Source: Cafeteria roenbergensis
Taxonomy: Eukaryota; Sar; Bigyra; Bicosoecida; Cafeteriaceae
DNA length: 64,000 nucleotides
Direction of reading: 5' to 3'
Assembly: GCA_008330645.1 (NCBI GenBank)
Contig: VLTN01000005.1
Location: forward strand, 62,001-126,000
A program made the translations under genes and the position numbers. This document shows positions 1-64,000 of this stretch, piece after piece; the first letter of the stretch is position 1; every line of letters begins with the position of its first letter. Below the pieces are notes generated by a model. That model was not told the DNA's origin. It was given only the letters and a program-made list of their open reading frames with translations, and did no database searches.

Positions 1-581
1 GCGTCCGAGCCCGCCAGTTCGCTGGCGAGCTTGCGGGTGAGGTGGTGCACCGCAGCCTTGCTGGCGTCGTACGCGAAGGTGGGCACCGGCTGGGGCATGA
101 GGCCTGCCACGGAGCCCACGTTGATCACACGCGACGGCGATCCGGGCGAGGACGCAGCCCGCAGAAGCGGCAAGCACGCGCGGGTCAGCTCAAAGGGCGC
201 GCGCACGTTGAGCGCGAAGCAGCGGTCCCACGCCTTGGACGGGTACTCGTCCATGGGCGCGCCCCAGGTTGTGCCGGCGTTGTTGATCAACACGTCCAGC
301 TTGTCGACCCGGCCGCTCAGCTCCTCCACGAAGGCTGCGCACCCCTCGGGGGTGGACAGGTCGTGGGCCATGGCGATGCACTCGCCGGGGCCCATCGCGC
401 CGATCTCTGCCGCCGCTGCCATGAGGGCATCGCGCTTCCGGGAGGTGACCACCACGGTGGACGCGGCGTTGGTCATGAATGCCTCGGAAAACATGCGGCC
501 GATCCCGCGCCCGCCGCCCGTCACCACGACGTTGAGGCCCTCCACAGAAAAGAGCTTGCCGATCGCGAGCCCGCCTGCCAT
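1..581 (-). CDS. Short-chain dehydrogenase/reductase, partial at the window edge
   Basis: NAD(P)-dependent oxidoreductase of the classical SDR family; the substrate cannot be told, though FabG- and RhlG-type 3-oxoacyl reductases are the nearest familiar class. Read on the minus strand from an ATG at 581. The Rossmann cofactor loop TGGGRGIG lies near residue 20, NNAG near residue 96, the catalytic Ser is in VINVGSVAG, and the Tyr/Lys pair is in YDASK close to the window start. The reading frame runs off position 1, so roughly the last quarter of the protein is missing. The frame stays open a little upstream of 581, but ATG at 581 leaves the usual short stretch ahead of the glycine loop. No mitochondrial or ER signal is obvious. 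It is divergently paired with PRKRIP1 across about 340 bp. Confidence 0.88.
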   Translation of the reverse strand, partial: MAGGLAIGKLFSVEGLNVVVTGGGRGIGRMFSEAFMTNAASTVVVTSRKRDALMAAAAEIGAMGPGECIAMAHDLSTPEGCAAFVEELSGRVDKLDVLINNAGTTWGAPMDEYPSKAWDRCFALNVRAPFELTRACLPLLRAASSPGSPSRVINVGSVAGLMPQPVPTFAYDASKAAVHHLTRKLASELAGSD

Positions 582-919
582 GCTTTTCGCGTGCCGTTCG
601 CCGCTGAGTGAGCGGCAGGGAGGGCGGATCAGGCCCGCTTGCAGAGCTCCGGCCCGCCTCGGCAACTGCGGCCGCGGTGCCCCCGCGCCGCACTCGGCGC
701 GGGCTCGTGCGAGCAGGGGCCGGAGCGACTGCGCAGCCATGGGCCGGTACACGTCCGTGCAGACTTGTGAGACCCGGCTCCGCCGCACTGCCTTGCCGGC
801 CCTCGGGTGAGCGTGCCCTGGCCCCAGGCGTGACCTCGCCGCGCAACAGCCCCGCGCTGCTTGGAGCGTCGCCTGTCGTTGCCTTTCCCGCGAGCGCAGA
901 TTCTGATGACAACCCGCGG
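582..919. promoter_or_regulatory. Divergent intergenic region between the SDR gene and PRKRIP1
   Basis: About 340 bp separate the two start codons, so both core promoters must lie here or overlap the genes. GC content is as high as in the coding sequence, and I see no TATA box or repeat. An open frame runs through it in phase with PRKRIP1 but without family similarity. The assignment as promoter rests on gene orientation only. Confidence 0.4.
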
Positions 920-1741
920 ATGGTTGCGGTCGGTTACGACGCGAGCCGAGCCAAGGCGGGCTCCGCGGTGGACCTTCGACCGGACCTCGTGACCGTGCAA
1001 GGCTCGACGGCCGGCGCCGGCAGCACCACGTACAACAAGTACCGCCGCATGCGGGAGCGGGAGATGGCGCGAGTGCGCGAGATGGAAACTGACGCCACGG
1101 CAGCCGCTCTTGACGAAGCCTTCCGGGCGCGCGTGGCGGACGAGCAGGCCAAGTGCGAGGACCGGACGCGCCGCAACGCGGAGCGGCGCAAGCGCAAGAA
1201 GGGCCGCAAGGCCCTTGCCCGTGAGCTTTCCAAGACAGGCGCCATTCCTCGCGGCTCGGGGTCGGCGGAGCACCACCAGGCAGAGGCAGCTGCGGCGTCG
1301 CCGGAGGTGGACGAGGCGGCGGTGCTGGCGCGCGCGGCAGAGCTCGTGCGGGCGGAGGCCGCCAGCGACGCGGAACTGAGCGCCGCCCTTCGGAAGCGGG
1401 CGGAGCAGGCCGCCTCGACGGCCAGCGCGGACGCGGCGGCAGCCGGCGCGGACACCGCTGAGTCTGCTGACGCAGCGGTGTCTCTTGACGAGGCAGCGGC
1501 TGCAGCGGTGGCCGCTGCGGCGGCGGCGGCGGCGGGTGCGGCAAAAGGCAGTGCCGCCGAGGGCGGGGACGGGTTTGCGGTGCCGGCAGCCAAGCGGCCA
1601 CGTGAAGAGGCGGACGATGCCGCCCCCGCCGACGAGCCCGCCGCCGCGGCCACCGCCCAGAAGCGGGCGCGCCGAGCCGACGACGCGGCCGCGGGCGATG
1701 CAGCCGCAGCTAGCGCTGCGGCCGGCGGGGCGGAGGCGTGA
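920..1741 (+). CDS. PRKRIP1: PRKR-interacting protein 1 homolog (DUF1168)
   Basis: Predicted spliceosome-associated protein of the PRKRIP1/DUF1168 family, a nuclear double-stranded-RNA-binding factor in animals. The protein is 273 residues. The family core spans about residues 30-110: a VQGSTAGAGS motif, a YNKYRRMREREMARV segment, then a long basic helix with the run RRNAERRKRKKGRKAL. This matches the order and spacing of the human protein (SSAGAGS, YRHLRRREY, TAKRRKKRQK). The rest is an Ala/Glu-rich, probably disordered tail with two basic clusters (AAKRPREE, QKRARR) that look like nuclear localisation signals. I chose the ATG at 920 because it sits about 30 residues ahead of the conserved core; the frame is open back to 608 but the extra sequence resembles nothing. 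No intron is needed. The tail is longer and more alanine-rich than in animals. Confidence 0.85.
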   Translation: MVAVGYDASRAKAGSAVDLRPDLVTVQGSTAGAGSTTYNKYRRMREREMARVREMETDATAAALDEAFRARVADEQAKCEDRTRRNAERRKRKKGRKALARELSKTGAIPRGSGSAEHHQAEAAAASPEVDEAAVLARAAELVRAEAASDAELSAALRKRAEQAASTASADAAAAGADTAESADAAVSLDEAAAAAVAAAAAAAAGAAKGSAAEGGDGFAVPAAKRPREEADDAAPADEPAAAATAQKRARRADDAAAGDAAAASAAAGGAEA

Positions 1742-2144
1742 GCCAGCCCATGCCGATGGGGCGCCTCGACGCGAGGGGCGCCCCGTGGGTTGCGAGCGGG
1801 CCGGGGGGGGGGTGGGGGAGGGGGCGTCGCTCACCTCAGCCGCATCGGCGTTGTGCGTTGGCGGCCGTGGCGGTGGCGGTGGGCGCTGGCATGCGCTGCT
1901 TGAAGCGCGACGGCTGGCGCCCAGTGTGTGTGTGTGTGCGTGTGTGTTTCCGCGACAGGCGCGGGAGCTGGCGGAGCCGCCATGGCAGAGCTTCACTGGT
2001 CCGCGTGCGCGCTGCTGCCAACGGGCGGGCACCCAATCACGGCCCCCGTGAGGCAGGGGTCGGACACACGCGTCGGGGGGAATGGCGAGCTCGAGCGAGG
2101 CAGCCCCAGCAGGTGCGGGGGGGCGCAGCGCGCGAGAGCACGCC
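1742..2144. other. Convergent intergenic region with a short GT repeat
   Basis: About 400 bp between the stops of two convergent genes. It holds a G-rich run near 1800-1825 and an imperfect GT microsatellite at about 1924-1948. No gene is supported; the open frames here lack family features. Confidence 0.6.
1924..1948. repeat. Imperfect (GT)n microsatellite
   Basis: Alternating GT dinucleotides with a single interruption, in the 3' flank shared by PRKRIP1 and the TraB-like gene. Confidence 0.85.
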
Positions 2145-3608
2145 TCACTGAGTGGTGCGGCCGCCAGAGCCCAGGCCAAGGTTGGAGCCGACGGGCGCGA
2201 CGGGGCTGGAGAGCGCTTGCCACATGCCGACGCCGATGGGGGCGTAGCCGCCTACGTACATGGACATGGTGTACACGGCGGCGCCGATGCCGCCGACCAC
2301 CACCGCGACGCCGGTGGCCGCGCGCGGGAAGCGGCGGATGAGGAGGCGGTGGTAGGCATAGCCCAGGCCGCCGGCGAGGGCGAGCGGGCTGCCGACCTGA
2401 ACTGCGAAGCCTCCGAGGTCGCGCTCCACGAGGCCCTCCTTGACGGGCATGGGGGAGTCCCATGCGCGGAGGAGGCCGGCGACGCGCGGGAGCTCGACAA
2501 GCGCCACGGTTTCGTCTTGGCTGAGCGGCTCGGTGGGGGCGCGCGCGGGCGCCCTGGGGAAGGGGGAGCCCGCGTCGTCCCCGCGCTCCTTGGCGGCGTC
2601 AGCGAGGGCCAGCTCGTCGTCCCCGACCAGCACGCCCGCGAGGGTCTGCACCTGAACGGCGAAGAAGTCCCTGGCCATCTCCATCTGCGCGAGGGAGGCC
2701 TGGGCCTCCGGCACCTCGAGCCGGTCCGCCACGGAGGCCATGTCGGTCACTGTGCCGTCCGCCACGGCGGGGCCGCCGCGGGCGATGCGCTCCCGGAAGT
2801 CGCGGATGTGCCCGGCAAAGTGGGTTTCGAAGTCGAGCGACTGGGCGCTGTTCTTCTTGGCGAAGGTGTCGAACGCGTGCCGGTTCGCGCGGGACATGCT
2901 CTCGATGGCCGTGGTGGAGAAGTACCCAGAGGGGGGAATGGTGACGCGGCCCAAGTCGCTGTTGACTCCGTCCAGGATCTTGATCGACGTCATCTCCACA
3001 GACGCGACGAGGAACGCCTGCGTGCTCCAGAAACCCTGGTTGCCGTACACGTCAAAGCCCACTTGCCCGAAGCGGTCAAACGCCAGCACCTGATTGTTGT
3101 ACGCCTTGTCAAAGTGCGCAGGCCAAGCAAGCACGCGCGCGCCCATGCTGTCCGCCTGGCCCACCGACTCGCGCCAGACCTCGTCGGGGTCGACTCCGAC
3201 CATGCGGAACACGCCGGCCTCGCAATCGATCTTGTGCAGCATCGTGCTCATAGCCATCCCGTAGTCGAGGCGAAGGTCCGCAGACGGTGGCGCCTTGGGC
3301 CTCGGCGGCCCGCCCAGCTTCACGTGCTTGCGCAGGGTGGGAACGCGCCCCACCGCGGTGTCGACATAGACAGTGCCCGGCCGGAGCGCAATCAGCAGGT
3401 TCTTCGCCTCGCGGCAGCTGGCCTGCGACCCCGGGACTACCCCAAGAATGTGGACAACCTTCCCGTCAGGGCGCTGCAGCGCAAAGTACCGCCCGCGCTG
3501 GCGCAAGTACTGCAGGAAGTTGTCGACCGCTTCGGGGCTCGGCCGGGTCGAAGCGCCGCCCCCGGCCCCGTCCGCCCCGCGCGACGCTGATGACGCGGAC
3601 GATCCCAT
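2145..3608 (-). CDS. TraB/PrgY-like domain protein with C-terminal membrane segments
   Basis: A 487-residue protein read from an ATG at 3608. Residues 50-100 (VVHILGVVPGSQASC, then IALRPGTVYVDTA and a following Arg) match the opening of the TraB domain, whose usual form is a GTxH-like strand, a Ser, and a vvvEl..R strand. The normally conserved His is replaced (GVVP), so the putative active or binding site is degenerate. A middle region of about 300 residues is well ordered but I do not recognise it. Near the C-terminus two hydrophobic stretches (LALAGGLGYAYHRLL and ATGVAVVVGGIGAAVYTM) suggest a tail-anchored membrane protein. In plants and animals TraB-domain proteins are reported on mitochondria or at ER-mitochondria contacts; that location here is inference. 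The frame is open upstream to 4088, but that extension enters the low-GC spacer and is not used. Confidence 0.6.
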   Translation of the reverse strand: MGSSASSASRGADGAGGGASTRPSPEAVDNFLQYLRQRGRYFALQRPDGKVVHILGVVPGSQASCREAKNLLIALRPGTVYVDTAVGRVPTLRKHVKLGGPPRPKAPPSADLRLDYGMAMSTMLHKIDCEAGVFRMVGVDPDEVWRESVGQADSMGARVLAWPAHFDKAYNNQVLAFDRFGQVGFDVYGNQGFWSTQAFLVASVEMTSIKILDGVNSDLGRVTIPPSGYFSTTAIESMSRANRHAFDTFAKKNSAQSLDFETHFAGHIRDFRERIARGGPAVADGTVTDMASVADRLEVPEAQASLAQMEMARDFFAVQVQTLAGVLVGDDELALADAAKERGDDAGSPFPRAPARAPTEPLSQDETVALVELPRVAGLLRAWDSPMPVKEGLVERDLGGFAVQVGSPLALAGGLGYAYHRLLIRRFPRAATGVAVVVGGIGAAVYTMSMYVGGYAPIGVGMWQALSSPVAPVGSNLGLGSGGRTTQ

Positions 3609-4833
3609 TTGGCCTCGTCTGCAAGAGACTCCGAGGGGGCGACCCTCCGCGGCCTCGATGGGGAGGTGGCGAATCGGGCGGGGCGGGCGATGCTCCACCA
3701 AAACTTGCCGTGGTGCGCAGCCTGCAGAGCCTGGAATCGACGCGCTGCCGGTTCTGAATCTGTGTGTGCCGGCCATGCCGCGGCCTCCCGCTGCCACCGC
3801 CCACCGCCCCGCTGGCCCACATCCACGGGAAGGCGAGGTGCTCGCGATGGCGTTTCGGCTTTTCATGCATGCCAATCGCAACGAGCGAGCCCAAACCGCT
3901 GCAGGACTTGCCGTGGCCCGCCGCGTCGCCGGACTGGGAGAATCCGTCGAACTGGACAAAAGACTGCCTCTGAGCTGGAGCTGAGCCATTCTGGGGGGGG
4001 GTGCACGGCACCGGCAGAAGCGCGGACGCATCATGTCAGGCTCAACCACGCTATCGACAGAAGCACGCGTCGATCTTTGTATCATCATCGCCCGAAAAAA
4101 ACTTGAATCGTAAACGCGACTGCAGCGCCTGGACGCCGGTCCAGGAGCTATGCCAACCGAGGGAGTGCTTGCCCTGTGGGCTGCGCCGGACGAGACTTAT
4201 CCTGGACTAGACCTTCGTCGAAGCTGCCCAGATGTTTGTATGCTCCTGAGGGCCCTCGTGGCAGCCCCCTGCGATTGCATGCACGCATGATGATTAAACC
4301 AGCACCATAAAATTTCCCCCTATATCTTCGCAACTACAGCACGACGGGCCCAGTCGCAATGTTGTGTGAGTGAATTGAGCTCATAAAGCTCGCGAGGCCT
4401 GCCGGTTCAGGCTGGACCTGTTGTGTTTCATCGTTCACATCAGGGAGAATTGAAGTCGCTTGGTCAGCAGCTAAATTGCAGCAGATGCAACATTCGACGG
4501 TGCCTCCGACTCCTGCTGGACCCTCACGGTTCGGGTTGAGACTTGCTCCTGAATGTTGCTGTCGCTCGACAGTGCGACACCAGACTCGGCCAGCGCTCCG
4601 CCGTGTGAAACTCAATTTCGTGAGCTCCAACGACGGGCCGGCCTCTGTCACCCGCGTTGGACCCATGTTTTGGGCGCGTCGGCTTCGCACTTGCATTGCG
4701 CTCGCGCCGCAGTGGCCGGGCAGCCGTTGCCATCAGGAGGACCCCAGCTCGGCAGAGCGAGTTGGACTTGGCGTCAAACCTGCCCCCACTCACAGGATAA
4801 CGCCCGCAGGCCGGTCCGAGCGGCTTGCCGGGC
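3609..4833. promoter_or_regulatory. Long divergent intergenic region between the TraB-like gene and KATNIP
   Basis: The longest gene-free stretch in the window, about 1.2 kb between two divergent start codons, so it should contain both promoters. Its middle part, about 4030-4480, has only about 50-55% GC by my count of individual 60-base lines and is noted separately. Small open frames on both strands show no family features. I looked for a tRNA, spliceosomal snRNA or SRP RNA and did not find one. Confidence 0.45.
4030..4480. other. Low-GC island in a GC-rich genome
   Basis: Lines between 4081 and 4440 count at 30-35 G+C per 60 bases, against about 42 or more nearby. The stretch includes A-rich and T-rich words unusual for this window (an A7 run near 4096, TATATC near 4322). 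There are no terminal repeats, target duplication or coding similarity. It may be promoter sequence, an unrecognised RNA gene, or an old insertion. Confidence 0.6.
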
Positions 4834-7800
4834 ATGGCCGACGGGGCGGCCGCCAACCCGCAACACGTCGAGTACCTCCGCCGCTTGGAGCAGCAAGTGC
4901 AAGCACGTCGCCGCGCGCAGGCGGAGGCCGGGCAGGACGGGGCTGCCGATCTCGAGCGAGGGTTTTCGAGGTACAACTCCGGCGCGAACCACTCGCGCTC
5001 TTCCGCGAGGTGAGCCACGATTCCGCTGCAGTGGGGGTCACGCCCGTCGTGCGCCGAGTGTGGCCGCGGGGGAAGCCGGCCACGCCGTCCGCAAGGGCAG
5101 CGACCGCCGGGAGCGCGTGGCCGCACCGGCCACCGTTTGCACGCTCCGGTCAGGCACCGGCCGAGCACCCCTTGGGCTGCGATGCCCACCCGGCTTCAAC
5201 GACTTTGCTCGTACCACTCGTCCTCCCGCGCCGCGCAGGTCTCGCCCGCGCCAGCGGCCTCGCCCCGCTGACTCGGGCTGGAGCCAGGGAGGCGACTTGG
5301 TGATTCGAACCTCCGACGGCGAGCGCCAGGCCGTGCCAGGGTCGAGCGGGGCGTGCTCCCCGGTGTTGCCAGCAAGCGCGAGCCGTGTCGACAGCGGCAT
5401 GCCGAGCCACGGCGACGCGCCGGCCGGCGAGATGTCGCTGGACTCAGGCTCGCGCGCGCGTGGCTCCGAGGACGACGCAGCGGAGCTGATGCGGCTATTC
5501 CGGGGCCTGGAGAGTGGAACGCGCGGTTCGTTGCTTCGCGCGCTTCGCACGGCGACGGTGGCCCACCCTGACTCGGCCGCGGCGGCTGCAGCGGCTGCAA
5601 CGTCGAGCCTGGCGGAACCGGGTTCCGCAGCGCCTGCCGACCCCGCACGGCTCTCCCAGCAGCTCCTCTCCATCCTGCAGGCCGCAGGCACAACCGACCG
5701 GCATACTGACTCCCCTGGCTCCAGCGGGTCGCGGTCCGGCGGCCGGGCTCGCGGGGACGGCCCCGCCCACAGCCCGTCCCGAGGGTCAAGCAGCACAGGC
5801 GGCAGCCCGGCACCCGGCGCGGGGCAGGGCAGCAGCTCCTCGCCTCGGGCGCGTGGGTCGTCCCGTCGGGCGGGCGCCTCCGTCCTGCCCAAGGGCGTGG
5901 CCGTCACCGTGCGCATCCGCTCCACGCACGCGCCCGACCCCGAGGCCGGCTCCCCGCCGCGCCCAGTGGCCGTGGGCCTCACCGAAGTGCAAGTCTTTAG
6001 CACCACGCACCAGCTGCTGTCGCTGCCCACGGCGCGGGTGTGGCTGCGCCGCGACGCGGGAGGGGCAGGGCCCGCGCTTCAGCCGGCAGAGCCACTTTCG
6101 GACGCCGGGGAGGCGCGGGCGGGACTCGCAGTGCCGGCAGAGCGACTCATCAGCGGGTCCTTCAAGACGTGCAGCGAGCGCGACTCGTGGTGGGGTGTGG
6201 CCGGGGCCTGGCCGGGCGCCGGACCGTCTGGCGACGCCACGGAGTCGGAGCCTCCCCCACCGCTTGCCGAGATTCGGGTGTGGCTGCCCCCCGGCGAAAG
6301 CCCCGGGTCAGTTCTTCTGTGGAACTTCAACTGCTCCCGCCGCCCCAGGGGCGCCCCCGCTGCCGCCTGGCCGGCCGACGGGCCCTTGCTGGCGGGAGTG
6401 CGGGCTGTGGACGTGCTCGTCGGCGGACGCCTCGCCTGGTCCGGCGACGTCCTCTGCGGGTCCGGCAGAGCCGCGTCGCTGGAGCCGGCGGTCGTGCCCA
6501 TTGCGTCATCGCTCACGCCCGGCCGCCTAGGGCGCATTGTCAGGCAGGGCGAGGACGCGTCCGCCCGGCGAAGGCGGCGCAGCTCTGCCTCGTCGCAGCC
6601 ACCGGCGGCGGGCGCAGACGCGAGTCACGGCGACCGCGGGGATGCCAGCAGGAGCAAGTCGGAGTCTCAAAGCAGAGCTGGAAACGGGAGCGGCAGGGCA
6701 GGCGACGACGCAGCGCCAGCGAACGGGGCAGGCCTGCCCCCCCGCCGAGGCAGGGGGGGGGGCGTGCGCCGAGGCAGCAGCGACTCGAGTGGAAGCCGCG
6801 ACGCGTCCCCGTCAACGTCGTCCAGGGAAGCGGGCTCCCTCCCAGCCGCCCCGCCGTCCCCGTCGCAGTCCTCCTCCTTCGCCTCCTCGTCCTCGCCGCG
6901 CTCCTCAGCGCGGCGCAAGCTGCCCCCCCCGTTGCGCTCCTCCTCGCCCGCGCGCAAGGCTGGCTCGTCCCGGTCGTCGTCGCCCTCTTCGCCGTCCGGC
7001 AGGGACCCCCTGCTCGCGTCGTTCAAGCCGCTGCCGCGCGGAACTGGCGCCTCAAGCCCGCGGGCGAGCTCGGCCCAGCCGGCGCGCGTCGGGGCGGGCA
7101 GCGGCCCTCCTGTTGGAAGAGTCTCCCCGATCCTGAGCCCTGCCCGGACGCCCAAGGCCGACCGGTCGTCGGGGCACGGCTCGCCCACCAGGAGCGGTGC
7201 CGAGGCAGCAGGGTTTGCCGCGGCTGGGGCGGGGGGCCGCTCGGCTGCCCGCCGCGCGCGAGTGGTATCGCTGGCCTCTGGCGGAAGCGCCACCGTTGGC
7301 GACGAGGCGGGGCCGAGGTCGGGGGCGGAGGCAGGGGCAGGGGCAGGGGCAGGGGCAGGGGCAGGGGCAGGGGCAGGGGCAGGGGCAGGGGCAGGGGCAG
7401 GGGCAGTGGCAGGGGCACCAGGTTCCGCCGGGGCGAGAATCACGCCCGCAGCTGCTCGGCGGCTGTCCGGGGCCGGCGGCGCGGAGCAGGACTCGCTGAC
7501 TGCCGAGCTGCAGCGGCGCCCCACCTCCTCCGCGAGCAGGCCCGGCTCTGCCGCAAGTGCCGCAGCGAGAGCTTCCCCCAAGCTGGGGGGGTCGACTTCG
7601 GGTGCGAGCAGGGGCGCAAGGGCCGCGGCTGCTGCGGCTGGGAGCAGCCCGGTGGCGCAGGCTCCCGTCTCCACAGCAGCCCGGCTGGGGTCGTCGGAGC
7701 TGGCTGCGCGGCCGGGCTCCGCGTCCCGGCGCCCGCTCAGCTCGGCTGCAGCCCGGCTGTTGGCAGGTGACGCGCCACTCTCGGCTGCGTCGCCGACGGC

Positions 7801-10800
7801 GTCGCCGGCCGCTGCGGCAGCGGCAGAGGCTGCGGGCGGGGGAGGAGGGCCCCGTGGCCGGCGCACCAGCCCCGTTGCCACGGGACGGCCTGGCGCTCTG
7901 GCTCCGACATCGCGGCCTGCAGCGGTATCGCGCGGCCCGGTGATGCCCAGGGCTGACATCCTGCCCATCGCTGGGGGAAAGGCTGGCGGCGCCAAGACTG
8001 CGGCGTCAACGTCTCCAGTCCAAGCCCCGCGCCTTGACCCTGCCAGCGTGCCAGCGCCTGGCCAGGCCGCGTCTCCCTCCGCAACGGCCACCTCCCCTGT
8101 CGGCAATGCCCGCTCCGACTCGGACCGCCCCTCGCGCCGGGAGGCGGCCCTCGAGCGGTCGCTCGATTCGCTGAGTTTCTTTGCCGCTCACCACCGAGGC
8201 AGGGTGGAGGCCGCCGCAGCGGAGGCCGCCGCCGCAGAGGCCGCCGCCGCCTCCGAAACATCCCAAAGTGCGGCAGACGGTACAGGCGGGGCGCTCGCCG
8301 CGGGCAGCGCGAGGGCGGAGGCCGGGGCGTCGCCAGCGGCTCTGCTCTCGACCAGCGCGGTGTCAGAGTCGTCGGCGGTCATTGACGACGCCGCCGCCCT
8401 GCTGCGCGAAACGGACGGCGCTCTGCCGGCGTTGTCGGAGGCCAGTGACGACGACGGCGAGGGAGACGAGGGCGTGGGGGCTGGCGGGCTGGGCGCGAGC
8501 ATGCGGCGCCGGGACGTGGCCTCCACGCCTCGGGCATCGAACGCTTCCAGGGCAGCAGCAGGGGGCGCCTCGCTCGCCAACGTGTCCATGGTGGACGTGC
8601 CCGTCCTGCCTGTGGGGTCCAGCCTCACGTTGACGGTGCGCTCCACCTGGGGCGACCCGCACTACGTGGGGCTCTCTGGAATCGACCTGTTCGACGACAA
8701 GGGCAGGAGGGTGCTTGCTGCCGGCCTCAGACAGGACGGGACACCGTCGCAGCCTGTGACTCGAAAGCAGACCGGGGACAGGGTGGAAGTGTCACTCGGT
8801 GCGCCGCCCCCCGGCCCAGACTCGCCTGCAGTGATCGTGGCGGCCGCGGCGACGCCCGGGGACGTCAACGTGCTGGACGGCTACGGGACCGACCCCCGAA
8901 CGGTGGACAAGCTTGTTGACGGGCACGGCTTCACGAGGGACGACTTGCACTCCTGGCTGGCTCCGTGGACCCCGGGAGCCAGCGCGACGATTGAGCTGGT
9001 GCTGAGCAAGCCGGTCTCTCTCTCCATGGTGCGGGTGTGGAACTACAACAAGAGTCGCGTGCACTCCTTCCGGGGGGCCCGCTCGGTGCGGATGGCAGTC
9101 GACGGCTTCACCGTGTTCGACGGGGAGGTTCGCAAGGCGCCCGGCGACCTCACCGACGCGGCGCAGTGTGCCGAGTGCGTTCTCTTCACCACCGACCCGG
9201 CGGTGCTGGGCACGCTCTTCGGGGACACGAGCGGGGCCAAGGGAAGGGGCACGGCCGCCGAGGGGGCGGGCCAGGACCCGGAGCACGAGTGGACCGCCGA
9301 GGCGATGCGCGAGGACGCGGTCCGCATGCTGGCTCTCCGGCGGCCGGACACCGCGGACGACACGGCCGACGCGGGTGCAGCCGGCAAGCCTGGGCGGGCG
9401 GCAAGCGCTGGGCGGCTGCGGCGGCGCAGGCGCGGGCCGCAGCCTGAAGAGCGGTTTGAGGACGCGCTCAAGGCCGAAGCTGCCTCACCCGCGTCGGGAG
9501 CGGCAGCGGGGGCGGGGGGCGGCGACACGGACTTGCAAGCCCTCCTACGCGAGGCCGCGGGGCTGCAGTCCGGCAGCGCGGCTGGCGCGGGGGCGGGGGA
9601 TGCGAGCCCCGAGTTCAGGCCCCGCACGGGAGCGGTGCGGCCGGCGCCGCCCCGGAGAGACCTGTCCTCAGCGCCGAGCGGGCTCACCGACCTGGACAGC
9701 AGCGCGGGAGGGGCGCACGTGGGCAGGCGCGGGGCCGAGGCTGGCGGCAACGGCGGGTCGACTGGCGTCCGCCGCTCCGTGCTGCCGCTGGGGGCGCAGG
9801 GGCGGTGGTCGCCGTGGGACGTTGCTCCGTGCGCGGAGGGGTGCATCATGGAGGCAAAGGGGCTGCCCCGTGCACGGGTGCTGGAGGTGGAGCTGGTGGA
9901 CACGCACGGCGACCCCTACTACGCAGGCCTCAGCGCGCTGCGGGTGCTGGCCGCCAACGACTCATCAGGGGTGGTCGAAGACTTCCCGCTCTCGGCGTCC
10001 ATGCTGTCCGCCAGCCCCAAGGACATCAACGTGGTGAGCCAGCGGAAGCGGCCGGTTCCGCGTGGAGTTTGCGCGGTTTCGCGCGCGATCGCGTTGCCTG
10101 GTTGCCCCTTCCTGTGCCTCGCGCGCGCCTGCTCGCTTTGCTGCTGCTGCGGCTCCTGACCTGCTCCGTGTGGGCGGGCTCTGCAGGTTGCGGTTGCCGC
10201 CGCCGCCGCCGCCGCCGCTGCTGCTGCTGCTGCTGCCGGTGCCGTTGCTGCCACCCGCCTCTCCGATCGCTGGCTTTCGCCGCGCAGGACGGCCACTCGG
10301 GCGATCCCCGCACGCTGGACAAGCTGGTGGACGGGGTGGATGTGACTTGCGACGATACGCACATGTGGCTCGTGCCGTACACGGAGGGCGAGCGGCACTG
10401 GCTGCGCGTAGACCTTGGACGGACGGTGTCCCTGGCAGGCGTGAGTCGCAGCGAGGTAGCCACCGTCGATTTCGAGCCGGCGCCGCGCTGCTTCCGCCGG
10501 GCTGCGGCGCAGCGCGCCCACGCCCAGCGCCGCTGTCGAGTCGCGCTCCTGGAGATCCGTTGCGCCCCCCTCGCGCCCGCCACCCCCCCCCCTCCCCCGG
10601 TCTTGCCCCACCTCCGCGATTCGGCTCACTCCCCTCCCCGCCGGAGTGCATCGCAGATCGTTCTGTACAACTACAACAAGAGCGCCGACGATGCGAGCCG
10701 CGGCGTCCGCACCATCTCGCTGGCGCTGGACGGCCGACCCGTCTTCGCCCGCGCGGCGGGCCACCCCGCCACCAACGACTCATCCGACCCTGGCGCCCCG

Positions 10801-11805
10801 GTGTGGAGCAGGGGGCTGCCTGTGCGGGCGGCGCCGGGCCACGTGCGTCTGCCGTTCTCCCAGGCAATCGGCCTGTCCCTGCCAGTGCCGGCCGACAAGA
10901 CGCCCAGCGGAGCTGCCGCCGTGGTGGTCGACGCCACACACGGCGCTGCCGCCCGCTCTCTGCCCGAGGCCGCAGCCGAGACGGCGCTGCGCATCCACCG
11001 AGGCATGGGATTCCTCAAGTGGCCAGTGCGGCTGGTCAGCGAGCCCTCGCTCTGGCCCCGAGCCCAGACGGTCCTGCTGGTCATTGAGGCGTCCATCGCG
11101 GATCTGTACTACGTCGGCCTGGACGACGTGGCGCTGTACGACGCGGGAGGGCGGAGGCTGCGTGTGACGCCGCGCCAGGTGTCCGCCGTCCCGGACTCCA
11201 TCAACGACCTGGGCGCCACGACGGGCGCCTCCGCTCCCAGAAAGCAGGACGGCCGAGTGCCTGCTAGCCTGGCCTTTGACCCCACCGTGCAGCCCAAAGA
11301 CCCGGCCATCGGCCCCGTCGGCACGGCAGGCAGGGGCCGGCGTCCGTGGCTGGCCCCGCTCTCCCACTCCCTGCATGCTGGCACCCACAACAGTCTGCAG
11401 TTCGCCCTGGACGCGCCCGTGACGCTGGGCGCCATCCGGGTTCGGAACTACTCGAAAACGCACGCCCGCGGCGCCGCGGCGCTGGACGTTTGGCTGGACG
11501 GCCGGCTGGCGTACTCCGGTCCGCTCAAGTCCGCGAAGGAGGAGGGCCAGCGCGGCCAGCTGCTGCCTCTGTCGCCCCTGTGGCCGGCCATGGAGGAGGA
11601 GAAGAAGGCTGGTGCGCTCGCGCTCGCGCCCGGTCCCGGCACGGCAGCCGCCCGGGCCGCGGACGGGTCGGACCATGTGCTGTTGTGGGACGAGAAGCGG
11701 CGCCGGGGCGGGCCGCAGGCGGCGCCCATGTACACGGCGGCCATCGGCGTGGCGCCCGACCTGGCCGCCAGGCCGGGCACCGCTGTGGCCTGGACGCAGT
11801 GGTGA
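4834..11805 (+). CDS. KATNIP: Katanin-interacting protein homolog (KATNIP/KIAA0556)
   Basis: Ciliary-base protein which in animals binds katanin and microtubules (Joubert syndrome gene). Modelled exons: 4834-5009, 5239-10033, 10288-10440, 10657-11805, giving 2,090 residues. The N-terminus carries the family signature HVEYLRRLEQQ followed by LERGFSRYNSGAN. The DUF4457-type modules follow: one near 5880-6500 (VAVTVRIRSTHAPD, then LLWNFNCS); one at 8580-9220 (TVRSTWGDPHYVGLSGI, PRTVDKLVDGHG, VRVWNYNKSRVHSFRGAR, LFTTD); one at 9860-10760 (LVDTHGDPYYAGLSAL, TLDKLVDGVD, VLYNYNKSA); and a last one at 11060-11560. About 700 residues of Ser/Ala/Gly-rich linker separate the first and second modules and contain the GGGGCA array. 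Introns 2 and 3 are phase 0 and rejoin the repeat consensus exactly. The first intron's acceptor is less certain: 5238 has the better pyrimidine tract, 5100 also keeps frame. Its presence implies a ciliated life stage. Confidence 0.88.
7331..7406 (+). repeat. (GGGGCA)n hexanucleotide array inside KATNIP
   Basis: Roughly a dozen near-perfect copies of a G4-CA hexamer, translated in KATNIP as a run of Gly-Ala dipeptides. Runs of four guanines every six bases make the coding strand a strong candidate for G-quadruplex formation. It lies in a disordered linker, so length change should be tolerated in whole hexamer units. Confidence 0.92.
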
Positions 11806-12093
11806 GGGGGGCAGCGCTTGGCTGCCAGCGGGGGCAAAAGGCTAGTGCGTGACTATATTTTCAGCCCCCGGGTTGCACCTGCGCGGGGCAGGTGCGGTCC
11901 GACCGCCGGACTGGCGCGAGTGCTGCAGGCCCGGGGGCTGAGCATGCCGCATTCGTGGAGGCAGCGCGGCAGCTGCTCAAACCGGCTTCCACGTGCAGTT
12001 GCATAACCACACACAGACACACGCACGGGCGCGCAAAGCCGAAGGCCATCTGGACAGGCAGTTGCCACTCGCCGCACCTCCGCGCGCCCCCGC

Positions 12094-12744
12094 TCACCGC
12101 TTCGCTGCGCGTCGCGAGCGGCCCGATCCTCTGCGCGGGCGGCCCTGCTGTGGCTCCGAAGCGCTGTTGCAGCCGCAGCACAGCAGCCACCGCGCCCCCC
12201 TTCCCAGCCAGCTGCAGCAGGCAGCCTCGCAACACCAGCTGCAGTCGCACCAGCCCCAGTTGAACGTCCTGCCGCTGCCCCCCGGGGCGTCCAGGTCTGG
12301 CGCGTGCGCGTCCCCCGTCGCAGCCAGGTCCAAAAACTCCTGCATGTTCAGCTTGCCGTCCCGGTTAGTGTCCGCTCGCTCAAAAATCGCCTTGGCGATG
12401 GCCGGGACTAGCGCAGGGTCCAGGCCGGCAATCTGCCGCAGCGCAGCCTGCAGCTCCTCCTCGTCCACCATGGCGTCGTTGTTCGTGTCGATGGTCGAGA
12501 ACTCGGCGCGGATCGCGCTGCGACTGACTGCCTCCCCGCCCCTGGGCGAGCCAGCCACGCCTGCTGCAGCTCGCGCTAGCGCGGCGCCGCTCCCGCCTAT
12601 AGAGCCCGGACTCACGTCCTCCGGGCCCGCCGACCCAGAGGACGCAGCCGTAGTTTCGTCTGCTGGTGCTGCCTTGGGCCGGGGCGCGGGCGCGAGCTCG
12701 TCTTCCGCTTCCTCGACCGAGCCGTACTCGTCCACGTCGGCCAT
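12094..12744 (-). CDS. Two-EF-hand calcium-binding protein with a Cys-rich tail
   Basis: Predicted calcium sensor of 216 residues read from an ATG at 12744. An acidic, low-complexity N-terminal half of about 85 residues is followed by a pair of EF-hands at about residues 90-160. Loop one is DTNNDAMVDEEE and loop two DTNRDGKLNMQE, both with acidic residues at positions 1, 3, 5 and 12. Loop one has Ala instead of Gly at position 6. The last 60 residues hold Cys clusters (WCDCSWCCEAACC, then LLCCGC) alternating with Trp and Leu, then an Arg/Lys-rich end. Such clusters could be palmitoylated membrane anchors or bind metal; neither is proven. The frame is open to 12975 upstream without further similarity. 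It lies convergent to KATNIP and upstream of nothing obviously related. Confidence 0.75.
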   Translation of the reverse strand: MADVDEYGSVEEAEDELAPAPRPKAAPADETTAASSGSAGPEDVSPGSIGGSGAALARAAAGVAGSPRGGEAVSRSAIRAEFSTIDTNNDAMVDEEELQAALRQIAGLDPALVPAIAKAIFERADTNRDGKLNMQEFLDLAATGDAHAPDLDAPGGSGRTFNWGWCDCSWCCEAACCSWLGRGARWLLCCGCNSASEPQQGRPRRGSGRSRRAAKR

Positions 12745-13038
12745 GCCGCCGCTGCCCCGGCGGCGGCGGAACGCGCCGCTGCTCCTGCCTGGCGAGCCCG
12801 CTGCCAATGCTGCCAGCGCGCCCTCGATTGGGCGTCCTCGTCGGACGGGTTCAGCGAGTGGGGCGCCGGGCCTGCTGGCCACCGGCACAGGTGTTTGCGC
12901 TGACAAATAATTCGCAGCAGCGGCGCTGCCATTGCAGGGTCGGGGGAGGCGGCCTCCGCGAGGGCGGCGCGGCAATCACAACGCGGCAAGCGGCGGCGCG
13001 CATCGCTGCCTGGCGGTGCCGAGCATCGCCGCCGGAGC

Positions 13039-15691
13039 TCAGCCCGAAAGCAGGCCGGCGGCCTCCAGCTCGACCCGCGATTCAGCTTCCCGTGGCACCA
13101 CCTCGTACTCCTTGAAGTGCATCGAGTAGCTGGCCTCGCCGGCAGAGAGGCTCCGCAGAGTGCCCGCGTAGTCGCCCGCAAGCTCGGCGAGCGGCGCCTC
13201 GGCCACAACGATGCTGCGCCGGCCGTCGGGCACCACGTCCAGCACCCTGCCCCGGCGGTGGGACGAGAGGTCGTTGAGCACAGCGCCGGTCTCCTCCGTG
13301 GGGGTGGAGATCTCCAGCGCCATGACGGGCTCCAGCATCACCGCGCCGGCGTCGCTGATGGCAGCCGTCACGGCCGCAGCGGCCGCTCCGCGCAGCGCCA
13401 CGGCGGTGGTGAGCGGCGACACGAAGGTGGCTGCCGGGTCCAGCTCCAGATCCACGCCCAGCATGGCGCGCCCGATGCGCGGGCCGCGCTCCAGGGCGGC
13501 GGCGAGGGCCTCTTGCAGCGCGTCGGACAGCGCCCGCGAGAGGGGCGCCGGCGGGGGCATGCCGCTCGCGACGGAGGCCGAGGCCAAGTCGGCAGACTCG
13601 TCGCCGGACGAGACCAGCCTTGCCCGGAGGCCCCTGGCAGGCGGGGCGTCTTCCGCGGCGTCGCCCTGCACCTCCGGCTCCGCCGCCGCGGAGAGCAGGT
13701 CGGGCTCGCCTGCCCCGCCGCGGAGAGTGTTGGCAGCTCCGCAGCCCGCCTGCGCCGCCCGGACCTTGACCGCGACTCGCGCCCAGTGGCGCTTGCCGTC
13801 CAGCGCGCGGTCGAACACCGCGGCGAAGCGGCCCTCGTCGGACACGCCTTCCCTGTACGCCACGGTGACCCGGCCGAGCGTGACCTCCGCCACCCCGAAC
13901 TCTCTCCTCAGGCGCTCCACGGCCACCTCCAGGTGCAGCTTGCCCATGCCCGAGAGCAGCAGCTGGCCCGTCTCCGCGTCCTCGGTGACCCGCAGGCTGG
14001 GGTCCTGCCGCACCAGCACCTCGAGGGCGGCCTCGAGCTGCCGCTGCTGGCCCGCGCTGTCGGCCTCGATGGAGGCCGTGAAGACGGGTTCGGGCAGCAG
14101 CAGGCCGGGCAGCCTGACCGCCTCCTTGGCGTTGGACGACGCGCAGAGGGTGTCGCCAGTGCGGGCGCGCTTGAGGCCGGCAGCGGCGCCGATCTGGCCG
14201 GCGGGCACTGCGTCCACCTCCTTGTCCTCGTCCGCCAAGAGCTGCAGCAGCTTCGAGGGCCGCTCGGCCGGCCCCGGGCTTGTGGTGTTGATGAGCGAGG
14301 CCCGCGTCATGGTGCCGCTGTACACGCGGAAGTAGCAGAGGGGCCCCCTGGTGGGGTGGGCTGCCACCTTGAACACAAAGGCGGCGAGGGGCGCCGTGGC
14401 GTCGGGCCTCAGGGCGGCCGACTGCCCCTCCTGCGCGACCAGCGCGGCGGGGGTGGGCGGCACGTCCAGCGGGGAGGGGAGGTACTCCCGCACCGCGTCC
14501 ATCAGCGGCTGTACGCCGACGTTCTTGTACGCCGAGCCGCACAGCACGGCCACGGTGGGGCTCCGGTCGGCCGCGCCGTCGCCAGAGGGCGCCTCCAGCG
14601 CCGGCTGGGAGAGCGTGATCCGGCGCACGGCGGCGCGCACGTCCGCAGGCGTCAGCCCAGCGGCGTCCGGCGAGGACCCGTCTTCCGCCTCCATGAAGGC
14701 TTCGGCCAGCACGTCGTCAGCGTCGGCCAGCCCCTCCAGCATGGACTCGCGACACTCCATGGCCGCCTCGACAACGTCCTGGGGAAGGCCTGCCGGGGCC
14801 ATGCCGCGCAGGCCCGGCGCCGCGTCCACGAGGGGAGCGGACGCAACGATCTCGCCGTGCTTGCCCTCGAACCGCAGAACCTGCATGGTGAGCAGGTCGA
14901 CCACCCCGCAGAACGCGCCGGCGTCGCCGAGCGGCATTTGCAGCGCCACCGGCCGGGCGCCCAGTCGGTGCCGCAGGCCGTCCATCACCCGCTCGAGGGT
15001 CGCGCCCTCGCGATCCAGCTTGTTTGCGAAGGCCACGCGCGGCACGCCGTACCGCCGAGCTTGGCGCCACACCGTCTCGGACTGTGCCTCTACGCCGTGC
15101 ACCGCGTCGAACAGTGCGACGGCGCCGTCCAGCACGCGCAGCGACCGCTCCACTTCGACAGTGAAGTCCACGTGGCCCGGGGTGTCGATCAGATTGAAAA
15201 TGGTGTCCTGCCAGGCAAACGACGTGGCGGCAGACTGAATGGTGATGCCGCGCTCGCGCTCCTGGTCCATGAAGTCCATGGTTGCCTGCCCGTCGTGCAC
15301 CTCTCCAAGGTTGGAAATGGAGCCAGAGTACAGCAGCAGCCGCTCGCTCAGCGTCGTCTTTCCTGCGCTTCGCCAAGGCCAACCTCGCAATCGCTCGTCG
15401 CGCATCTCAGAGGCTCGGGGCTCCAGGCGCGCGTCGCGGTGAAGTTCGAGGCAGCAGCCTGCCGGAGCGGGGCATTGCGCGAACTCTGTGCGGCCACCGT
15501 CGGGGCTGACGCCCTCGGCTGCAAGCCTCATCCTCACCAGCATCGATGTGCGCAATGATGCCGCAGTTGCGGATGCGGGCCAGGGCCTCGGACGCCTTGC
15601 GCGGCCCTCCGCTTGCAGCCCGGGCGCCGGCAACGCGCCCCGCCCTGCCCTTCCATGCCGCGACGCCACGGGTTGCAATCCTCCCGATCAT
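13039..15691 (-). CDS. GFM2: Mitochondrial elongation factor G2, ribosome recycling (GFM2/RRF2)
   Basis: GTPase that splits mitochondrial ribosomes together with the recycling factor. Two exons, 15538-15691 and 13039-15362; the 175-bp GTGAGG...CAG intron cuts the P-loop inside AHIDAGKTT, a phase-1 join that restores the motif exactly. The product is 825 residues. The first 30 residues are Arg/Ala-rich without acidic residues, typical of a mitochondrial presequence. G-domain motifs follow: AHIDAGKTT (G1), RGITIQSA (G2), DTPGHVDF (G3), NKLD (G4). The later EF-G domains contain GPLCYFRVYSG, LPEPVFTASIE and SGMGKLHLEV. The SLGEVHDG segment and the sequence QERERGITIQSAA fit EF-G2 better than the translocase EF-G1 (GFM1), though without an alignment that subfamily choice is provisional. 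A poorly conserved, acidic insert of about 45 residues lies before the C-terminal domain. Confidence 0.9.
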
Positions 15692-15990
15692 GGACGATAT
15701 GTGGAATCCGCCCCCCGACTCTCTTTGGCTGGTGCGGGGCGCCCTCCTGGTGTGAGTCGCGGTTCGCGCGATCGCAGCAAATCGCTGCTCTGCTCGCGCC
15801 AGCTTCGGCGGTGAACTCGTGAACAGATGGCCCCAGTTTGGGGCGCGTCGCATTGTTGAGCTGAGCGGGCAACTGTGGGCGTTTTTGCTCAGTGCGTGGG
15901 CAGTCGCGGTGGGGCAGGCCAGGTGGGGTGGCAGCGACGACGTTCTGGGACAGCGCTGCCGCAGCATCATCGCTCGAAACAGATCCCGAC

Positions 15991-18900
15991 TCAGAAGCGG
16001 ATGGTCACGCCGCCGGCCGACATGGTGCCAGCCGAAGACGATGCCACTGCTGTCGTGCGGGAGGTGGCGGCCGAGGTCCCCGAAGCGGGCGCCGCGCGCG
16101 AGGCCAGGGTGGGAGTCGAGCCCGTGGAGAGGCCGAGGAAGGCCAGCGGGTCGATCTCGTCGGCAGGGGCAGCAGGCGCCGGCGCACGGGCCGCAGCCTT
16201 GGCGGGCACCCGGGCAGGCGTGGCCGCGGGAAGGGGGGCAGGCGGCGAGACCAGGCCCGGGGGCGGGCGGCGCAGGGCTGCAGCCTCGGGCCCGGCGCCA
16301 GCGGTGCGGGACACGGCGGCGGACGACTGCGGCGTGAAGCCCAGGCCCGGGGGAGGGCCGCGCGGTGCGGGCGCAGCGGGCGCCCTGCGCACAGGCGTGG
16401 ACGCCTGGGGCTCGGCCGAGGTGGCCTGCAGGAGGGACAGGACGTCGTCGGCGGCAGTGCGGCGGTCCTTCGGGGCGGCCTCCGCAGCGACGCGCGCCTT
16501 GTCCGCGCGGGCCTTGGCCTGAGCGGCGTCGTCGGAACCGGGGGGAGCGCCTGCGCGCGCGTTGGCATGGGAGTGCGTGCGAGTCGCTGCGTGGGCGCGA
16601 GAGCCGCCTCCGCGCGCCTTGCGAGAGCGGGCCTCGGCCTGCTGGCGCTCGCGCATGCGCTGGAGGTAGTCGGGGCCGGCGCCGAGGGGCACCTCCGGGA
16701 TGGTGGCCGCGCGGGCAGCGGCGGCGCGCTCCTCCTCCGCGTCGATGTCAGCCTGCGTGGGCGGCGCCGGCTGCCCTCCTGCGCCTCCGGCGTTGCGGCC
16801 GTGGCGCCTGGAGCGGCCCTCGCCGCCGGCCGCGGCGCCGGCGGCTCCGCCTTCCGCGTGCTCCTCGTCGGCGGCGTCGCGGGCAGCCCGGCGCTCCCTC
16901 TGCGCGTCCTCGGACTGGTTGATCACCTCCCTCACGGCAGCCTCTGCGGCCTCAACCGCGGCGGCGGAGCCGTGCACGCGCACAATGCCGTCGTCAGCCT
17001 GGATGTCGATCCTGGCTCCCGGGTTGTCAGCTTGGATGCGGCGCACCGTCTCGCCGCCGCGGCCGATGACCGCAACAGCGCTGGAGCGCGAGCACTCGAT
17101 GACCACCTCGGCCTCGGCGCCCGGCGCCCCATCGGCCGACACGCCGGCCGCCTCGAGCGCCTCCTTGATCATCTCGTGGGCACGCTCCACTGCCTCGGCA
17201 GTGTCGGCGCTGACCATGACGTGCGTCCGGTCCTCGCTCACGCGCAGGCCGGCGCCAGTCTCGGCGATGATGCCGCGGATCGTCTCGCCGCCGCGACCCA
17301 CCACGGCGCCGGCACCGCCCGCGGGAATGGGCACCGAGCGCCGCAGGCTGCCGATGCGGGCAACCTCGGCGGCGAGGCTCTCGACTGCGGCCATTGCCTC
17401 CTCGGCAGACTTGCCAACGACGCGGATGACGGCCTTGTTCTCGGCCAGAACGGCCATGGCCTCGGTGTCGGCCGCAGCACGGTCGTCTCCCGGCTTGAGC
17501 ACCTGGAGGCGGCAGCCAGTCTCCTTCTCCAGCTCCATGATGCGGGCGCCCCCGCGGCCAACGATGGCCGGGATGAGCTCGAGAGGCAGGGGCACGACGC
17601 CGCGCAGCGCGGCGTGCGCGGCCGCAACAGCTTGCACCTCAGCTCGCGCGGCAGCGACGGCTGCTTCCGGGCCGCAGAGCACCGCATGGCCGACGGCATG
17701 GTTGACCCAGACGGAGGCAAGGCCGTGGCGCGCGGCCAGCGAGTCTGCGGAGAGGCGCGAGACGGCCTCGGTCGGGGCGGGGCCGGGCCCGCGGCGCTGA
17801 GGAGCGGTGTTGGCGTCGCGCATGATGGCCTCCAGCACGCCCGGCGGGCACGGGACGCGGGCCATCTGGCTGGCGAACTTGTGCGACAGGGCGAACTCGA
17901 TGGACGCCTGCGCGTCGCCGAGGCGCTCGGCGTCAGCCGCGGCGAGCACGCACAGGACCAGGCGCGGCCCCTCGGACTCGTCCTCGTCCTCGTCGTCTTC
18001 CTCCTCGCTCTTGGCGCGCGGCTCGGCGGCCGGCGCGGAGGCAGCGGCCGCCGCATCGGCGGATGCGCCCGCAGCGGCCATGCCGGCGCCTGACGCCGTG
18101 CCCCACAGAGAGGACACGAGAAGCGAGTTCGTGGGGGCGGCCGGGGCGGGGGCGGCAGAGCGGCGGGCGCTCCAGCCGCGCATGGTGCAGCGCACGCCCG
18201 AGGCGGACAGGCGCTCCAGCACGGCGCGCTCGGCGCCGAGGAGGCACTCGGCCATCGCGGGGAGGAGGGGCAGCACGGCCTGGGCCTTGCCGTCGGCGAT
18301 GGCGCGGATGGCGGCCTCTGCAGCCTTGGCGGCGGCAGTGGCGCCACGGATGGTCACGCGGGCGGCGGTTGGGTCGGCTGCCGCGGCGCTGCCGCGGGAC
18401 CGTCCGCCAGTGCGGCCGCCGGAGCGGCCTCCGGTGCGGCCGCGGGACGCTGGGACCCCGGGGCGCCCGTCGCTGCCGCCGGCTGCAGTTGCGCCGCGGC
18501 GGAGGTCAATGGAGGTGCGCGTGAGGCGCTGCAGCGACTGAATGGTGGAGCCGCCTGCCCCGACGATGGCGGAGACTGCCGACGCGGGCACGGAGAACTC
18601 AATCACGGTCTTGGAGCCGTCCTTGACGGTCTGCGTGAGCTCTGCCGCGGCGGCAGCGATGGCGTCCTCCTCACCGCGCACGAGAAGCAGGCCCTTGACG
18701 CGGTCGACGGCAACGACGACGCTGTGGGTGTCCTGCAGCTTGCGGAGCGAGGCGCCCCCGCGGCCGAAGACCATCGGGAGGACGCGGTCCGCCTTGGAGC
18801 GGTCGTAGGCCACCTCAACTTGAGGCTTGTCCATGCCTGTCTGCTCGCGGATGTGGGCCACGGCCGCCTGAAGCGCCTCCTCCGACTCTGCGCGGACGGT

Positions 18901-21900
18901 GACCTGGCCGGAGGACTGGTTCACGTTGACGTGGACGGCGAACTCCTCCTCGATGGCCTTGACGCCTGCGCCGCCCTTGCCGATGACCGAGAGGGCCATG
19001 TCGGGGCCGACGTTGAGGCTGGCGTGGGTCTTGCGGTAGGTGTCCATGGCCTCGCGGAGGGCGGCGGCGCCCTTGGCCACCTGCTCGGAGGTGCCAATGA
19101 CGAGGAAGACGCCGCGCGCCGAGTCGATGTCGATGCGGGACCCGCTCTCGGACTGGAGGGAGCGGATGTTGGCGCCCTTGGTGCCGATAATGGCGGCGCG
19201 CACGTCGGGGTCGTCGGCGCCAGGCACCTCTTCGCTCTGCTGCGATTCCATGATCTTCTCGATGGCGGCCACGGCCTTGGTCACGGCGTCGTCGAGCCCG
19301 CTGACGTGAACGGTCGAAGGGCCGTAGGCGCGGCGCTGTGGCCGGCGGCGGCGCTTTCCTGCGTCACCGCGGCCCTTGCCGCCGCCGGAGCCGCGGCCCC
19401 TGCCCGAGGCGGAGGCGGCGTCGGCGGCGGCGCCGTTGGAGTCGTCGTCGGCCGATGCGCCAGCAGTCTTGAGGGCCGGGCCGCGCTCGAGCGTGATGCT
19501 CGCGCCGGAGTCGGACTGGAGCTTGGAGATGACAGCGCCTCCGCGGCCGAGAATGGCCGGCACGGCGTGGTCGGGCACCGTGATGCTTGCCTCGCGGAAG
19601 GATGCCACCGCCTCGCGCACCATGGCCTCGGCCTCGGTGAGGCGGTCCGCGTCCGACTTGGGAGCATCAGCCTTGTCCCCAGCCTCGTCCGCTGCGGCCG
19701 CGGCCGCGGCGTCGGCGGCCTCGTCGTCGTCGGCGGCGTCCTTTGCGGCGCCCTTGCGGGCTCGCTTTCCGCCCTTCCCGCCCTTGGGCGGCGGCACGGT
19801 GTCCACGCGCAGCACGATGACTGCCTTTCCGGGGGGAGGGATGACCGCATCGTCGGGCTCGTCGCGGCCGCCGCGCCGGTCGCCGCCCCTGCGGCTGTCC
19901 TTGGAGGCCGGCTCGGGAGCGAAGGCGACGTTGAGGGCGACGCCCTTGGGGCAGGCCGAGCGAAGCTTCTTGATCTCGGCACCTCCGCCGCGAACGATGG
20001 CGCGCGCGGCCGCAGCAGGGACGATGACGCGGCGGCGGCCTTCCTGGAACTCCTGGTAGAGCTCGAGAAGGGCGGCCTTGGCCTCCTCCCCGAGGGTGCG
20101 GCGGGCGCGCAGAGTGAAAGTGCGGCTGGGCAGGCGGACGCCGTCGGCGGCAGCCGGAAGGAACAGCGAGGCGGCCTCGTCCTCCTCGTCGTCAGAGTTG
20201 CTGTCGGAGTCCTCGGCCTCGTCGTCGTCGTCGTCGCCATCAGCTGCGGCTGCCTGGGCGGCCAGCTTCACCGCGCGCGCAAGCACATCGGGCTTGATGC
20301 GGTCCCCGATGTCGAGGTCGGCGTCGGGCACCTTGGAGCGGAACTTGGCGATGTTGGCAGCACCGTGGCGAAGAAGGAACATCGCGAAGGAGGACTCGAG
20401 GCGCAGCACGGTCTCGACCCGGCGGAACTCCTCGACCAGGTCGCGAACGGCCGCGACGCCGCGAGCAACCGCCGCCGGATCGCGGCCGAACACGGTGACT
20501 CCAGTGGCAGACTCTGCACCCTTGGACGCACCGGCGAGGGCGGATGCGGCGTCCTCGGGGCGGTAGGACTCCACGACGACGTTGCACTCGTCCTGCACCT
20601 TGCGGACGCGGCTGCCCGCAGGGCCGATGACGTCGAGCACCACGGTCATTGGCATCGGGAGCGACTTCGCGATGGCCTTGAGCTGCTGGATGGCCTTGAG
20701 GGCGGCGCGCACACGAGGCATGCGGCCCTCAGCCTCAACGCTGGCGCTCTTGCTGGAGGCGTCGCCGGCGTCTGCGGCGCCCTTGCGAGCGCCCGACGCG
20801 CCGCGACGGCGGGACGGGGCGCTGCCTCCCCGGCTGAGGTTGAGCCTGACCACGTGCTCCGCCTCGACCTCACGGATCAGGGCGCCGGAGTCGTGCAGCA
20901 GGAGGTTGAGCACGCCGCGAGGGACGTCAACGCTCGCGGTGTCGGTGGCGCAGAGGTCGAGAACGTACTCGGTGGCGGCGCCGATGTCGTCAGCGAGGCC
21001 GCGGATGAGCACCGACGGCGTGGTGGCGGCGGGGGCCGCATCTGCAGCCTTATCGCTGCCCGGGCGTCCACGGCGGCCGCGGCCGCTGTCGCCGCGGCCG
21101 CGAGCCGCGTCGCGGGCGGGGTCCTCGATGTCCAGCACGACGCCGAAGCGGGACTCCACGCGCTTGCGGGTGGATCCCTTGGGGCCAATGATGCGAGGCA
21201 CAGCCGCGGGCTCGATTGGGATAGTCTTGGAAGCGATGTCGTCGGCGGAAATGCCCGAGATGTCCCCGCGCGCTTCCAGCAGACGGTCAAGGAGCATGGC
21301 GTTGCCGAGGCCGGCGCTGCAGTCGTCGAGTTCGGCCGAGAGGGCGTCGAGGGCCTTGCTGATGCCGTCGCGTTCGTCCTTGAGTGTCTGGACCTGGGCC
21401 TCCAGCTCGTTGTAGTCTCCCACGGTCCGCATCCGCATGCGGATCTGGTCCATTTCGCGGATAAGCTGCTTTTCTGCGTTGAGGGACATCGTGGTCGTGG
21501 TGCGCTGCTCCTCCAAGTCCTCAAGCCAGTCTTCGTAACGCTCGATGCTGGCGTCTGGGCGGCGAGGCATGCGACGGACGATGGCGTCAATCTCCGCGCG
21601 AATTCCCTTGTTCCGGTCCTGCGGCCCAGCAAGCGAGCGGCAAGCCAAGGGCAAAATGGCGAAGCAGCGCGACCGGGTCAAAGAGAGCGCGCGGGGGGCG
21701 GGGGCGGAGGGAGGAAGGGGGGAGTGTGTGTGTGGGGGGTGCGGCACTGCGCGCTTCGCCCTTGGGCGGCGCTGGCCAGCGCGGGTCGCGAGCCGCAGTC
21801 GAGGCACCGAGTCGCAGCGCGAGGGGCCAGGGGCCGAGTAGACGAAGGGCAGCGCACGCGCACTGGCGACACGGGCGCGCCGCAGCTTGGTCCCGCCCGC

Positions 21901-22564
21901 GGCTGCCTCGCCCTCGCGGCCGGCGGGGGATTGCGCAGCGTTTGATCGCGCTGGCCGGCAGCCGATGGCGGCCGCAAGCAGATGCTTGCCGGGCTTTGGC
22001 GGGCCGCAACCACCGCGACCGACCGCGCGCTGCCAGAGAGCAGGACCAGCCTTGGTGTGGGGCGCTGGCGCGAGCCCTGGGGGAGGGGAGGTCTCTCCGG
22101 CAGGCAAGCGACCAACGCGCGCAAAAGGGGAAGAGGCGGACAGGGCAGCGAGCCGCGCACGCCTCAGCGCCCGCGCGGGGGGTGTGGGCACCACCGTGCT
22201 CGACGGACACGCGAGTATCCATGCGGGCACCTGAGGCGCGGCGGGCAGCGCGCGAGGGCGGGCCTCCCAGGGCGAGGCGAGCCCGCGGCCGCCGGCGAAG
22301 GCAAGCGCCCGTCCACGTGTGGCCGAGCAGGATCGGCGCCGGGTCGGTCAGTGGCCGCGCACCAGTTGGGCATGGCTTTCGGGGCAAGCCGCAGCTCACA
22401 ATCAGCGCGCGGCGCTTGTCGATCAGCTCCGTGCGGCGGCGGCGCAGGGCGTCGGCCACGGACACCCTGTCGCTGGCTGCGGCGTCGGGGCTCATCGTGT
22501 CCAGCCCGTCAGCAGGCCCAGAGAGCGGGCCCGTCGAGAAGAACGACGAGTCTGCGGACGCCAT
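15991..22564 (-). CDS. Bfr1-like coiled coil fused to a vigilin-type multi-KH array
   Basis: A 1,930-residue RNA-binding protein. Exon 1 is 22400-22564 and exon 2 is 15991-21618, joined in phase 0 across a 781-bp GTGAGC...CAG intron. Residues 1-165 are charged and helical: RRRRTELIDKRRAL, then IERYEDWLEDLEEQ, TTTMSLNAEKQLIREMDQI and VQTLKDERDGISKAL. This order and wording resemble yeast Bfr1, where a short acidic helix is followed by SLVQEKLLVKEM. From about residue 190 come some 14-15 KH units. Around ten to eleven keep a GxxG loop (GPKG, GPAG, GRGG several times, GTKG, GKGG, GAGG); the others, such as LLHDSGALI and LLRHGAANI, are degenerate. This is the vigilin/Scp160 pattern, where 14-15 KH domains are usual. 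The last 270 residues are Ala/Arg-rich and disordered. The likely role is an mRNP scaffold on polysomes or ER. Confidence 0.85.
21619..22399 (-). other. 781-bp intron of the Bfr1-vigilin gene
   Basis: The longest intron I modelled. Donor GTGAGC at 22399 and acceptor CAG at 21619-21621 join in frame. It contains T/C-rich stretches and a short GT run near 21725-21735. A small additional exon inside it cannot be excluded from sequence alone. Confidence 0.65.
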
Positions 22565-22962
22565 GGCGACTGCCGTGGCACAGGACTCGGCCGCTGCGGT
22601 TGGCGGGCTCCCGTAGCCCAGGAACGGTGGCCCCGCGCGCGAAATCCCGTTTCAGCGGCAGCGTTGCTGCGCGGCTGTTGTCCGCCTGCAAATATCCGAG
22701 ATGCGCGGCGCTGCCTCTGCTTGCATCGGGCCGTGCTGCACCAACGCCCCTGCCGCACTGCCGGCCGGGCCAGGCGGGGCCATGGCAGCAGAAGCCTCGG
22801 CAGCCGGGGCTGCTGGTGCCGCTGCTGGGCTTCCCGGGGACGACGGCGGGGACCCGTGAGGCGCGCAGTGGCGCCCGCGTGGGCAACTGTGCGATGTGCC
22901 GCCGCCGTTTTGCAACTCTGCGCCCGCCGCCCCTGCCGCTGCGCTGGTTTGACCGCAGCGAC
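22565..22962. promoter_or_regulatory. Bidirectional promoter region of the Bfr1-vigilin gene and MRE11
   Basis: About 400 bp between divergent start codons. No TATA box is visible. The sequence is of ordinary GC for the window, and the open frames crossing it lack family features. The promoter assignment is from orientation alone. Confidence 0.45.
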
Positions 22963-25900
22963 ATGCTCCGCATTCTCGTGTTCACGGACAACCACTGCGG
23001 GTTCATGGAGCGCGACGCTGTGCGGGGCGAGGACTCGTTCCTGGCGTTTGAGGAGGCGCTGCAGTTCGGCCGCAAGGAGGGCGTGGACTTTGCGGTGAAC
23101 AGCGGGGACATTTTTCACGAGAACCGGCCGTCGAGGTATACGAACCATCGTGTGCTCTCGGCGCTGCGGACGCACTGCATGGGCTCTCGGCCGATTCGGT
23201 TCGAGCTGCTCTCCGACCAAGCCCGCCACTTTGGCAGCGAAGGCAAGTGAGGAGGTCCCGCGCACGCGCTTTGCTCGCAGGCAGTGCGGCTGGTCCTCGC
23301 TAGCGTGCGCGCGCGCCGCAGCATCGACGCCGCGGCCCGGTGCCCGGACTCGTGCCCGCAGGTTCCGGCGGGTGAACTACATGGACCCCCATTTCAACGT
23401 TGACATGCCCGTGTTTTGCATCCACGGCAACCACGACGACCCCACCATCGATCGAGGAGATGCGGTGAGCGTGGCTTGGCGAGTACTCGGCGTGGCCGCG
23501 CCGGGCGGAGAGGCAGGGGCTGGTGGCTGCGGTTGCAAGCCCGCCCCAGTTGTTGCATTGCCCTTTTGTGCCCCTAGCGCCGCAGTCGCTCGGAGCCCTG
23601 CACGTGCTGGAGGCCGCGAACATGGTCAACTACTTCGGGCGGCAGCGTTCCGTGGACGACATCGTGCTGGAGCCGCTGCTGTTTCGCAAGGGCAAAACAC
23701 AGATGGCTCTCTATGGTCTCGGCAACATGCGCGACGAACGCCTTCACGCCGCTTTCATGGCAGACAAGGTGCGCTTCATGCGGCCCACGAACGCGGGATC
23801 GTGGGTGAACGTGCTGCTGATCCACCAGAACCGCGAGGACCCCAGGCGGGGCCTGAAGAGCTGCATCAAGGTCGACTTCATCCCAAAGTTCATCGTGAGC
23901 CGCTGCTGCAACTTGCTCTCCTCGCGGCCGTGGCTGCTGCTTGCGTGGCCGCGCCTCGCATGGGGCGGCCACCCACCGCCCCTGGCCAACCGCCCTCCCT
24001 GCCCTCCGCAGGATCTTGTGATTTGGGGCCACGAGCACGACTCGCGCATCGTGCCGCAGCCCACGGCAGGAAACCACTTCTTCGTGAGCCAGCCTGGGTC
24101 GAGCGTGGCGACTTCCCTCATGGAAGGGGAGGCCCTCCCCAAGCACATCGGCGTCCTGGAGGTGAAGCACAGCCGCTTCCGCATCGTTCCCCACCGCCTG
24201 CGCTGCGTGAGGCCTTTCCTCACCGAGTCGGTGACTCTCGCACAGGAGCCGGCCGTGTCCAGCGCCATGGCCGCCGAGCGGGCGGAGGGCCTCGCGCTTG
24301 ACGACGCCATGCCGGCTGGCTCGGCCGCAGTTCGCGCAGCAGTGCAGGACGCATTGGAAGCCAGGGTGGAGGCGCTCGTCAGGCGGGCAGCCGAGGAGCT
24401 GGCCGCCCGGCCCGCGGACGAGCTGCCGCCCAAGGCGCTGCAGCTGCCTCTGGTGCGCGTCAGGGTCGAGCACACGGGGCTCCCGGCCCTGTCAAACAAG
24501 ATCTTCGGAGCCGAGTGAGTTGAGGCAGCGCGCTGGAGCCGAACGGCCTCGCTGCCCACGCGACCGTCGCAGCGGTGGCGCAGCCCGCACGCTTGCCTGC
24601 TCCCCCGCACGCTCCAGATCTCTGACTTGCTTGGCCAAGACTGTGCGCGCTCGCAGCTTCGCGGGTCGTGTTGCCAACCCTGGCGACATATTGCTGTTCC
24701 ACAAAGCTCGCCCAAAGCGCGAACCCCGGGGCAAGGCGGCTTCGTCGGCCGCCGCCGGGTCGGACCTCGACGAGCTGATTCAGCACCAAGGCGACGGTGC
24801 GGACCGGTCGAGCATGACGGACCTCCTTCGCGACACGCTCAAGGGGATGGACGGGAAGCTGCGCGCGCTGACGGACGTCCGCCTCATCGGCGCGCTCGAG
24901 CGATTTGTGTGGGAGAACGACGCCGCGGCATTCCAGGGTGAGAGCGTGCAGCTTGCTTGCAGCAGAGCGAGCTGCGCGCGTGCCACCTTTCCCTCCCCTG
25001 TGACAGTGGAGCGGGAATCCACGCAGCGTCCGATGGCCTTTTGCTGGGCCAATGTCCGCCCGCCCGCCCGCCCTCCCGCCTGTCTGCCCGCCTGCAGAGA
25101 TGGTGGACCAGCGACTCAAGCGACTACAGAGGAACCTCATGGACCAGGCTCACGCGCAGCTGGGCGCTGGGCGCGCGCAGCGAGCGGACTCGGTGGGCAA
25201 GCTCATCGAGGAGGACACTGCTCGAGACCACCGCTCATGGGTGCAGCGCAGACAGTCCACGCAGCAGCGCGCCAAGGAGCAGTCGGAGGAGGCACTTCGC
25301 AGGCTCGGCGCGGCCGTTGGCGTCGGCGAGCGTGCCGGCGCGGCGACGCCGTCAGCGGCAGCAGCTGCCGCCCCTTCGCGGCCATCCGTCGCAGATGCGC
25401 CTCCTCGGCGAGGCCAGGCCTCCGCGGCCCGGAGCAAGCGTGCGGGCAAGCGACCCAGGCCCAGCGCACCCGCAGAGGGCCCTTCCGCGTCCTCCGCAAA
25501 GGCTCCCCGCGGCCTGCCAGTTGTGGAGGAGACGGACACGAGCTCTGACTCAGAGTTCGAGGGCAGCGAGCCGCGGGACCGGAGCCGGCACAGGCGCACC
25601 GCCGAGGGGGGATACAGCCCCGACATCGGAGCCCAGCCGCATTCAGCTCGACGGCGAGCCCCTCAGCGCGGCGGAGCAGCCGGTGCCGCCGGAAGCGAGG
25701 GCGACGACGACGACATTTCGTCCGACGACGGGGCGGGGCCTGTTCCGTCGGGGCTGGATGTCTCGCGGTCGTTGCCCCGCAGCCGCCGCACTGGGCCATC
25801 CATGAGCAGGAGCCGCAAGCGGAGCCCTAGTCGCTCGCGGTCCAGAGAGCCGGCTGCAGCAGTCATTGCGCTCAGCGACGACGACGACGACGATGTTGGT

Positions 25901-25969
25901 GACGTCGGGCTTGCGGCAGCGCCCCCCAAGGCCCGTCCAAGAAGGCGGCGAGGGGCAAAGCTGACATGA
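22963..25969 (+). CDS. MRE11: Double-strand-break repair nuclease MRE11
   Basis: Mn-dependent nuclease of the MRE11-RAD50-NBS1 complex, acting in the nucleus in end resection and checkpoint signalling. Six exons: 22963-23246, 23362-23464, 23586-23894, 24012-24514, 24657-24937, 25098-25969; all joins keep frame, giving 783 residues. Phosphoesterase motifs are present in order: FTDNHCGF (D and H), NSGDIFHEN (GD), IHGNHDDP (GNHD), IHQNRED, and VIWGHEHDS (GHEH). One difference is NSGD where most homologs read LGGD. RVANPGDILLF marks the capping domain as in animals. The C-terminal 300 residues are disordered with acidic, Ser-rich and SR-like runs (RSRKRSPSRSRSRE) and the acidic stretch ALSDDDDDDVGD, taking the place of the animal GAR/DWD-type tail. 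The N-terminus is about 15 residues shorter than in human. Splice joins were set by continuity with the human sequence. Confidence 0.95.
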
Positions 25970-26184
25970 CAAGCACGTTGCTGCCAGAGAGGCTTGGGCG
26001 TGCGTGCGAGTGAGCGAGCGGGCGAGCGAGCGGCGAGGCTTGTGGGGGTGTGTGAGGGCGACCATGCGTCCACGCAAGCGACTGGCCACCCAGTCGACGG
26101 CGGAGGCTTGGGAACAATAGGGCGAGCGCCGCCCCGCGAGCCGGCGCGCGCTGGCGAGCAAGCTGGCAAGCCACTCCAAGTCAG

Positions 26185-29100
26185 CTAGACAAGCATGCCC
26201 CCAGTCTGGGGGTTGATCATAGAGAGAGTCGGGGCAGCCGCGCCCTGGGTGCTTTCGATAGCCGAATACACGTTCCTGTCAAACTGCTGGAAAAAGGGCC
26301 AAATGCGGAGCGCCTGCTCGGAAAAGTCTGGGACCAGCACGAGGCCGCGCACCCAGCGGCGGAGCGGGTCCTTCCCTGCGCGAGAGACCGGGCCCAGGCA
26401 CTCGGGGGGCGGGGCCAGGTACTGCGGGTTCCGAAAGCGGCTTGCAGACGCCCGCAGCATAGCCCACTCGGGCACCGAGCAAGCTTGCATGCCTGCCGCG
26501 GCGCGGTCGGACTCGTTGTCGAAGAGGAAGGCGCCGCCCCACCCCGCCTGCGAGACGATGAAGACCTCCTCGAGGAGCAGAGGGGTGAACTCGAAGCGCT
26601 CTGGGAACTGCCGGTACACTTGAAAGACGCAGTCGAGCCACTGCAGGAAGATCGGCGAGGCCTCTTCGCTGTCGCAGTGCAGCCGGCCCATGCGCTCGGA
26701 GAACTTGTGGCCGAACTGCAACCAGTCAGTGGCAATGAGGGTCTGGAACCCGTCCAGCGTGCGGTAGTACGGGTCCATGAGAAGCTTGGCGAGCGACGAG
26801 ACCTGGGCGGTGCGGTCCCAGCCGTCCGAGCAGTGCACCAGCACGGAGATGCCCAGCGCGTCCACGAGCCGCACGCACCGCACCGACGCCGCCAGGATGT
26901 TCGAGGCGAGCGAGAGCCACCCAGACTCGGACACCTCTCGCATGAAGGGCGAGCGCTTGCCCACGTCGTCCAGAACGGCGCTGAGGCCAAGAGGCTGGCC
27001 CAGAGTTGTGGCCGCCGCGACGCTGTCTGCAAACTCGGGCGTCCAGTGCGCGGCGGACGCGGCCGCCGGGCTGAGCCGGTCCGGGCCGGTGGGCGGGGGA
27101 GCACCGCCGCCTCGCGCGATGATGTGCCGGCTCGCGGTGCGCGCCGTGTCCCGCTGAAAGTGGCGCTCCTGCAGCGCGCGAACGCTCGGCACGATGGCCG
27201 CCGACGGCCTGCGGCACGCTCGCGCGAGGGCGTTGTACGACTTGCGGACCGCGTGGATGTTGGCGATGTTGCAGAAGAGCACCGAGCACCTGGAGTACCC
27301 CATTGACTCGAAACCGCCGCCCTTGAGCATGTTCGCCTGGGCGCTCAGCACCGGGCGGCAGTCGATGATGGCCAGCTGGTCGGCGGGGCACGGGCTCGCT
27401 CGCCTGATGTGCTCAAGCAGCTGCTCATCGTGGGTGCTTCGCTGGCCCATGGCCCCGGTCAGCGGCTGGCTGGAGCGGCAGATGGCCGCGCCGTTGGCCG
27501 GGTGATACCACGTCAGCGCAGGGACGCGACCCTTGGACCGGAACAAGGCGGCGGCGCGCACCACGATGTCGTCCGCGCGCGCCGGAACCACGAATGCCCG
27601 CGGGTATGAGCGCGAGAGGCCAAACGCGTCGTTGAGGCGGCACGCGCGCCAAAAGGCGGCAGGCACGCCCTGCCGCCGGAAGTCGGCGATGGAGTCGCCG
27701 GCCATAGTCTGCCATGCAACGGCAGACGCCCTCGAGGCGTCTCGCAGCCAGCTCCGGATCTGCGGCGACACAAGCACCTTTGCGCCGCGCACGGCGCACG
27801 GGGCGCCTCCGGGCGGCTCAGCAGGCAGGGGAGAGTTGTCCAAGTCGTCCTCGTCGTGCTCGCCCGCCCGCTCGCCCGGTTCCCTGCTGCCCTCTCTCAG
27901 GAGCGAAGACACGTGCGTCGCGCTCTGCGCCGCGAAGGCCGTTTCGGACGACCGCGACGCGATGATCTGATAGGCGAGGCGCGTGCGCAGCAGCTCGCAG
28001 ACCACTGGGGCCGGCGCCGCGTCGGCGTCGCTGGGCCCCAGTCCCAGCGCCTCGTGCTCAGGCAGGACGCCAGCGCCGAGGATGATGAACCGGGGGGCGC
28101 GGGCGTCGGTGGTGACGATCCCCAGCACCGGGAGCTGAGCCTCCGCAAAGGAGGCCGAGGTGCCCGCGGCCAGCGACCCGAGCATCGTGGTTTCGTCTAC
28201 CCGAGGTGCCTGGCCGCCGCCGGCCCCTCTGCCGCCTCTGGGCGTGGTGCCGCCTGCGCCCAGGTTGCGTCGGCTCTGCGCGCCGGCCTTGGGCGACCCA
28301 GCCGCTTGCTTGTCCGAGGCTGTTCGGGCGAGCGCGCCCGCCCGGGGGTCGGATGACGCCGGCGGGCCGGCGCTTGGCTCCGCACCGCCCGCCTGGCTGC
28401 TGGCTCGGTCGCCGGGGCCGGCTCCGACCTCAGCCACCGGCGAAGTGTGCACACTGCCCGGTCCGGCCGCTGTGGGCGCAGCTGCCGGGACCTTTTCGTC
28501 TGCCGGCGCCCGCCCCGCTGCTGCTGCCGCCGAGACCTGCTCCACCACGCGGACAAGCTTGGCTTCGCGTGCCCAGCGGGCCTGGTCGGCCGCTGGGCCT
28601 GTCGCAGAGAGGGCCATCATTGCAGGTGTCATGGCAACGGACAGGCGCCCGGTGCGCCGGCGCCCACCCGTGCCTCGCGACCTACGCAGCATGTGCGCCG
28701 CGGAGCGCAGCGCGGCAGCGGACGAGCCCTGACCGGCCGCGGGCGAGGCAGCCGCGCTGTCCTCGGACAGCTGTCCCCCCTCCGACGACGGTGTGACAGG
28801 CAGTTCGACAGCGAGACGTGCGCCACCGATGGCAGGCGGCCGCGCCGCTCTGAAGGCGACAGGGAGCTCTGCCAGCTGCTCGCCCTCCTCGCTGCGTCCC
28901 GACTCGCTCACGGAGGAGCCCGAGCGCAAGGCCGGCGAGGTTGGCGACTCGGCGCCCGACGGAACATGCCTCGCAACGGGGCCGGGGTCGCGGTGCCGAG
29001 GAGGCGGCGGTGGCCGCGAGCGCGGAGGAGGGGGTTTCGGCGCGGCCGACCTGCTCGGCGGGGCTGGCGCTGCGGTCGCCACGATCTCGTCGGGCGCAGC

Positions 29101-32076
29101 CCGTTCGGCGAGCCCGCCGCTGCCCGATATCAGGGCAGGGAGCGAATGTGCGTCGCTGACAGGACTCCCAGGCTGCTCGCCGTCCGAGGCGCCCGCAGAG
29201 CCGTCGTCGGACGCACCCTCTGACAGCGCGGCGTCGGGCGCGGCCGGCCCAGGCTGGTGCCTGGCCGTGAAGATGCCCCTGAGGTGTGACATGACCGAGG
29301 AACGGCGCGAGGACCTGGAGCGGTGCCTGCCGGTCTCGAAGTGTTGCCTGCGCTCCACCGCGGTGGCCAGCAGAGGGGGGTCGGATGGCGCTCCTCCCGC
29401 TGGAGCCGAAGACGGCGGCAGCAGGGAGCGGGCTGGTCCCGCGCCCGTCGGCGCGGCGCCCGCGCTCCGGCCTCCGGCCCAGTCCTCCACGATGAGAGCG
29501 GTGCCGAGGGCAACGCGCGACCCTCGTGCAGGGCGGCCCCCCGCCGCCGACGGAGCCCCCGCAGGCGGAGCCGCAACATCGCCGCCCCCGGCCAAGACTG
29601 ACCCAGAGTCGTCGTCCTCCGTGTCCAGCCACGCCGCGGGAAGCTGTTCGTCGTCGCCGGCGCTGGAGGACCCGACGGTGGACCCCGACTCCTGCCTCCG
29701 GTGAGCGTCCCTGCCCGCGCCCATGACGCGCCGGATCGCGCCCATCACCCCAGAGCCGACCCTCTGGTGCGACTCGGCAGACGACTGGCGCCTGTGTCCG
29801 CTAGCCTCAGATCCCGCTGCGTCAGATATGGCCCGAACGCGGGTCGGCTCCGAAAAGGCGGCCTGGGACCCGCCAGCCGCGTCGCTGAGCACGGAGTCGG
29901 GGTCGGGGGAGTGCTCGTCGATGCGGGCTAGCGGAGCGCGGGAGTCGTCGGCCTTGCCAACCAGGCCCTTGGTGATGCTGTCGTAGAGGGCGCGCAGGGG
30001 CGGGACAGGGGCGTCGCCGCCCTTGTTGACGGCAGCGTTCCGAGCTGACACAGCGAGGAGCGACCGCAGCGGCACCGCGAAGCTCAGCACGCGCTGCTCC
30101 GCGCCGTGCCCCACTCCCTGGTCCACCTCCACGCGCAGGCCGTCGCAGTCGCCCGGCCCCCCCCACAGTCCCGCGAGAGGCGAGGAGAGGGGGGGGCGGA
30201 GCTCGCCGCCATCGGACCCGTTCGGAGACCGCGCATGGGTGTCGGCAGCAAGCTGCCCCGTGGAGGCGGCCTTGGAGTGCGCCCCCCCCCGCCGGAGCAT
30301 CGCCCTGGCACGGCGGGCGGTGCCGCCTCCTCGTTCCGGCCCAGGGCGGGCAGGCCCGCCACCGGCTGCGCCGCTGGCTTCGCCGCTGGCTGCGCTGCTG
30401 GCCGCGGCGGCTGCCTCCTCTGCGGGAAGATGCCGCCGCTCCCCGCCGGACCACGCATCTCGGTCCAGCTCCGCAGCCTCTGGGGGCCGCTTGGCCGACG
30501 ACGCAGCGGTATTGCCGCCCAGCCTGGAGCCGGCCCCGTCCGAGTCTCGGTCTCCGCTGTCGGCGGCATCGCTCCCGTCGCTCGCGTCCCCCGAGCCGAG
30601 ATGGTCGCCCTCGCTCCCACAGTCGTCTGGGTCCGGCACCGAGTGGGTTGCCGCCACCCACACCAGGCGAAAGTTCGTGAGGAAGAGTGTGCCCGGGAAC
30701 AGGCCGGCCCTGGCGTCAGCAAAGGGGCGGAGCAGCACCTGCGCGGCGGCCTCAACCGTCTCGCACGCAGCCGGCGGCCAGTCCGCCAGCACGTTGAACA
30801 GCCCGGGCTCGAGGCTGCGGGCGTCGCCCAGCGCAAGCGCCCTCACCACCTCGACCTGGGCGCGCGCCGCGGGGTGCAGGGGCAGGTCCAGCGTGTCGGC
30901 GAGGGCGCTGCGCGCAGGGGGCGGGGCAGCTGCGCCCGCTCCCCACTGGCTGTGCAGCCACGGATGGGCATCCCCAGGCGCATGCCCTGGCAACGGCGAC
31001 GGCGCGGACCCAGGTCGAGGGAGCGAGCCCGGGAGCGCGGCGCCCCCGCCAGGAGCGCCGGCCCAGCCTGCGCCCGAGGGCGGCGGAGTCCCTGCCCAGG
31101 AGGCAGCTTTGTGAGCGGAGCCCGTGGCCGGCAGGAGCGGCCTGAAGAATGCCGGAAGCGTGCGGATCGCGGCAAAGGCCCTGCCCCACTGGGGCTGCGG
31201 CGCCAGCGACGAGGTCAGCTCGATGAAAACTTCGCCAACACACGAGGCGAGGGGGAGCATGCCCGCCGCACCGGCACTGGAGCTGGTCGTGGGCTGCGCG
31301 AGCGGAAGGCGGAACCGCCTCGCCACTGGCGAGGCGCGCAGCAGCGGCACAGTCGCCCGGCCGATGACGCGTCCGCCCTTGTCCTCGTCGGCCACGTCTA
31401 CCACCGCGAAGAGGTTTGTCCTGGCAAATGGCAGCGTGATCGTCTCGTTGAACGCTGGGTCGGTCGGCACGCCGACGCCGACCCTCGAGCGCGCAATGTG
31501 GGTGCCGCAGGCCACGCACACAAAGGGGGCACCGCGAGGCGCGAGGGAAAGCCCGCTGGCTCGCAGAATCCGAATGGTGATGGTGCCCTTGCCCACCGAG
31601 GCGGCCACCGCGGCCGAAGCCTCGCTGTTGAACTGCTGGCTGTGGGCCTCGCGCTGCCTGCCCGGGCCAGCATCCACAGCCCCCGCACCCGAAGCGGCAG
31701 AGGGCACAGTGTCCCCGGCTGGCCTGACCGACCGGTCGTCGCGCTCCCTTGCCATGCTGGACTGGCGAGCGTGCTCAATCACTGCCATCCACTGCCTGCG
31801 CTGCGAGTCACTTGCTGCGGCCAGCCAGTACTCCGGCTGACCCTCCCTGGCAACCACGAAGCCGTTGGCAATGGCCGAGACCACCCGAATCGTTGTGCTC
31901 TTGGTGATGCTGATGGAGCCGCGCGGGGCCTGGCCGCTGTCGCGGTCCGCGTCTGCAACATAGTAGTTCAGGACATACCCGCGCAGGAAGTCGTACTCGA
32001 GCACAAAAGTCCGGAAGCGCCACGACGGGATAATGTGGCCACGTTTTCGCAGCCTCCCTTGGAGGAGGGGCTCCAT
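26185..32076 (-). CDS. PH-C2-GRAM-myotubularin phosphoinositide 3-phosphatase
   Basis: Predicted PI3P/PI(3,5)P2 phosphatase of 1,963 residues in one open frame from an ATG at 32076. Residues 1-105 form a PH domain (LLQGRLRKRGH start, QRRQWMAVIEHA end). A C2 domain follows at about 170-260 (GTITIRILRASGLSL, DPAFNETITLPF). A GRAM/PH-GRAM domain begins at about 460 (PGTLFLTNFRLVWVA) but is broken by two long Ser/Ala/Gly-rich inserts: its later strands appear as RVLSFAVPLRSLL near 30,050 and PVLGIVTTDARAPRFIIL near 28,110. The myotubularin catalytic domain fills 26,350-27,780, with DFRRQGVPAAFW, SRSYPRAFVVPARAD and the P-loop HCSDGWDRT carrying the catalytic Cys and Arg, so it should be an active enzyme rather than a pseudophosphatase. 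SFSERMGRL-type and SPIFLQWLDCVFQ segments close the domain. The gene ends with TAG. PH plus C2 ahead of GRAM is not the common animal layout. Confidence 0.9.
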   Translation of the reverse strand: MEPLLQGRLRKRGHIIPSWRFRTFVLEYDFLRGYVLNYYVADADRDSGQAPRGSISITKSTTIRVVSAIANGFVVAREGQPEYWLAAASDSQRRQWMAVIEHARQSSMARERDDRSVRPAGDTVPSAASGAGAVDAGPGRQREAHSQQFNSEASAAVAASVGKGTITIRILRASGLSLAPRGAPFVCVACGTHIARSRVGVGVPTDPAFNETITLPFARTNLFAVVDVADEDKGGRVIGRATVPLLRASPVARRFRLPLAQPTTSSSAGAAGMLPLASCVGEVFIELTSSLAPQPQWGRAFAAIRTLPAFFRPLLPATGSAHKAASWAGTPPPSGAGWAGAPGGGAALPGSLPRPGSAPSPLPGHAPGDAHPWLHSQWGAGAAAPPPARSALADTLDLPLHPAARAQVEVVRALALGDARSLEPGLFNVLADWPPAACETVEAAAQVLLRPFADARAGLFPGTLFLTNFRLVWVAATHSVPDPDDCGSEGDHLGSGDASDGSDAADSGDRDSDGAGSRLGGNTAASSAKRPPEAAELDRDAWSGGERRHLPAEEAAAAASSAASGEASGAAGGGPARPGPERGGGTARRARAMLRRGGAHSKAASTGQLAADTHARSPNGSDGGELRPPLSSPLAGLWGGPGDCDGLRVEVDQGVGHGAEQRVLSFAVPLRSLLAVSARNAAVNKGGDAPVPPLRALYDSITKGLVGKADDSRAPLARIDEHSPDPDSVLSDAAGGSQAAFSEPTRVRAISDAAGSEASGHRRQSSAESHQRVGSGVMGAIRRVMGAGRDAHRRQESGSTVGSSSAGDDEQLPAAWLDTEDDDSGSVLAGGGDVAAPPAGAPSAAGGRPARGSRVALGTALIVEDWAGGRSAGAAPTGAGPARSLLPPSSAPAGGAPSDPPLLATAVERRQHFETGRHRSRSSRRSSVMSHLRGIFTARHQPGPAAPDAALSEGASDDGSAGASDGEQPGSPVSDAHSLPALISGSGGLAERAAPDEIVATAAPAPPSRSAAPKPPPPRSRPPPPPRHRDPGPVARHVPSGAESPTSPALRSGSSVSESGRSEEGEQLAELPVAFRAARPPAIGGARLAVELPVTPSSEGGQLSEDSAAASPAAGQGSSAAALRSAAHMLRRSRGTGGRRRTGRLSVAMTPAMMALSATGPAADQARWAREAKLVRVVEQVSAAAAAGRAPADEKVPAAAPTAAGPGSVHTSPVAEVGAGPGDRASSQAGGAEPSAGPPASSDPRAGALARTASDKQAAGSPKAGAQSRRNLGAGGTTPRGGRGAGGGQAPRVDETTMLGSLAAGTSASFAEAQLPVLGIVTTDARAPRFIILGAGVLPEHEALGLGPSDADAAPAPVVCELLRTRLAYQIIASRSSETAFAAQSATHVSSLLREGSREPGERAGEHDEDDLDNSPLPAEPPGGAPCAVRGAKVLVSPQIRSWLRDASRASAVAWQTMAGDSIADFRRQGVPAAFWRACRLNDAFGLSRSYPRAFVVPARADDIVVRAAALFRSKGRVPALTWYHPANGAAICRSSQPLTGAMGQRSTHDEQLLEHIRRASPCPADQLAIIDCRPVLSAQANMLKGGGFESMGYSRCSVLFCNIANIHAVRKSYNALARACRRPSAAIVPSVRALQERHFQRDTARTASRHIIARGGGAPPPTGPDRLSPAAASAAHWTPEFADSVAAATTLGQPLGLSAVLDDVGKRSPFMREVSESGWLSLASNILAASVRCVRLVDALGISVLVHCSDGWDRTAQVSSLAKLLMDPYYRTLDGFQTLIATDWLQFGHKFSERMGRLHCDSEEASPIFLQWLDCVFQVYRQFPERFEFTPLLLEEVFIVSQAGWGGAFLFDNESDRAAAGMQACSVPEWAMLRASASRFRNPQYLAPPPECLGPVSRAGKDPLRRWVRGLVLVPDFSEQALRIWPFFQQFDRNVYSAIESTQGAAAPTLSMINPQTGGMLV

Positions 32077-32442
32077 GTCGGACGCGCGGGGCTCGCGCCC
32101 CCCCGGCCGCAGTCGGAGTGCGGAACGCCTGCCTCAACTTGGACAGAGCACTGTTCGCCAGCCCCGAGCGCCTAGGCACAAGAGCTGCTCCGGCCGGCCG
32201 CCGCCAGCAGGCAGGTCCGACGCACACGGACAGCAGCCGTCTGGAGTGCTCGTTCCTGCCGCAGTTTGGAGCGTGTGGTTCCTTGCGTGCGTTGACATCG
32301 TCGCGGCGGCCGGCTGTTTGTACGGACGCAACAACACGAATCGCAGCTCTCAGAGTTGAATGATGCACTCTGCAGGCCAAACTGCGACGACGGCGGCACG
32401 TCGACCGCCCCAACAGGCCTCGCGGCCCTGGGAGCGCAACGG
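32077..32442. other. Intergenic region upstream of the myotubularin gene
   Basis: About 365 bp between the myotubularin start and the stop of the MMADHC-like gene, both on the minus strand. It should hold the myotubularin promoter and the 3' end of its neighbour. I see no repeat, RNA gene or coding similarity. Confidence 0.45.
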
Positions 32443-33421
32443 TCACGCGTCGGGATCTTGGTGGTCGGGCGCCGTGCCCTCCGCAGCCGCGAGCAACCAC
32501 GGGTCTTTGTCCCCGGCGGGTTCGCCGCCGGCGGCCACTGCCACTGCGCGCACCAGCACCCGCAGGGGTGCCGTCGTGAACATGGTCGCCGGGTAAAACC
32601 TCGACCCCCATGCGGGGTGCAGGACGATGCGGCACCCGCCCGCGTCCGCCACAGGGTAGCGGAGCATGGAGGCGAAGCAGTCCACCTCGCTAAACACCGC
32701 GCCCCGCCCTTCGGCCAACATCTGCGAATTCACGCGGGGAGGTGGGAGCGGGGCAGAGCGGGGCAGCCGTGGGCGGGGGCCGCTGCCGAGGCGCTTTGCA
32801 ACGGACCACCACGGGCCGGCCAGGCCGGCCGCCGCGGTGGGGACGGAGCCGCCCACCTCCCAGTGGAGGCGAGCTGCTCACCGGGTGCCCGGAGCACGGG
32901 TCTATGAAGTCGGCCCAGTGGCCAAGGGCGAGAAGCTGGTCGCATACGCAGCGCGCCCACGCCGCAAACTGCGGCCAGCGAGTACAGGGGCGCCGTCGGG
33001 CGAGCACGTAATAGGGTGAGGTTTGGGGCGGGGGAGTGGGGCGGAGGCGGGGCGAGAGCGAACGGGGGCGGCAGTGACGTCACTCGGGAGCGGCGGGGAG
33101 CCCGACCGCCGCCCGCTAGCAGGCACCAGCCAGGGCCAAGGAGCCCTGGCACAGAGACACACGGGAGGGGGGCTGCCGCGCCCTCACTCTTTCCAAGCAG
33201 TCGTCCTTTTCCTTCGCTGCGCGGTCGCCCCATTCGGTGAGGTCCGCTTCGGTCCTTTGGGCTGTGGGGACGGCCAACAGGGGCGGCTTTCCGTCACGGC
33301 CGGCGCTGGCAAGCACGCTTGACGCAGGCGGGATGACGAGCTTCAGCTCCTCGATGAGCGCTCGCGAGCATTGGTGCACAGATGCTTCAATCGCGTTCGC
33401 AAGGGCAACGGGAGGCAGAAG
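32443..33421 (-). CDS. MMADHC: MMADHC-like cobalamin trafficking protein, 5' end unresolved
   Basis: Homolog of the cblD protein, which in animals hands cobalamin from MMACHC to methionine synthase and methylmalonyl-CoA mutase. Exons that I can support: 33188-33421 (5' limit uncertain), 32882-32968 and 32443-32721, with phase-0 joins across introns of 219 and 160 bp. The spliced product reads LLAVPTAQRTEADLTEWGDR, then FAAWARCVCDQLL, HWADFIDPCSG, then SEVDCFASMLRYPVADAGGC and HPAWGSRFYPATMFTTAP. Human cblD has the same order: TQKTKNDMTVWSEEV, WADFIDPSSG, RYRHLGFSVDDLGCCKV, SLWGTHVVVGSIFTNA. No in-frame ATG lies in the first supported exon, so at least one more upstream exon is needed; an ATG near 33530 (MADASAAPGG) is a candidate. 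The human N-terminal region with its mitochondrial signal is not recognised. The start probably lies within 300 bp of the divergent gene at 33697. Confidence 0.82.
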
Positions 33422-33696
33422 CTGCGCACGAGGGCGCCTGCGGGCGCGAGCCGGCCTCGCAGTGGAGCGGGGCGGAGTGGCCGGTCCCGGCGGTCCGGAG
33501 CGCCCCCCGGGGCGGCGCTGGCGTCTGCCATGCCGCGGAGCGCGCCCCCGTGTGGGTTGCCCACGCAATCGCAACAGGGCGCACAGCTCTGCCGGCCACC
33601 GAGCAGGCCCGACGTCGTCAGCCGCCGGCCGCAACCCGCCCGCGGCGCTGGCCCCCACCTCAAGCGCGCCCGGACAGTCCGAGCGAGCCCGCTGAG
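33422..33696. promoter_or_regulatory. Probable shared upstream region of the MMADHC-like gene and secreted repeat gene A
   Basis: The stretch lies between the supported part of the minus-strand MMADHC-like gene and the plus-strand start at 33697. It must hold the promoter of the latter and probably the first exon and promoter of the former. No motif is distinctive. Confidence 0.35.
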
Positions 33697-35621
33697 ATGC
33701 GCGTTATCCTCGCAATCCTGCTCGCCGCCGCTGCCGTCGTGGCAAAGGACGTGGACGCGGTCTGCACCACGGCCGCTCAGGCCCAGGTCCAGTCCTCGTT
33801 CAAGGCCGCCAAGGACGAGTGCTCCGGCGTGTCCACCGGTGCCGAGTGCACCGATGAGTGCAAGGAGAGCCTGAAGTCCACCGTCCTGGTGGAGGACAGC
33901 TTCCTCCGCTGCGTCCGTGAGCTCGGGCCGGCCGGGCGCGCTGCCATCTCGTGCCATCCTCTTGCTTTGGCCGCTCCCACGCGTGCCCCCCCCCCCCCCC
34001 CCCCCCTGCCCGCATCCCCGCCCCCGGCGCGCGGCATGCGGCCCAGCTAGGAGAGATATCCCGCTTGGGAATTTCAAGTCCGGCCTCGCAATGCCCGCCT
34101 CCCCCGAGCAAATCGCTTTCTGCTTTCCTTGTGGCCTTTCGATCTGCTCAGAGCTGGTCCACGAGAAGAAGCTGGACTCCGATGTCATCTCCGAGGAGGT
34201 GTACGCCTTCATCCAGGCCGGCCCCACCCTCATCAGCAGTGAGCAACTAGCCCTGTCCTTGCCTCCCACGCTGGCGGCGCCATTGAGCTGTAGGGCTGCG
34301 TGGCGCGATTCTCAACGATTTCATGTCGAGTCAAAACGGCTGGTCTTGCCTCGCAGAGTGCGGCCTTGAGGAGGAGGACCTGACCGCCATCGACGGCGAG
34401 GGCGAGGCCGCCGACACCCAGGATGCCGCCCAGGTTGCGGCCGAGAACGCCGACCTTTCCAAGCAGCTCGAGGAGGCCAAGGCCAAGGTGGGCGCCGCAA
34501 AACCGCGTTTGAGGCCTGTCCCGCGGAGCGGCGCTCCCTTCCAGAGCGCATGCACCCATGCTCCTGCGGCTCCTTGCTCACCCTCCCGTGAATAGCCGCA
34601 GAACGATGCCCTTGAGAAGCAGGCCGAGGAGGCCAAGAAGGAGAACGAGCAGCGCGAGAAGGACCTCCAGGAGGCGACCGAGGACGCTGCCCAGCAGGAG
34701 GCCGACATGAAGAAGAAGGTGAGCACGTCCTCTGGCAGGACGAGCTGCGCCTAGCTTTGTGCTTGAGCCAGCGCGCATGCAGCTCCGTGACTTGACCGCT
34801 CCGACTCTTGTGTGTCCCGTCCCCTCTCCCCTGACACCTCGCCACCTCAGGCTGAGGAGCTTGCCGAGCAGACCAAGGCTATGGCCGAGGCCTCCAAGGA
34901 GGTCGAGGAGCAGGTTAGCCACCCCGCGCTCTTTGTGGTTGCCGGGCTATGCCTGCATGCTTGCCGGAGCCCATCGACCTCCACTGCTCTGCTTTGCGCC
35001 GCTCCTGTCCGACTCCGTCATTGCTCGCAGAAGGCCCAGGTTGAGGAGGCGTCCGAGGACCTCAAGGAGAAGGCCGAGGAGGCTGAGGAGGCCAAGGAAG
35101 AGGCTGAGAAGGCCAAGGAGGAGGCCGAGGACAAGGCCGAGGAGGCCGAGGAGGCCAAGGACGAGGCCAAGGACGAGGCCAAGGAGGAGGCCAAGGAGGA
35201 GGCTAAGACCGAGGAGGCCGCCCCCGCCGCCGAGGAGGCCAAGACCGAGGAGGCCGCCCCTGCCGCCGAGGAGGCTAAGACTGAGGAGGCCGCCCCCGCC
35301 GCCGAAGAGGCCAAGACTGAGGAGGCCGCCCCCGCCGCCGATGCCGCCCCCGCCGCCGAGGAGGCCAAGACCGAGGAGGCTGCCCCCGCCGCCGATGCCG
35401 CCCCCGCCGCCGAGGAGGCCAAGACCGAGGAGGCCGCCCCCGCCGCCGAGGAGGCCAAGACCGAGGAGGCTGCCCCCGCCGCCGATGCTGCTCCCGCCGC
35501 CGAGGAGGCCAAGGAGGAGGAGGCTGCCCCCGCCGCCGAGGAGGCCAAGGCTGAGGAGGCCAAGTTCCGCCAGCCCGGCCTGCGTGGCTCCAACGTGGCC
35601 TTCCGCGCTGCCCGCGCGTGA
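33697..35621 (+). CDS. Secreted Cys-module/coiled-coil repeat protein A (novel family)
   Basis: Unrecognised secreted protein of 402 residues in six exons: 33697-33916, 34152-34238, 34357-34487, 34602-34718, 34851-34913, 35031-35621. A signal peptide (MRVILAILLAAAAVVA) leads a domain of about 100 residues with five Cys, including CTDEC, and a VISEEVYAFIQAGPTLIS segment followed by CGLEEEDL. Next come about 110 residues of charged coiled coil, and then, from about residue 250, tandem copies of an 11-15-residue unit AKTEEAAPAAEE with AADAAPAAEE variants. The C-terminus is FRQPGLRGSNVAFRAARA. The first two introns are phase 1, the rest phase 0. Gene B at 50072 has the same architecture, intron positions and phases. 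Codon use is strongly biased to GCC, GAG and AAG, suggesting high expression. A structural cell-surface or extruded protein is a guess, not a finding. Confidence 0.8.
33986..34006 (+). repeat. Poly-C tract in intron 1 of gene A
   Basis: An uninterrupted run of 21 cytosines inside the first intron. Such runs are prone to length errors in sequencing and assembly. Confidence 0.9.
35195..35560 (+). repeat. In-frame tandem repeats coding EEAKTEEAAPAA units
   Basis: About ten tandem copies of a 33-48-bp unit, always a multiple of three, in the last exon of gene A. Copies are almost identical at the DNA level, indicating recent expansion by slippage or unequal exchange. Confidence 0.9.
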
Positions 35622-35816
35622 GTGTGACCCCTTGCACTTCGACTGCGTGACTCCGTGGGCCACCAACCTAGCCCAAGCGTACATTGCGTTGCCGCGCGGC
35701 CCGCTCATCTAGGGCGTGCGCGGGGGAGGGCTTGGCCGCGCGCAGAGCCGACACACGCCACGCAACTGGCCGCACTGGAACCGCAGCTGCCGGCCACTCG
35801 CTCGGCTGTTGAGACG

Positions 35817-37369
35817 ATGCTCGCACGTGCCGCTGGTGCCGCTCGGCGGGAGCTCTCCACTGCCGCCTCCAAGGGCAAGGACCGCATTGTCCTCGTGGAT
35901 GGGGTCCGCACGCCGTTCCATCCGTCGGGCACCTTGTTCAACAACTACATCGCCCAGGATCTGGGCCGCTTCGCAATCAAGGGGCTCCTCGCGCGCACGG
36001 GGATCAACCCGGCCGAGCTTGACTACGTCACGTACGGAAACGTGATCCAGGAGGGTGAGTCGCGGCGGGCAACAGGGGCGCTGGCGATCGGCTGCCGGCG
36101 TGCCTGTTCTGCCGAAGCGCCGCCGTCTTCGTGGCCGCGTGATGCGAGCGCCGCCGCCCTCCCTGGGCTCCCCCCGTCCTCCCCCGCCCGCCCCCGCCCC
36201 CCTGGCAGGCGGGCGCCACCGCGCTGCTCGCTTCCGTCGCCACGTGCCTGCCCGCTGTCTGCTGTGCCCGCTGCCTTGGCCTCTCAGTGAGGACGTCCAA
36301 CATCGCCCGCGAGTCCGCCCTGGGCGCCGGCATCCCCGACACCGTCCCTGCCCACACTGTGAGCATGGCCTGCATCTCGGCCAACCAGGCAATCACCACG
36401 GGCGCGGCGTACATCCACGCGGGCCAGGCGGAGATGGTGGTCGCTGGCGGCGCGGAGACCATGTCGGATGTTCCGATTCGCTGGTCTCGCCCCGTGCGCC
36501 AGCGCATGCTTGCTTCCCGCAAGGCGCGCAAGCCCGCCGACTTCCTGAAGCTCCTCAAGGGCCTGAAGCTCGCGGACCTGGCCCCGGAGGCCCCGGCCAT
36601 CGCTGAGTTCTCGACCGGCGAGGTCATGGGTCACTCCTCCGACCGCATGGCGGCCCGCTTCGGGGTCACGCGCGCCGAGCAGGACGAGTTCGCCCTTCGC
36701 AGCCACCACAACGCCGCCAAGGCCACTGCCGACGGCATCCTCAAGGAGGAGATCATGCCCGTGGACGGCGTGCAGGAGGACACCGGGGTGCGCGGCGACT
36801 CTACCCTCGCCAAGCTCAGCTCCCTCAAGCCCGCCTTCGTGCGCCCGCACGGAACGCACACGGCAGCCAACTCCTCCTTCCTCACGGACGGCGCCAGCGC
36901 CGTTCTGCTGATGAAGGAGTCCCGCGCCAAGGCCATGGGCTTCACGCCCCTCGCTGCCATCAAGGACTTCATCTACGTGTCCCAGGACCCGTCCGAGGAG
37001 CTCCTCCTCGGCCCGGCCTACGCCATCGCCAAGCTCATGAAGCGCTGCGGCCTTGGCGCCAACGAGATCGGCGTCTGGGAGCTCCACGAGGCATTCGCTG
37101 GCCAGGTGCTCTCGAACCTGCGCGCTCTTGAGAGCGACTCCTTCGCCGCCGACAAGGCCAAGACCGGGAAGAAGGTCGGCAGCGTGGACATGGACAAGAT
37201 CAACGCCCACGGCGGCTCCCTCTCCATCGGGCACCCCTTCGGCGCGACCGGCGGCCGCATCATCACCACCACCGCCAACCGCATGAACCGCGAGAACTCC
37301 GAGTTTGGCATCCTCGCTGCGTGCGCGGCCGGCGGCCAGGGCCACGCGATGATCCTGGAGCGCGTCTGA
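35817..37369 (+). CDS. HADHB: Mitochondrial trifunctional enzyme beta subunit, 3-ketoacyl-CoA thiolase
   Basis: Thiolase for the last step of mitochondrial long-chain beta-oxidation. Exons 35817-36054 and 36288-37369 join in phase 1 (GAG G/TG AGG) and give 439 residues. The N-terminus MLARAAGAARRELSTAAS looks like a cleavable mitochondrial presequence. RTPFHPSGT, VIQEVRTSNIARESALGAG, TVSMACISANQ (nucleophilic Cys), FSTGEVMGHSSDR, GTHTAANSSFLTDGAS, IYVSQDPSEELLLGP, WELHEAFAGQ (His), GGSLSIGHPFGATGGR (His) and CAAGGQGHAM (second Cys) follow in family order. The MSDVPIR and YVSQDP segments are specific to the HADHB branch rather than to acetoacetyl-CoA or SCP2 thiolases. The loop between the two halves is about 10 residues shorter than in human. 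The partner alpha subunit is not in this window. Confidence 0.93.
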
Positions 37370-37588
37370 GTGGGGCTTCACACGGCGTTCGCTGGCATCG
37401 CTTGGCTGCAGTGGCCGGCGACTCGCATGCTCCGCCCAGCCCTCCGCGCGCCAGCCAATTGCATGCCGCATTGTGTCGCCCTCGCTGGACTGACCAACGC
37501 CCGCCACACACAACCACACGCATGCTCGCAGCCGCAAGCCGGGTCGGGGCCGGCGCGCCTTCCGAGCGCCGCGCCGGCGAGGCTCAGC

Positions 37589-37831
37589 TCAGCTCATGAA
37601 GATGGGGCGGGAGTCAATGAGCTTCTCCTTGGCCAAGGAGCGCTGCAGCACCACCACCTGGAACACGGTCAGCGCCACCAGCAGCACGATGGACAGCACC
37701 GTGAACCACAGCACGCGAGTGTTGGTCGACTCTGCGTCACACGTGCGTAAATGGGAGAGGGCAGGGGCAGGGGTCGCGGCCGCGTGCGCGGGGCGGGGGC
37801 AGCTCAGCAGCAGCAGCAGCAGCACCAGCAG

Positions 37832-37898
<67 letters not shown>

Positions 37899-38906
37899 GG
37901 CAGTGCCTCCTGCGGAGCAGCGACGCCCAGCGAACGGGGCTGCGACCGGGACGGCACGCGCGCGATGGGTCACCCGCCACGGCCACGCGAGGCTGCCGGG
38001 CAGGCCGCCCGGCCCGGCCTCACCGTTGGTGTTACGGTGCTCCGCCTCGCGCTCCTGCAAGTACTCGAAAGTCTTGAGCACGTCCCCGGCCTGGCCCTCG
38101 AGCTTGAGCAGCTCTGCCTCGAGCGGCTGCAGCTGCTCCGTCTTGGCGGCGCGCGACGCGTCGTTGGCGTGCAGCCCGCTGCGGAAGTCGAACTCCACAC
38201 GCCGCTGAGCAGTGCCTGCGGGAAGGAGGAGGGCAGCACGGCACAAGCACGGCGCCGCTTGGAGCGCAGCCGCACAGACAACGCCGGAGCGGCACCGCTG
38301 CCTGCAAAACCAGGGCCGCGAGCCGGGCTGGCAAGGCGCGTGCCCAGAGGCAAGCCCGCCTCTCACTGGGGTTCGTGAAGCAGAACCGGTACGCTCCCTC
38401 TTCGGTTGTCGTGAACGCAAACTTTCCCGTGGTGATGTCGGGCTTGGAGAACTCCTTGCTGCCCTTTGGGGAGATCACCTCCACCTGAAGACCCTCCGAG
38501 GTCAGGGCAGTGTCCCTGGCCTCGAAGGCGCCGACCGTGAGTGTCTGCCGCTCCATCGTCTCCGAAAAGCACTGCGATACGCACTTGCGATGCGGCGGGG
38601 CAGCGCGGCGGCCAAGGTCGTTGGGGGCGCGAGGCGCGACTCCGACTGCAGCGCAGATCATCGCCGCTCCAAGCACACCTCTTGCCGGTCGCCCCGTCGC
38701 CCGACCCAGCCACGGGATCGCCCGCGCAGCACGGCGGCGCGCATGCCACCCTCCTGGTTCGCAAGCGCGGCTCCCCGGCCTGGGGAGGCGCCGGTGCAAA
38801 AAGGACGGCCGCGCACCTTTGCCTTGCCGGCCGCCAGGTCGAACTGGAAAGCCAGGGCCGGGGCCGCAAGGGCTGCAAGCAGCACAGCGGCAGTGGTGGC
38901 CCGCAT
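37589..38906 (-). CDS. p24/emp24 family cargo receptor of COPII/COPI vesicles
   Basis: Type I membrane protein of the early secretory pathway. Four exons: 38817-38906, 38367-38571, 38024-38215, 37589-37731, giving 209 residues, the normal family size. A signal peptide (MRATTAAVLLAALAAPALA) precedes the GOLD domain with its two Cys (KAKCFSETMERQTLTVGAFE and GAYRFCFTN). A coiled-coil stalk (LQPLEAELLKLEGQ, FEYLQEREAEHRNTN) leads to ESTNTRVLWFTVLSIVLLVA, the diagnostic junction of stalk and transmembrane helix. The cytosolic tail QRSLAKEKLIDSRPIFMS is unusual: it lacks a plain terminal KKxx or FF/KK signal. Two acceptors are possible for exon 2; I chose the one at 38571, which leaves a single Cys as in the family. 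The last intron contains the CTG/CAG triplet array. Which of the alpha, beta, gamma or delta subfamilies it belongs to is not decided; the stalk wording is close to TMED10 (delta). Confidence 0.9.
37805..37897 (+). repeat. (CAG)31 triplet array, interrupted by two CAC, in a p24 intron
   Basis: Thirty-one triplets: six CAG, CAC, three CAG, CAC, then twenty uninterrupted CAG, written on the plus strand. The p24 gene is on the minus strand, so its pre-mRNA carries CUG repeats about 125 bases ahead of the acceptor in the 292-bp third intron. Confidence 0.95.
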
Positions 38907-39265
38907 AATGTCCTCCGCCCTCGCTCCTCCTTGCCTCCTCTGCGCTGGCAGGGGGCGCGAACAGTGCCTGGCAGCCCAACGAGCGGCGCCGTCGCTTGGC
39001 AGAGCTGGCCGGGCTCAAGAGACGAGCCGGCTGTGGTCGCGTGGAGCAGCAAGCAGCGGCGCGCGCGCGAGAGAGAGAGAGAGAGTGGCAGCAAGCCGCG
39101 CCTCGCTAGTCTTCAACAGGTGCACCCAGGAAAGGGCGGCGAAGTGCTTCCCCTTCCCCGGGTGCGGCACCACAAACTGCCATGGCCGCAACGGCGTGTC
39201 GTGCCGACGCAAACGCAAACGCAACTCTTCAAGCACGGCCACACGCGCTCCCAGCGGCACCAGCT
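38907..39265. other. Intergenic region between p24 and the prolyl 4-hydroxylase
   Basis: About 360 bp between the p24 start and the stop of the next minus-strand gene. It must hold the p24 promoter. A short GA-rich run (GAGAGA) lies at about 39070-39083. No gene is supported. Confidence 0.5.
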
Positions 39266-40636
39266 TCACTGGAACCTGCGCACGAGGTGTTGCTTCCTGG
39301 TGATGTTCGAGTGCAACACCCACGCGTCCTCCAGCTGAAAGCGTGGCAGCGTTCCGGGCGGAACAGGGATGCCGGCCCGTTTAAGCTTGCCCGGGGTGCC
39401 GCAGTCGCGCAGCGTGCTGTCGAGGATGTTCGGCTCCGGGGCGTAGAAGGCCTTGCTGGTCTGCGGTGCGAGCCTGGTTTGCGCCATCCACGTCATCCAC
39501 CGCTGCGCCACCATTTTGCGAATGCGGGGCTCGGGCCCGTCCGGTCCGGGCTCCAGCTCGCAGGCGGCGTGGCGCGCCCGCAGGTCGGTCCTGCCCTGCT
39601 CGTCGTGGTTGAACCAGATCACCGCCAGTCCTGCGACGGGCCGCACCGCAAGCGGCGCGCCCTCCCTCGCGCCATGGTCTGCAGGCGCGGAGGCGTTTGC
39701 TGCCAGCCGCTCGGCCCACGCCGTCGAGGTGTCGGAGGCGCAGGCGAGGTGCAGCCCGGCCATCGCCTCGTCGTCGGACCCGGGAGCGGGCGCCTGGCTC
39801 CTCCGCCCTGCCGCCCGTCGAACTCGGTCGGCGTGCGCTGCGAGGTACTCCGCGTCGCTCGGCTCGCCTGCCGCCTCCAGCGCGCGCTGACGGGCGGCGG
39901 CCACGGCCGCAGCGCCCGATGCAGACAGCCGCGTTTGCACGAACACAGTGGAGCCCCCGTCGCCCGGGCGAAGAGTGCGCAGGTACAGCAACGCGGTGGC
40001 CGAGCGGCCCATGCCCAGCGCCGAATCCAGGTGAGCGATGTACCGATCGCGCAAGGCCTGGCGGTACTCGGTGAGCTGCAGCTGCTCTCCGTGGGCCACG
40101 GGGATGCCCACGAGTGAGTGGACCCGCCCAATGAAGCGCGACGCAACGGGGTGGGCTCGCTCGAGCTCGGGCTCGAGGAACCTGGATTTCGACACCCGCC
40201 ACTGTTGAGGCGCGTCCTCGCCTTCCTCTCCCTCGCCCACGATCGAGCTCTCCCGGATTTCGTCCATGGCCCCGTCGTTCTCCCCGAGGTCTGCCAGTGC
40301 AGCGGCCTCTTCGGGCGACAGCAGGGCCGGCACAATGAACATGCGGGCCGGCCCGCTGCCGTGCAAAAACGCTCCTTCTCCAAGCTCCAAGACGTCATGG
40401 CCGCCGGGCGCACCAGGCGAGTCGGAAAAGTCCGAAACAGGGTCCGGAGGCGGCGGTGGGGCCGCGGTCGGGGTCGCCGTGGGCTCCGGCAGCACGTCGA
40501 GCGCGGCAGCCCGAGCGGCGCCAGCCTGCTTCAACAGCAGCGACACCCAGTCGCTGTCCCCCTGCACCCCGGGACTGCCGCGCGCGGCCAGGGCGAGCGC
40601 CAGTGCCACTGCAGCGGCCTGAAACACAACGCGCAT
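39266..40636 (-). CDS. Secretory prolyl 4-hydroxylase-type 2-oxoglutarate/Fe(II) dioxygenase
   Basis: Predicted ER- or Golgi-lumen hydroxylase of 456 residues. The ATG at 40636 starts a signal sequence or signal anchor (MRVVFQAAAVALALALAARG); the frame is open further upstream into the end of the neighbouring gene and is not used. A Pro-rich linker is followed by the catalytic core: MFIVPALLSPEEAAALADLG, then YIAHLDSALG with the HxD iron ligands, SATALLYLRTLRPGDGGSTVF, VAGLAVIWFNHDEQGRTD, and the distal RHAACELEPG with the third His, followed by RKMVAQRWMTW where the Lys should bind 2-oxoglutarate. About 125 residues of Ala/Arg-rich sequence are inserted between the GGSTVF strand and the VIWFNHD strand, where homologs have about 15. 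Substrate may be Pro-rich surface proteins; the Ala/Pro-repeat proteins encoded nearby are conceivable but unproven targets. Confidence 0.85.
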   Translation of the reverse strand: MRVVFQAAAVALALALAARGSPGVQGDSDWVSLLLKQAGAARAAALDVLPEPTATPTAAPPPPPDPVSDFSDSPGAPGGHDVLELGEGAFLHGSGPARMFIVPALLSPEEAAALADLGENDGAMDEIRESSIVGEGEEGEDAPQQWRVSKSRFLEPELERAHPVASRFIGRVHSLVGIPVAHGEQLQLTEYRQALRDRYIAHLDSALGMGRSATALLYLRTLRPGDGGSTVFVQTRLSASGAAAVAAARQRALEAAGEPSDAEYLAAHADRVRRAAGRRSQAPAPGSDDEAMAGLHLACASDTSTAWAERLAANASAPADHGAREGAPLAVRPVAGLAVIWFNHDEQGRTDLRARHAACELEPGPDGPEPRIRKMVAQRWMTWMAQTRLAPQTSKAFYAPEPNILDSTLRDCGTPGKLKRAGIPVPPGTLPRFQLEDAWVLHSNITRKQHLVRRFQ

Positions 40637-40706
40637 GGACCACTTTGGCGCCGGGGGAGTGCTTGCCGTCGGTTCACGGCGAGGCCGGCGAGCGAATGTC
40701 GCAGAG

Positions 40707-42956
40707 CTACCGCTTGTCGGGCGCGCGCTCTCGGCCAGAGCGCGCCGACCCGTGGCTCTTCGCGCGCCTCGCCTCATCACAGACCGAGGGCGCCGCCTGG
40801 TTGCTGCCGTCCGGCGGTCCGCCGGCGCCCGCGCCTGCGCTGCTCGAAACCGCGGCAGCCTGAGGCGACCCGAGTGTCGGAGCTGCGGACGCGCGTGGCG
40901 ATGGGGCGCGAGCTCGTCGACGGAGGGCAGCCGCGGCCGACGGTCCCACCTGCGGCCGCGCGGGGCTCAGCGGCTCCACGGCCCGGAGTGCGTCGCAGCC
41001 CTCTCCCTCGGAGGGCGGCGAGCGGCAGCGTCTCTGGCCGCGACGCGCGGCTGCAGCTTCGCTTGCCTCCCGGCGCTGGCTCGCGGCTGCAGCTGCAGCT
41101 GCAGTGTGCCGGCCGACCGCCCGCAAGGACTCAGGGCTCTCCCCTTTGCGAGCCACGGGCGCGGGCGGCGAAGCGGCGAGGCGGGTTGCAGCTGTAGGCG
41201 GGTCGCGTTTTGCCCCGCTGCCGGCGGCGACATCGTTGCTGCCGGCGGCGACGTCGCTGCTGCCGGCGGTGCCGCTTCTTGTGGTGCTACCGCGCTCACC
41301 GCGGGGCCGGTCGCCCCCCGGAACGCCCCGCACATGGGCAGGCGCTGGTGCCGCCGGGGGCCCGACCAGCGCGCTCGAGGCTGCCGCAGGCTGGCCCGCC
41401 AGCAGCCACAGCGCTGCCCCGATACGCGCCAAGGTCGACTGCTCCTGAGCGCTGGCGGCCGGACCGCCGGCCATACCCGCCTGCACGCCAGCAGGGGCGC
41501 GGTCCTTCTCAGGCGCGGTCGGCGGCGCTGCAGGCCCCGGCGGCGCTGGCGCCCGGTGGACCGCCGCCTCCACTGCCGCTGGTAGCGAGCTCGCCCCCGG
41601 GGCCCCTGGCCCGCGATGCAGTCTCGGCGCCCGGCTCTGGCGGGTCCCGCGAGGCGCTACTGTGTCCGTTGCGGCCCCCCGTAAGGGAGCTGCCGCGACC
41701 GCCGGCGCGTCGGCAGCCGACAAGCCGGCTGGGGAAGGGCGTCGCTGCCACGAGCTACCCAGCGAGAGCGCCGCGTCGGCCTCGAGCGCTGCTCCGACAA
41801 GCTCTGCTGACTCCGCCAGCGCGGCCACCAGCGCCGAGGTGAGCGCCGCAGCGGCCGCCTGGGCCTCCGGACGGGCCGCAGCTGCCATTGCGGCCCGCAC
41901 CAGCTCCGTCGCCTTGTCCGCCGCAGCGGCGGCCTCGTCCGTCTGCGCCCACCGGGCCAGGCCGCCTGCTAGGCGGGCCGCGTCCGCCGCGGAGGCCCTC
42001 GCTTGCGGCACGGACACCGCGGCCAGCGCCGCTCGCGACAGCTCCACCGCCGACGTCAGCACTGCAGCCGCCTCGGAGGTTTGCATCAGCGCAGCCACGG
42101 GGCGCGCGGCGGCCATGAGGGCGGCTGCGGCTCGCGGGGCCCTCTGCGCCAGCGACAGCACGGCTGAAGCCACGGTGACGACGGTGCCGGGAGCGAAGGT
42201 TGCCGCGCCTCCGGCTGAGGACAAGGCAGAGGCTGCAACGGCGCAGATGTGCCCGACGTTCACGCCGCCGGGCGCCAGCTGCAGCGCAGTGATGGAGGCA
42301 AGCGGGTCGGCCGTCGCATGCGAGACTGCAGCAGCGGAACCCAGGGCAGCGCGCAGCGCCGCGGCAGCGCGGTCCTCCAGGCCCGTGCTCTGGGCAGGCG
42401 CGGGCCTGGGTGCACTGCCGCCTGCTGCTGCCGCCGCCGCGGCGGCGGAGCCCACGGCTGCAGTCTCCGCACCGGCAACAAGCGCGCGGACAGCGCACTC
42501 TGCCTGCTCCGGGCCTGGCATGAAGGGCCCGGGAGCCAAGCCCACTGACAGCTCGCAGCTCACTGTCTTCGATGACCAAACGGAGTGGCTGTTGTCCCAC
42601 TCGAGGGTCAGCGCGGCGCACGCTTGCCGACTGGTGATAACCGCACTCCCGAATTGGAGGGTCCGCTGCGACTGCACGCGCCGCTGCCGCACGACCTCCG
42701 CGCCTCCCGGGGAGGCCAGGCAACTGAAGTTCACGTCGCCACCAGAGGTCGAGAACTTCCACGAAACAACGACTCGGGGCGCCCGCGCGGCTGCGCACTT
42801 GCCGTTCCGGCGGATGCACACTCCCTTCGCTCCGTGCCCCGCCTCGATGTGCCCCTCCCACGGCGCCACCACGATGCATGCTGCGCTTCCCGGCGGAACA
42901 TCCGCGTCGATCGTTGCCAGCACCAGGCCCAAGTCGCTGCTCTGGGCGAGCGACAT
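40707..42956 (-). CDS. GOLD-domain protein with a long Ala-rich helical region
   Basis: A 749-residue protein from an ATG at 42956 to a TAG. The N-terminal 150 residues look like a cytosolic GOLD domain: RVVVSWKFSTSGGDVNFSCL, then LTLEWDNSHSVWSSKTVSCEL, corresponding to the W-x-F ... DI-x-F and DN-x-S-x-x-x-x-K-x-V motifs seen in SEC14L, FYCO1 and ACBD3. No signal peptide precedes it. Residues 160-440 are about half alanine with regularly spaced hydrophobic residues and scattered acids, predicting long helices; no family is recognised. The remaining 300 residues are Ser/Pro/Ala/Arg-rich and disordered. It ends only 70 bp upstream of the prolyl 4-hydroxylase start on the same strand. GOLD domains often mediate Golgi or vesicle protein contacts; that role is inference here. 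Confidence 0.65.
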   Translation of the reverse strand: MSLAQSSDLGLVLATIDADVPPGSAACIVVAPWEGHIEAGHGAKGVCIRRNGKCAAARAPRVVVSWKFSTSGGDVNFSCLASPGGAEVVRQRRVQSQRTLQFGSAVITSRQACAALTLEWDNSHSVWSSKTVSCELSVGLAPGPFMPGPEQAECAVRALVAGAETAAVGSAAAAAAAAGGSAPRPAPAQSTGLEDRAAAALRAALGSAAAVSHATADPLASITALQLAPGGVNVGHICAVAASALSSAGGAATFAPGTVVTVASAVLSLAQRAPRAAAALMAAARPVAALMQTSEAAAVLTSAVELSRAALAAVSVPQARASAADAARLAGGLARWAQTDEAAAAADKATELVRAAMAAAARPEAQAAAAALTSALVAALAESAELVGAALEADAALSLGSSWQRRPSPAGLSAADAPAVAAAPLRGAATDTVAPRGTRQSRAPRLHRGPGAPGASSLPAAVEAAVHRAPAPPGPAAPPTAPEKDRAPAGVQAGMAGGPAASAQEQSTLARIGAALWLLAGQPAAASSALVGPPAAPAPAHVRGVPGGDRPRGERGSTTRSGTAGSSDVAAGSNDVAAGSGAKRDPPTAATRLAASPPAPVARKGESPESLRAVGRHTAAAAAAASQRREASEAAAARRGQRRCRSPPSEGEGCDALRAVEPLSPARPQVGPSAAAALRRRARAPSPRASAAPTLGSPQAAAVSSSAGAGAGGPPDGSNQAAPSVCDEARRAKSHGSARSGRERAPDKR

Positions 42957-43438
42957 GGCTCCGCCAGCCGCGGCGTTCGGCTCGCGCTCCGCCTGCCGCA
43001 CGACGACGGCAAGGGGGAGACTGCGGGCGCGCTCTCTCGCACCCCCCCTTCCCACAAACACGCACCGGTGGGCTTTCGCTGCTTGGCCGACGGCCAGTGC
43101 CGGGTCCCGTGTGCCGGTGGCCGCAGGCGTTGCCGCCGGTTGCTTGCTGCCACACAAACACTCTTGTCGTCGCATTTCGTGAAGCGCCGAGGCTGCAAGG
43201 TCACGCAAATGCAAATGAAGCAACAGTTACAGGAAGCAAACCACTCGCCGTGACGCCCAGCGTGACCAGCGCACGCTACAGGCGAAGGACAAACAACTTG
43301 CGATGAGGCACGCCTCCCGCATCTTCCACACCGCCACGGCGCAAGGCGCCAGGCAGGCGTGAACCAGGCGCAGCCACCGCCGACTGATGTCAGGCGGGGG
43401 GCCGAGAAGGGAGGCTGGCGCGCCGCCTTCCAGCGCGC
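42957..43438. other. Intergenic region between the cyclase and the GOLD-domain gene
   Basis: About 480 bp between two minus-strand genes. It should carry the GOLD gene promoter. A mildly A-rich stretch at about 43195-43300 stands out from the GC-rich background. No gene, repeat or RNA is recognised. Confidence 0.45.
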
Positions 43439-46400
43439 TCAGCCAGTCTTCGAGTCGAGCACGTGGACCTGCTTCCAGTCGGCAGGCGCCTCCTTGTCCG
43501 GTCCCACGCCGAGGCGGTCCATCGTCTTGAGGAGGGCCTGCGTGGGGCCGTCCTTTCCGGCGCCGCGGTACCGCACTTCCGTCTCCACCAGCTGCTCGCG
43601 CGCGTCGAGCCAGTCGCCGCGGATATACGCCCTCACCGCGGCGTGGAAGCTGACGAAGAAGGCGTCTGGGATGTCCGCCTGCAGCTGCAGCACGCTCGGG
43701 TCCGTCGCGAAGTCAACGTGAATCGCCGTCTCGTGCAGGAGGAAGCTCGGCTGCCGGTCGGCGGCGGAGCGAGGCATGGTGTTGACGCGCAGCTGGCCGA
43801 ACTCAGGCGGGTAGGAGGTGATGTCGAACGTGTACAGCTCGATGGGCACCTTGGATCCCTTCACCGTGATGCGGTCGATCAGCCGCAGGTAGCGCTGCGC
43901 ATCCAGGGACAGCTCACGGGCGAAGTTCCCGCTGATCAGGAGCGGCACTCCGTAGTACTTGGTGAGGGCTTCAAGCCGCGCCGCCAGGTTCACGTGCGGC
44001 GACAGGTACGACGCGTCCACCTTGTAGGCCGACCCAACGGCACCCTCGACCGCCCACCCGAGGTGCAACCCGAACCCGAGCTCTACCCGGAAGGACTTCC
44101 CGAAGCGGCGCCTGATGGCGCGGTGACGCAGGAAGGGGTAGAGCACGCCGCCTCGCTTGTTGGCGTTGTGGATGTCCACGATGACCTTGAGGAAGGCCGC
44201 GAGCGCGTTGTCAGCGGTGCGGGCCGTCGCGTCGCGGTCGCGGATGGCAAGAGCGGGCTTGCGGCTTCCGCCAGCCGCCGCTGCGTCGGGCAAGAACCCG
44301 CCGGGCGCCGCGGGGTCCTCCAGAATAGTGATCCCAGCGCCGTGCTGCAGGTCCTTGCGGGCGCTCGGCTCGATGATGGACTGGCGCGTCATGCGGGGCC
44401 GGAAGCTGGACGGCATGGAGAGCCGCCTCCCAACGGCGCCGCCCGAGACGTCGCCCACCCCGCCCACGCGCTCGGACATGCTGTGCTTCGGTATCCCGTC
44501 CGCGGAGGCGAGCAGGCTCGGCCGCAGCACGGAAATGACGTCACCGGCGGCAGCGCTCCGGCGATCCTCACCGCCCCCCACCGACACCGAGCGGCTCGGG
44601 CCAGCGTCCGGCTTGCCTGCTCCGGACGTGACGTCGCCGTCATTGGCGTCGTCGTCGTCGTCGCCATCGCCGGCGGCGGCGGCGGCGGCGGCGGTGAGCC
44701 CTCCCGCCGCCGCGCCCGCGGTGCCGCCCGTCGGTGGACTTGCAGCTGCGCGTCGAGCTGCCGACCGACCCACCACCTGCACCCCGGCAGGCGTGGCCAC
44801 GCCCCCGCTGGGCTTTGGAAGAACCCGCACAGGCGGAGCAACCTCGGCAGCCGGGTGGGTGGAGGAGGCCCCCCCGGACGACGCGGCCGACGCCCTGCCA
44901 GACTCGCCAGCACGCCCCGATGTTCCGACCGACGCTTGCGCGTAGTGATCGGTGCTGCGGGCCACGATGGAGTTGGCGGTTGCGGCGCCCGGGACCGCTT
45001 GCGGCGCGCTGGACGCCAGCGACTCGGTCACGGCCTCGCTATCCACCGCGCTCCCGTCAGCCACGCCAGGCAAGCCGGGCCCCGCTCCTGCAGTGCCCGG
45101 CGGCGCGATTCGGGGACTGCGCGCAGTGAGGTCGTGAGCCGGCGACCCGGGCCCGCGGTCGGGAAGGCCTCGGCCGTCCGCCGCCGCGCCATCTGGATTC
45201 CCCGGCGCGGCCAGCGAGCCCGCTGTGGCGCCCGCCCACGCCTCGGCTGCGGCCCTGCGGCCCGCACTGGTCGACGGCATCCGGCGCTGCAAGGGAGGAC
45301 TCTCGGCAGACGACGCGGCCGCGGCAGCCTCGTGGCCGCCCAGCGGGGCTGTGGCGCCCTCGTCCTCGTCCTCGAGAATCATCGCGCCTTGCTCGCTCGC
45401 CAGCAGGCTGGGCCTGTACCCGGCGCCGGCGCCGCCGCTGCCGGCGGCCGCGGCGGCCTGCTCGCCTGGCTTTGACGCCCCTGGCGAAGCCTCCGTGGCC
45501 GTCCCGCCCTGCGACGGAGTCCTTGGCGAGACGAGGGCGAGGCTGGTGGTGGTGCCGAGCCCCCGAGAGCCGAACGGCACCCGAGTGGTCGAGGTGAACT
45601 GGTCGTGCACCCAGCGGCCCTGCGAGGCCATGCCGTCTCCGTACATTCCAGACGGATGGCGGCTCTCCCACGCCGCCGGGTCCTTGTCGCCCGTGGCCGC
45701 CGCCGTGCCGAGCTTGCTGAGCGCGACGGCCGCGTCGCCAGACTGCGCCATCGCGTCCACGAACTCGTCGATGGACACGCGGCGACCGCGCTTCATGGTG
45801 CCTTGGATCTGCCGCAGAAGCTCCTTGCCCTTGCTCGCGATTTCTGCCGGGTTGAGGAGGCGGGGCAGCTTCCAGGTGAGCAGGAAGGCGTCGCCGATGT
45901 TCTTGTTCGCGGCCCCGCCCAGGCGGTGCGTGGCGCTGTGCACCAGCTGCCCCACGGTGTTCACGAAGACCATCACGTCCTCCTGCAAGCACTCGGTGGC
46001 GTCCGTGAAGCGCCGAATGTCGCAAAAGCCGAAGATGGCGTCCACGCGCTTGCCAGGCACCAGAGGGTTGAGCTTGCCCTGCCCCTGCCCCATGTTCTGC
46101 GCGATGATGTCCGCACCAGCCTCGCCGAACCCGACCTGCAGCAGCCCGCCAATCTTGATCATCGCGTTCTCAAGCTGCGCCGTCTCGTAGGACCCCTGCG
46201 CGCGCTTGCTCGCGTCCTCAGCGCTGCCTCCGAGCAGGTTCACGAGCGACGCGCACACGTACCGGCCGGTGCCTGCGGCACAATCGGCAGCGACGTCGGC
46301 GGCGCTCTTGGGCTTGGCCTCCTTCTCGCGGAACCTGACCCCCCGGCGGCCGCGCCGTCGGCCAACCGCTTGGTCGCCGGCATCTGCCGTGTCGTCGTCG

Positions 46401-49381
46401 CTGACGTCGTCCAAGCTCCGCCTGGACTGGCCAGAGCGGCCCGCGCGGTCCGCGGTCGCGGCTCCGCTGCCCTTGCTGAGCGCCGCCCTGCCGGCCGCCG
46501 CGCCGAGCGACTTTCGCTTCACGCGCCCAGACGAAGCGGCCCGGCTTCGAGACGCCTGCGCGGTGGCGTCCCCGAGCCCCACCGATCCCGCCGCCGGGGT
46601 GCCGTGCACGCTTCGCCGCGCCTGCGTGATGGCCACGGGGTTGGCGTCGGCGAGAATCAGCCGTCTGGAAGCGAACTTGGAGATTTGCGGACCCGTGCGC
46701 CCGGCAGAGAGGGCCCGCTGGCCGAGCCGCCGGTGGGAGCCGCGGTTCCCCCTCCTCAAGTGGCGCTCCGCAGCGTGGTCTTCCACGCTCACTGAGCCTT
46801 CTCGGGCAGAGTGCCGGGCGCTGGCGGAGCGCCTGCGGTCCCGTGCGCTGCTGCTCTCGCTGCGCAGCCGCCCCCCCGCACGGTCCGCCCGCACGCCCTC
46901 CATGGACAGGTGAGGCACGCCGAGCGACAGCCCCCCGCGGCGGGAGGCGGCAGACGCGCCTGTGCTCGTGAGGGGGCGGCCGCCGCCGGCGCCCTCCCGC
47001 CGCGGCGTCAGCGCAGCCACTCCGACGTCTGGTCGCCGGCCTCCGCGGGCCAAGGCCGGGTCGGCGCCCGGCAGGTCAACCACGTCTACCGAGTGCGAGT
47101 CGGTGATTGCGCGGCTGACGCCGGACTGTCTGGCCGCCTTGCCCGGCGACGCGTGGCCCTCCCGGCTTCCGCCTGCTCGCTCCGTGTGGTCCTGGAGCTC
47201 GTCCTCGTCCTCGTCCTCCTCGAGGTCCTCGTCGTCCTCGTCCTCGAACTCCCCGTCCTCGTCCGAGTCGTACGCGTCCCGGAACACGTCCCGCGTCAGG
47301 GCCTGAATCTCCGCCAGCGGGTCCGCCGCGAGCTTGGTCATCAATGCGGTCATCCGCTCGATGGGCCTGATCACCAGCAGCTCCGCGTCTCGCGTGAAGA
47401 GGGCCGCGCCGATGGAGATGACAGCCATCACAAACCAGGTGCGCACGAAGGACAGGAACGCCTCGTACCGGGTCAGGACCGAGTCGTCGAGCCACACCAC
47501 GCTCTCGCAGGGGCCGCGCGCGGGGTCGTCGGCAGTGCGGCCCTCAGAGTCCAGCCCGAAGCAGCCTGATGTGGTGAAGGACTGCACCTCCACATTGCGG
47601 TAAAGCGTCAGGATGGTGGCCTCGCTGTCCAGCAGCATTGACGGCATCCACCCGGTGACCGGGTGGGTGAGCAGGCCGTAGGGCCGGCTCGCTGCCGTGC
47701 CGTTGGCGAAGCGCGGCTGGTCGCCGTTCTCGTCAAAGGACATTTCGCTCAGCCAGTCGTGCAGCACGGACACCTTCCTCGAGTGCCTGCAGCCCGTGGA
47801 GCTCTCCGGGCACACGGCCAGGTAGATCACGCGGCCGGCGTGCCGCGCGTACATCTGCGCGTTGAAGCGGAACTCGTCGTCTGTGATGTTGGCGTCCTGG
47901 GGGTAGCGGTGGAGCTGGGCGAGTCCGCCAAGGATCTGCTTCGACGGTGACACGTCGAGCGTGCTGAGGAAGGGCACAACGAAGAGCATCACCAGGATAA
48001 GCAGGATGACCCGGCGAATGGTCAGGTCGGACAGCACGATGCCGACGTTGGAGATGGTGTGGACTTGCTTGCCGGTCACCTCGGCGCCGGAGTCCAGCTC
48101 GTCGGGGTCCTCCGACTGCGCGGCGATGGCCGCGTCCAGCGCCGTGGGGGCCGCGAAGGGCCTCACCACCGCGGGCTCCAGGCGCGGGGGCGCTGCGAAA
48201 CTGCTCGCCGCGTCGGCCGAGCCCATCGAGCGAGCGCTCCACCGCGACCCCGACGGCGCGTTGGTGGGACCCGCGGCGAAGGTCTCGTCGCTCGGGAGCG
48301 GGTGCACCCCAGAGAGCGGCGCAACGGCCTTGGACTCCGGTCCGCCCTCGGCCTTGGGCGCCGCGCCGGACGCCGAATGCTTCGGCGTGAGCACCGCCGG
48401 CTGGCCGGTGGCGCCCTGGCCGGCCCCCACAAGCAGCTTTGCCCGGCGCATGGACGGCACGTGGGGCAGCTCCCCGGAGTTCACCCGCTCGGGAGCCACC
48501 CGAGCGGACCGGTGGGAGCCCCCAACCACCACGGGGCTGTCCTTGCTCTTGGCGCCAAACGGGGACTGCTCCACCACGCTGAAGCGCGGCGCCTCATCCG
48601 TGATGAGGCCGGCATGCTCGGACACGTCCTGCGCGTCAGCGTCCCGCTGCGCCTGTCGCAGGTGGCGGGCACGCCGGCAGTGCTTATAGAGCTTGAATAC
48701 CCGCACCAGGCGGATCAGCCTCACGATCCGCACGACGCGGCCGGCCTTGGAGCCCGCACGCGCAGCGCGGCCGGCGCGGATTTGCGCGCTCAAGTCCGCG
48801 CTGGTGGTCGTCCCGCTGCCCTCCAGATACGACTGCACGGGGTCCCAGATCCAGCCGATCTCGGGAAGCAGCGAGAGCGTGGCCAGCAGGTCCAGCCAGA
48901 AGTAGAACGACGGGGGGCTGGCGAAGCCAGGCCGGAAGCACGAGTTCGTCATGAACTCGAACGCAAAAAAGGCAAAGGCCACCGCTGAAAGTCCGTAGAA
49001 TATGTTGTCCGATGGTTTCGACGTTAGCCACAGCCGCATGTCATCCCCAAAGAGCGCGTAGATGGTGATGAGCGTGATGAGCGTGCCGAACTGCCTGCCG
49101 TCCAGAATTTCAAGCATGCACCGCTTCGACGGCGCGCTCCGCACCCAGTGGCAGTCGCCCTTCGGCTCGGTGCTGCAACACCTGCTGAGGCTTGCCCTGC
49201 AGTCGCACTGGAGCCCGGGGCGAGGCGAAATGCTTGATCGCCCCTTTCGCCTGTCCATCACCTTCACGAGCGCCGTCGCGGGCTCCCCCTCAGAAGTTGT
49301 CCACTGCCCGTGAGGCGAGCCACCAGCCATCCCCGCCTTCGAGGGCGCAGCCGCACCCCTGGAGGCCTTGGCCGGGGTCAT
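43439..49381 (-). CDS. Voltage-sensor-like membrane protein with a class III nucleotide cyclase domain
   Basis: A 1,980-residue single-exon gene from an ATG at 49381. Residues 95-235 look like an S1-S4 voltage sensor: hydrophobic S1 (LITLITIYALFG), S2 (AFAFFAFEF), S3 (FWLDLLATLSLLPEIG) and an S4 with Arg every third residue (RVVRIVRLIRLVRVFK). After about 200 loop residues come a membrane helix (RRVILLILVMLFVVPFL), an extracellular domain of about 180 residues, another helix (WFVMAVISIGAALF) and a HAMP-like RPIERMTALMTKL. A class III cyclase domain follows: FGFCDIRRFTDATE with the first metal Asp, NIGDAFLLTW with the second, then, after about 560 low-complexity residues, VELGFGLHLGWAVEGAVGS and LSPHVNLAARLEAL. 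Both metal-binding Asp are kept, so activity is likely. cAMP versus cGMP cannot be settled by eye. No channel pore motif (GYG) was seen. Confidence 0.85.
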   Translation of the reverse strand: MTPAKASRGAAAPSKAGMAGGSPHGQWTTSEGEPATALVKVMDRRKGRSSISPRPGLQCDCRASLSRCCSTEPKGDCHWVRSAPSKRCMLEILDGRQFGTLITLITIYALFGDDMRLWLTSKPSDNIFYGLSAVAFAFFAFEFMTNSCFRPGFASPPSFYFWLDLLATLSLLPEIGWIWDPVQSYLEGSGTTTSADLSAQIRAGRAARAGSKAGRVVRIVRLIRLVRVFKLYKHCRRARHLRQAQRDADAQDVSEHAGLITDEAPRFSVVEQSPFGAKSKDSPVVVGGSHRSARVAPERVNSGELPHVPSMRRAKLLVGAGQGATGQPAVLTPKHSASGAAPKAEGGPESKAVAPLSGVHPLPSDETFAAGPTNAPSGSRWSARSMGSADAASSFAAPPRLEPAVVRPFAAPTALDAAIAAQSEDPDELDSGAEVTGKQVHTISNVGIVLSDLTIRRVILLILVMLFVVPFLSTLDVSPSKQILGGLAQLHRYPQDANITDDEFRFNAQMYARHAGRVIYLAVCPESSTGCRHSRKVSVLHDWLSEMSFDENGDQPRFANGTAASRPYGLLTHPVTGWMPSMLLDSEATILTLYRNVEVQSFTTSGCFGLDSEGRTADDPARGPCESVVWLDDSVLTRYEAFLSFVRTWFVMAVISIGAALFTRDAELLVIRPIERMTALMTKLAADPLAEIQALTRDVFRDAYDSDEDGEFEDEDDEDLEEDEDEDELQDHTERAGGSREGHASPGKAARQSGVSRAITDSHSVDVVDLPGADPALARGGRRPDVGVAALTPRREGAGGGRPLTSTGASAASRRGGLSLGVPHLSMEGVRADRAGGRLRSESSSARDRRRSASARHSAREGSVSVEDHAAERHLRRGNRGSHRRLGQRALSAGRTGPQISKFASRRLILADANPVAITQARRSVHGTPAAGSVGLGDATAQASRSRAASSGRVKRKSLGAAAGRAALSKGSGAATADRAGRSGQSRRSLDDVSDDDTADAGDQAVGRRRGRRGVRFREKEAKPKSAADVAADCAAGTGRYVCASLVNLLGGSAEDASKRAQGSYETAQLENAMIKIGGLLQVGFGEAGADIIAQNMGQGQGKLNPLVPGKRVDAIFGFCDIRRFTDATECLQEDVMVFVNTVGQLVHSATHRLGGAANKNIGDAFLLTWKLPRLLNPAEIASKGKELLRQIQGTMKRGRRVSIDEFVDAMAQSGDAAVALSKLGTAAATGDKDPAAWESRHPSGMYGDGMASQGRWVHDQFTSTTRVPFGSRGLGTTTSLALVSPRTPSQGGTATEASPGASKPGEQAAAAAGSGGAGAGYRPSLLASEQGAMILEDEDEGATAPLGGHEAAAAASSAESPPLQRRMPSTSAGRRAAAEAWAGATAGSLAAPGNPDGAAADGRGLPDRGPGSPAHDLTARSPRIAPPGTAGAGPGLPGVADGSAVDSEAVTESLASSAPQAVPGAATANSIVARSTDHYAQASVGTSGRAGESGRASAASSGGASSTHPAAEVAPPVRVLPKPSGGVATPAGVQVVGRSAARRAAASPPTGGTAGAAAGGLTAAAAAAAGDGDDDDDANDGDVTSGAGKPDAGPSRSVSVGGGEDRRSAAAGDVISVLRPSLLASADGIPKHSMSERVGGVGDVSGGAVGRRLSMPSSFRPRMTRQSIIEPSARKDLQHGAGITILEDPAAPGGFLPDAAAAGGSRKPALAIRDRDATARTADNALAAFLKVIVDIHNANKRGGVLYPFLRHRAIRRRFGKSFRVELGFGLHLGWAVEGAVGSAYKVDASYLSPHVNLAARLEALTKYYGVPLLISGNFARELSLDAQRYLRLIDRITVKGSKVPIELYTFDITSYPPEFGQLRVNTMPRSAADRQPSFLLHETAIHVDFATDPSVLQLQADIPDAFFVSFHAAVRAYIRGDWLDAREQLVETEVRYRGAGKDGPTQALLKTMDRLGVGPDKEAPADWKQVHVLDSKTG

Positions 49382-50071
49382 GGCGGCCTCGGGCGCCTCG
49401 GCGGCAACAGAACGAGCAAACGCGGGCGTGTCCCCGTCGGCGCCCGGCTTCCGCCCCTGACGTGCCAGGTAGGCCGGCTTCGCCGGGGCAACGGCAGTCC
49501 ACCCGGAGATTTTGGCAGCGCGAGGCGCTTCCCCCAGCCGAGGGCAAGTGCCGATGGGAGGTCGAGGTCAGGCAGCGACTCCGTGTCGGTCCCAAGCCTT
49601 GCGGGCGCAAGAGCCACGCTCGGGCCGTTGTGGGAGGGGCAACGCCGCAGGCACGCGGCTGAGCAGCGTTGGCCGGGCCGACGGCGTGGGCGGGGCTGTG
49701 GCCAGCACTGGCGGACCGGGCAGGGCCGAGCTGTTCGCCTGAAGCGAGAGCGCAGAGTCCGGAAACGGCTTTCCTCCGGCCGGCAATCGGCGCCTTGCCG
49801 GGCCTCGCAGCACCGCGAAGGGCGCCTCTCTGGGCCGGGACAAGGGGTGCACTCACAGCCTGAGTGGCAAATCGGGCGGCAGCGCCTCGCACTGCGCCGG
49901 TCGCGCCTGCGATACATCGATAGCTGCGGCGCTGGAATCGCCGGCGAGCAGCGTCACACTCCAAAAAAGGCCGGTTTGATTCCGGGCGAGCTGGCCAGCA
50001 GCTGGCCTGGCAGAGCGACGGCCGCCGAGCCGCAGGCCGAGCCGCACCGCGAGCCGCTCGCCCCTAGCGGC
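49382..50071. promoter_or_regulatory. Divergent intergenic region between the cyclase and secreted repeat gene B
   Basis: About 690 bp between divergent starts. Open frames cross it on both strands but carry no family features. It should contain both promoters. No TATA box or repeat is evident. Confidence 0.4.
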
Positions 50072-51579
50072 ATGCGGGCCGTCCTTGCGCTCGTCGCCCT
50101 GGCGGCGATCGGTGCAGTGCACGCGGCTGCTCCCAGCCGGTGCAGGCCGCAGGCCCTGACCCGCGTCTTGATCAAGCTCAAGCCGTCGATGCTCTCCTGC
50201 GCCATCGACGCCCACGTCTTTGGCGGCAAGGACTTCCACTGCTCCTCTCGCTGCGCCAAGGACATGGAGGAGACCCTGCGCACGAGTGACGCCGAGGTGG
50301 CCTGCATCGGTGAGCGCGGTCGGCTCGGCGCCGCGCATCGCACGCCGGCAGCGACGTTGGCTGGTGCTCTGGGCAAGCCGGAGCCACCGAGCCTCGCTTG
50401 CAGCCACGCGCCGCCGGCGACGGCCTTGCCCGCCAGCGCAGCCGAGTTCACGACGCCCCCGCCCTGCCCTTGCCTGCCGCAGAGGGGATGTTCAAGGGGA
50501 CTGTCTCCCTGAAGAGCCACCCGGAGCTCGACGAGGATGTCTTGGCTTTCGTGAAGCGCGGCCCCGAGCTCGTGGACAGTGAGCCCAGCTTCGCCTGCGA
50601 CCGCGCGCTGGGTGGGGGTCGTCGCCTGTGGCTCTGGTAGGCTTGGTGCCCGTGCCGGCGTTCGGCAGCTCGGCGCTGCGGCCTCTTGCGCGCAGCCAAC
50701 TCGGTGCTGTTCTCGGGCGTTGCGTTGCCGTCCCTTTCCCCCGCAGGCTGCCACCTGAACAGCGGGCGCACGCTTGACCAGCTCACCAAGGATGAGCAGT
50801 TGCACCTCCTCAAGATGCAGGCGGACCGCACCGAGGCGCTGGAGGCACTCCAGGCGCTGAACCGCGCCGACGCCGCGGCTCTGAACGCAACCGGCGCCAA
50901 GACGCTCGCCGAGGCTGCCAAGCGGGCCGCCGATGCCAAGAAGCACTCCCTTGTCATCACGCAGAAGCTTTCCGAGGTGGCGCGCATTCGCGCCAACCAG
51001 CTGGCCGCTCAGGCTGCTCTGGGTCTCGCGCGGGAGAGCGCGGAGACCACGGCGCAGTCGGTGCAAGGCGCCATCGAGATGTCCAAGAAGGAGCGCGAGG
51101 CGGCCGCGGTGGCGAAGAAGGCAAAGGCCGCAGCGCTGCAGGCGGCGGCTGTGGGCGCCCAGAGCGCACCCGCGGCGGCTCCGGCAGCGGCACCTGCGGC
51201 TGCTCCGGCAGCGGCACCTGCGGCTGCTCCGGCAGCGGCACCTGCGGCTGCTCCGGCAGCGGCACCTGCGGCTGCTCCGGCAGCGGCACCTGCGGCTGCT
51301 CCGGCAGCGGCACCTGCGGCTGCTCCGGCAGCGGCACCTGCGGCGGCACCTGCGGCGGCACCCGCGGCGGCTCCGGCAGCGGCACCTGCGGCTGCTCCGG
51401 CAGCGGCACCTGCGGCGGCACCTGCGGCGGCACCTGCAGCGGCTCCGGCGGCTGCTCCGGCAGCGGCACCTGCGGCTGCTCCGGCGGCGGCTCCGGCGGC
51501 GGCACCTGCGGCGGCACCCGCCTCGAACTTCCTGCAAGCTCAAGCGGCGCCCCGCCTCCGCGGTCGCCGCTCCGCGTAG
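50072..51579 (+). CDS. Secreted Cys-module/Ala-Pro repeat protein B (paralog of gene A)
   Basis: Unrecognised secreted protein of 388 residues in three exons: 50072-50309, 50483-50578, 50747-51579. A signal peptide (MRAVLALVALAAIGAVHA) is followed by a Cys module (CSSRCAKDMEETL, EVACI), then ELDEDVLAFVKRGPELVD and CHLNSGRTL, aligning with gene A's VISEEVYAFIQAGPTLIS and CGLEEEDL. Both introns are phase 1, at the same places as the first two introns of gene A. The third exon encodes about 150 residues of Ala-rich charged helix, then about 120 residues of AP/A repeats from a 24-bp DNA unit, and ends ASNFLQAQAAPRLRGRRSA; gene A also ends with an F...LRG segment. Unlike gene A its coiled coil is not split by introns. 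The function is unknown; a secreted structural or surface coat protein would fit. Confidence 0.8.
51168..51520 (+). repeat. 24-bp minisatellite coding Ala/Pro repeats in gene B
   Basis: About fourteen tandem units of a 24-bp sequence (and shortened 12-bp variants) translated as AAPAAAPA. Early copies are identical at the nucleotide level, so the array is young or homogenised. There are no spacers, so it is not CRISPR-like. Confidence 0.92.
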
Positions 51580-51830
51580 GCACTCGCCCCAAGCCGCTGC
51601 CATCGACTTGAGATGGGATGCAAGGGGGCGCGTTCAGCGTGAGCTCTGCGTTTGCATGTCCGGATGTGTGTGTTCAAGGGGGTTGGCGCGATTGCGTGTG
51701 GCAGCAGCAGTCTTGCGGTCTGAGGACCGCCTTGCCGTGGCTGCCGTGAGCGCGCAATGCAGCTGTCTCTCCGCTCGTCACGAGCGCCACGAGTGCCTTG
51801 TTGCACACCTTTGCGGCTGGATGCTATGGT

Positions 51831-53738
51831 TCAGCTGGAGCCCAGGGCGCGACCGTGAATCCACAAAGGCACCATCACAAGTCCGCCCTCTGTGCCCCTG
51901 GGGCCAAGCCTCCCGTTGCCGCCCAGCGCAACCCAGCCGTCCTCCTCGAACGCTTGCGCCACGGACGCTGCCATTCCGCCCGCGCTCCGCGCCCCCGAGT
52001 GCTTCCCTACTCCGGCCACCACCACGAGCCACTGCTGCTCCCGCCGCGGGCCCTGCGCCCGGGCCCTCCTCACCGCGGCCGCCCGCGCCTCGGCGTGGTG
52101 CAGGCCATGAACATCGAGCACTTCTGCGACGTCGGGCGATGCCGAGTGCACCACAGTCGCCGCGACGCCGTCGCCGCCGGCCTGCGCTTTGGCGTAGCTT
52201 GCTGACACCGCGCTGCCCGTGTCCACCTGCGGCACCCAGTCCGCCACGCGCCGCGCCACCCGCATCAGCCCGGCCAGCAGAGCGCGGCTCGGCGAGTGCC
52301 CCACCAGTGCAAACGACCTGTCAGGGCGCTGCGACAGGCCCTCTCGCGGGGCGCGCTCTGCCGCTCCCTCCACCCGCGGGGCGGAGCCAAGTCGCTGGGC
52401 TCCAGCCAGCAGCCCGAGCTCACGGAGGCGCCCCTCCGCGGCGACGGTATCCCCGCCAGCCTCCCTGAACGCGTCCGTCACGGCCTCGAGCGAGGCGCTG
52501 CATCCGGCGCTTGCCAGCCTGTGCATCAGCGAGTCCAGCCCCAGCCGCTGCCCCATGGTCAGAGGCCCCCAGATTGGCGGCAGCGCCAGCGGCGGCGCCT
52601 CGGCGTGGACGAGGCCCATGGCCACCGGGTCAAACTCTGGCGCCGCGGAGTCCAGCGCCCGCGGGCGGCGACCAGCCACCTGCCCTGCCACGATGGTGTC
52701 CTGCTCCGCAAGGGCACGGCCGGGCGCATCCAGGCGCGCGTATGCGTCGCCCGTTCGCAGTGCCTCGAGGAACTCATAGTGCGAAACAGCCTCCTCTGCC
52801 CCCCAGGCGCCCTCGGACCGCGTGTGCTGGAAGAGGGAGGCGACAAGCTCGGCCTCGAGCGCAGCTGCGTCGCGAGGGGCCATGCTAGGCGCAGGGGGCG
52901 CGCCATAGTCAGGCGTGCCGGGCGACAGTTGTGCCGTTTCAGGCAGGCGCGCCGCCAGATCGTGGGCAATGCTGGCAGCCCCCGCCGCTGTGTCCGCTGG
53001 GCCAGCAAGCGAAGCACCACCGGTTTCGGCGCCGGTCAGCGCAGGGGCCGCGGCAGGCGCCGGTGCAGCGATGGCACGGCTGCTCAGTCCGGCGCTGCCG
53101 CATCCAGGAGGCGCTGGCTCCTGCCCCGCCGCCCCACCGTCCCCCTCGGCGGCGACCTGCGCCCGCGCCGGCGGCGTGGCGACCCGGGGAGCGGGAGGCG
53201 GTTCGGCGGCGTCCTGGAAGCCGCGATTGGCCGTACGCAGCGCCGGCTGCGAAGGCCCGGCAGCCGGGCAAGCAGCCTCTGGCGGCCCTGCGGACCCGCC
53301 AGGTGCGCTCGTCGCGCCAGGTTGCACAGCTGCCGAGCAGCCCTGGCCTTCGTGATCCGCTGCCCTCTGGAGGCGCTCAGCCCGTCGTCGCCGTGCGGGC
53401 TGCTTCGGCGGAGTGCGCGAACGCGCAGTCTCCGCCGCACTGACTGGCACAAGCCGAGACCTCGCCCACGCAATGCACGCTGCGGCGATGTCGGCGCTCT
53501 GGCATGCCACAAGGGCGTGGATGACATCGGCGTGCGAGGCGGCACCGCATGCCGCCGCAAGGGACGAGCGCTCGTCCTCGGTTCCCGCGCCCGTCCAGGC
53601 GCCTTCGTCTGCGCCACAGCTCGCGCCAAGAAGCACCGCGACCGCGTCTTCAGGACTCTCCGGCACGACGAGCTCGAAGTACTCTTCCATTGCGGCGTCA
53701 AGGCCCTTTGTGAGGGCAGCCAGCCGGCCGCTCGCCAT
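51831..53738 (-). CDS. Smr-domain protein with a PAM2-like motif
   Basis: A 635-residue protein read from an ATG at 53738. The C-terminal 90 residues are a Smr domain: VLDVHGLHHAEARAA with the DxH motif, then WLVVVAGVGKHSGAR matching the usual GxGxHS turn. About residue 350 the stretch ALDSAAPEFDPVAMG resembles a PAM2 peptide (core APEFxP), which binds the MLLE domain of poly(A)-binding protein. Between the two, MHRLASAGCSASLEAVTDAF with GGDTVAAEGRL looks like a CUE/UBA-type helical bundle. The N-terminal third includes a second short helical segment (EEYFELVVPESPEDAVAVLL) and a long Ala/Pro-rich linker. This order, PAM2 then CUE-like then Smr, is that of plant CID5-7-type proteins and recalls N4BP2 family endonucleases linked to mRNA decay at stalled ribosomes. 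Nuclease activity is inferred from the family. Confidence 0.78.
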   Translation of the reverse strand: MASGRLAALTKGLDAAMEEYFELVVPESPEDAVAVLLGASCGADEGAWTGAGTEDERSSLAAACGAASHADVIHALVACQSADIAAACIAWARSRLVPVSAAETARSRTPPKQPARRRRAERLQRAADHEGQGCSAAVQPGATSAPGGSAGPPEAACPAAGPSQPALRTANRGFQDAAEPPPAPRVATPPARAQVAAEGDGGAAGQEPAPPGCGSAGLSSRAIAAPAPAAAPALTGAETGGASLAGPADTAAGAASIAHDLAARLPETAQLSPGTPDYGAPPAPSMAPRDAAALEAELVASLFQHTRSEGAWGAEEAVSHYEFLEALRTGDAYARLDAPGRALAEQDTIVAGQVAGRRPRALDSAAPEFDPVAMGLVHAEAPPLALPPIWGPLTMGQRLGLDSLMHRLASAGCSASLEAVTDAFREAGGDTVAAEGRLRELGLLAGAQRLGSAPRVEGAAERAPREGLSQRPDRSFALVGHSPSRALLAGLMRVARRVADWVPQVDTGSAVSASYAKAQAGGDGVAATVVHSASPDVAEVLDVHGLHHAEARAAAVRRARAQGPRREQQWLVVVAGVGKHSGARSAGGMAASVAQAFEEDGWVALGGNGRLGPRGTEGGLVMVPLWIHGRALGSS

Positions 53739-54068
53739 TCCCCCTTGCAGCCCGAGCGCCGGCCCCGGCCGGGCAGGCCACTAGCGAGAGCAGGGCCGCG
53801 TGGCAAGGCCCAACTCCAGGCCGGTGGCGTGCTGTGCGGCCAGAGAGCAACTGCGCCCCGCTTCAGGCGCGCTGGGAGTGGAGCCCTGCATGCAGAGCCT
53901 GTGGCGCTGCCGCGCAGTCGCATCGCGTCGGCTCGCAGCGGGGGGCACGCACCCGACACGCGCGGTCTGCCCAGGAGGCGCCGCTCGCGCGCGTGCAGTC
54001 AGCGGGCCGTGCTCGTACTTCGTGGCTCAGCAGCAAGCGCGCATCCCCACGCAAAAGCACTTCAAGGC
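53739..54068. other. Intergenic region upstream of the PAM2-Smr gene
   Basis: About 330 bp between the Smr gene start and the leucyl-tRNA synthetase stop, both minus-strand. It holds the Smr promoter by position. I see no distinctive element in it. Confidence 0.45.
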
Positions 54069-57000
54069 TCAAACGTTGCGAACGGCAATGACGGGGGCGC
54101 CCGGCACCACCTTCTGCACCTTGCCAGCGTGCTCGTCGGGAGCGTCCGCGGCGTCAACGATGGTGACTTCCGCCAGGTTGGAGGACTTGACGATGAAGTC
54201 GAGGTTCGCGCGAATTGCGTCCTCGTCCACGAATTCGGGCTCCGAGGCGAGCGAGGCAGCTGGGTCACGCATGGTCTGCGCGGCAAAGGCCATGGCGTCC
54301 TTGAGAGTCTTCTTGTTGAAGCCTGGGACGGCCTTGACGGCGGCCTGGAGGTCCTTCATGGCGGTCTTGGGGTAGGTCCCGTCCGCGGCGCGGAGGCCGC
54401 GGAGGGTGTCGAGGACCGCGACCTGCCAGTCCTGGTACGCCTTGCGGGTGTAGATGGTGCAGGCGTTGAAAGAGGCGTCGGCGTCGCCCTTCTTCGCGGC
54501 CTTCTTGACCTCGGCGTCCACCGAGGCGCGGATGCTGTGGGCGAGGCCGAGGAGCCACGTCCCGCGGCTGAGCACGGCCGCGTCGGCTGCGACGCCGTCG
54601 GGCCAGCGAGCCTCGTGGATGCTCTTGGCGCCGCCCGGGCAGCCGATGGTCTCCCACACCTCCTCGGCCCAGTGCGGGCAGATGGGTGCGATGGCGATGG
54701 CCTGGGCGTGCATGAACCAGGCAGCGAGCTCGCCGTGCATCTCCTCCCCGAGCTTCTCGCAGGCGTCGCGGTACTGGTCGCGGGCGCCCTGGAGCTCGAA
54801 GAAGCCGAACTTGAGTGCGTCGCGGAAGCGCATGTTGGCGTAGGCCTCGCGGGCGTTGGCGAGGCAGTCGGCCACGCGAGCCTCGAAGAAGTTGTCCATG
54901 AAGGTGCGCTCGCCAGAGCGGAAGGTGGTGATCGCAGTGGAGGCGCCGATCTCCTTGTTGGCCACGGCGGCAGCCTCGTGGTCGCCGGCCAGAGTGGCCG
55001 CCCACTCGCGGTAGGTGGCATCCTCGACGAAGAGGCGGCCCACGGCAACGTCGGCGTTGCGGGTGTCGAAGTTGGCCTCCTCCATGCCGTCGCCTGCGTT
55101 GGCAAGCGAGAAGCGGACGCCGTCGGGGCTGAACCGCTGGTTGCTCTCCTCGAGGGTGAGGAAGTTGCCGAGCGACTTGCTCATCTTGGCGCCGTCGACG
55201 CCGACGTGGCCGTTGGTGAAGAAGCTCTGGGGCATGCGGTCGAAGCGGCCCTCGAAGATGGCCGCGTGGTTGTACAGCGCCATCGTGAGGTGGTTGCCGA
55301 TGAGGTCCTTGCCGCTGACGCGCAGGTCGAGCGGGTACCAGTACTCGAACTCCCGGCGCATCGCGGCGAGGGCCTCCTCGGGAACCGCGCAGGACCCGTC
55401 CGCGGGGTAGTCCTTGCCGAGGACGACGTAGTCCCACGCGGCCTGGTCCATTGCGCCAGGAGCGATGCCGAGGGGCCCCGGCTTGGACCCGTCGAGGTTG
55501 TCCTCTCCCTGGAGGAGGTGCGCGATGGTGTAGTAGGCCATGTAGACCGTGGAGTCGCTGAGGCTCTCGATGACGAACTGCGTGTCCCACGGCATCTTGG
55601 TGCCAAGGCCGAAGTTGCGGCTGCAGGCCCACTCGGAGAGCCAGCCCAGCACGTGGCGGTACTGGTCGTGGGCCATGGGGTTGTACGTCTTGAAGATGCC
55701 GCTGTCCACCCAGCGCTCGACCATCTCGCGCCACGCCTTCTCCCCGTACTCGAGGTACCACTGGTCGAGGAAGGCCACGGTGCACTCGTCGCCGGAGCGG
55801 GACATGACGAGCTTCTCGGGCTCGAAGTAGGGGCAGGCGGTGCCGGCGTCGATCATCTCCTTGCGGATGATGGGCTTGGCCTCCTCCACGCGCTTGCCGG
55901 CGCAGCTGCCCACGAGCATCACGCCCTTGTAGAAGCCCTCGAGGTAGGTGCGCTCCTTGATCTCCGCGATCTTGACCTTGTCGTTCTGGGACTTGACGCC
56001 CATCGAGTCGCAGAGGTCGGCGGCGGCGCGCTTGCCAAGGCCCGGGATCTCGATGATCTCCACCACGTCGAAGTCCTCCACCATGTGGGCCTCGATGCCG
56101 AACTTCTCGCGCAGGGCGGGCTTGCGCTTGAGGTCGCCGAGGGCGGCGTAGTCGTCGGGCGCGTCCGAGGGCACCGAGGTGACCACGCCGGTTCCCTTGC
56201 CCATGGAGATGGTGAGGAGGGGGAGGCAGTAGACGCGCTCGTAGCCGGCGTTGGGGGCGCTGACGGCGAGGCCGAGGAGGTCGGTGCCGCTCAGGGCGGC
56301 GAGCTGCGAGGGCTTGCCCCACTCCGGGGCCAGGCCCTGGTAGCTCATGTTGTTGGCGGAGCGCTCGGAGCAGACGAAGACCTCGCTGCCGGTCTCGGAC
56401 ACGTCGAACGCGCCGTACTCGCCGTCGGGGAGAACGAAGACGTTCGTCTGGCCGTACATGGTCTCGGGGCGGAGGGTCGCGGCCACCATGTAGACGGGGC
56501 GGTCGGCGCCGGTCTCGGGGTGCTTGTCCAGGCCAGCGAGCTTGCCGGGCAGGGCGCCGTCGGGGCCGGGGAGCACGCGGAGCTTGATGAGGGTGTACTC
56601 CTGGGGACCGACGCCCTCGCCAGAGGCGCGGTCGTGGTCGGCGCAGGCCTGGCCGTCACGCGGGGAGTAGACGGTGGGGCGCTTGCCGAACTTGATCTTG
56701 CCGAGGTCCTTGAGGCGGTTGAACTGCCAGCGGATGAAGGAGTCGTAGTGGAGGTTTGCGTCCGTGGTGATGAAGGAGCGGCGCCAGTCCACGGCCACGC
56801 CGAAGCGCTCCAGATCCACGCGCCCGTAGGGCGGGAAGTAGCGGAGCCAGTGCACCGGGTCGACGAACTCGGGGATCTCCGACTCGGGCACGCCCACCTT
56901 CTCGAGGATCTGGGCCTGGGTGAGGCCGGCGCCGGTCTTGGCGACGGTCTTGGTCTTGCGGGCGGTGAACTTCTTCACGGCAGGGGCCTCCGTGGCCTGC

Positions 57001-57566
57001 GCGGCGGACGCCTCGGCGGCGGCCGCCACCACAGCGGCCTCCTCCTCGTCCTCGGGCTCGAGCTCGCGGCGGAGCTTGTTGGCGGCGGACTGGATGGGCA
57101 TGCCGGTGCAGTGGAAGGCGAAGGGGAAGAGCGTGCGGCGGCCCTCAAGCCGGTTGTACCGGGCGGCGAACTCGGCCTTGGTCACGCTGAAAGCGTGCCC
57201 GAGGTGGAGGCGGCCGTTCATGTACGGGTAGGGGAACGTCACGAAGAACTTGTCGCGAGCGCCTGCGCCAAGGGGGCCAGTGGCGGAGTCCGCAGAGATG
57301 CCGGGCGCCGCCGAGCTCGCGGCGGCAGCGGCTGCTGCCGCGGCGGCCGGGACAGACGACGAGGGCTCTCCCGCGTCCACCTGGTACATCTTGCTCTCGG
57401 CCCAGCGCTTCTGCCACTTGTCGGCGATGGCCATGAGCCGGTCACGGCGAGCAAAGCTCTTGGGGCCGTCGTCGCCGCCGGCGCCGGTGGCAGCCGCAGC
57501 GGGCGCCGGGGCGGCCGTCCGGCCCGCCGCGGCGGAGGGGGCGGTGGTCGTCGAAGCGGCGGCCAT
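54069..57566 (-). CDS. LARS1: Cytosolic leucyl-tRNA synthetase
   Basis: Charges tRNA-Leu in the cytosol. The gene is intronless and encodes 1,165 residues from an ATG at 57566, the size of the eukaryotic/archaeal type rather than the roughly 860-residue bacterial type. The HIGH motif appears as FPYPYMNGRLHLGH ending at residue 124, and the KMSKS loop as GAKMSKSLGNF at about residue 794. The CP1 editing domain lies between, with VVTSVPSDAPDDYAAL, the threonine-rich counterpart being part of its GTGVVTSVPSD loop. The anticodon-binding region and the C-terminal domain characteristic of the eukaryotic enzyme follow. An Ala/Ser-rich insert of about 35 residues sits at residues 68-103, just before the Rossmann fold, and the N-terminus is also Ala/Pro-rich; neither looks like a targeting signal. 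The frame is open upstream to 57914, but no motif supports a longer protein. Confidence 0.96.
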   Translation of the reverse strand: MAAASTTTAPSAAAGRTAAPAPAAAATGAGGDDGPKSFARRDRLMAIADKWQKRWAESKMYQVDAGEPSSSVPAAAAAAAAAASSAAPGISADSATGPLGAGARDKFFVTFPYPYMNGRLHLGHAFSVTKAEFAARYNRLEGRRTLFPFAFHCTGMPIQSAANKLRRELEPEDEEEAAVVAAAAEASAAQATEAPAVKKFTARKTKTVAKTGAGLTQAQILEKVGVPESEIPEFVDPVHWLRYFPPYGRVDLERFGVAVDWRRSFITTDANLHYDSFIRWQFNRLKDLGKIKFGKRPTVYSPRDGQACADHDRASGEGVGPQEYTLIKLRVLPGPDGALPGKLAGLDKHPETGADRPVYMVAATLRPETMYGQTNVFVLPDGEYGAFDVSETGSEVFVCSERSANNMSYQGLAPEWGKPSQLAALSGTDLLGLAVSAPNAGYERVYCLPLLTISMGKGTGVVTSVPSDAPDDYAALGDLKRKPALREKFGIEAHMVEDFDVVEIIEIPGLGKRAAADLCDSMGVKSQNDKVKIAEIKERTYLEGFYKGVMLVGSCAGKRVEEAKPIIRKEMIDAGTACPYFEPEKLVMSRSGDECTVAFLDQWYLEYGEKAWREMVERWVDSGIFKTYNPMAHDQYRHVLGWLSEWACSRNFGLGTKMPWDTQFVIESLSDSTVYMAYYTIAHLLQGEDNLDGSKPGPLGIAPGAMDQAAWDYVVLGKDYPADGSCAVPEEALAAMRREFEYWYPLDLRVSGKDLIGNHLTMALYNHAAIFEGRFDRMPQSFFTNGHVGVDGAKMSKSLGNFLTLEESNQRFSPDGVRFSLANAGDGMEEANFDTRNADVAVGRLFVEDATYREWAATLAGDHEAAAVANKEIGASTAITTFRSGERTFMDNFFEARVADCLANAREAYANMRFRDALKFGFFELQGARDQYRDACEKLGEEMHGELAAWFMHAQAIAIAPICPHWAEEVWETIGCPGGAKSIHEARWPDGVAADAAVLSRGTWLLGLAHSIRASVDAEVKKAAKKGDADASFNACTIYTRKAYQDWQVAVLDTLRGLRAADGTYPKTAMKDLQAAVKAVPGFNKKTLKDAMAFAAQTMRDPAASLASEPEFVDEDAIRANLDFIVKSSNLAEVTIVDAADAPDEHAGKVQKVVPGAPVIAVRNV

Positions 57567-58030
57567 GCTCTGAGGAGTGTGGGACGGAAGGGATCGGAGC
57601 CGGAAGGTGCTGAACGCGAGCTCGGGGGCAAGTCTCCTGACTTGGCCGAGATGTGCAAGGACCCGCCTCTGTCTCGATAAGTGCATGCACTGGCAGGCGC
57701 AAGTGAGCGGCAGAGGCCGGCAGCGCGCTCTCTGCAGGCCGCTCGCTCGCAGGCTTTCCGCCGCCGATTGTTTTCTTGCCGCGCGAGGAGGCTCTGCCGC
57801 GGGCCCCGCCTGCGATCGACCAGCGAGGCCGACAGAGGCCGCGTGATTGGACGTTGCCCGCCGCCGCGCGGCGGCCACACCGGCAAGCATGTGCTTCTGA
57901 ACGAGACCAACCACCCCCCCTCTTCACCATGCTATTCTGATCTTTGCCCCGTGCAAAGCGTTCCACAACAAGTGAAACGCTCTTGAAGCCTTTGGGACCA
58001 TGTGTCCTCAGCCCCGAGCCAGCCATTGCA
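57567..58030. promoter_or_regulatory. Divergent intergenic region between LeuRS and an unknown nuclear protein
   Basis: About 460 bp between divergent starts. It contains an ATTGG pentamer (inverted CCAAT box) at 57846-57850 and a C-rich run at about 57912-57920. Whether this CCAAT-like word is used is unknown. Confidence 0.4.
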
Positions 58031-59320
58031 ATGGAGTTTTCCTGCAAGACCACCAGCCTGTCCCCGTCTCGCGCGCAGCCCCCTGCGCGCGAGGCGGGGC
58101 CCGGCAGCCACCTCTCCTTCGAGCCCCGCTCGTCGGCCGACCCCACTGCCCCCGGCGGGGACCTCCCGGAGGAGGTCTTCCAGACGTGGGTCACAAGCGG
58201 TCGCGTTCAGGACTCCTCCACCCCCCAGCAGATGAGCCTCTCGCTCTCCGCCGCGGCGGCGCGAGCCCTGTCGCGCGCTGCTGACCCTGGCCTGCGCACG
58301 GCCGAGCGCGTTCCGGCGCCCGACGAGGCGGGCGGGGACGTCGGCCACCTCTTCCGCGTGGTGCTGCTGCGCGGCGACCTCAAGGTGATCGAGGCGTGGG
58401 ACGCCGTCGCCTGCGACTACGCCCCTCTCCAGCTCCCCCAGAGCACCTTCTCCTTCCACCGCCTGCCCGCCGGCCGCGTCCAGGTCGAGATGAAGCGCAA
58501 GCACCTTCCCCCCTCCAAGAACCACGGCGACGTCTTCTTCCGCCTCGCCGTGCAGCTTCTCGTCGACGTGGACGGGGCGCGCCCCGTGGCCGCGTCCTCC
58601 GCCTTCCGCATCTTCTCCAAGCAGAGCACCGCCGGCCCCCGCCCCGAGCCCAAGCGTCGCCGCAACCCCGCTCCGACGAAGCCCTTCGTGGCGCCCTTTG
58701 CGCCGTGCGACGGCGCGGTCTTGGCAGCCCTCCATGCCGGCGCGCCGCAGGCCGCCGCCGCCGCTGCCGCCGCCGCTGCGCCCTGCGCTGGGCTCGCCGC
58801 CGCCCCGGCCGCAGCCTCAGCCGCAGCCCCGGTCACGGTCACGGTCACGGCGAGCGCCGCTGCGGCGCCGGTCGACCATGAGAGCGCCCGCACCCCTCCC
58901 GTGGACGCGGCTGTGGCGGCTCGCGCCCCCAAGCGCCGCCGCGAGAGCACGGCGTCGGGCTTCGCGGATCTCGGCCTCCCGACCTCCGCAGAGCGCGACG
59001 GCGACGCTCGCAAGTGGGGCCCGCTCGTGGACGAGGACTGCTGGAGCGAGGACCTGACGTCGTCGGACTCGGCCCTCTCGCCCCTCGGCCGCGGCTACTC
59101 GTCGGGATCGGGCTCCATCGGCCACGCTGACGTCGCCGTGGACTGCGAGCCGGCGCCCGTCCGCCCCAGGCTGGCCTCTGCCTCGGCTGTTGCCATGCCT
59201 GTGGAGCTCCCCCCTCCCTACCACCCCGACCTTACATGCGGCGCCGGCTTCACTGCTTGCGCGCCTGGGCCTGGCGTGCCCATGCACGGAGTCACTGTCG
59301 CCGAGGCGTTCACCTGGTAG
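58031..59320 (+). CDS. Uncharacterised nuclear-type protein, possible transcription regulator
   Basis: A 429-residue protein I cannot assign. The ATG at 58031 is the first in frame. Residues 40-200 are compact and lower in alanine: EEVFQTWVTSG, HLFRVVLLRGDLKVIEAWD, TFSFHRLPAGRVQVEMKRK, and DVFFRLAVQLLVDV ending in SAFRIFSKQS followed by PEPKRRRNP. The pattern of alternating strands ending in a phrase of the form SxxFRIFSK next to a basic cluster recalls the edge of immunoglobulin-like DNA-binding domains (Rel, STAT or CudA types), but this is a weak impression. The remainder is Ala-rich with another basic cluster (APKRRRES), an acidic Ser-rich patch (EDCWSEDLTSSDSALS) and a Pro/Gly-rich end (PPPYHPDL), as in activation domains. 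It is strongly GC-biased at third positions. Nuclear location is likely from the two basic clusters; function is unknown. Confidence 0.65.
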   Translation: MEFSCKTTSLSPSRAQPPAREAGPGSHLSFEPRSSADPTAPGGDLPEEVFQTWVTSGRVQDSSTPQQMSLSLSAAAARALSRAADPGLRTAERVPAPDEAGGDVGHLFRVVLLRGDLKVIEAWDAVACDYAPLQLPQSTFSFHRLPAGRVQVEMKRKHLPPSKNHGDVFFRLAVQLLVDVDGARPVAASSAFRIFSKQSTAGPRPEPKRRRNPAPTKPFVAPFAPCDGAVLAALHAGAPQAAAAAAAAAAPCAGLAAAPAAASAAAPVTVTVTASAAAAPVDHESARTPPVDAAVAARAPKRRRESTASGFADLGLPTSAERDGDARKWGPLVDEDCWSEDLTSSDSALSPLGRGYSSGSGSIGHADVAVDCEPAPVRPRLASASAVAMPVELPPPYHPDLTCGAGFTACAPGPGVPMHGVTVAEAFTW

Positions 59321-59714
59321 TGGCCGGCTTGCTCTCTTCTCGATGCTGCGCTGTGTGGCTGATTCGAAAACACCAACGGACTTGCCAACTCCCTGCACGC
59401 CATGCTCCGCGCGGCCGCTCTGCTCCGCTCACACACTTCGCATGCGCGGCGGGGGGCAAATCGCAGAGCCCCGAGCAAGCCGGAGTTCAAACTGCTCTGC
59501 CGGTGCCGGTCGCGAACGTGCCAGCGGCCGCGCCCACCCCGAGGGCATCGCCGGGCCAGCTGCGAAGGGGCGCCCTGCAGTTCCCCCGCCCCCGCCTTCG
59601 TCTTCCCCCAAACGGCTGCGCGAGCTCCCGCGCCGCCCTTGTGCCGAGCAAGCCTGGCGCTTGCTTTCGTGGACCAGACGGCGCGCCCGTGCTGCGCCTT
59701 CGCCCCAAGGGGCC
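59321..59714. other. Intergenic region upstream of the PIF1-family helicase
   Basis: About 390 bp between two plus-strand genes. The helicase frame is open through all of it, but the sequence shows no conserved segment, so I treat it as promoter and leader. A longer helicase N-terminus cannot be excluded. Confidence 0.4.
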
Positions 59715-62207
59715 ATGCAGGCCCCACTCTCGAGAGAGGGGATCGACTGCGCTTTGGTGGGCTTCGCCGGGGCGTGCGAGCTGGCCGGCCTCGGGTTTGA
59801 CACTGGCGCGGCCTTGGAGCTGCTGTGCGCTCGCGCCGGCACCCTGGACCCAGAGGACGAGGGCCTCGCCCTCGTGGGGACGTCCCGCCATGCGCTCCGG
59901 GCGCTCCTGGAAAGCCCGCGGACGTCTTGCTGGGCCGGGCGGCTGTGCGTGGCAAAGAAGTTCGAGGTGCACTCCCGGCTGGCCGCCATGAGCTGCGGCG
60001 CAGGCGCGCTGCTTCGCCTGGTCGATGGAGCGCTTCGACTGAGCGAGTGGGGGGTCGCGGAGGCGGCGAGGCTTGGCGTGCGGGGGCCGAGCAGCGCCGC
60101 CATGTCGAGGAGCGAGGCCGAGACCGCAGCCCGCGCAGCGGCCTCATCGGCCGCGCTCGAGGCTCGCGACGGCGAGGCGGCAAAGGGCCTCTCGGCCGAG
60201 CAGCGCGCCGTGCTGCAGCTCGCCAGGGCGGGCGCCAGCATGCTTCTCACTGGCGCGGCCGGCACGGGAAAGTCCCTCACGGTGACGAGGCTGGTCCAGG
60301 CGGTTCGCAGGGACGCGCGCAGAGTGGTCGTGACCGCGTCCACGGGCATCGCGGCGTGCGCAGTGGGGGGCGTCACGCTCCACGCCTTCTCGGGAGTGGG
60401 GAGCGCCCAACGGCCGGAGCGGGAGATCGTGCAGTCCGCGCTCCGCAACCCGCGGACCGTTCGCCGGTGGCGCGCCGCTGACTGCCTCGTGATCGAGGAA
60501 GTGTCCATGGTCGACGCCGACCTCCTGTCCAAGGTGGACGCCGTTGCGCGGGCGTGCCGTGGCCGCGACGCGCCCATGGGGGGCGTGCAGACGGTGTTGG
60601 TGGGGGACTTCCACCAGCTGCCCCCGGTCTCGCGAGGCGGGCCCGCCTTCGCGTTCGAGAGCCCGGTTTGGCCGCGGCTGGTGCAGCACACGGTTGTGCT
60701 CCGCGAGGTGTTCCGGCAGCGGGACTCGGCGTTCGTCCGGGCACTGAACGCGGTTCGAGCGGGGGCCGTGGGCGCGGCAGACAGGGCGCTGCTGGCCCGG
60801 TGCGCGGTCCCGGCGGACGGGAAGGCGGCGGCGCCGGCGGGCGCTGTGGTTCTGTGCCCTCGGAACGACGAGGCCGACGCCATCAACGCCAGCAGGCTTG
60901 CCGGCCTCCCGGGGCGCGCCACGTCGCTGCTGGCGTCGTTCACGGAGTCCAAGGAGGGGTCGGCAGGCGAGCGGGACTCGCTGCGGCGGCAGCTGGAGCG
61001 GGGCTGTCTGGCGCCGGCGCAGCTTCAACTCAAGGTGGGGGCCTCCGTCGTTCTGCTCACCAACCTGGACCCGGCGCGCGGGCTGGTCAACGGCACCAGG
61101 GGCGTGGTCACCGGCTGGGCAGAGGGGGCCGCGGCCGGCCCCAGCCCCAGGGTCCGCTTCTTCACGGGATCCGACATTCCCGATCTCGCCGAGGCGCTGG
61201 CTCGCGGGTCGGCCCTGGCCGCGCGCGCGCGGGCGGCTGAGCTCTCAGGCGCGGGGAGCAGCGGGGGGGGGAGGGGCGCCGCAAAGAAGGCTGCGGTGGA
61301 GGCGGAGGCAGAGGCGGCGGACCGCGCTGCCGACGCTGCTCTGGGGGACGCCGTGGAGGCTGCTTGCTCCGGGGTGCAGTCGCTGCTGGTCGACCTGGGC
61401 AGGGAGCGGTTTCTGGTGTCGGACGGCGCGGCTGCGTGGGTGGCGCGGGTGCAGTTCCCGCTGCGGCTGGCGTGGGCGCTGTCCATCCACAAGTCGCAGG
61501 GCATGACGCTGGACCGCCTGTGGGTACGCTGCGGCAACATCTGGGAGGCCGGGCAGGCGTACGTGGCGCTCTCCCGGGCCCGCTCGCCGGAGGGGCTGAC
61601 TCTGGAGGGATTCGACCCTGCAAGGCACGTGCACGTGCACCCACGGGTCGCGTCGTTCTACGCAGCGCTGGGGTCCACCAGCGACGCGACGCTGCTCGCG
61701 GCGACGCAGGCTCGGCGGCGCGAGCGCCGACCGGGGCAACCGCGGGCGCCCCGCGGGAGCTGTCCCCCCAGCAGCGAGATGGTGGAAGTGACACCCCTGT
61801 CGCCGCCTTCGCGGGCCAGCGCCGCGGCGCCGTCGCCCCTCCGCGACGAGGTGGAGGTCAAGGAAAGGAGGTCCATGGCAAAGCGCGCCGCAGCCGCCGC
61901 GGCCGCCGCAGCGGAAGCGGGCGCGCACTCTGCCGGGCGGAAAAGTGCTTCGGTCGTGACTGGGGTGTCAAGCGTCGCGTGGGGCGCCGCCGCGGCCTCG
62001 CCGGAGCGCGCTGGGGCATTTTCGGCCCGCGCAGTTGCAGAAGCAATCGCTCGGAAGCGCGCTCGCAGCGCCAAGCTGTCGGCCCGACGCCCGCCCGCCC
62101 GCAGGCGCGCGCCGGAGCGCACCCCGGCGCACTGGGGGGCGCAGGCGGCCGCGAATCCGGCCCTGGCCCTCGATGCGGCGATTGGCGACCTGCTGGGTGG
62201 CGACTAA
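59715..62207 (+). CDS. PIF1: PIF1-family 5'-3' DNA helicase
   Basis: SF1B helicase of 830 residues, acting on nuclear or mitochondrial DNA in G-quadruplex and replication-fork processing. Walker A is LLTGAAGTGKSLTV at about residue 178 (motif I); then VTASTGIAACAVGG (Ia), LVIEEVSMVDADL (II), VLVGDFHQLPPV (III), VFRQRDSAFVRALN (IV), and the C-terminal RLAWALSIHKSQGMTLDRL (V) with GQAYVALSRARSPEGL (VI). The sequence VNGTRGVV ahead of motif V is also typical. About 165 residues of poorly conserved N-terminus precede the helicase core. About 80 residues rich in Ala, Glu and Arg are inserted between VNGTRGVV and motif V. The tail is basic and disordered (RKRARSAKLSARRPPARRR). The stop is TAA, the only one in the window. 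The ATG at 59715 was taken because it is the first ATG close ahead of ordered sequence. Orthology with a given PIF1 subtype is not claimed. Confidence 0.9.
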   Translation: MQAPLSREGIDCALVGFAGACELAGLGFDTGAALELLCARAGTLDPEDEGLALVGTSRHALRALLESPRTSCWAGRLCVAKKFEVHSRLAAMSCGAGALLRLVDGALRLSEWGVAEAARLGVRGPSSAAMSRSEAETAARAAASSAALEARDGEAAKGLSAEQRAVLQLARAGASMLLTGAAGTGKSLTVTRLVQAVRRDARRVVVTASTGIAACAVGGVTLHAFSGVGSAQRPEREIVQSALRNPRTVRRWRAADCLVIEEVSMVDADLLSKVDAVARACRGRDAPMGGVQTVLVGDFHQLPPVSRGGPAFAFESPVWPRLVQHTVVLREVFRQRDSAFVRALNAVRAGAVGAADRALLARCAVPADGKAAAPAGAVVLCPRNDEADAINASRLAGLPGRATSLLASFTESKEGSAGERDSLRRQLERGCLAPAQLQLKVGASVVLLTNLDPARGLVNGTRGVVTGWAEGAAAGPSPRVRFFTGSDIPDLAEALARGSALAARARAAELSGAGSSGGGRGAAKKAAVEAEAEAADRAADAALGDAVEAACSGVQSLLVDLGRERFLVSDGAAAWVARVQFPLRLAWALSIHKSQGMTLDRLWVRCGNIWEAGQAYVALSRARSPEGLTLEGFDPARHVHVHPRVASFYAALGSTSDATLLAATQARRRERRPGQPRAPRGSCPPSSEMVEVTPLSPPSRASAAAPSPLRDEVEVKERRSMAKRAAAAAAAAAEAGAHSAGRKSASVVTGVSSVAWGAAAASPERAGAFSARAVAEAIARKRARSAKLSARRPPARRRAPERTPAHWGAQAAANPALALDAAIGDLLGGD

Positions 62208-62303
62208 CGCGAAATCTAATCGCAGGCCAAAGATGCCTTGCAAAGTGACTCTCAGAGTTTCCCGCCGCGTTTCCAGCACTCAACAAGCGGCGTCCTTGTC
62301 AGG

Positions 62304-64000
62304 ATGCTGTCAGTCATCGCTGCCCTCGCGTCCATCGCGGCGGCCTCCGCCGCCATCACGGCCGACCAGGGTGAGCACCGGGCGCGAGCGAACGCGGGCA
62401 GCCGGGGCCATGTTGAAGGAAGCCCCCCAACCCACTGCTCCAGGCCGCCCCTGCGCCTGGCCCGGGACCCCTCGGGGCGCCCTGCCGTGACCAATCGATT
62501 CGCGAGTGCGCACGGGGATGGACGGCGTGCGGCTGAGGCCGCCGGTTGCGCGGGGGGTCCAGGTCGCCGGGCCGCAGCGAGCGGGCAGCCACGGCCCCGC
62601 CTCCGATGGGCGTTTGCGCCTCCGCACCTTTGCCTTGCCCCCACCGGCGGGCTTCGCCTCCCCAGCGGCCTGGGGGACTGTCCGCGCCTCGCTGGCCTGC
62701 GTTCAGATGCCACTGCCTCCCTTGCGCGGCCCCTCGCGCGCGTCCTTTTGGCCCACTTGCAGTGACGTCTCTGCCCGGATGGAAGTCTGCCATGCCCTCC
62801 AAGATGTGGTCCGGCTACCTCAACGTGGACTCGTCCACGAACCGGAACCTGCACTACGTCTTCTTCGAGAGCGAGGCCGGCGCCGACGCCCCCGTGGTCT
62901 TGTGGCTCAACGGCGGCCCCGGCTGCTCGTCCATGGACGGCGCCTTCGAGGAGAACGGCCCGTTCCAGCCCCAGGCCGACGGCACGCTTGAGCTCCGGCC
63001 CACCCGCTGGACCCAGCGCGCGCACATGCTCTACCTCGAGGCCCCCGCGGGTGTCGGGTTCAGCTACTCGCAGAACCCCAACGACTACGTGACCAACGAC
63101 ACCAAGACCGCCAACGACAACCTCCGCGCCCTGGAGGTGTTCGCCAAGGGCTTCCCCGAGTACATGGCCAACGACTTTTACATCTCCGGCGAGAGCTACG
63201 CCGGGGTCTACATCCCCACCCTCGCCAACGCCATCCACCTGAGCGGCACCACCAGCATCCACCTCAAGGGCATCATGGTCGGCAACGGCTGCACCGGCAC
63301 CGAGGTCGGCACCTGCTCGTGAGGCTTGGATGGCGTTGCTCGGACGCGCGCTGCCGAGCAGGCAAACCTGCCCACGAGTCGTGCTTGTATTCTGCAATCT
63401 TGCCTCTGCAGTCTGCGCGAGCGCCTGCTTCCCCCTCCTCTCCTCTGACTTTTAGCCCGCGCCCACCCTTCCCGCGCCCACCCTTCCCGCCGCCCCCTCG
63501 TCATTTCCCGTGCTTCGCAGCGCTTACGGCGACATGTACCGCTTCGAGTACATGGGGGCGCACAACCTCTTCTCCATGTCCCAGCTCACCGCCATCAACG
63601 CCTCCTGCACCGGCCAGTGGGCCAACCCCGGCTTCGCGTGCCGGATGGCCCTGAGCAACGCCGCTGACGTCATCGGCAACATCAACATCTACAACATCGG
63701 TGCCGGCGAGTGCAAGGGCGGATCCCCCCTCTCCAAGTTCCGCGTCAACACCCCCTTCCTCAACATGCTCCACAAGCGTTCCCTCGCCCGCTCCGTCGAC
63801 TCCCAGGGCCCCGTTGCCTGCATCGACGCCGGCGTGATGACCAACTACCTCAACACCCCCGCCGTCACCGAGGCCCTGCACGTGGCCTCGGCCTCCAAGT
63901 ACTGGGGCCAGTGGGCCATCTGCTCCAACAAGCTCGACTACACCTCCACGGCCAAGAACCTCCCCCGTGACGTGTACCCCACGCTCGTGCAGAACTACCG
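62304..64000 (+). CDS. Serine carboxypeptidase (S10), partial at the window end
   Basis: Secreted or lysosomal/vacuolar serine carboxypeptidase. Exons 62304-62370, 62763-63318, and 63521 onward past the window end; phases 1 and 2 are kept. A signal peptide (MLSVIAALASIAAASA) is followed by DQVTSLPGWKSAMPSKMWSGYL, the standard S10 opening. LWLNGGPGCSSMDGAFEENGP is the oxyanion-hole segment (split here for length: LNGGPGCSS, then GAFEENGP), LEAPAGVGFSYS follows, and SGESYAGVYIPTLA holds the nucleophilic Ser. The DVCxD-type Asp region and the terminal His are expected beyond 64000, so activity cannot be fully checked. Conserved Cys for disulphides are present in the third exon. The gene begins only 96 bp after the PIF1 stop, so its promoter is very short or overlaps that gene. 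Third-position C bias is extreme, as in gene A and gene B, suggesting strong expression. Confidence 0.92.

Follow-up and report, generated by a model that had tools for sequence, protein, structure and literature searches.

A single minus-strand gene of the protist Cafeteria roenbergensis codes for both a helical hairpin and a long tandem array of KH domains, as confirmed by our analysis of the surrounding 64,000-nucleotide stretch of contig VLTN01000005.1 (hereafter the window). We propose, with a probability of roughly 0.6, that its product serves as an mRNP scaffold of the vigilin kind into which a Bfr1-type hairpin is built. In yeast, Bfr1 and Scp160/vigilin are separate proteins that act as partners on mRNA; a single gene that probably joins a hairpin of the former type to a KH array resembling the latter offers a natural clue as to how the two fit together. 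No hairpin-KH fusion of this kind was found in those parts of the literature that our search covered, and such fusions may be common in protists.

Gene structure and coding evidence

The gene (22564-15991) comprises two exons separated by one GT-AG intron of 781 bp, and its product of 1930 residues has no internal stop (Table 1). Codon-position GC supports this model: in all 12 blocks of 450 nt that make up exon 2 up to its last 228 nt the third codon position has the highest GC content, the contrast being weak in two of them. The intron, with its flat codon-position GC, was rejected as coding sequence. The block spanning the border between the coiled coil and KH1 is among the twelve. As the sequence-only reading that preceded this work had held, the hairpin-to-KH1 join lies in one open frame of continuous exon 2, and so is independent of splicing. 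The first hairpin helix begins in the last ~17-23 codons of exon 1, its start at residue 33 being estimated by eye and the family-profile match starting at residue 39-40; with exon 1 joined on, the N-terminus scores 37.9 bits against the family profile, up from 31.8 without it.

Table 1. Positions in the window of the gene's exons, intron and principal features
Feature	Position	Strand	Basis
Exon 1, residues 1-55	22400..22564	-	ATG; GC by codon position 0.65/0.60/0.89
Intron, 781 bp, phase 0, GTGAGC...GCAG	21619..22399	-	sequence; GC flat 0.75/0.75/0.75
Exon 2, residues 56-1930 and stop (TGA): remaining hairpin, KH array, C-terminal tail	15991..21618	-	open frame; codon-position GC
Likely Bfr1-superfamily hairpin, exon-2 part, residues 56-177	21253..21618	-	archaeal-family HMM; AlphaFold2 model
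Hairpin-tip motif ASIERYEDWLEDLEEQRTTTTMSLNAEKQLIREMDQI, residues 78-114	21442..21552	-	in register with archaeal I..rI.eiEWkIQTssLsleEEkrLi.ev
Array of KH units, residues 186-~1625	16909..21228	-	Pfam KH_1; own-repeat HMM; two degenerate units by eye
PPPGL, residues 1810-1814, candidate GYF-domain ligand	16342..16356	-	sequence
PPPGL, residues 1840-1844, further candidate ligand of GYF domains	16252..16266	-	sequence

The KH array

Pfam KH_1 matches the product at E=1e-84 and, under a permissive cut-off of E<=10, picks out 10 stretches; because of this match the protein is a fusion and not a Bfr1, for which the lack of a canonical RNA-binding domain is characteristic. An HMM built from the protein's own repeats recovers 12 KH units at 39.7-54.1 bits (starting at residues 186, 283, 373, 584, 732, 853, 921, 993, 1061, 1395, 1482 and 1560) and a borderline unit at residue 1308 (2.4 bits), these scores being inflated because the model was trained on the very repeats that it detects. 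Two more units, degenerate ones around residues 470 and 1160, were added by eye. Against the about 14-15 units of the sequence-only reading, there are thus 12 clear ones and up to 15 in all, five of the 15 places (283, 584, 1308, ~470 and ~1160) being without a KH match when the fragments are scanned singly in Pfam, and unit 373 falling just under the threshold in such a scan (21.0 of 21.5 bits).

The same reading had called the array vigilin-like, which is borne out as to size: besides vigilin/Scp160 we know of no multi-KH family with 12-15 units. The label rests on this array length, and the individual units look generic. When a 42-position core KH profile is run against solved structures, those of FUBP, Nova, PCBP and IGF2BP are placed above vigilin 2ctk (23.6 bits); several of the variable loops also carry long insertions, two of which have RG-rich runs. 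It is therefore possible, if unlikely, that the fusion is real and the array arose when some other KH protein was expanded within this lineage; the fusion would then not serve as Rosetta-stone evidence on Bfr1 and Scp160. Against such an origin, 12 to 15 tandem type-I units fall in the range of vigilin/Scp160, for which 14 KH domains are given (PMC10011833, in part). A scan of IMG/VR with the last three KH units returned 11 pattern matches and no relatives.

The N-terminal hairpin

The region preceding the array matches a widespread archaeal family of coiled-coil proteins of ~300 residues, which we take to be COG1340-like. Matches to this family occur in 97 of 99 genomes from one of the phyla sampled (in 89 of them at E<=1e-9), in 97 of 100 from a second and in 52 of 121 from a third, and two of the four members scanned match Pfam DUF7121 (PF23435). 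A profile of 30 archaeal sequences scores the N-terminus at 31.7 bits (bias 1.4, in register), and one of 90 sequences gives 37.9 bits for the N-terminus and 39.8 bits for a 133-residue core, likewise at low bias. Among the 543 six-frame ORFs of the window the N-terminus is the sole significant match (E=2e-7; next best 2.7).

The same 30-sequence profile places provisional sequences of plant PPI1 and yeast Bfr1 at 43.7 and 35.7 bits respectively, matched at the same place as the window protein. This link of the provisional Bfr1 and PPI1 to a widespread archaeal family suggests that a eukaryotic mRNP factor had its origin in archaea. Direct pairwise similarity of the window protein to either provisional sequence is weak (BLAST E ~0.02 in a two-sequence search), and the provisional PPI1 scores 66 against it when reversed versus 69 forward. 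DUF7121 gave no match to the window protein listed at E<=10 in Pfam and none in the provisional Bfr1, and is absent from the 25 of 33 families listed for the provisional PPI1.

A competing explanation is that the N-terminus is an unrelated antiparallel coiled coil, serving dimerisation or spacing, which converged on Bfr1-like wording and caps a multi-KH protein. Searches of Pfam, NCBIfam and the PDB with the N-terminus gave weak generic coiled-coil matches only, and a scan of IMG/VR gave five pattern matches and no relatives. As controls for the 90-sequence profile we used 39 ORFs of at least 400 residues from 22 loci, wrong-frame ORFs included; these loci were selected for weak matches lying within long open reading frames, and their SMC/Rad50-like label goes by length only. 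Seven whole control ORFs score above the window's N-terminus (39.9-54.0 versus 37.9 bits), all with a bias of at least 85, which lends the explanation some weight. One low-bias control ORF (L219, bias 2.0) reaches 28.1 bits. In a matched-length comparison, on the other hand, the 133-residue core at 39.8 bits lies above all 477 same-length windows of long coiled-coil ORFs, drawn only from control ORFs with E+K >22%, whose maximum is 34.8 bits. Hardly any shuffle equals the N-terminus either: per 5000, 31.7 bits was reached by no plain, heptad-preserving or seven-residue-block shuffle and by one fourteen-residue-block shuffle (HMMER gave scores for 4569, 4875, 4978 and 4994 of them respectively, unscored ones being counted as below), and the reversed hairpin core scores 8.6 bits with the 30-sequence profile. 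Column-permuted decoys were non-discriminating, the window protein having the highest z (19.1) and generic windows rising to 17.5.

The tip of the hairpin bears on the same question. Its motif (kIQTssLsleEEkrLi) falls ungapped at the expected place of the alignment, and L182, the archaeal protein that ranks first against it by BLOSUM score, has 13 identities with the window protein in the motif block. Taken alone, the motif scores modestly: a 66-column model gives the window protein 8.6-11.4 bits, equalled by 37 of 9871 heptad shuffles, and in a PDB search with that profile, which revealed no recognisable relative, chance matches rise above this to 18.8 bits. With a second motif model the score is 9.4 bits; 8 of 10,000 shuffles do as well, and the 477 control windows reach 7.2 at most. 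The predicted anatomy, in which the end of helix 1 is followed by a 17-residue tip helix, a 4-residue linker and a long helix 3, is alike at the tip in the models of the window protein and one archaeal relative. The AlphaFold2 model of the former has a pLDDT of 92-97 over exon-2 residues 31-100 (whole-model mean 67.8); as archaeal rows, forced onto KH1, were included in its alignment, the kink in this model is not independent evidence. Foldseek comparison of both models with the PDB found nothing at E<=0.001, the best listed being mostly coiled-coil or helical proteins. Some 8 residues separate the start of KH1 from the point where the long helix of the hairpin is predicted to end.

Given the low-bias, in-register match over ~115 residues, the N-terminus is probably more than a generic coiled coil, and we regard convergence as rather unlikely. 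As the archaeal profile match beats matched-length controls and is in register at the tip, we consider the N-terminus a likely member of the Bfr1/PPI1/archaeal hairpin superfamily. The original suggestion of a Bfr1-like N-terminus thus survives the matched-length tests in a broadened form, the family seen being this wider superfamily; what is present is the hairpin tip with shortened arms (~residues 33-177) and no whole Bfr1 of 470 residues. Both stretches cited as Bfr1 wording, SLNAEKQLIREMDQI and VQTLKDERDGI, occur, the diagnostic one being only that around TTTTMSLNAEKQLIREM.

A seryl-tRNA-synthetase-type tRNA-binding hairpin grafted onto the KH array is very improbable and was rejected: Seryl_tRNA_N is the best coiled-coil Pfam match (23.8 bits, E=5e-5, most of the model covered), but it falls short of the curated cut-off of 28.2, is matched equally well by an archaeal family member (L151, 24.0 bits), and loses head-to-head, a SerRS-N model of 19 rows (wrong-frame row L239 among them) giving 9.8-13.7 bits against averages of 27-28 (range 20.7-37.2) for twenty archaeal models of equal depth.

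The C-terminal tail and functional implications

The array is followed by a low-complexity, proline-rich tail of 305 residues with two PPPGL motifs, a number reached by none of 20,000 residue shuffles of this tail; elsewhere in the window PPPGL occurs once among 109,623 six-frame residues. The ligand type of GYF domains is PPG followed by a hydrophobic residue (PMC12171015, in part).

Returning to the scaffold with a built-in Bfr1-type hairpin, we posit that, by analogy with vigilin and Scp160, the KH array would clamp mRNA multivalently on (ER-bound) polysomes, with the hairpin as a putative stalk standing off its KH1 end. The conserved tip might then touch whichever partner on the ribosome, the ER or the mRNP yeast Bfr1 contacts in trans, and the PPPGL tail could recruit a GYF-domain translational repressor of the Smy2/GIGYF type. 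With hairpin, KH array and PPPGL tail in one chain, the protein would unite functions that in yeast are divided among Scp160, Bfr1 and the Smy2/Eap1 network known as SESA, which Smy2, Eap1, Scp160 and Asc1 form (PMC8583833, in part). Bfr1 is not mentioned in the available part of that 40S-head proximity study. Yeast Scp160 and Bfr1 are described as interacting, having mRNAs in common and being located on ER polysomes; as their co-immunoprecipitation is reported to be RNA-dependent, the contact may be indirect (PMC8783092, in part).

The fusion may reflect a direct Bfr1-Scp160 partnership. It bears on the question of how Bfr1, a protein lacking a canonical RNA-binding domain, cooperates with Scp160/vigilin on polysomes at the ER. 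A natural fusion would mean that the hairpin and the KH array do their work in one place and that the hairpin sits next to KH1; furthermore, it points to the short tip motif as a testable element. A bolder and quite doubtful extension is that Bfr1 derives from the widespread archaeal hairpin family, the hairpin being a dedicated stalk of vigilin KH arrays, and that this protist kept or re-created both as one chain in which the hairpin by KH1 docks on the ribosome or ER and PPPGL recruits a GYF repressor. If true, this would amount to the Scp160-Bfr1-SESA assembly condensed into a single protein, and would fix the geometry of the yeast complex.

Comparison with known systems

As in the vigilin group (vigilin/HDLBP, Scp160, Vgl1 and DDP1), a long tandem type-I KH array with several degenerate units fills most of the protein, which differs from this group in its extra N-terminal hairpin, long variable-loop inserts and PPPGL tail. 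With the archaeal family it has in common the profile match, the tip motif and the predicted helix-linker-17-residue helix-linker-helix tip, whereas the archaeal proteins are free-standing (the one that was modelled has arms of ~100 and ~140 residues) and have a conserved C-terminal KLxxGEKLtFEEFK that is missing here. By the archaeal profile, the provisional sequence of plant PPI1 (proton pump interactor 1) has the same tip motif, and PPI1 is a separate protein with no KH domains. With Bfr1 of S. cerevisiae (IPR039604/PTHR31027) and T. brucei ERBP1 the window protein would share membership of a helical, mRNP-associated superfamily, and its tip motif is in register with the provisional Bfr1 sequence, the likeness concerning Bfr1 and not the sequence of ERBP1. 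Bfr1 is a separate protein of ~470 residues without canonical RNA-binding domains, whereas in the window protein a shortened hairpin is fused to the KH domains.

Gene structure and genomic context

Translation of both exons of the minus-strand gene gives a chain of 1930 aa free of internal stops. The window is GC-rich (71.6%); codon-position GC runs 0.65/0.60/0.89 in exon 1 against a flat 0.75/0.75/0.75 in the intron, while the N-terminal family score rises from 31.8 bits without exon 1 to 37.9 with exon 1 joined, intron read-through giving 30.3. Based on this codon-position signal and the gain in score on joining, the intron and the exon join are credible. Exon 2, divided into 450-nt blocks up to its last 228 nt, has its highest GC at position 3 in all 12 of them, the block across the border of the coiled coil and KH1 included, with weak contrast in two. 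The coordinates and splice junction proposed by the sequence-only reading are correct, as is its claim that exon 2 runs uninterrupted across that border.

Pfam matches were obtained in four of the seven neighbouring frames scanned: DUF4457, EF-G domains, myotubularin with PH, and PIF1. The EF-G-type GTPase is probably mitochondrial, although this is a guess; the DUF4457 frame, which we take to be a KATNIP-type ciliary protein, suggests a flagellated eukaryote. GC content, neighbouring frames and intron together indicate eukaryotic DNA, perhaps that of a Cafeteria-like protist.

Coordinates of the gene and of neighbouring features in the window
Feature	Position	Strand	Remarks
DUF4457 frame	4553-10156	plus	Pfam
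EF-G-type GTPase	13042-15687	minus	downstream of gene, same strand; Pfam GTP_EFTU, EFG_III, EFG_C
PPPGL pair	16252-16356	minus	in last 305 residues
Exon 2	21618-15991	minus	ends in TGA
Intron	22399-21619	minus	781 bp, GT-AG
Exon 1	22564-22400	minus	starts ATGGCGTCC; 55 residues
Mre11-like divergent gene, upstream	~22900-24500	plus	by eye: FTDNHCGF..., NSGDIFHENRPS
PH-myotubularin frame	26188-32133	minus	Pfam
PIF1 helicase frame	59058-62204	plus	Pfam

An archaeal coiled-coil family and its probable relation to the N-terminus

Searches of the N-terminus against Pfam, NCBIfam and PDB recovered weak coiled-coil matches and nothing stronger, the best in Pfam being the seryl-tRNA-synthetase N-domain (23.8 bits, under the cut-off of 28.2). 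Pfam and PDB are unable to decide on kinship with yeast Bfr1, since Bfr1 itself, for which, as for Arabidopsis PPI1, an approximate sequence was used, found no useful match in either. The approximate Bfr1 and PPI1 align weakly with the window, in register at one common place (BLAST E ~0.02, two-sequence search); their alignment scores were matched by 1/1000 and 4/1000 residue shuffles, respectively, and by 1/1000 heptad shuffles each, with reversed controls scoring 57 vs 72 forward for Bfr1 and 66 vs 69 for PPI1. We treat this pairwise likeness as a lead rather than a test.

With these two sequences as bait, weak matches were found in three of 15 archaeal genomes; one of them, L122 (E=0.5), was followed up because it sits in a free-standing frame of 299 aa. 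The family found through L122 is represented in 52 of the 121 genomes from its phylum (E<=0.001), and at the same threshold a 20-row alignment matches 97/99 genomes in the phylum to which a Lokiarchaeote MAG belongs (89 of these at <=1e-9, the MAG itself at 1e-4 only) and 97/100 in that of a Methanosarcina (all 97 at <=1e-22). Pfam DUF7121 was assigned to two of four family members scanned; among the matches listed, it matched neither the window nor the approximate Bfr1 and PPI1. We presume that this ~300-aa family is the same as COG1340. The latter is described as a strongly conserved archaeal protein group of unknown function (PMC1322226). Across 90 family loci, a DUF373 gene lies nearby in 28 and a GPN-loop GTPase gene in 25. 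The family signature, I..rI.eiEWkIQTssLsleEEkrLi.evk.Le, corresponds in a MAFFT alignment, free of gaps, to IERYEDWLEDLEEQRTTTTMSLNAEKQLIREMDQI in the window, and the family looks like a prokaryotic relative of Bfr1 and PPI1.

A 30-sequence archaeal profile scores the window at 31.7 bits (bias 1.4), the approximate PPI1 at 43.7 and the approximate Bfr1 at 35.7, all in register; with 5000 shuffles of each type, the window's score was reached by no residue, heptad-preserving or 7-residue-block shuffle and by one 14-residue-block shuffle, and the reversed core scored 8.6 bits. With a 90-sequence profile the 133-residue core reached 39.8 bits, whereas 477 control windows of the same length, taken from long coiled-coil ORFs chosen as generic matches, scored 34.8 at most and 12.0 on average. 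When all 543 six-frame ORFs in the window were scored, the N-terminus was the sole significant match (E=2e-7; runner-up 2.7). Twenty family models of equal depth and length averaged 27-28 bits on it (range 20.7-37.2), and the SerRS-N model (19 rows, one in the wrong frame) 9.8-13.7.

Generic coiled-coil character has to be weighed against this proposed kinship. Seven whole control ORFs scored 39.9-54.0 bits, with a bias of 85-157, exceeding the 37.9 of window residues 1-200; one control ORF of low bias reached 28.1. The tip motif alone gave 8.6-11.4 bits, a score equalled by 37/9871 heptad shuffles, and the same model reached up to 18.8 on unrelated PDB chains; with a second motif model the window scored 9.4, a value that none of the 477 control windows attained (maximum 7.2) but 8/10,000 shuffles did. 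A permuted-column decoy test did not tell the window apart from generic coiled coils. We propose that the N-terminus likely belongs, at a probability of about 0.7 and short of proof, to a superfamily of Bfr1, PPI1 and the archaeal proteins; the PDB chain scores and the seven control ORFs have slightly lowered these odds, as well as those of the proposed reading of the whole protein as an mRNP scaffold. The Bfr1-like assignment of the sequence-only reading is partly supported, at the level of this wider superfamily, by an N-terminal core that surpasses 477/477 control windows, and is weakened by the higher-scoring whole ORFs and the modest motif score.

Predicted anatomy of the hairpin

AlphaFold2, given exon-2 residues 1-300 and 21 archaeal rows (exon 1 lying outside the model), predicted helices at 2-16, 25-41 and 46-122 in exon-2 numbering (mean pLDDT 67.8, residues 31-100 at 92-97). 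Because archaeal rows were used, this model is not independent of the archaeal family. An archaeal relative, modelled from its own alignment, has helices at 4-102, 109-125, 130-273 and 279-287 (mean pLDDT 92.3). In both, a first helix leads through a 6-8-residue linker to a 17-residue tip helix and then, through a 4-residue linker falling at the QT/TTTM motif, to a long return helix. The archaeal arms are longer, those of the fusion being predicted at ~39 (start by eye) and 77 residues, and the fusion lacks the archaeal C-terminal KLxxGEKLtFEEFK segment. KH1 would start ~8 residues beyond the point where the long helix is predicted to stop.

KH array and C-terminal tail

Exon 2 matches Pfam KH_1 (E=1e-84), in 10 stretches when the limit is relaxed to E<=10. 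A profile of its own repeats detects 12 units at 39.7-54.1 bits, values that self-training inflates, plus a borderline one (2.4 bits); two further degenerate units were recognized by eye near residues 470 (LLRHGAANI) and 1160 (LLGAERAVL), bringing the count to 12 clear and up to 15. When ten fragments of the array were run one by one against Pfam, KH1 and the units starting at 921 and 993 lay above the cut-off and the 373 unit barely under it (21.0 vs 21.5); the 283, 584 and 1308 units and both by-eye units gave no KH match. Several variable loops carry long inserts, RG-rich in two. Against PDB, a profile of the 12 units places FUBP, Nova, PCBP and IGF2BP structures on top, with a vigilin KH (2ctk) at just 23.6 bits, from which it follows that 'vigilin' is a statement on architecture. 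Vigilin and Scp160 have 14 KH each (PMC10011833); the array earlier read as vigilin-like with about 14-15 units agrees in size but not, among solved structures, in unit likeness.

Two copies of PPPGL occur in the tail, a pair held by 0/20,000 residue shuffles; the only other PPPG-hydrophobic motif in the window (109,623 six-frame residues) lies in the gene's intron frame. GYF domains are reported to bind PPG followed by a hydrophobic residue (F/I/L/M/V) (PMC12171015), and the yeast SESA network is described as the GYF protein Smy2 with Eap1, Scp160 and Asc1, in a paper that does not mention Bfr1 (PMC8583833). The pair, as candidate GYF ligands, suggests that the protein may itself provide a connection to a repressor of the Smy2/GIGYF type.

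Functional implications and known counterparts

The sequence shows three parts in a single chain: a hairpin that is likely a member of the Bfr1 superfamily, a KH array as large as that of vigilin, and a tail with candidate GYF ligands. We propose that the KH units may grip mRNA multivalently on ER polysomes, that the hairpin would form a stalk, touching with its tip the partner which free Bfr1 contacts in trans, and that the tail might bring in a GYF protein for repression. Of the proposed one-gene Bfr1-vigilin fusion, the observation is confirmed, and the interpretation is partly supported. Among the matches listed (titles, abstract openings and passages), no published report of a Bfr1-type hairpin fused to a KH array was found. 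Scp160 and Bfr1 are reported to interact, to have target mRNAs in common and to be both on ER polysomes, their co-immunoprecipitation being RNA-dependent (PMC8783092). Trypanosome ERBP1 is described as a Bfr1-family ER protein that prefers ribosomal-protein mRNAs, its nearest matches beyond kinetoplastids being function-unknown proteins of Galdieria, Phytophthora, Ectocarpus and Phaeodactylum (PMC7025706). The fusion is real and testable, joining already known kinds in a new combination.
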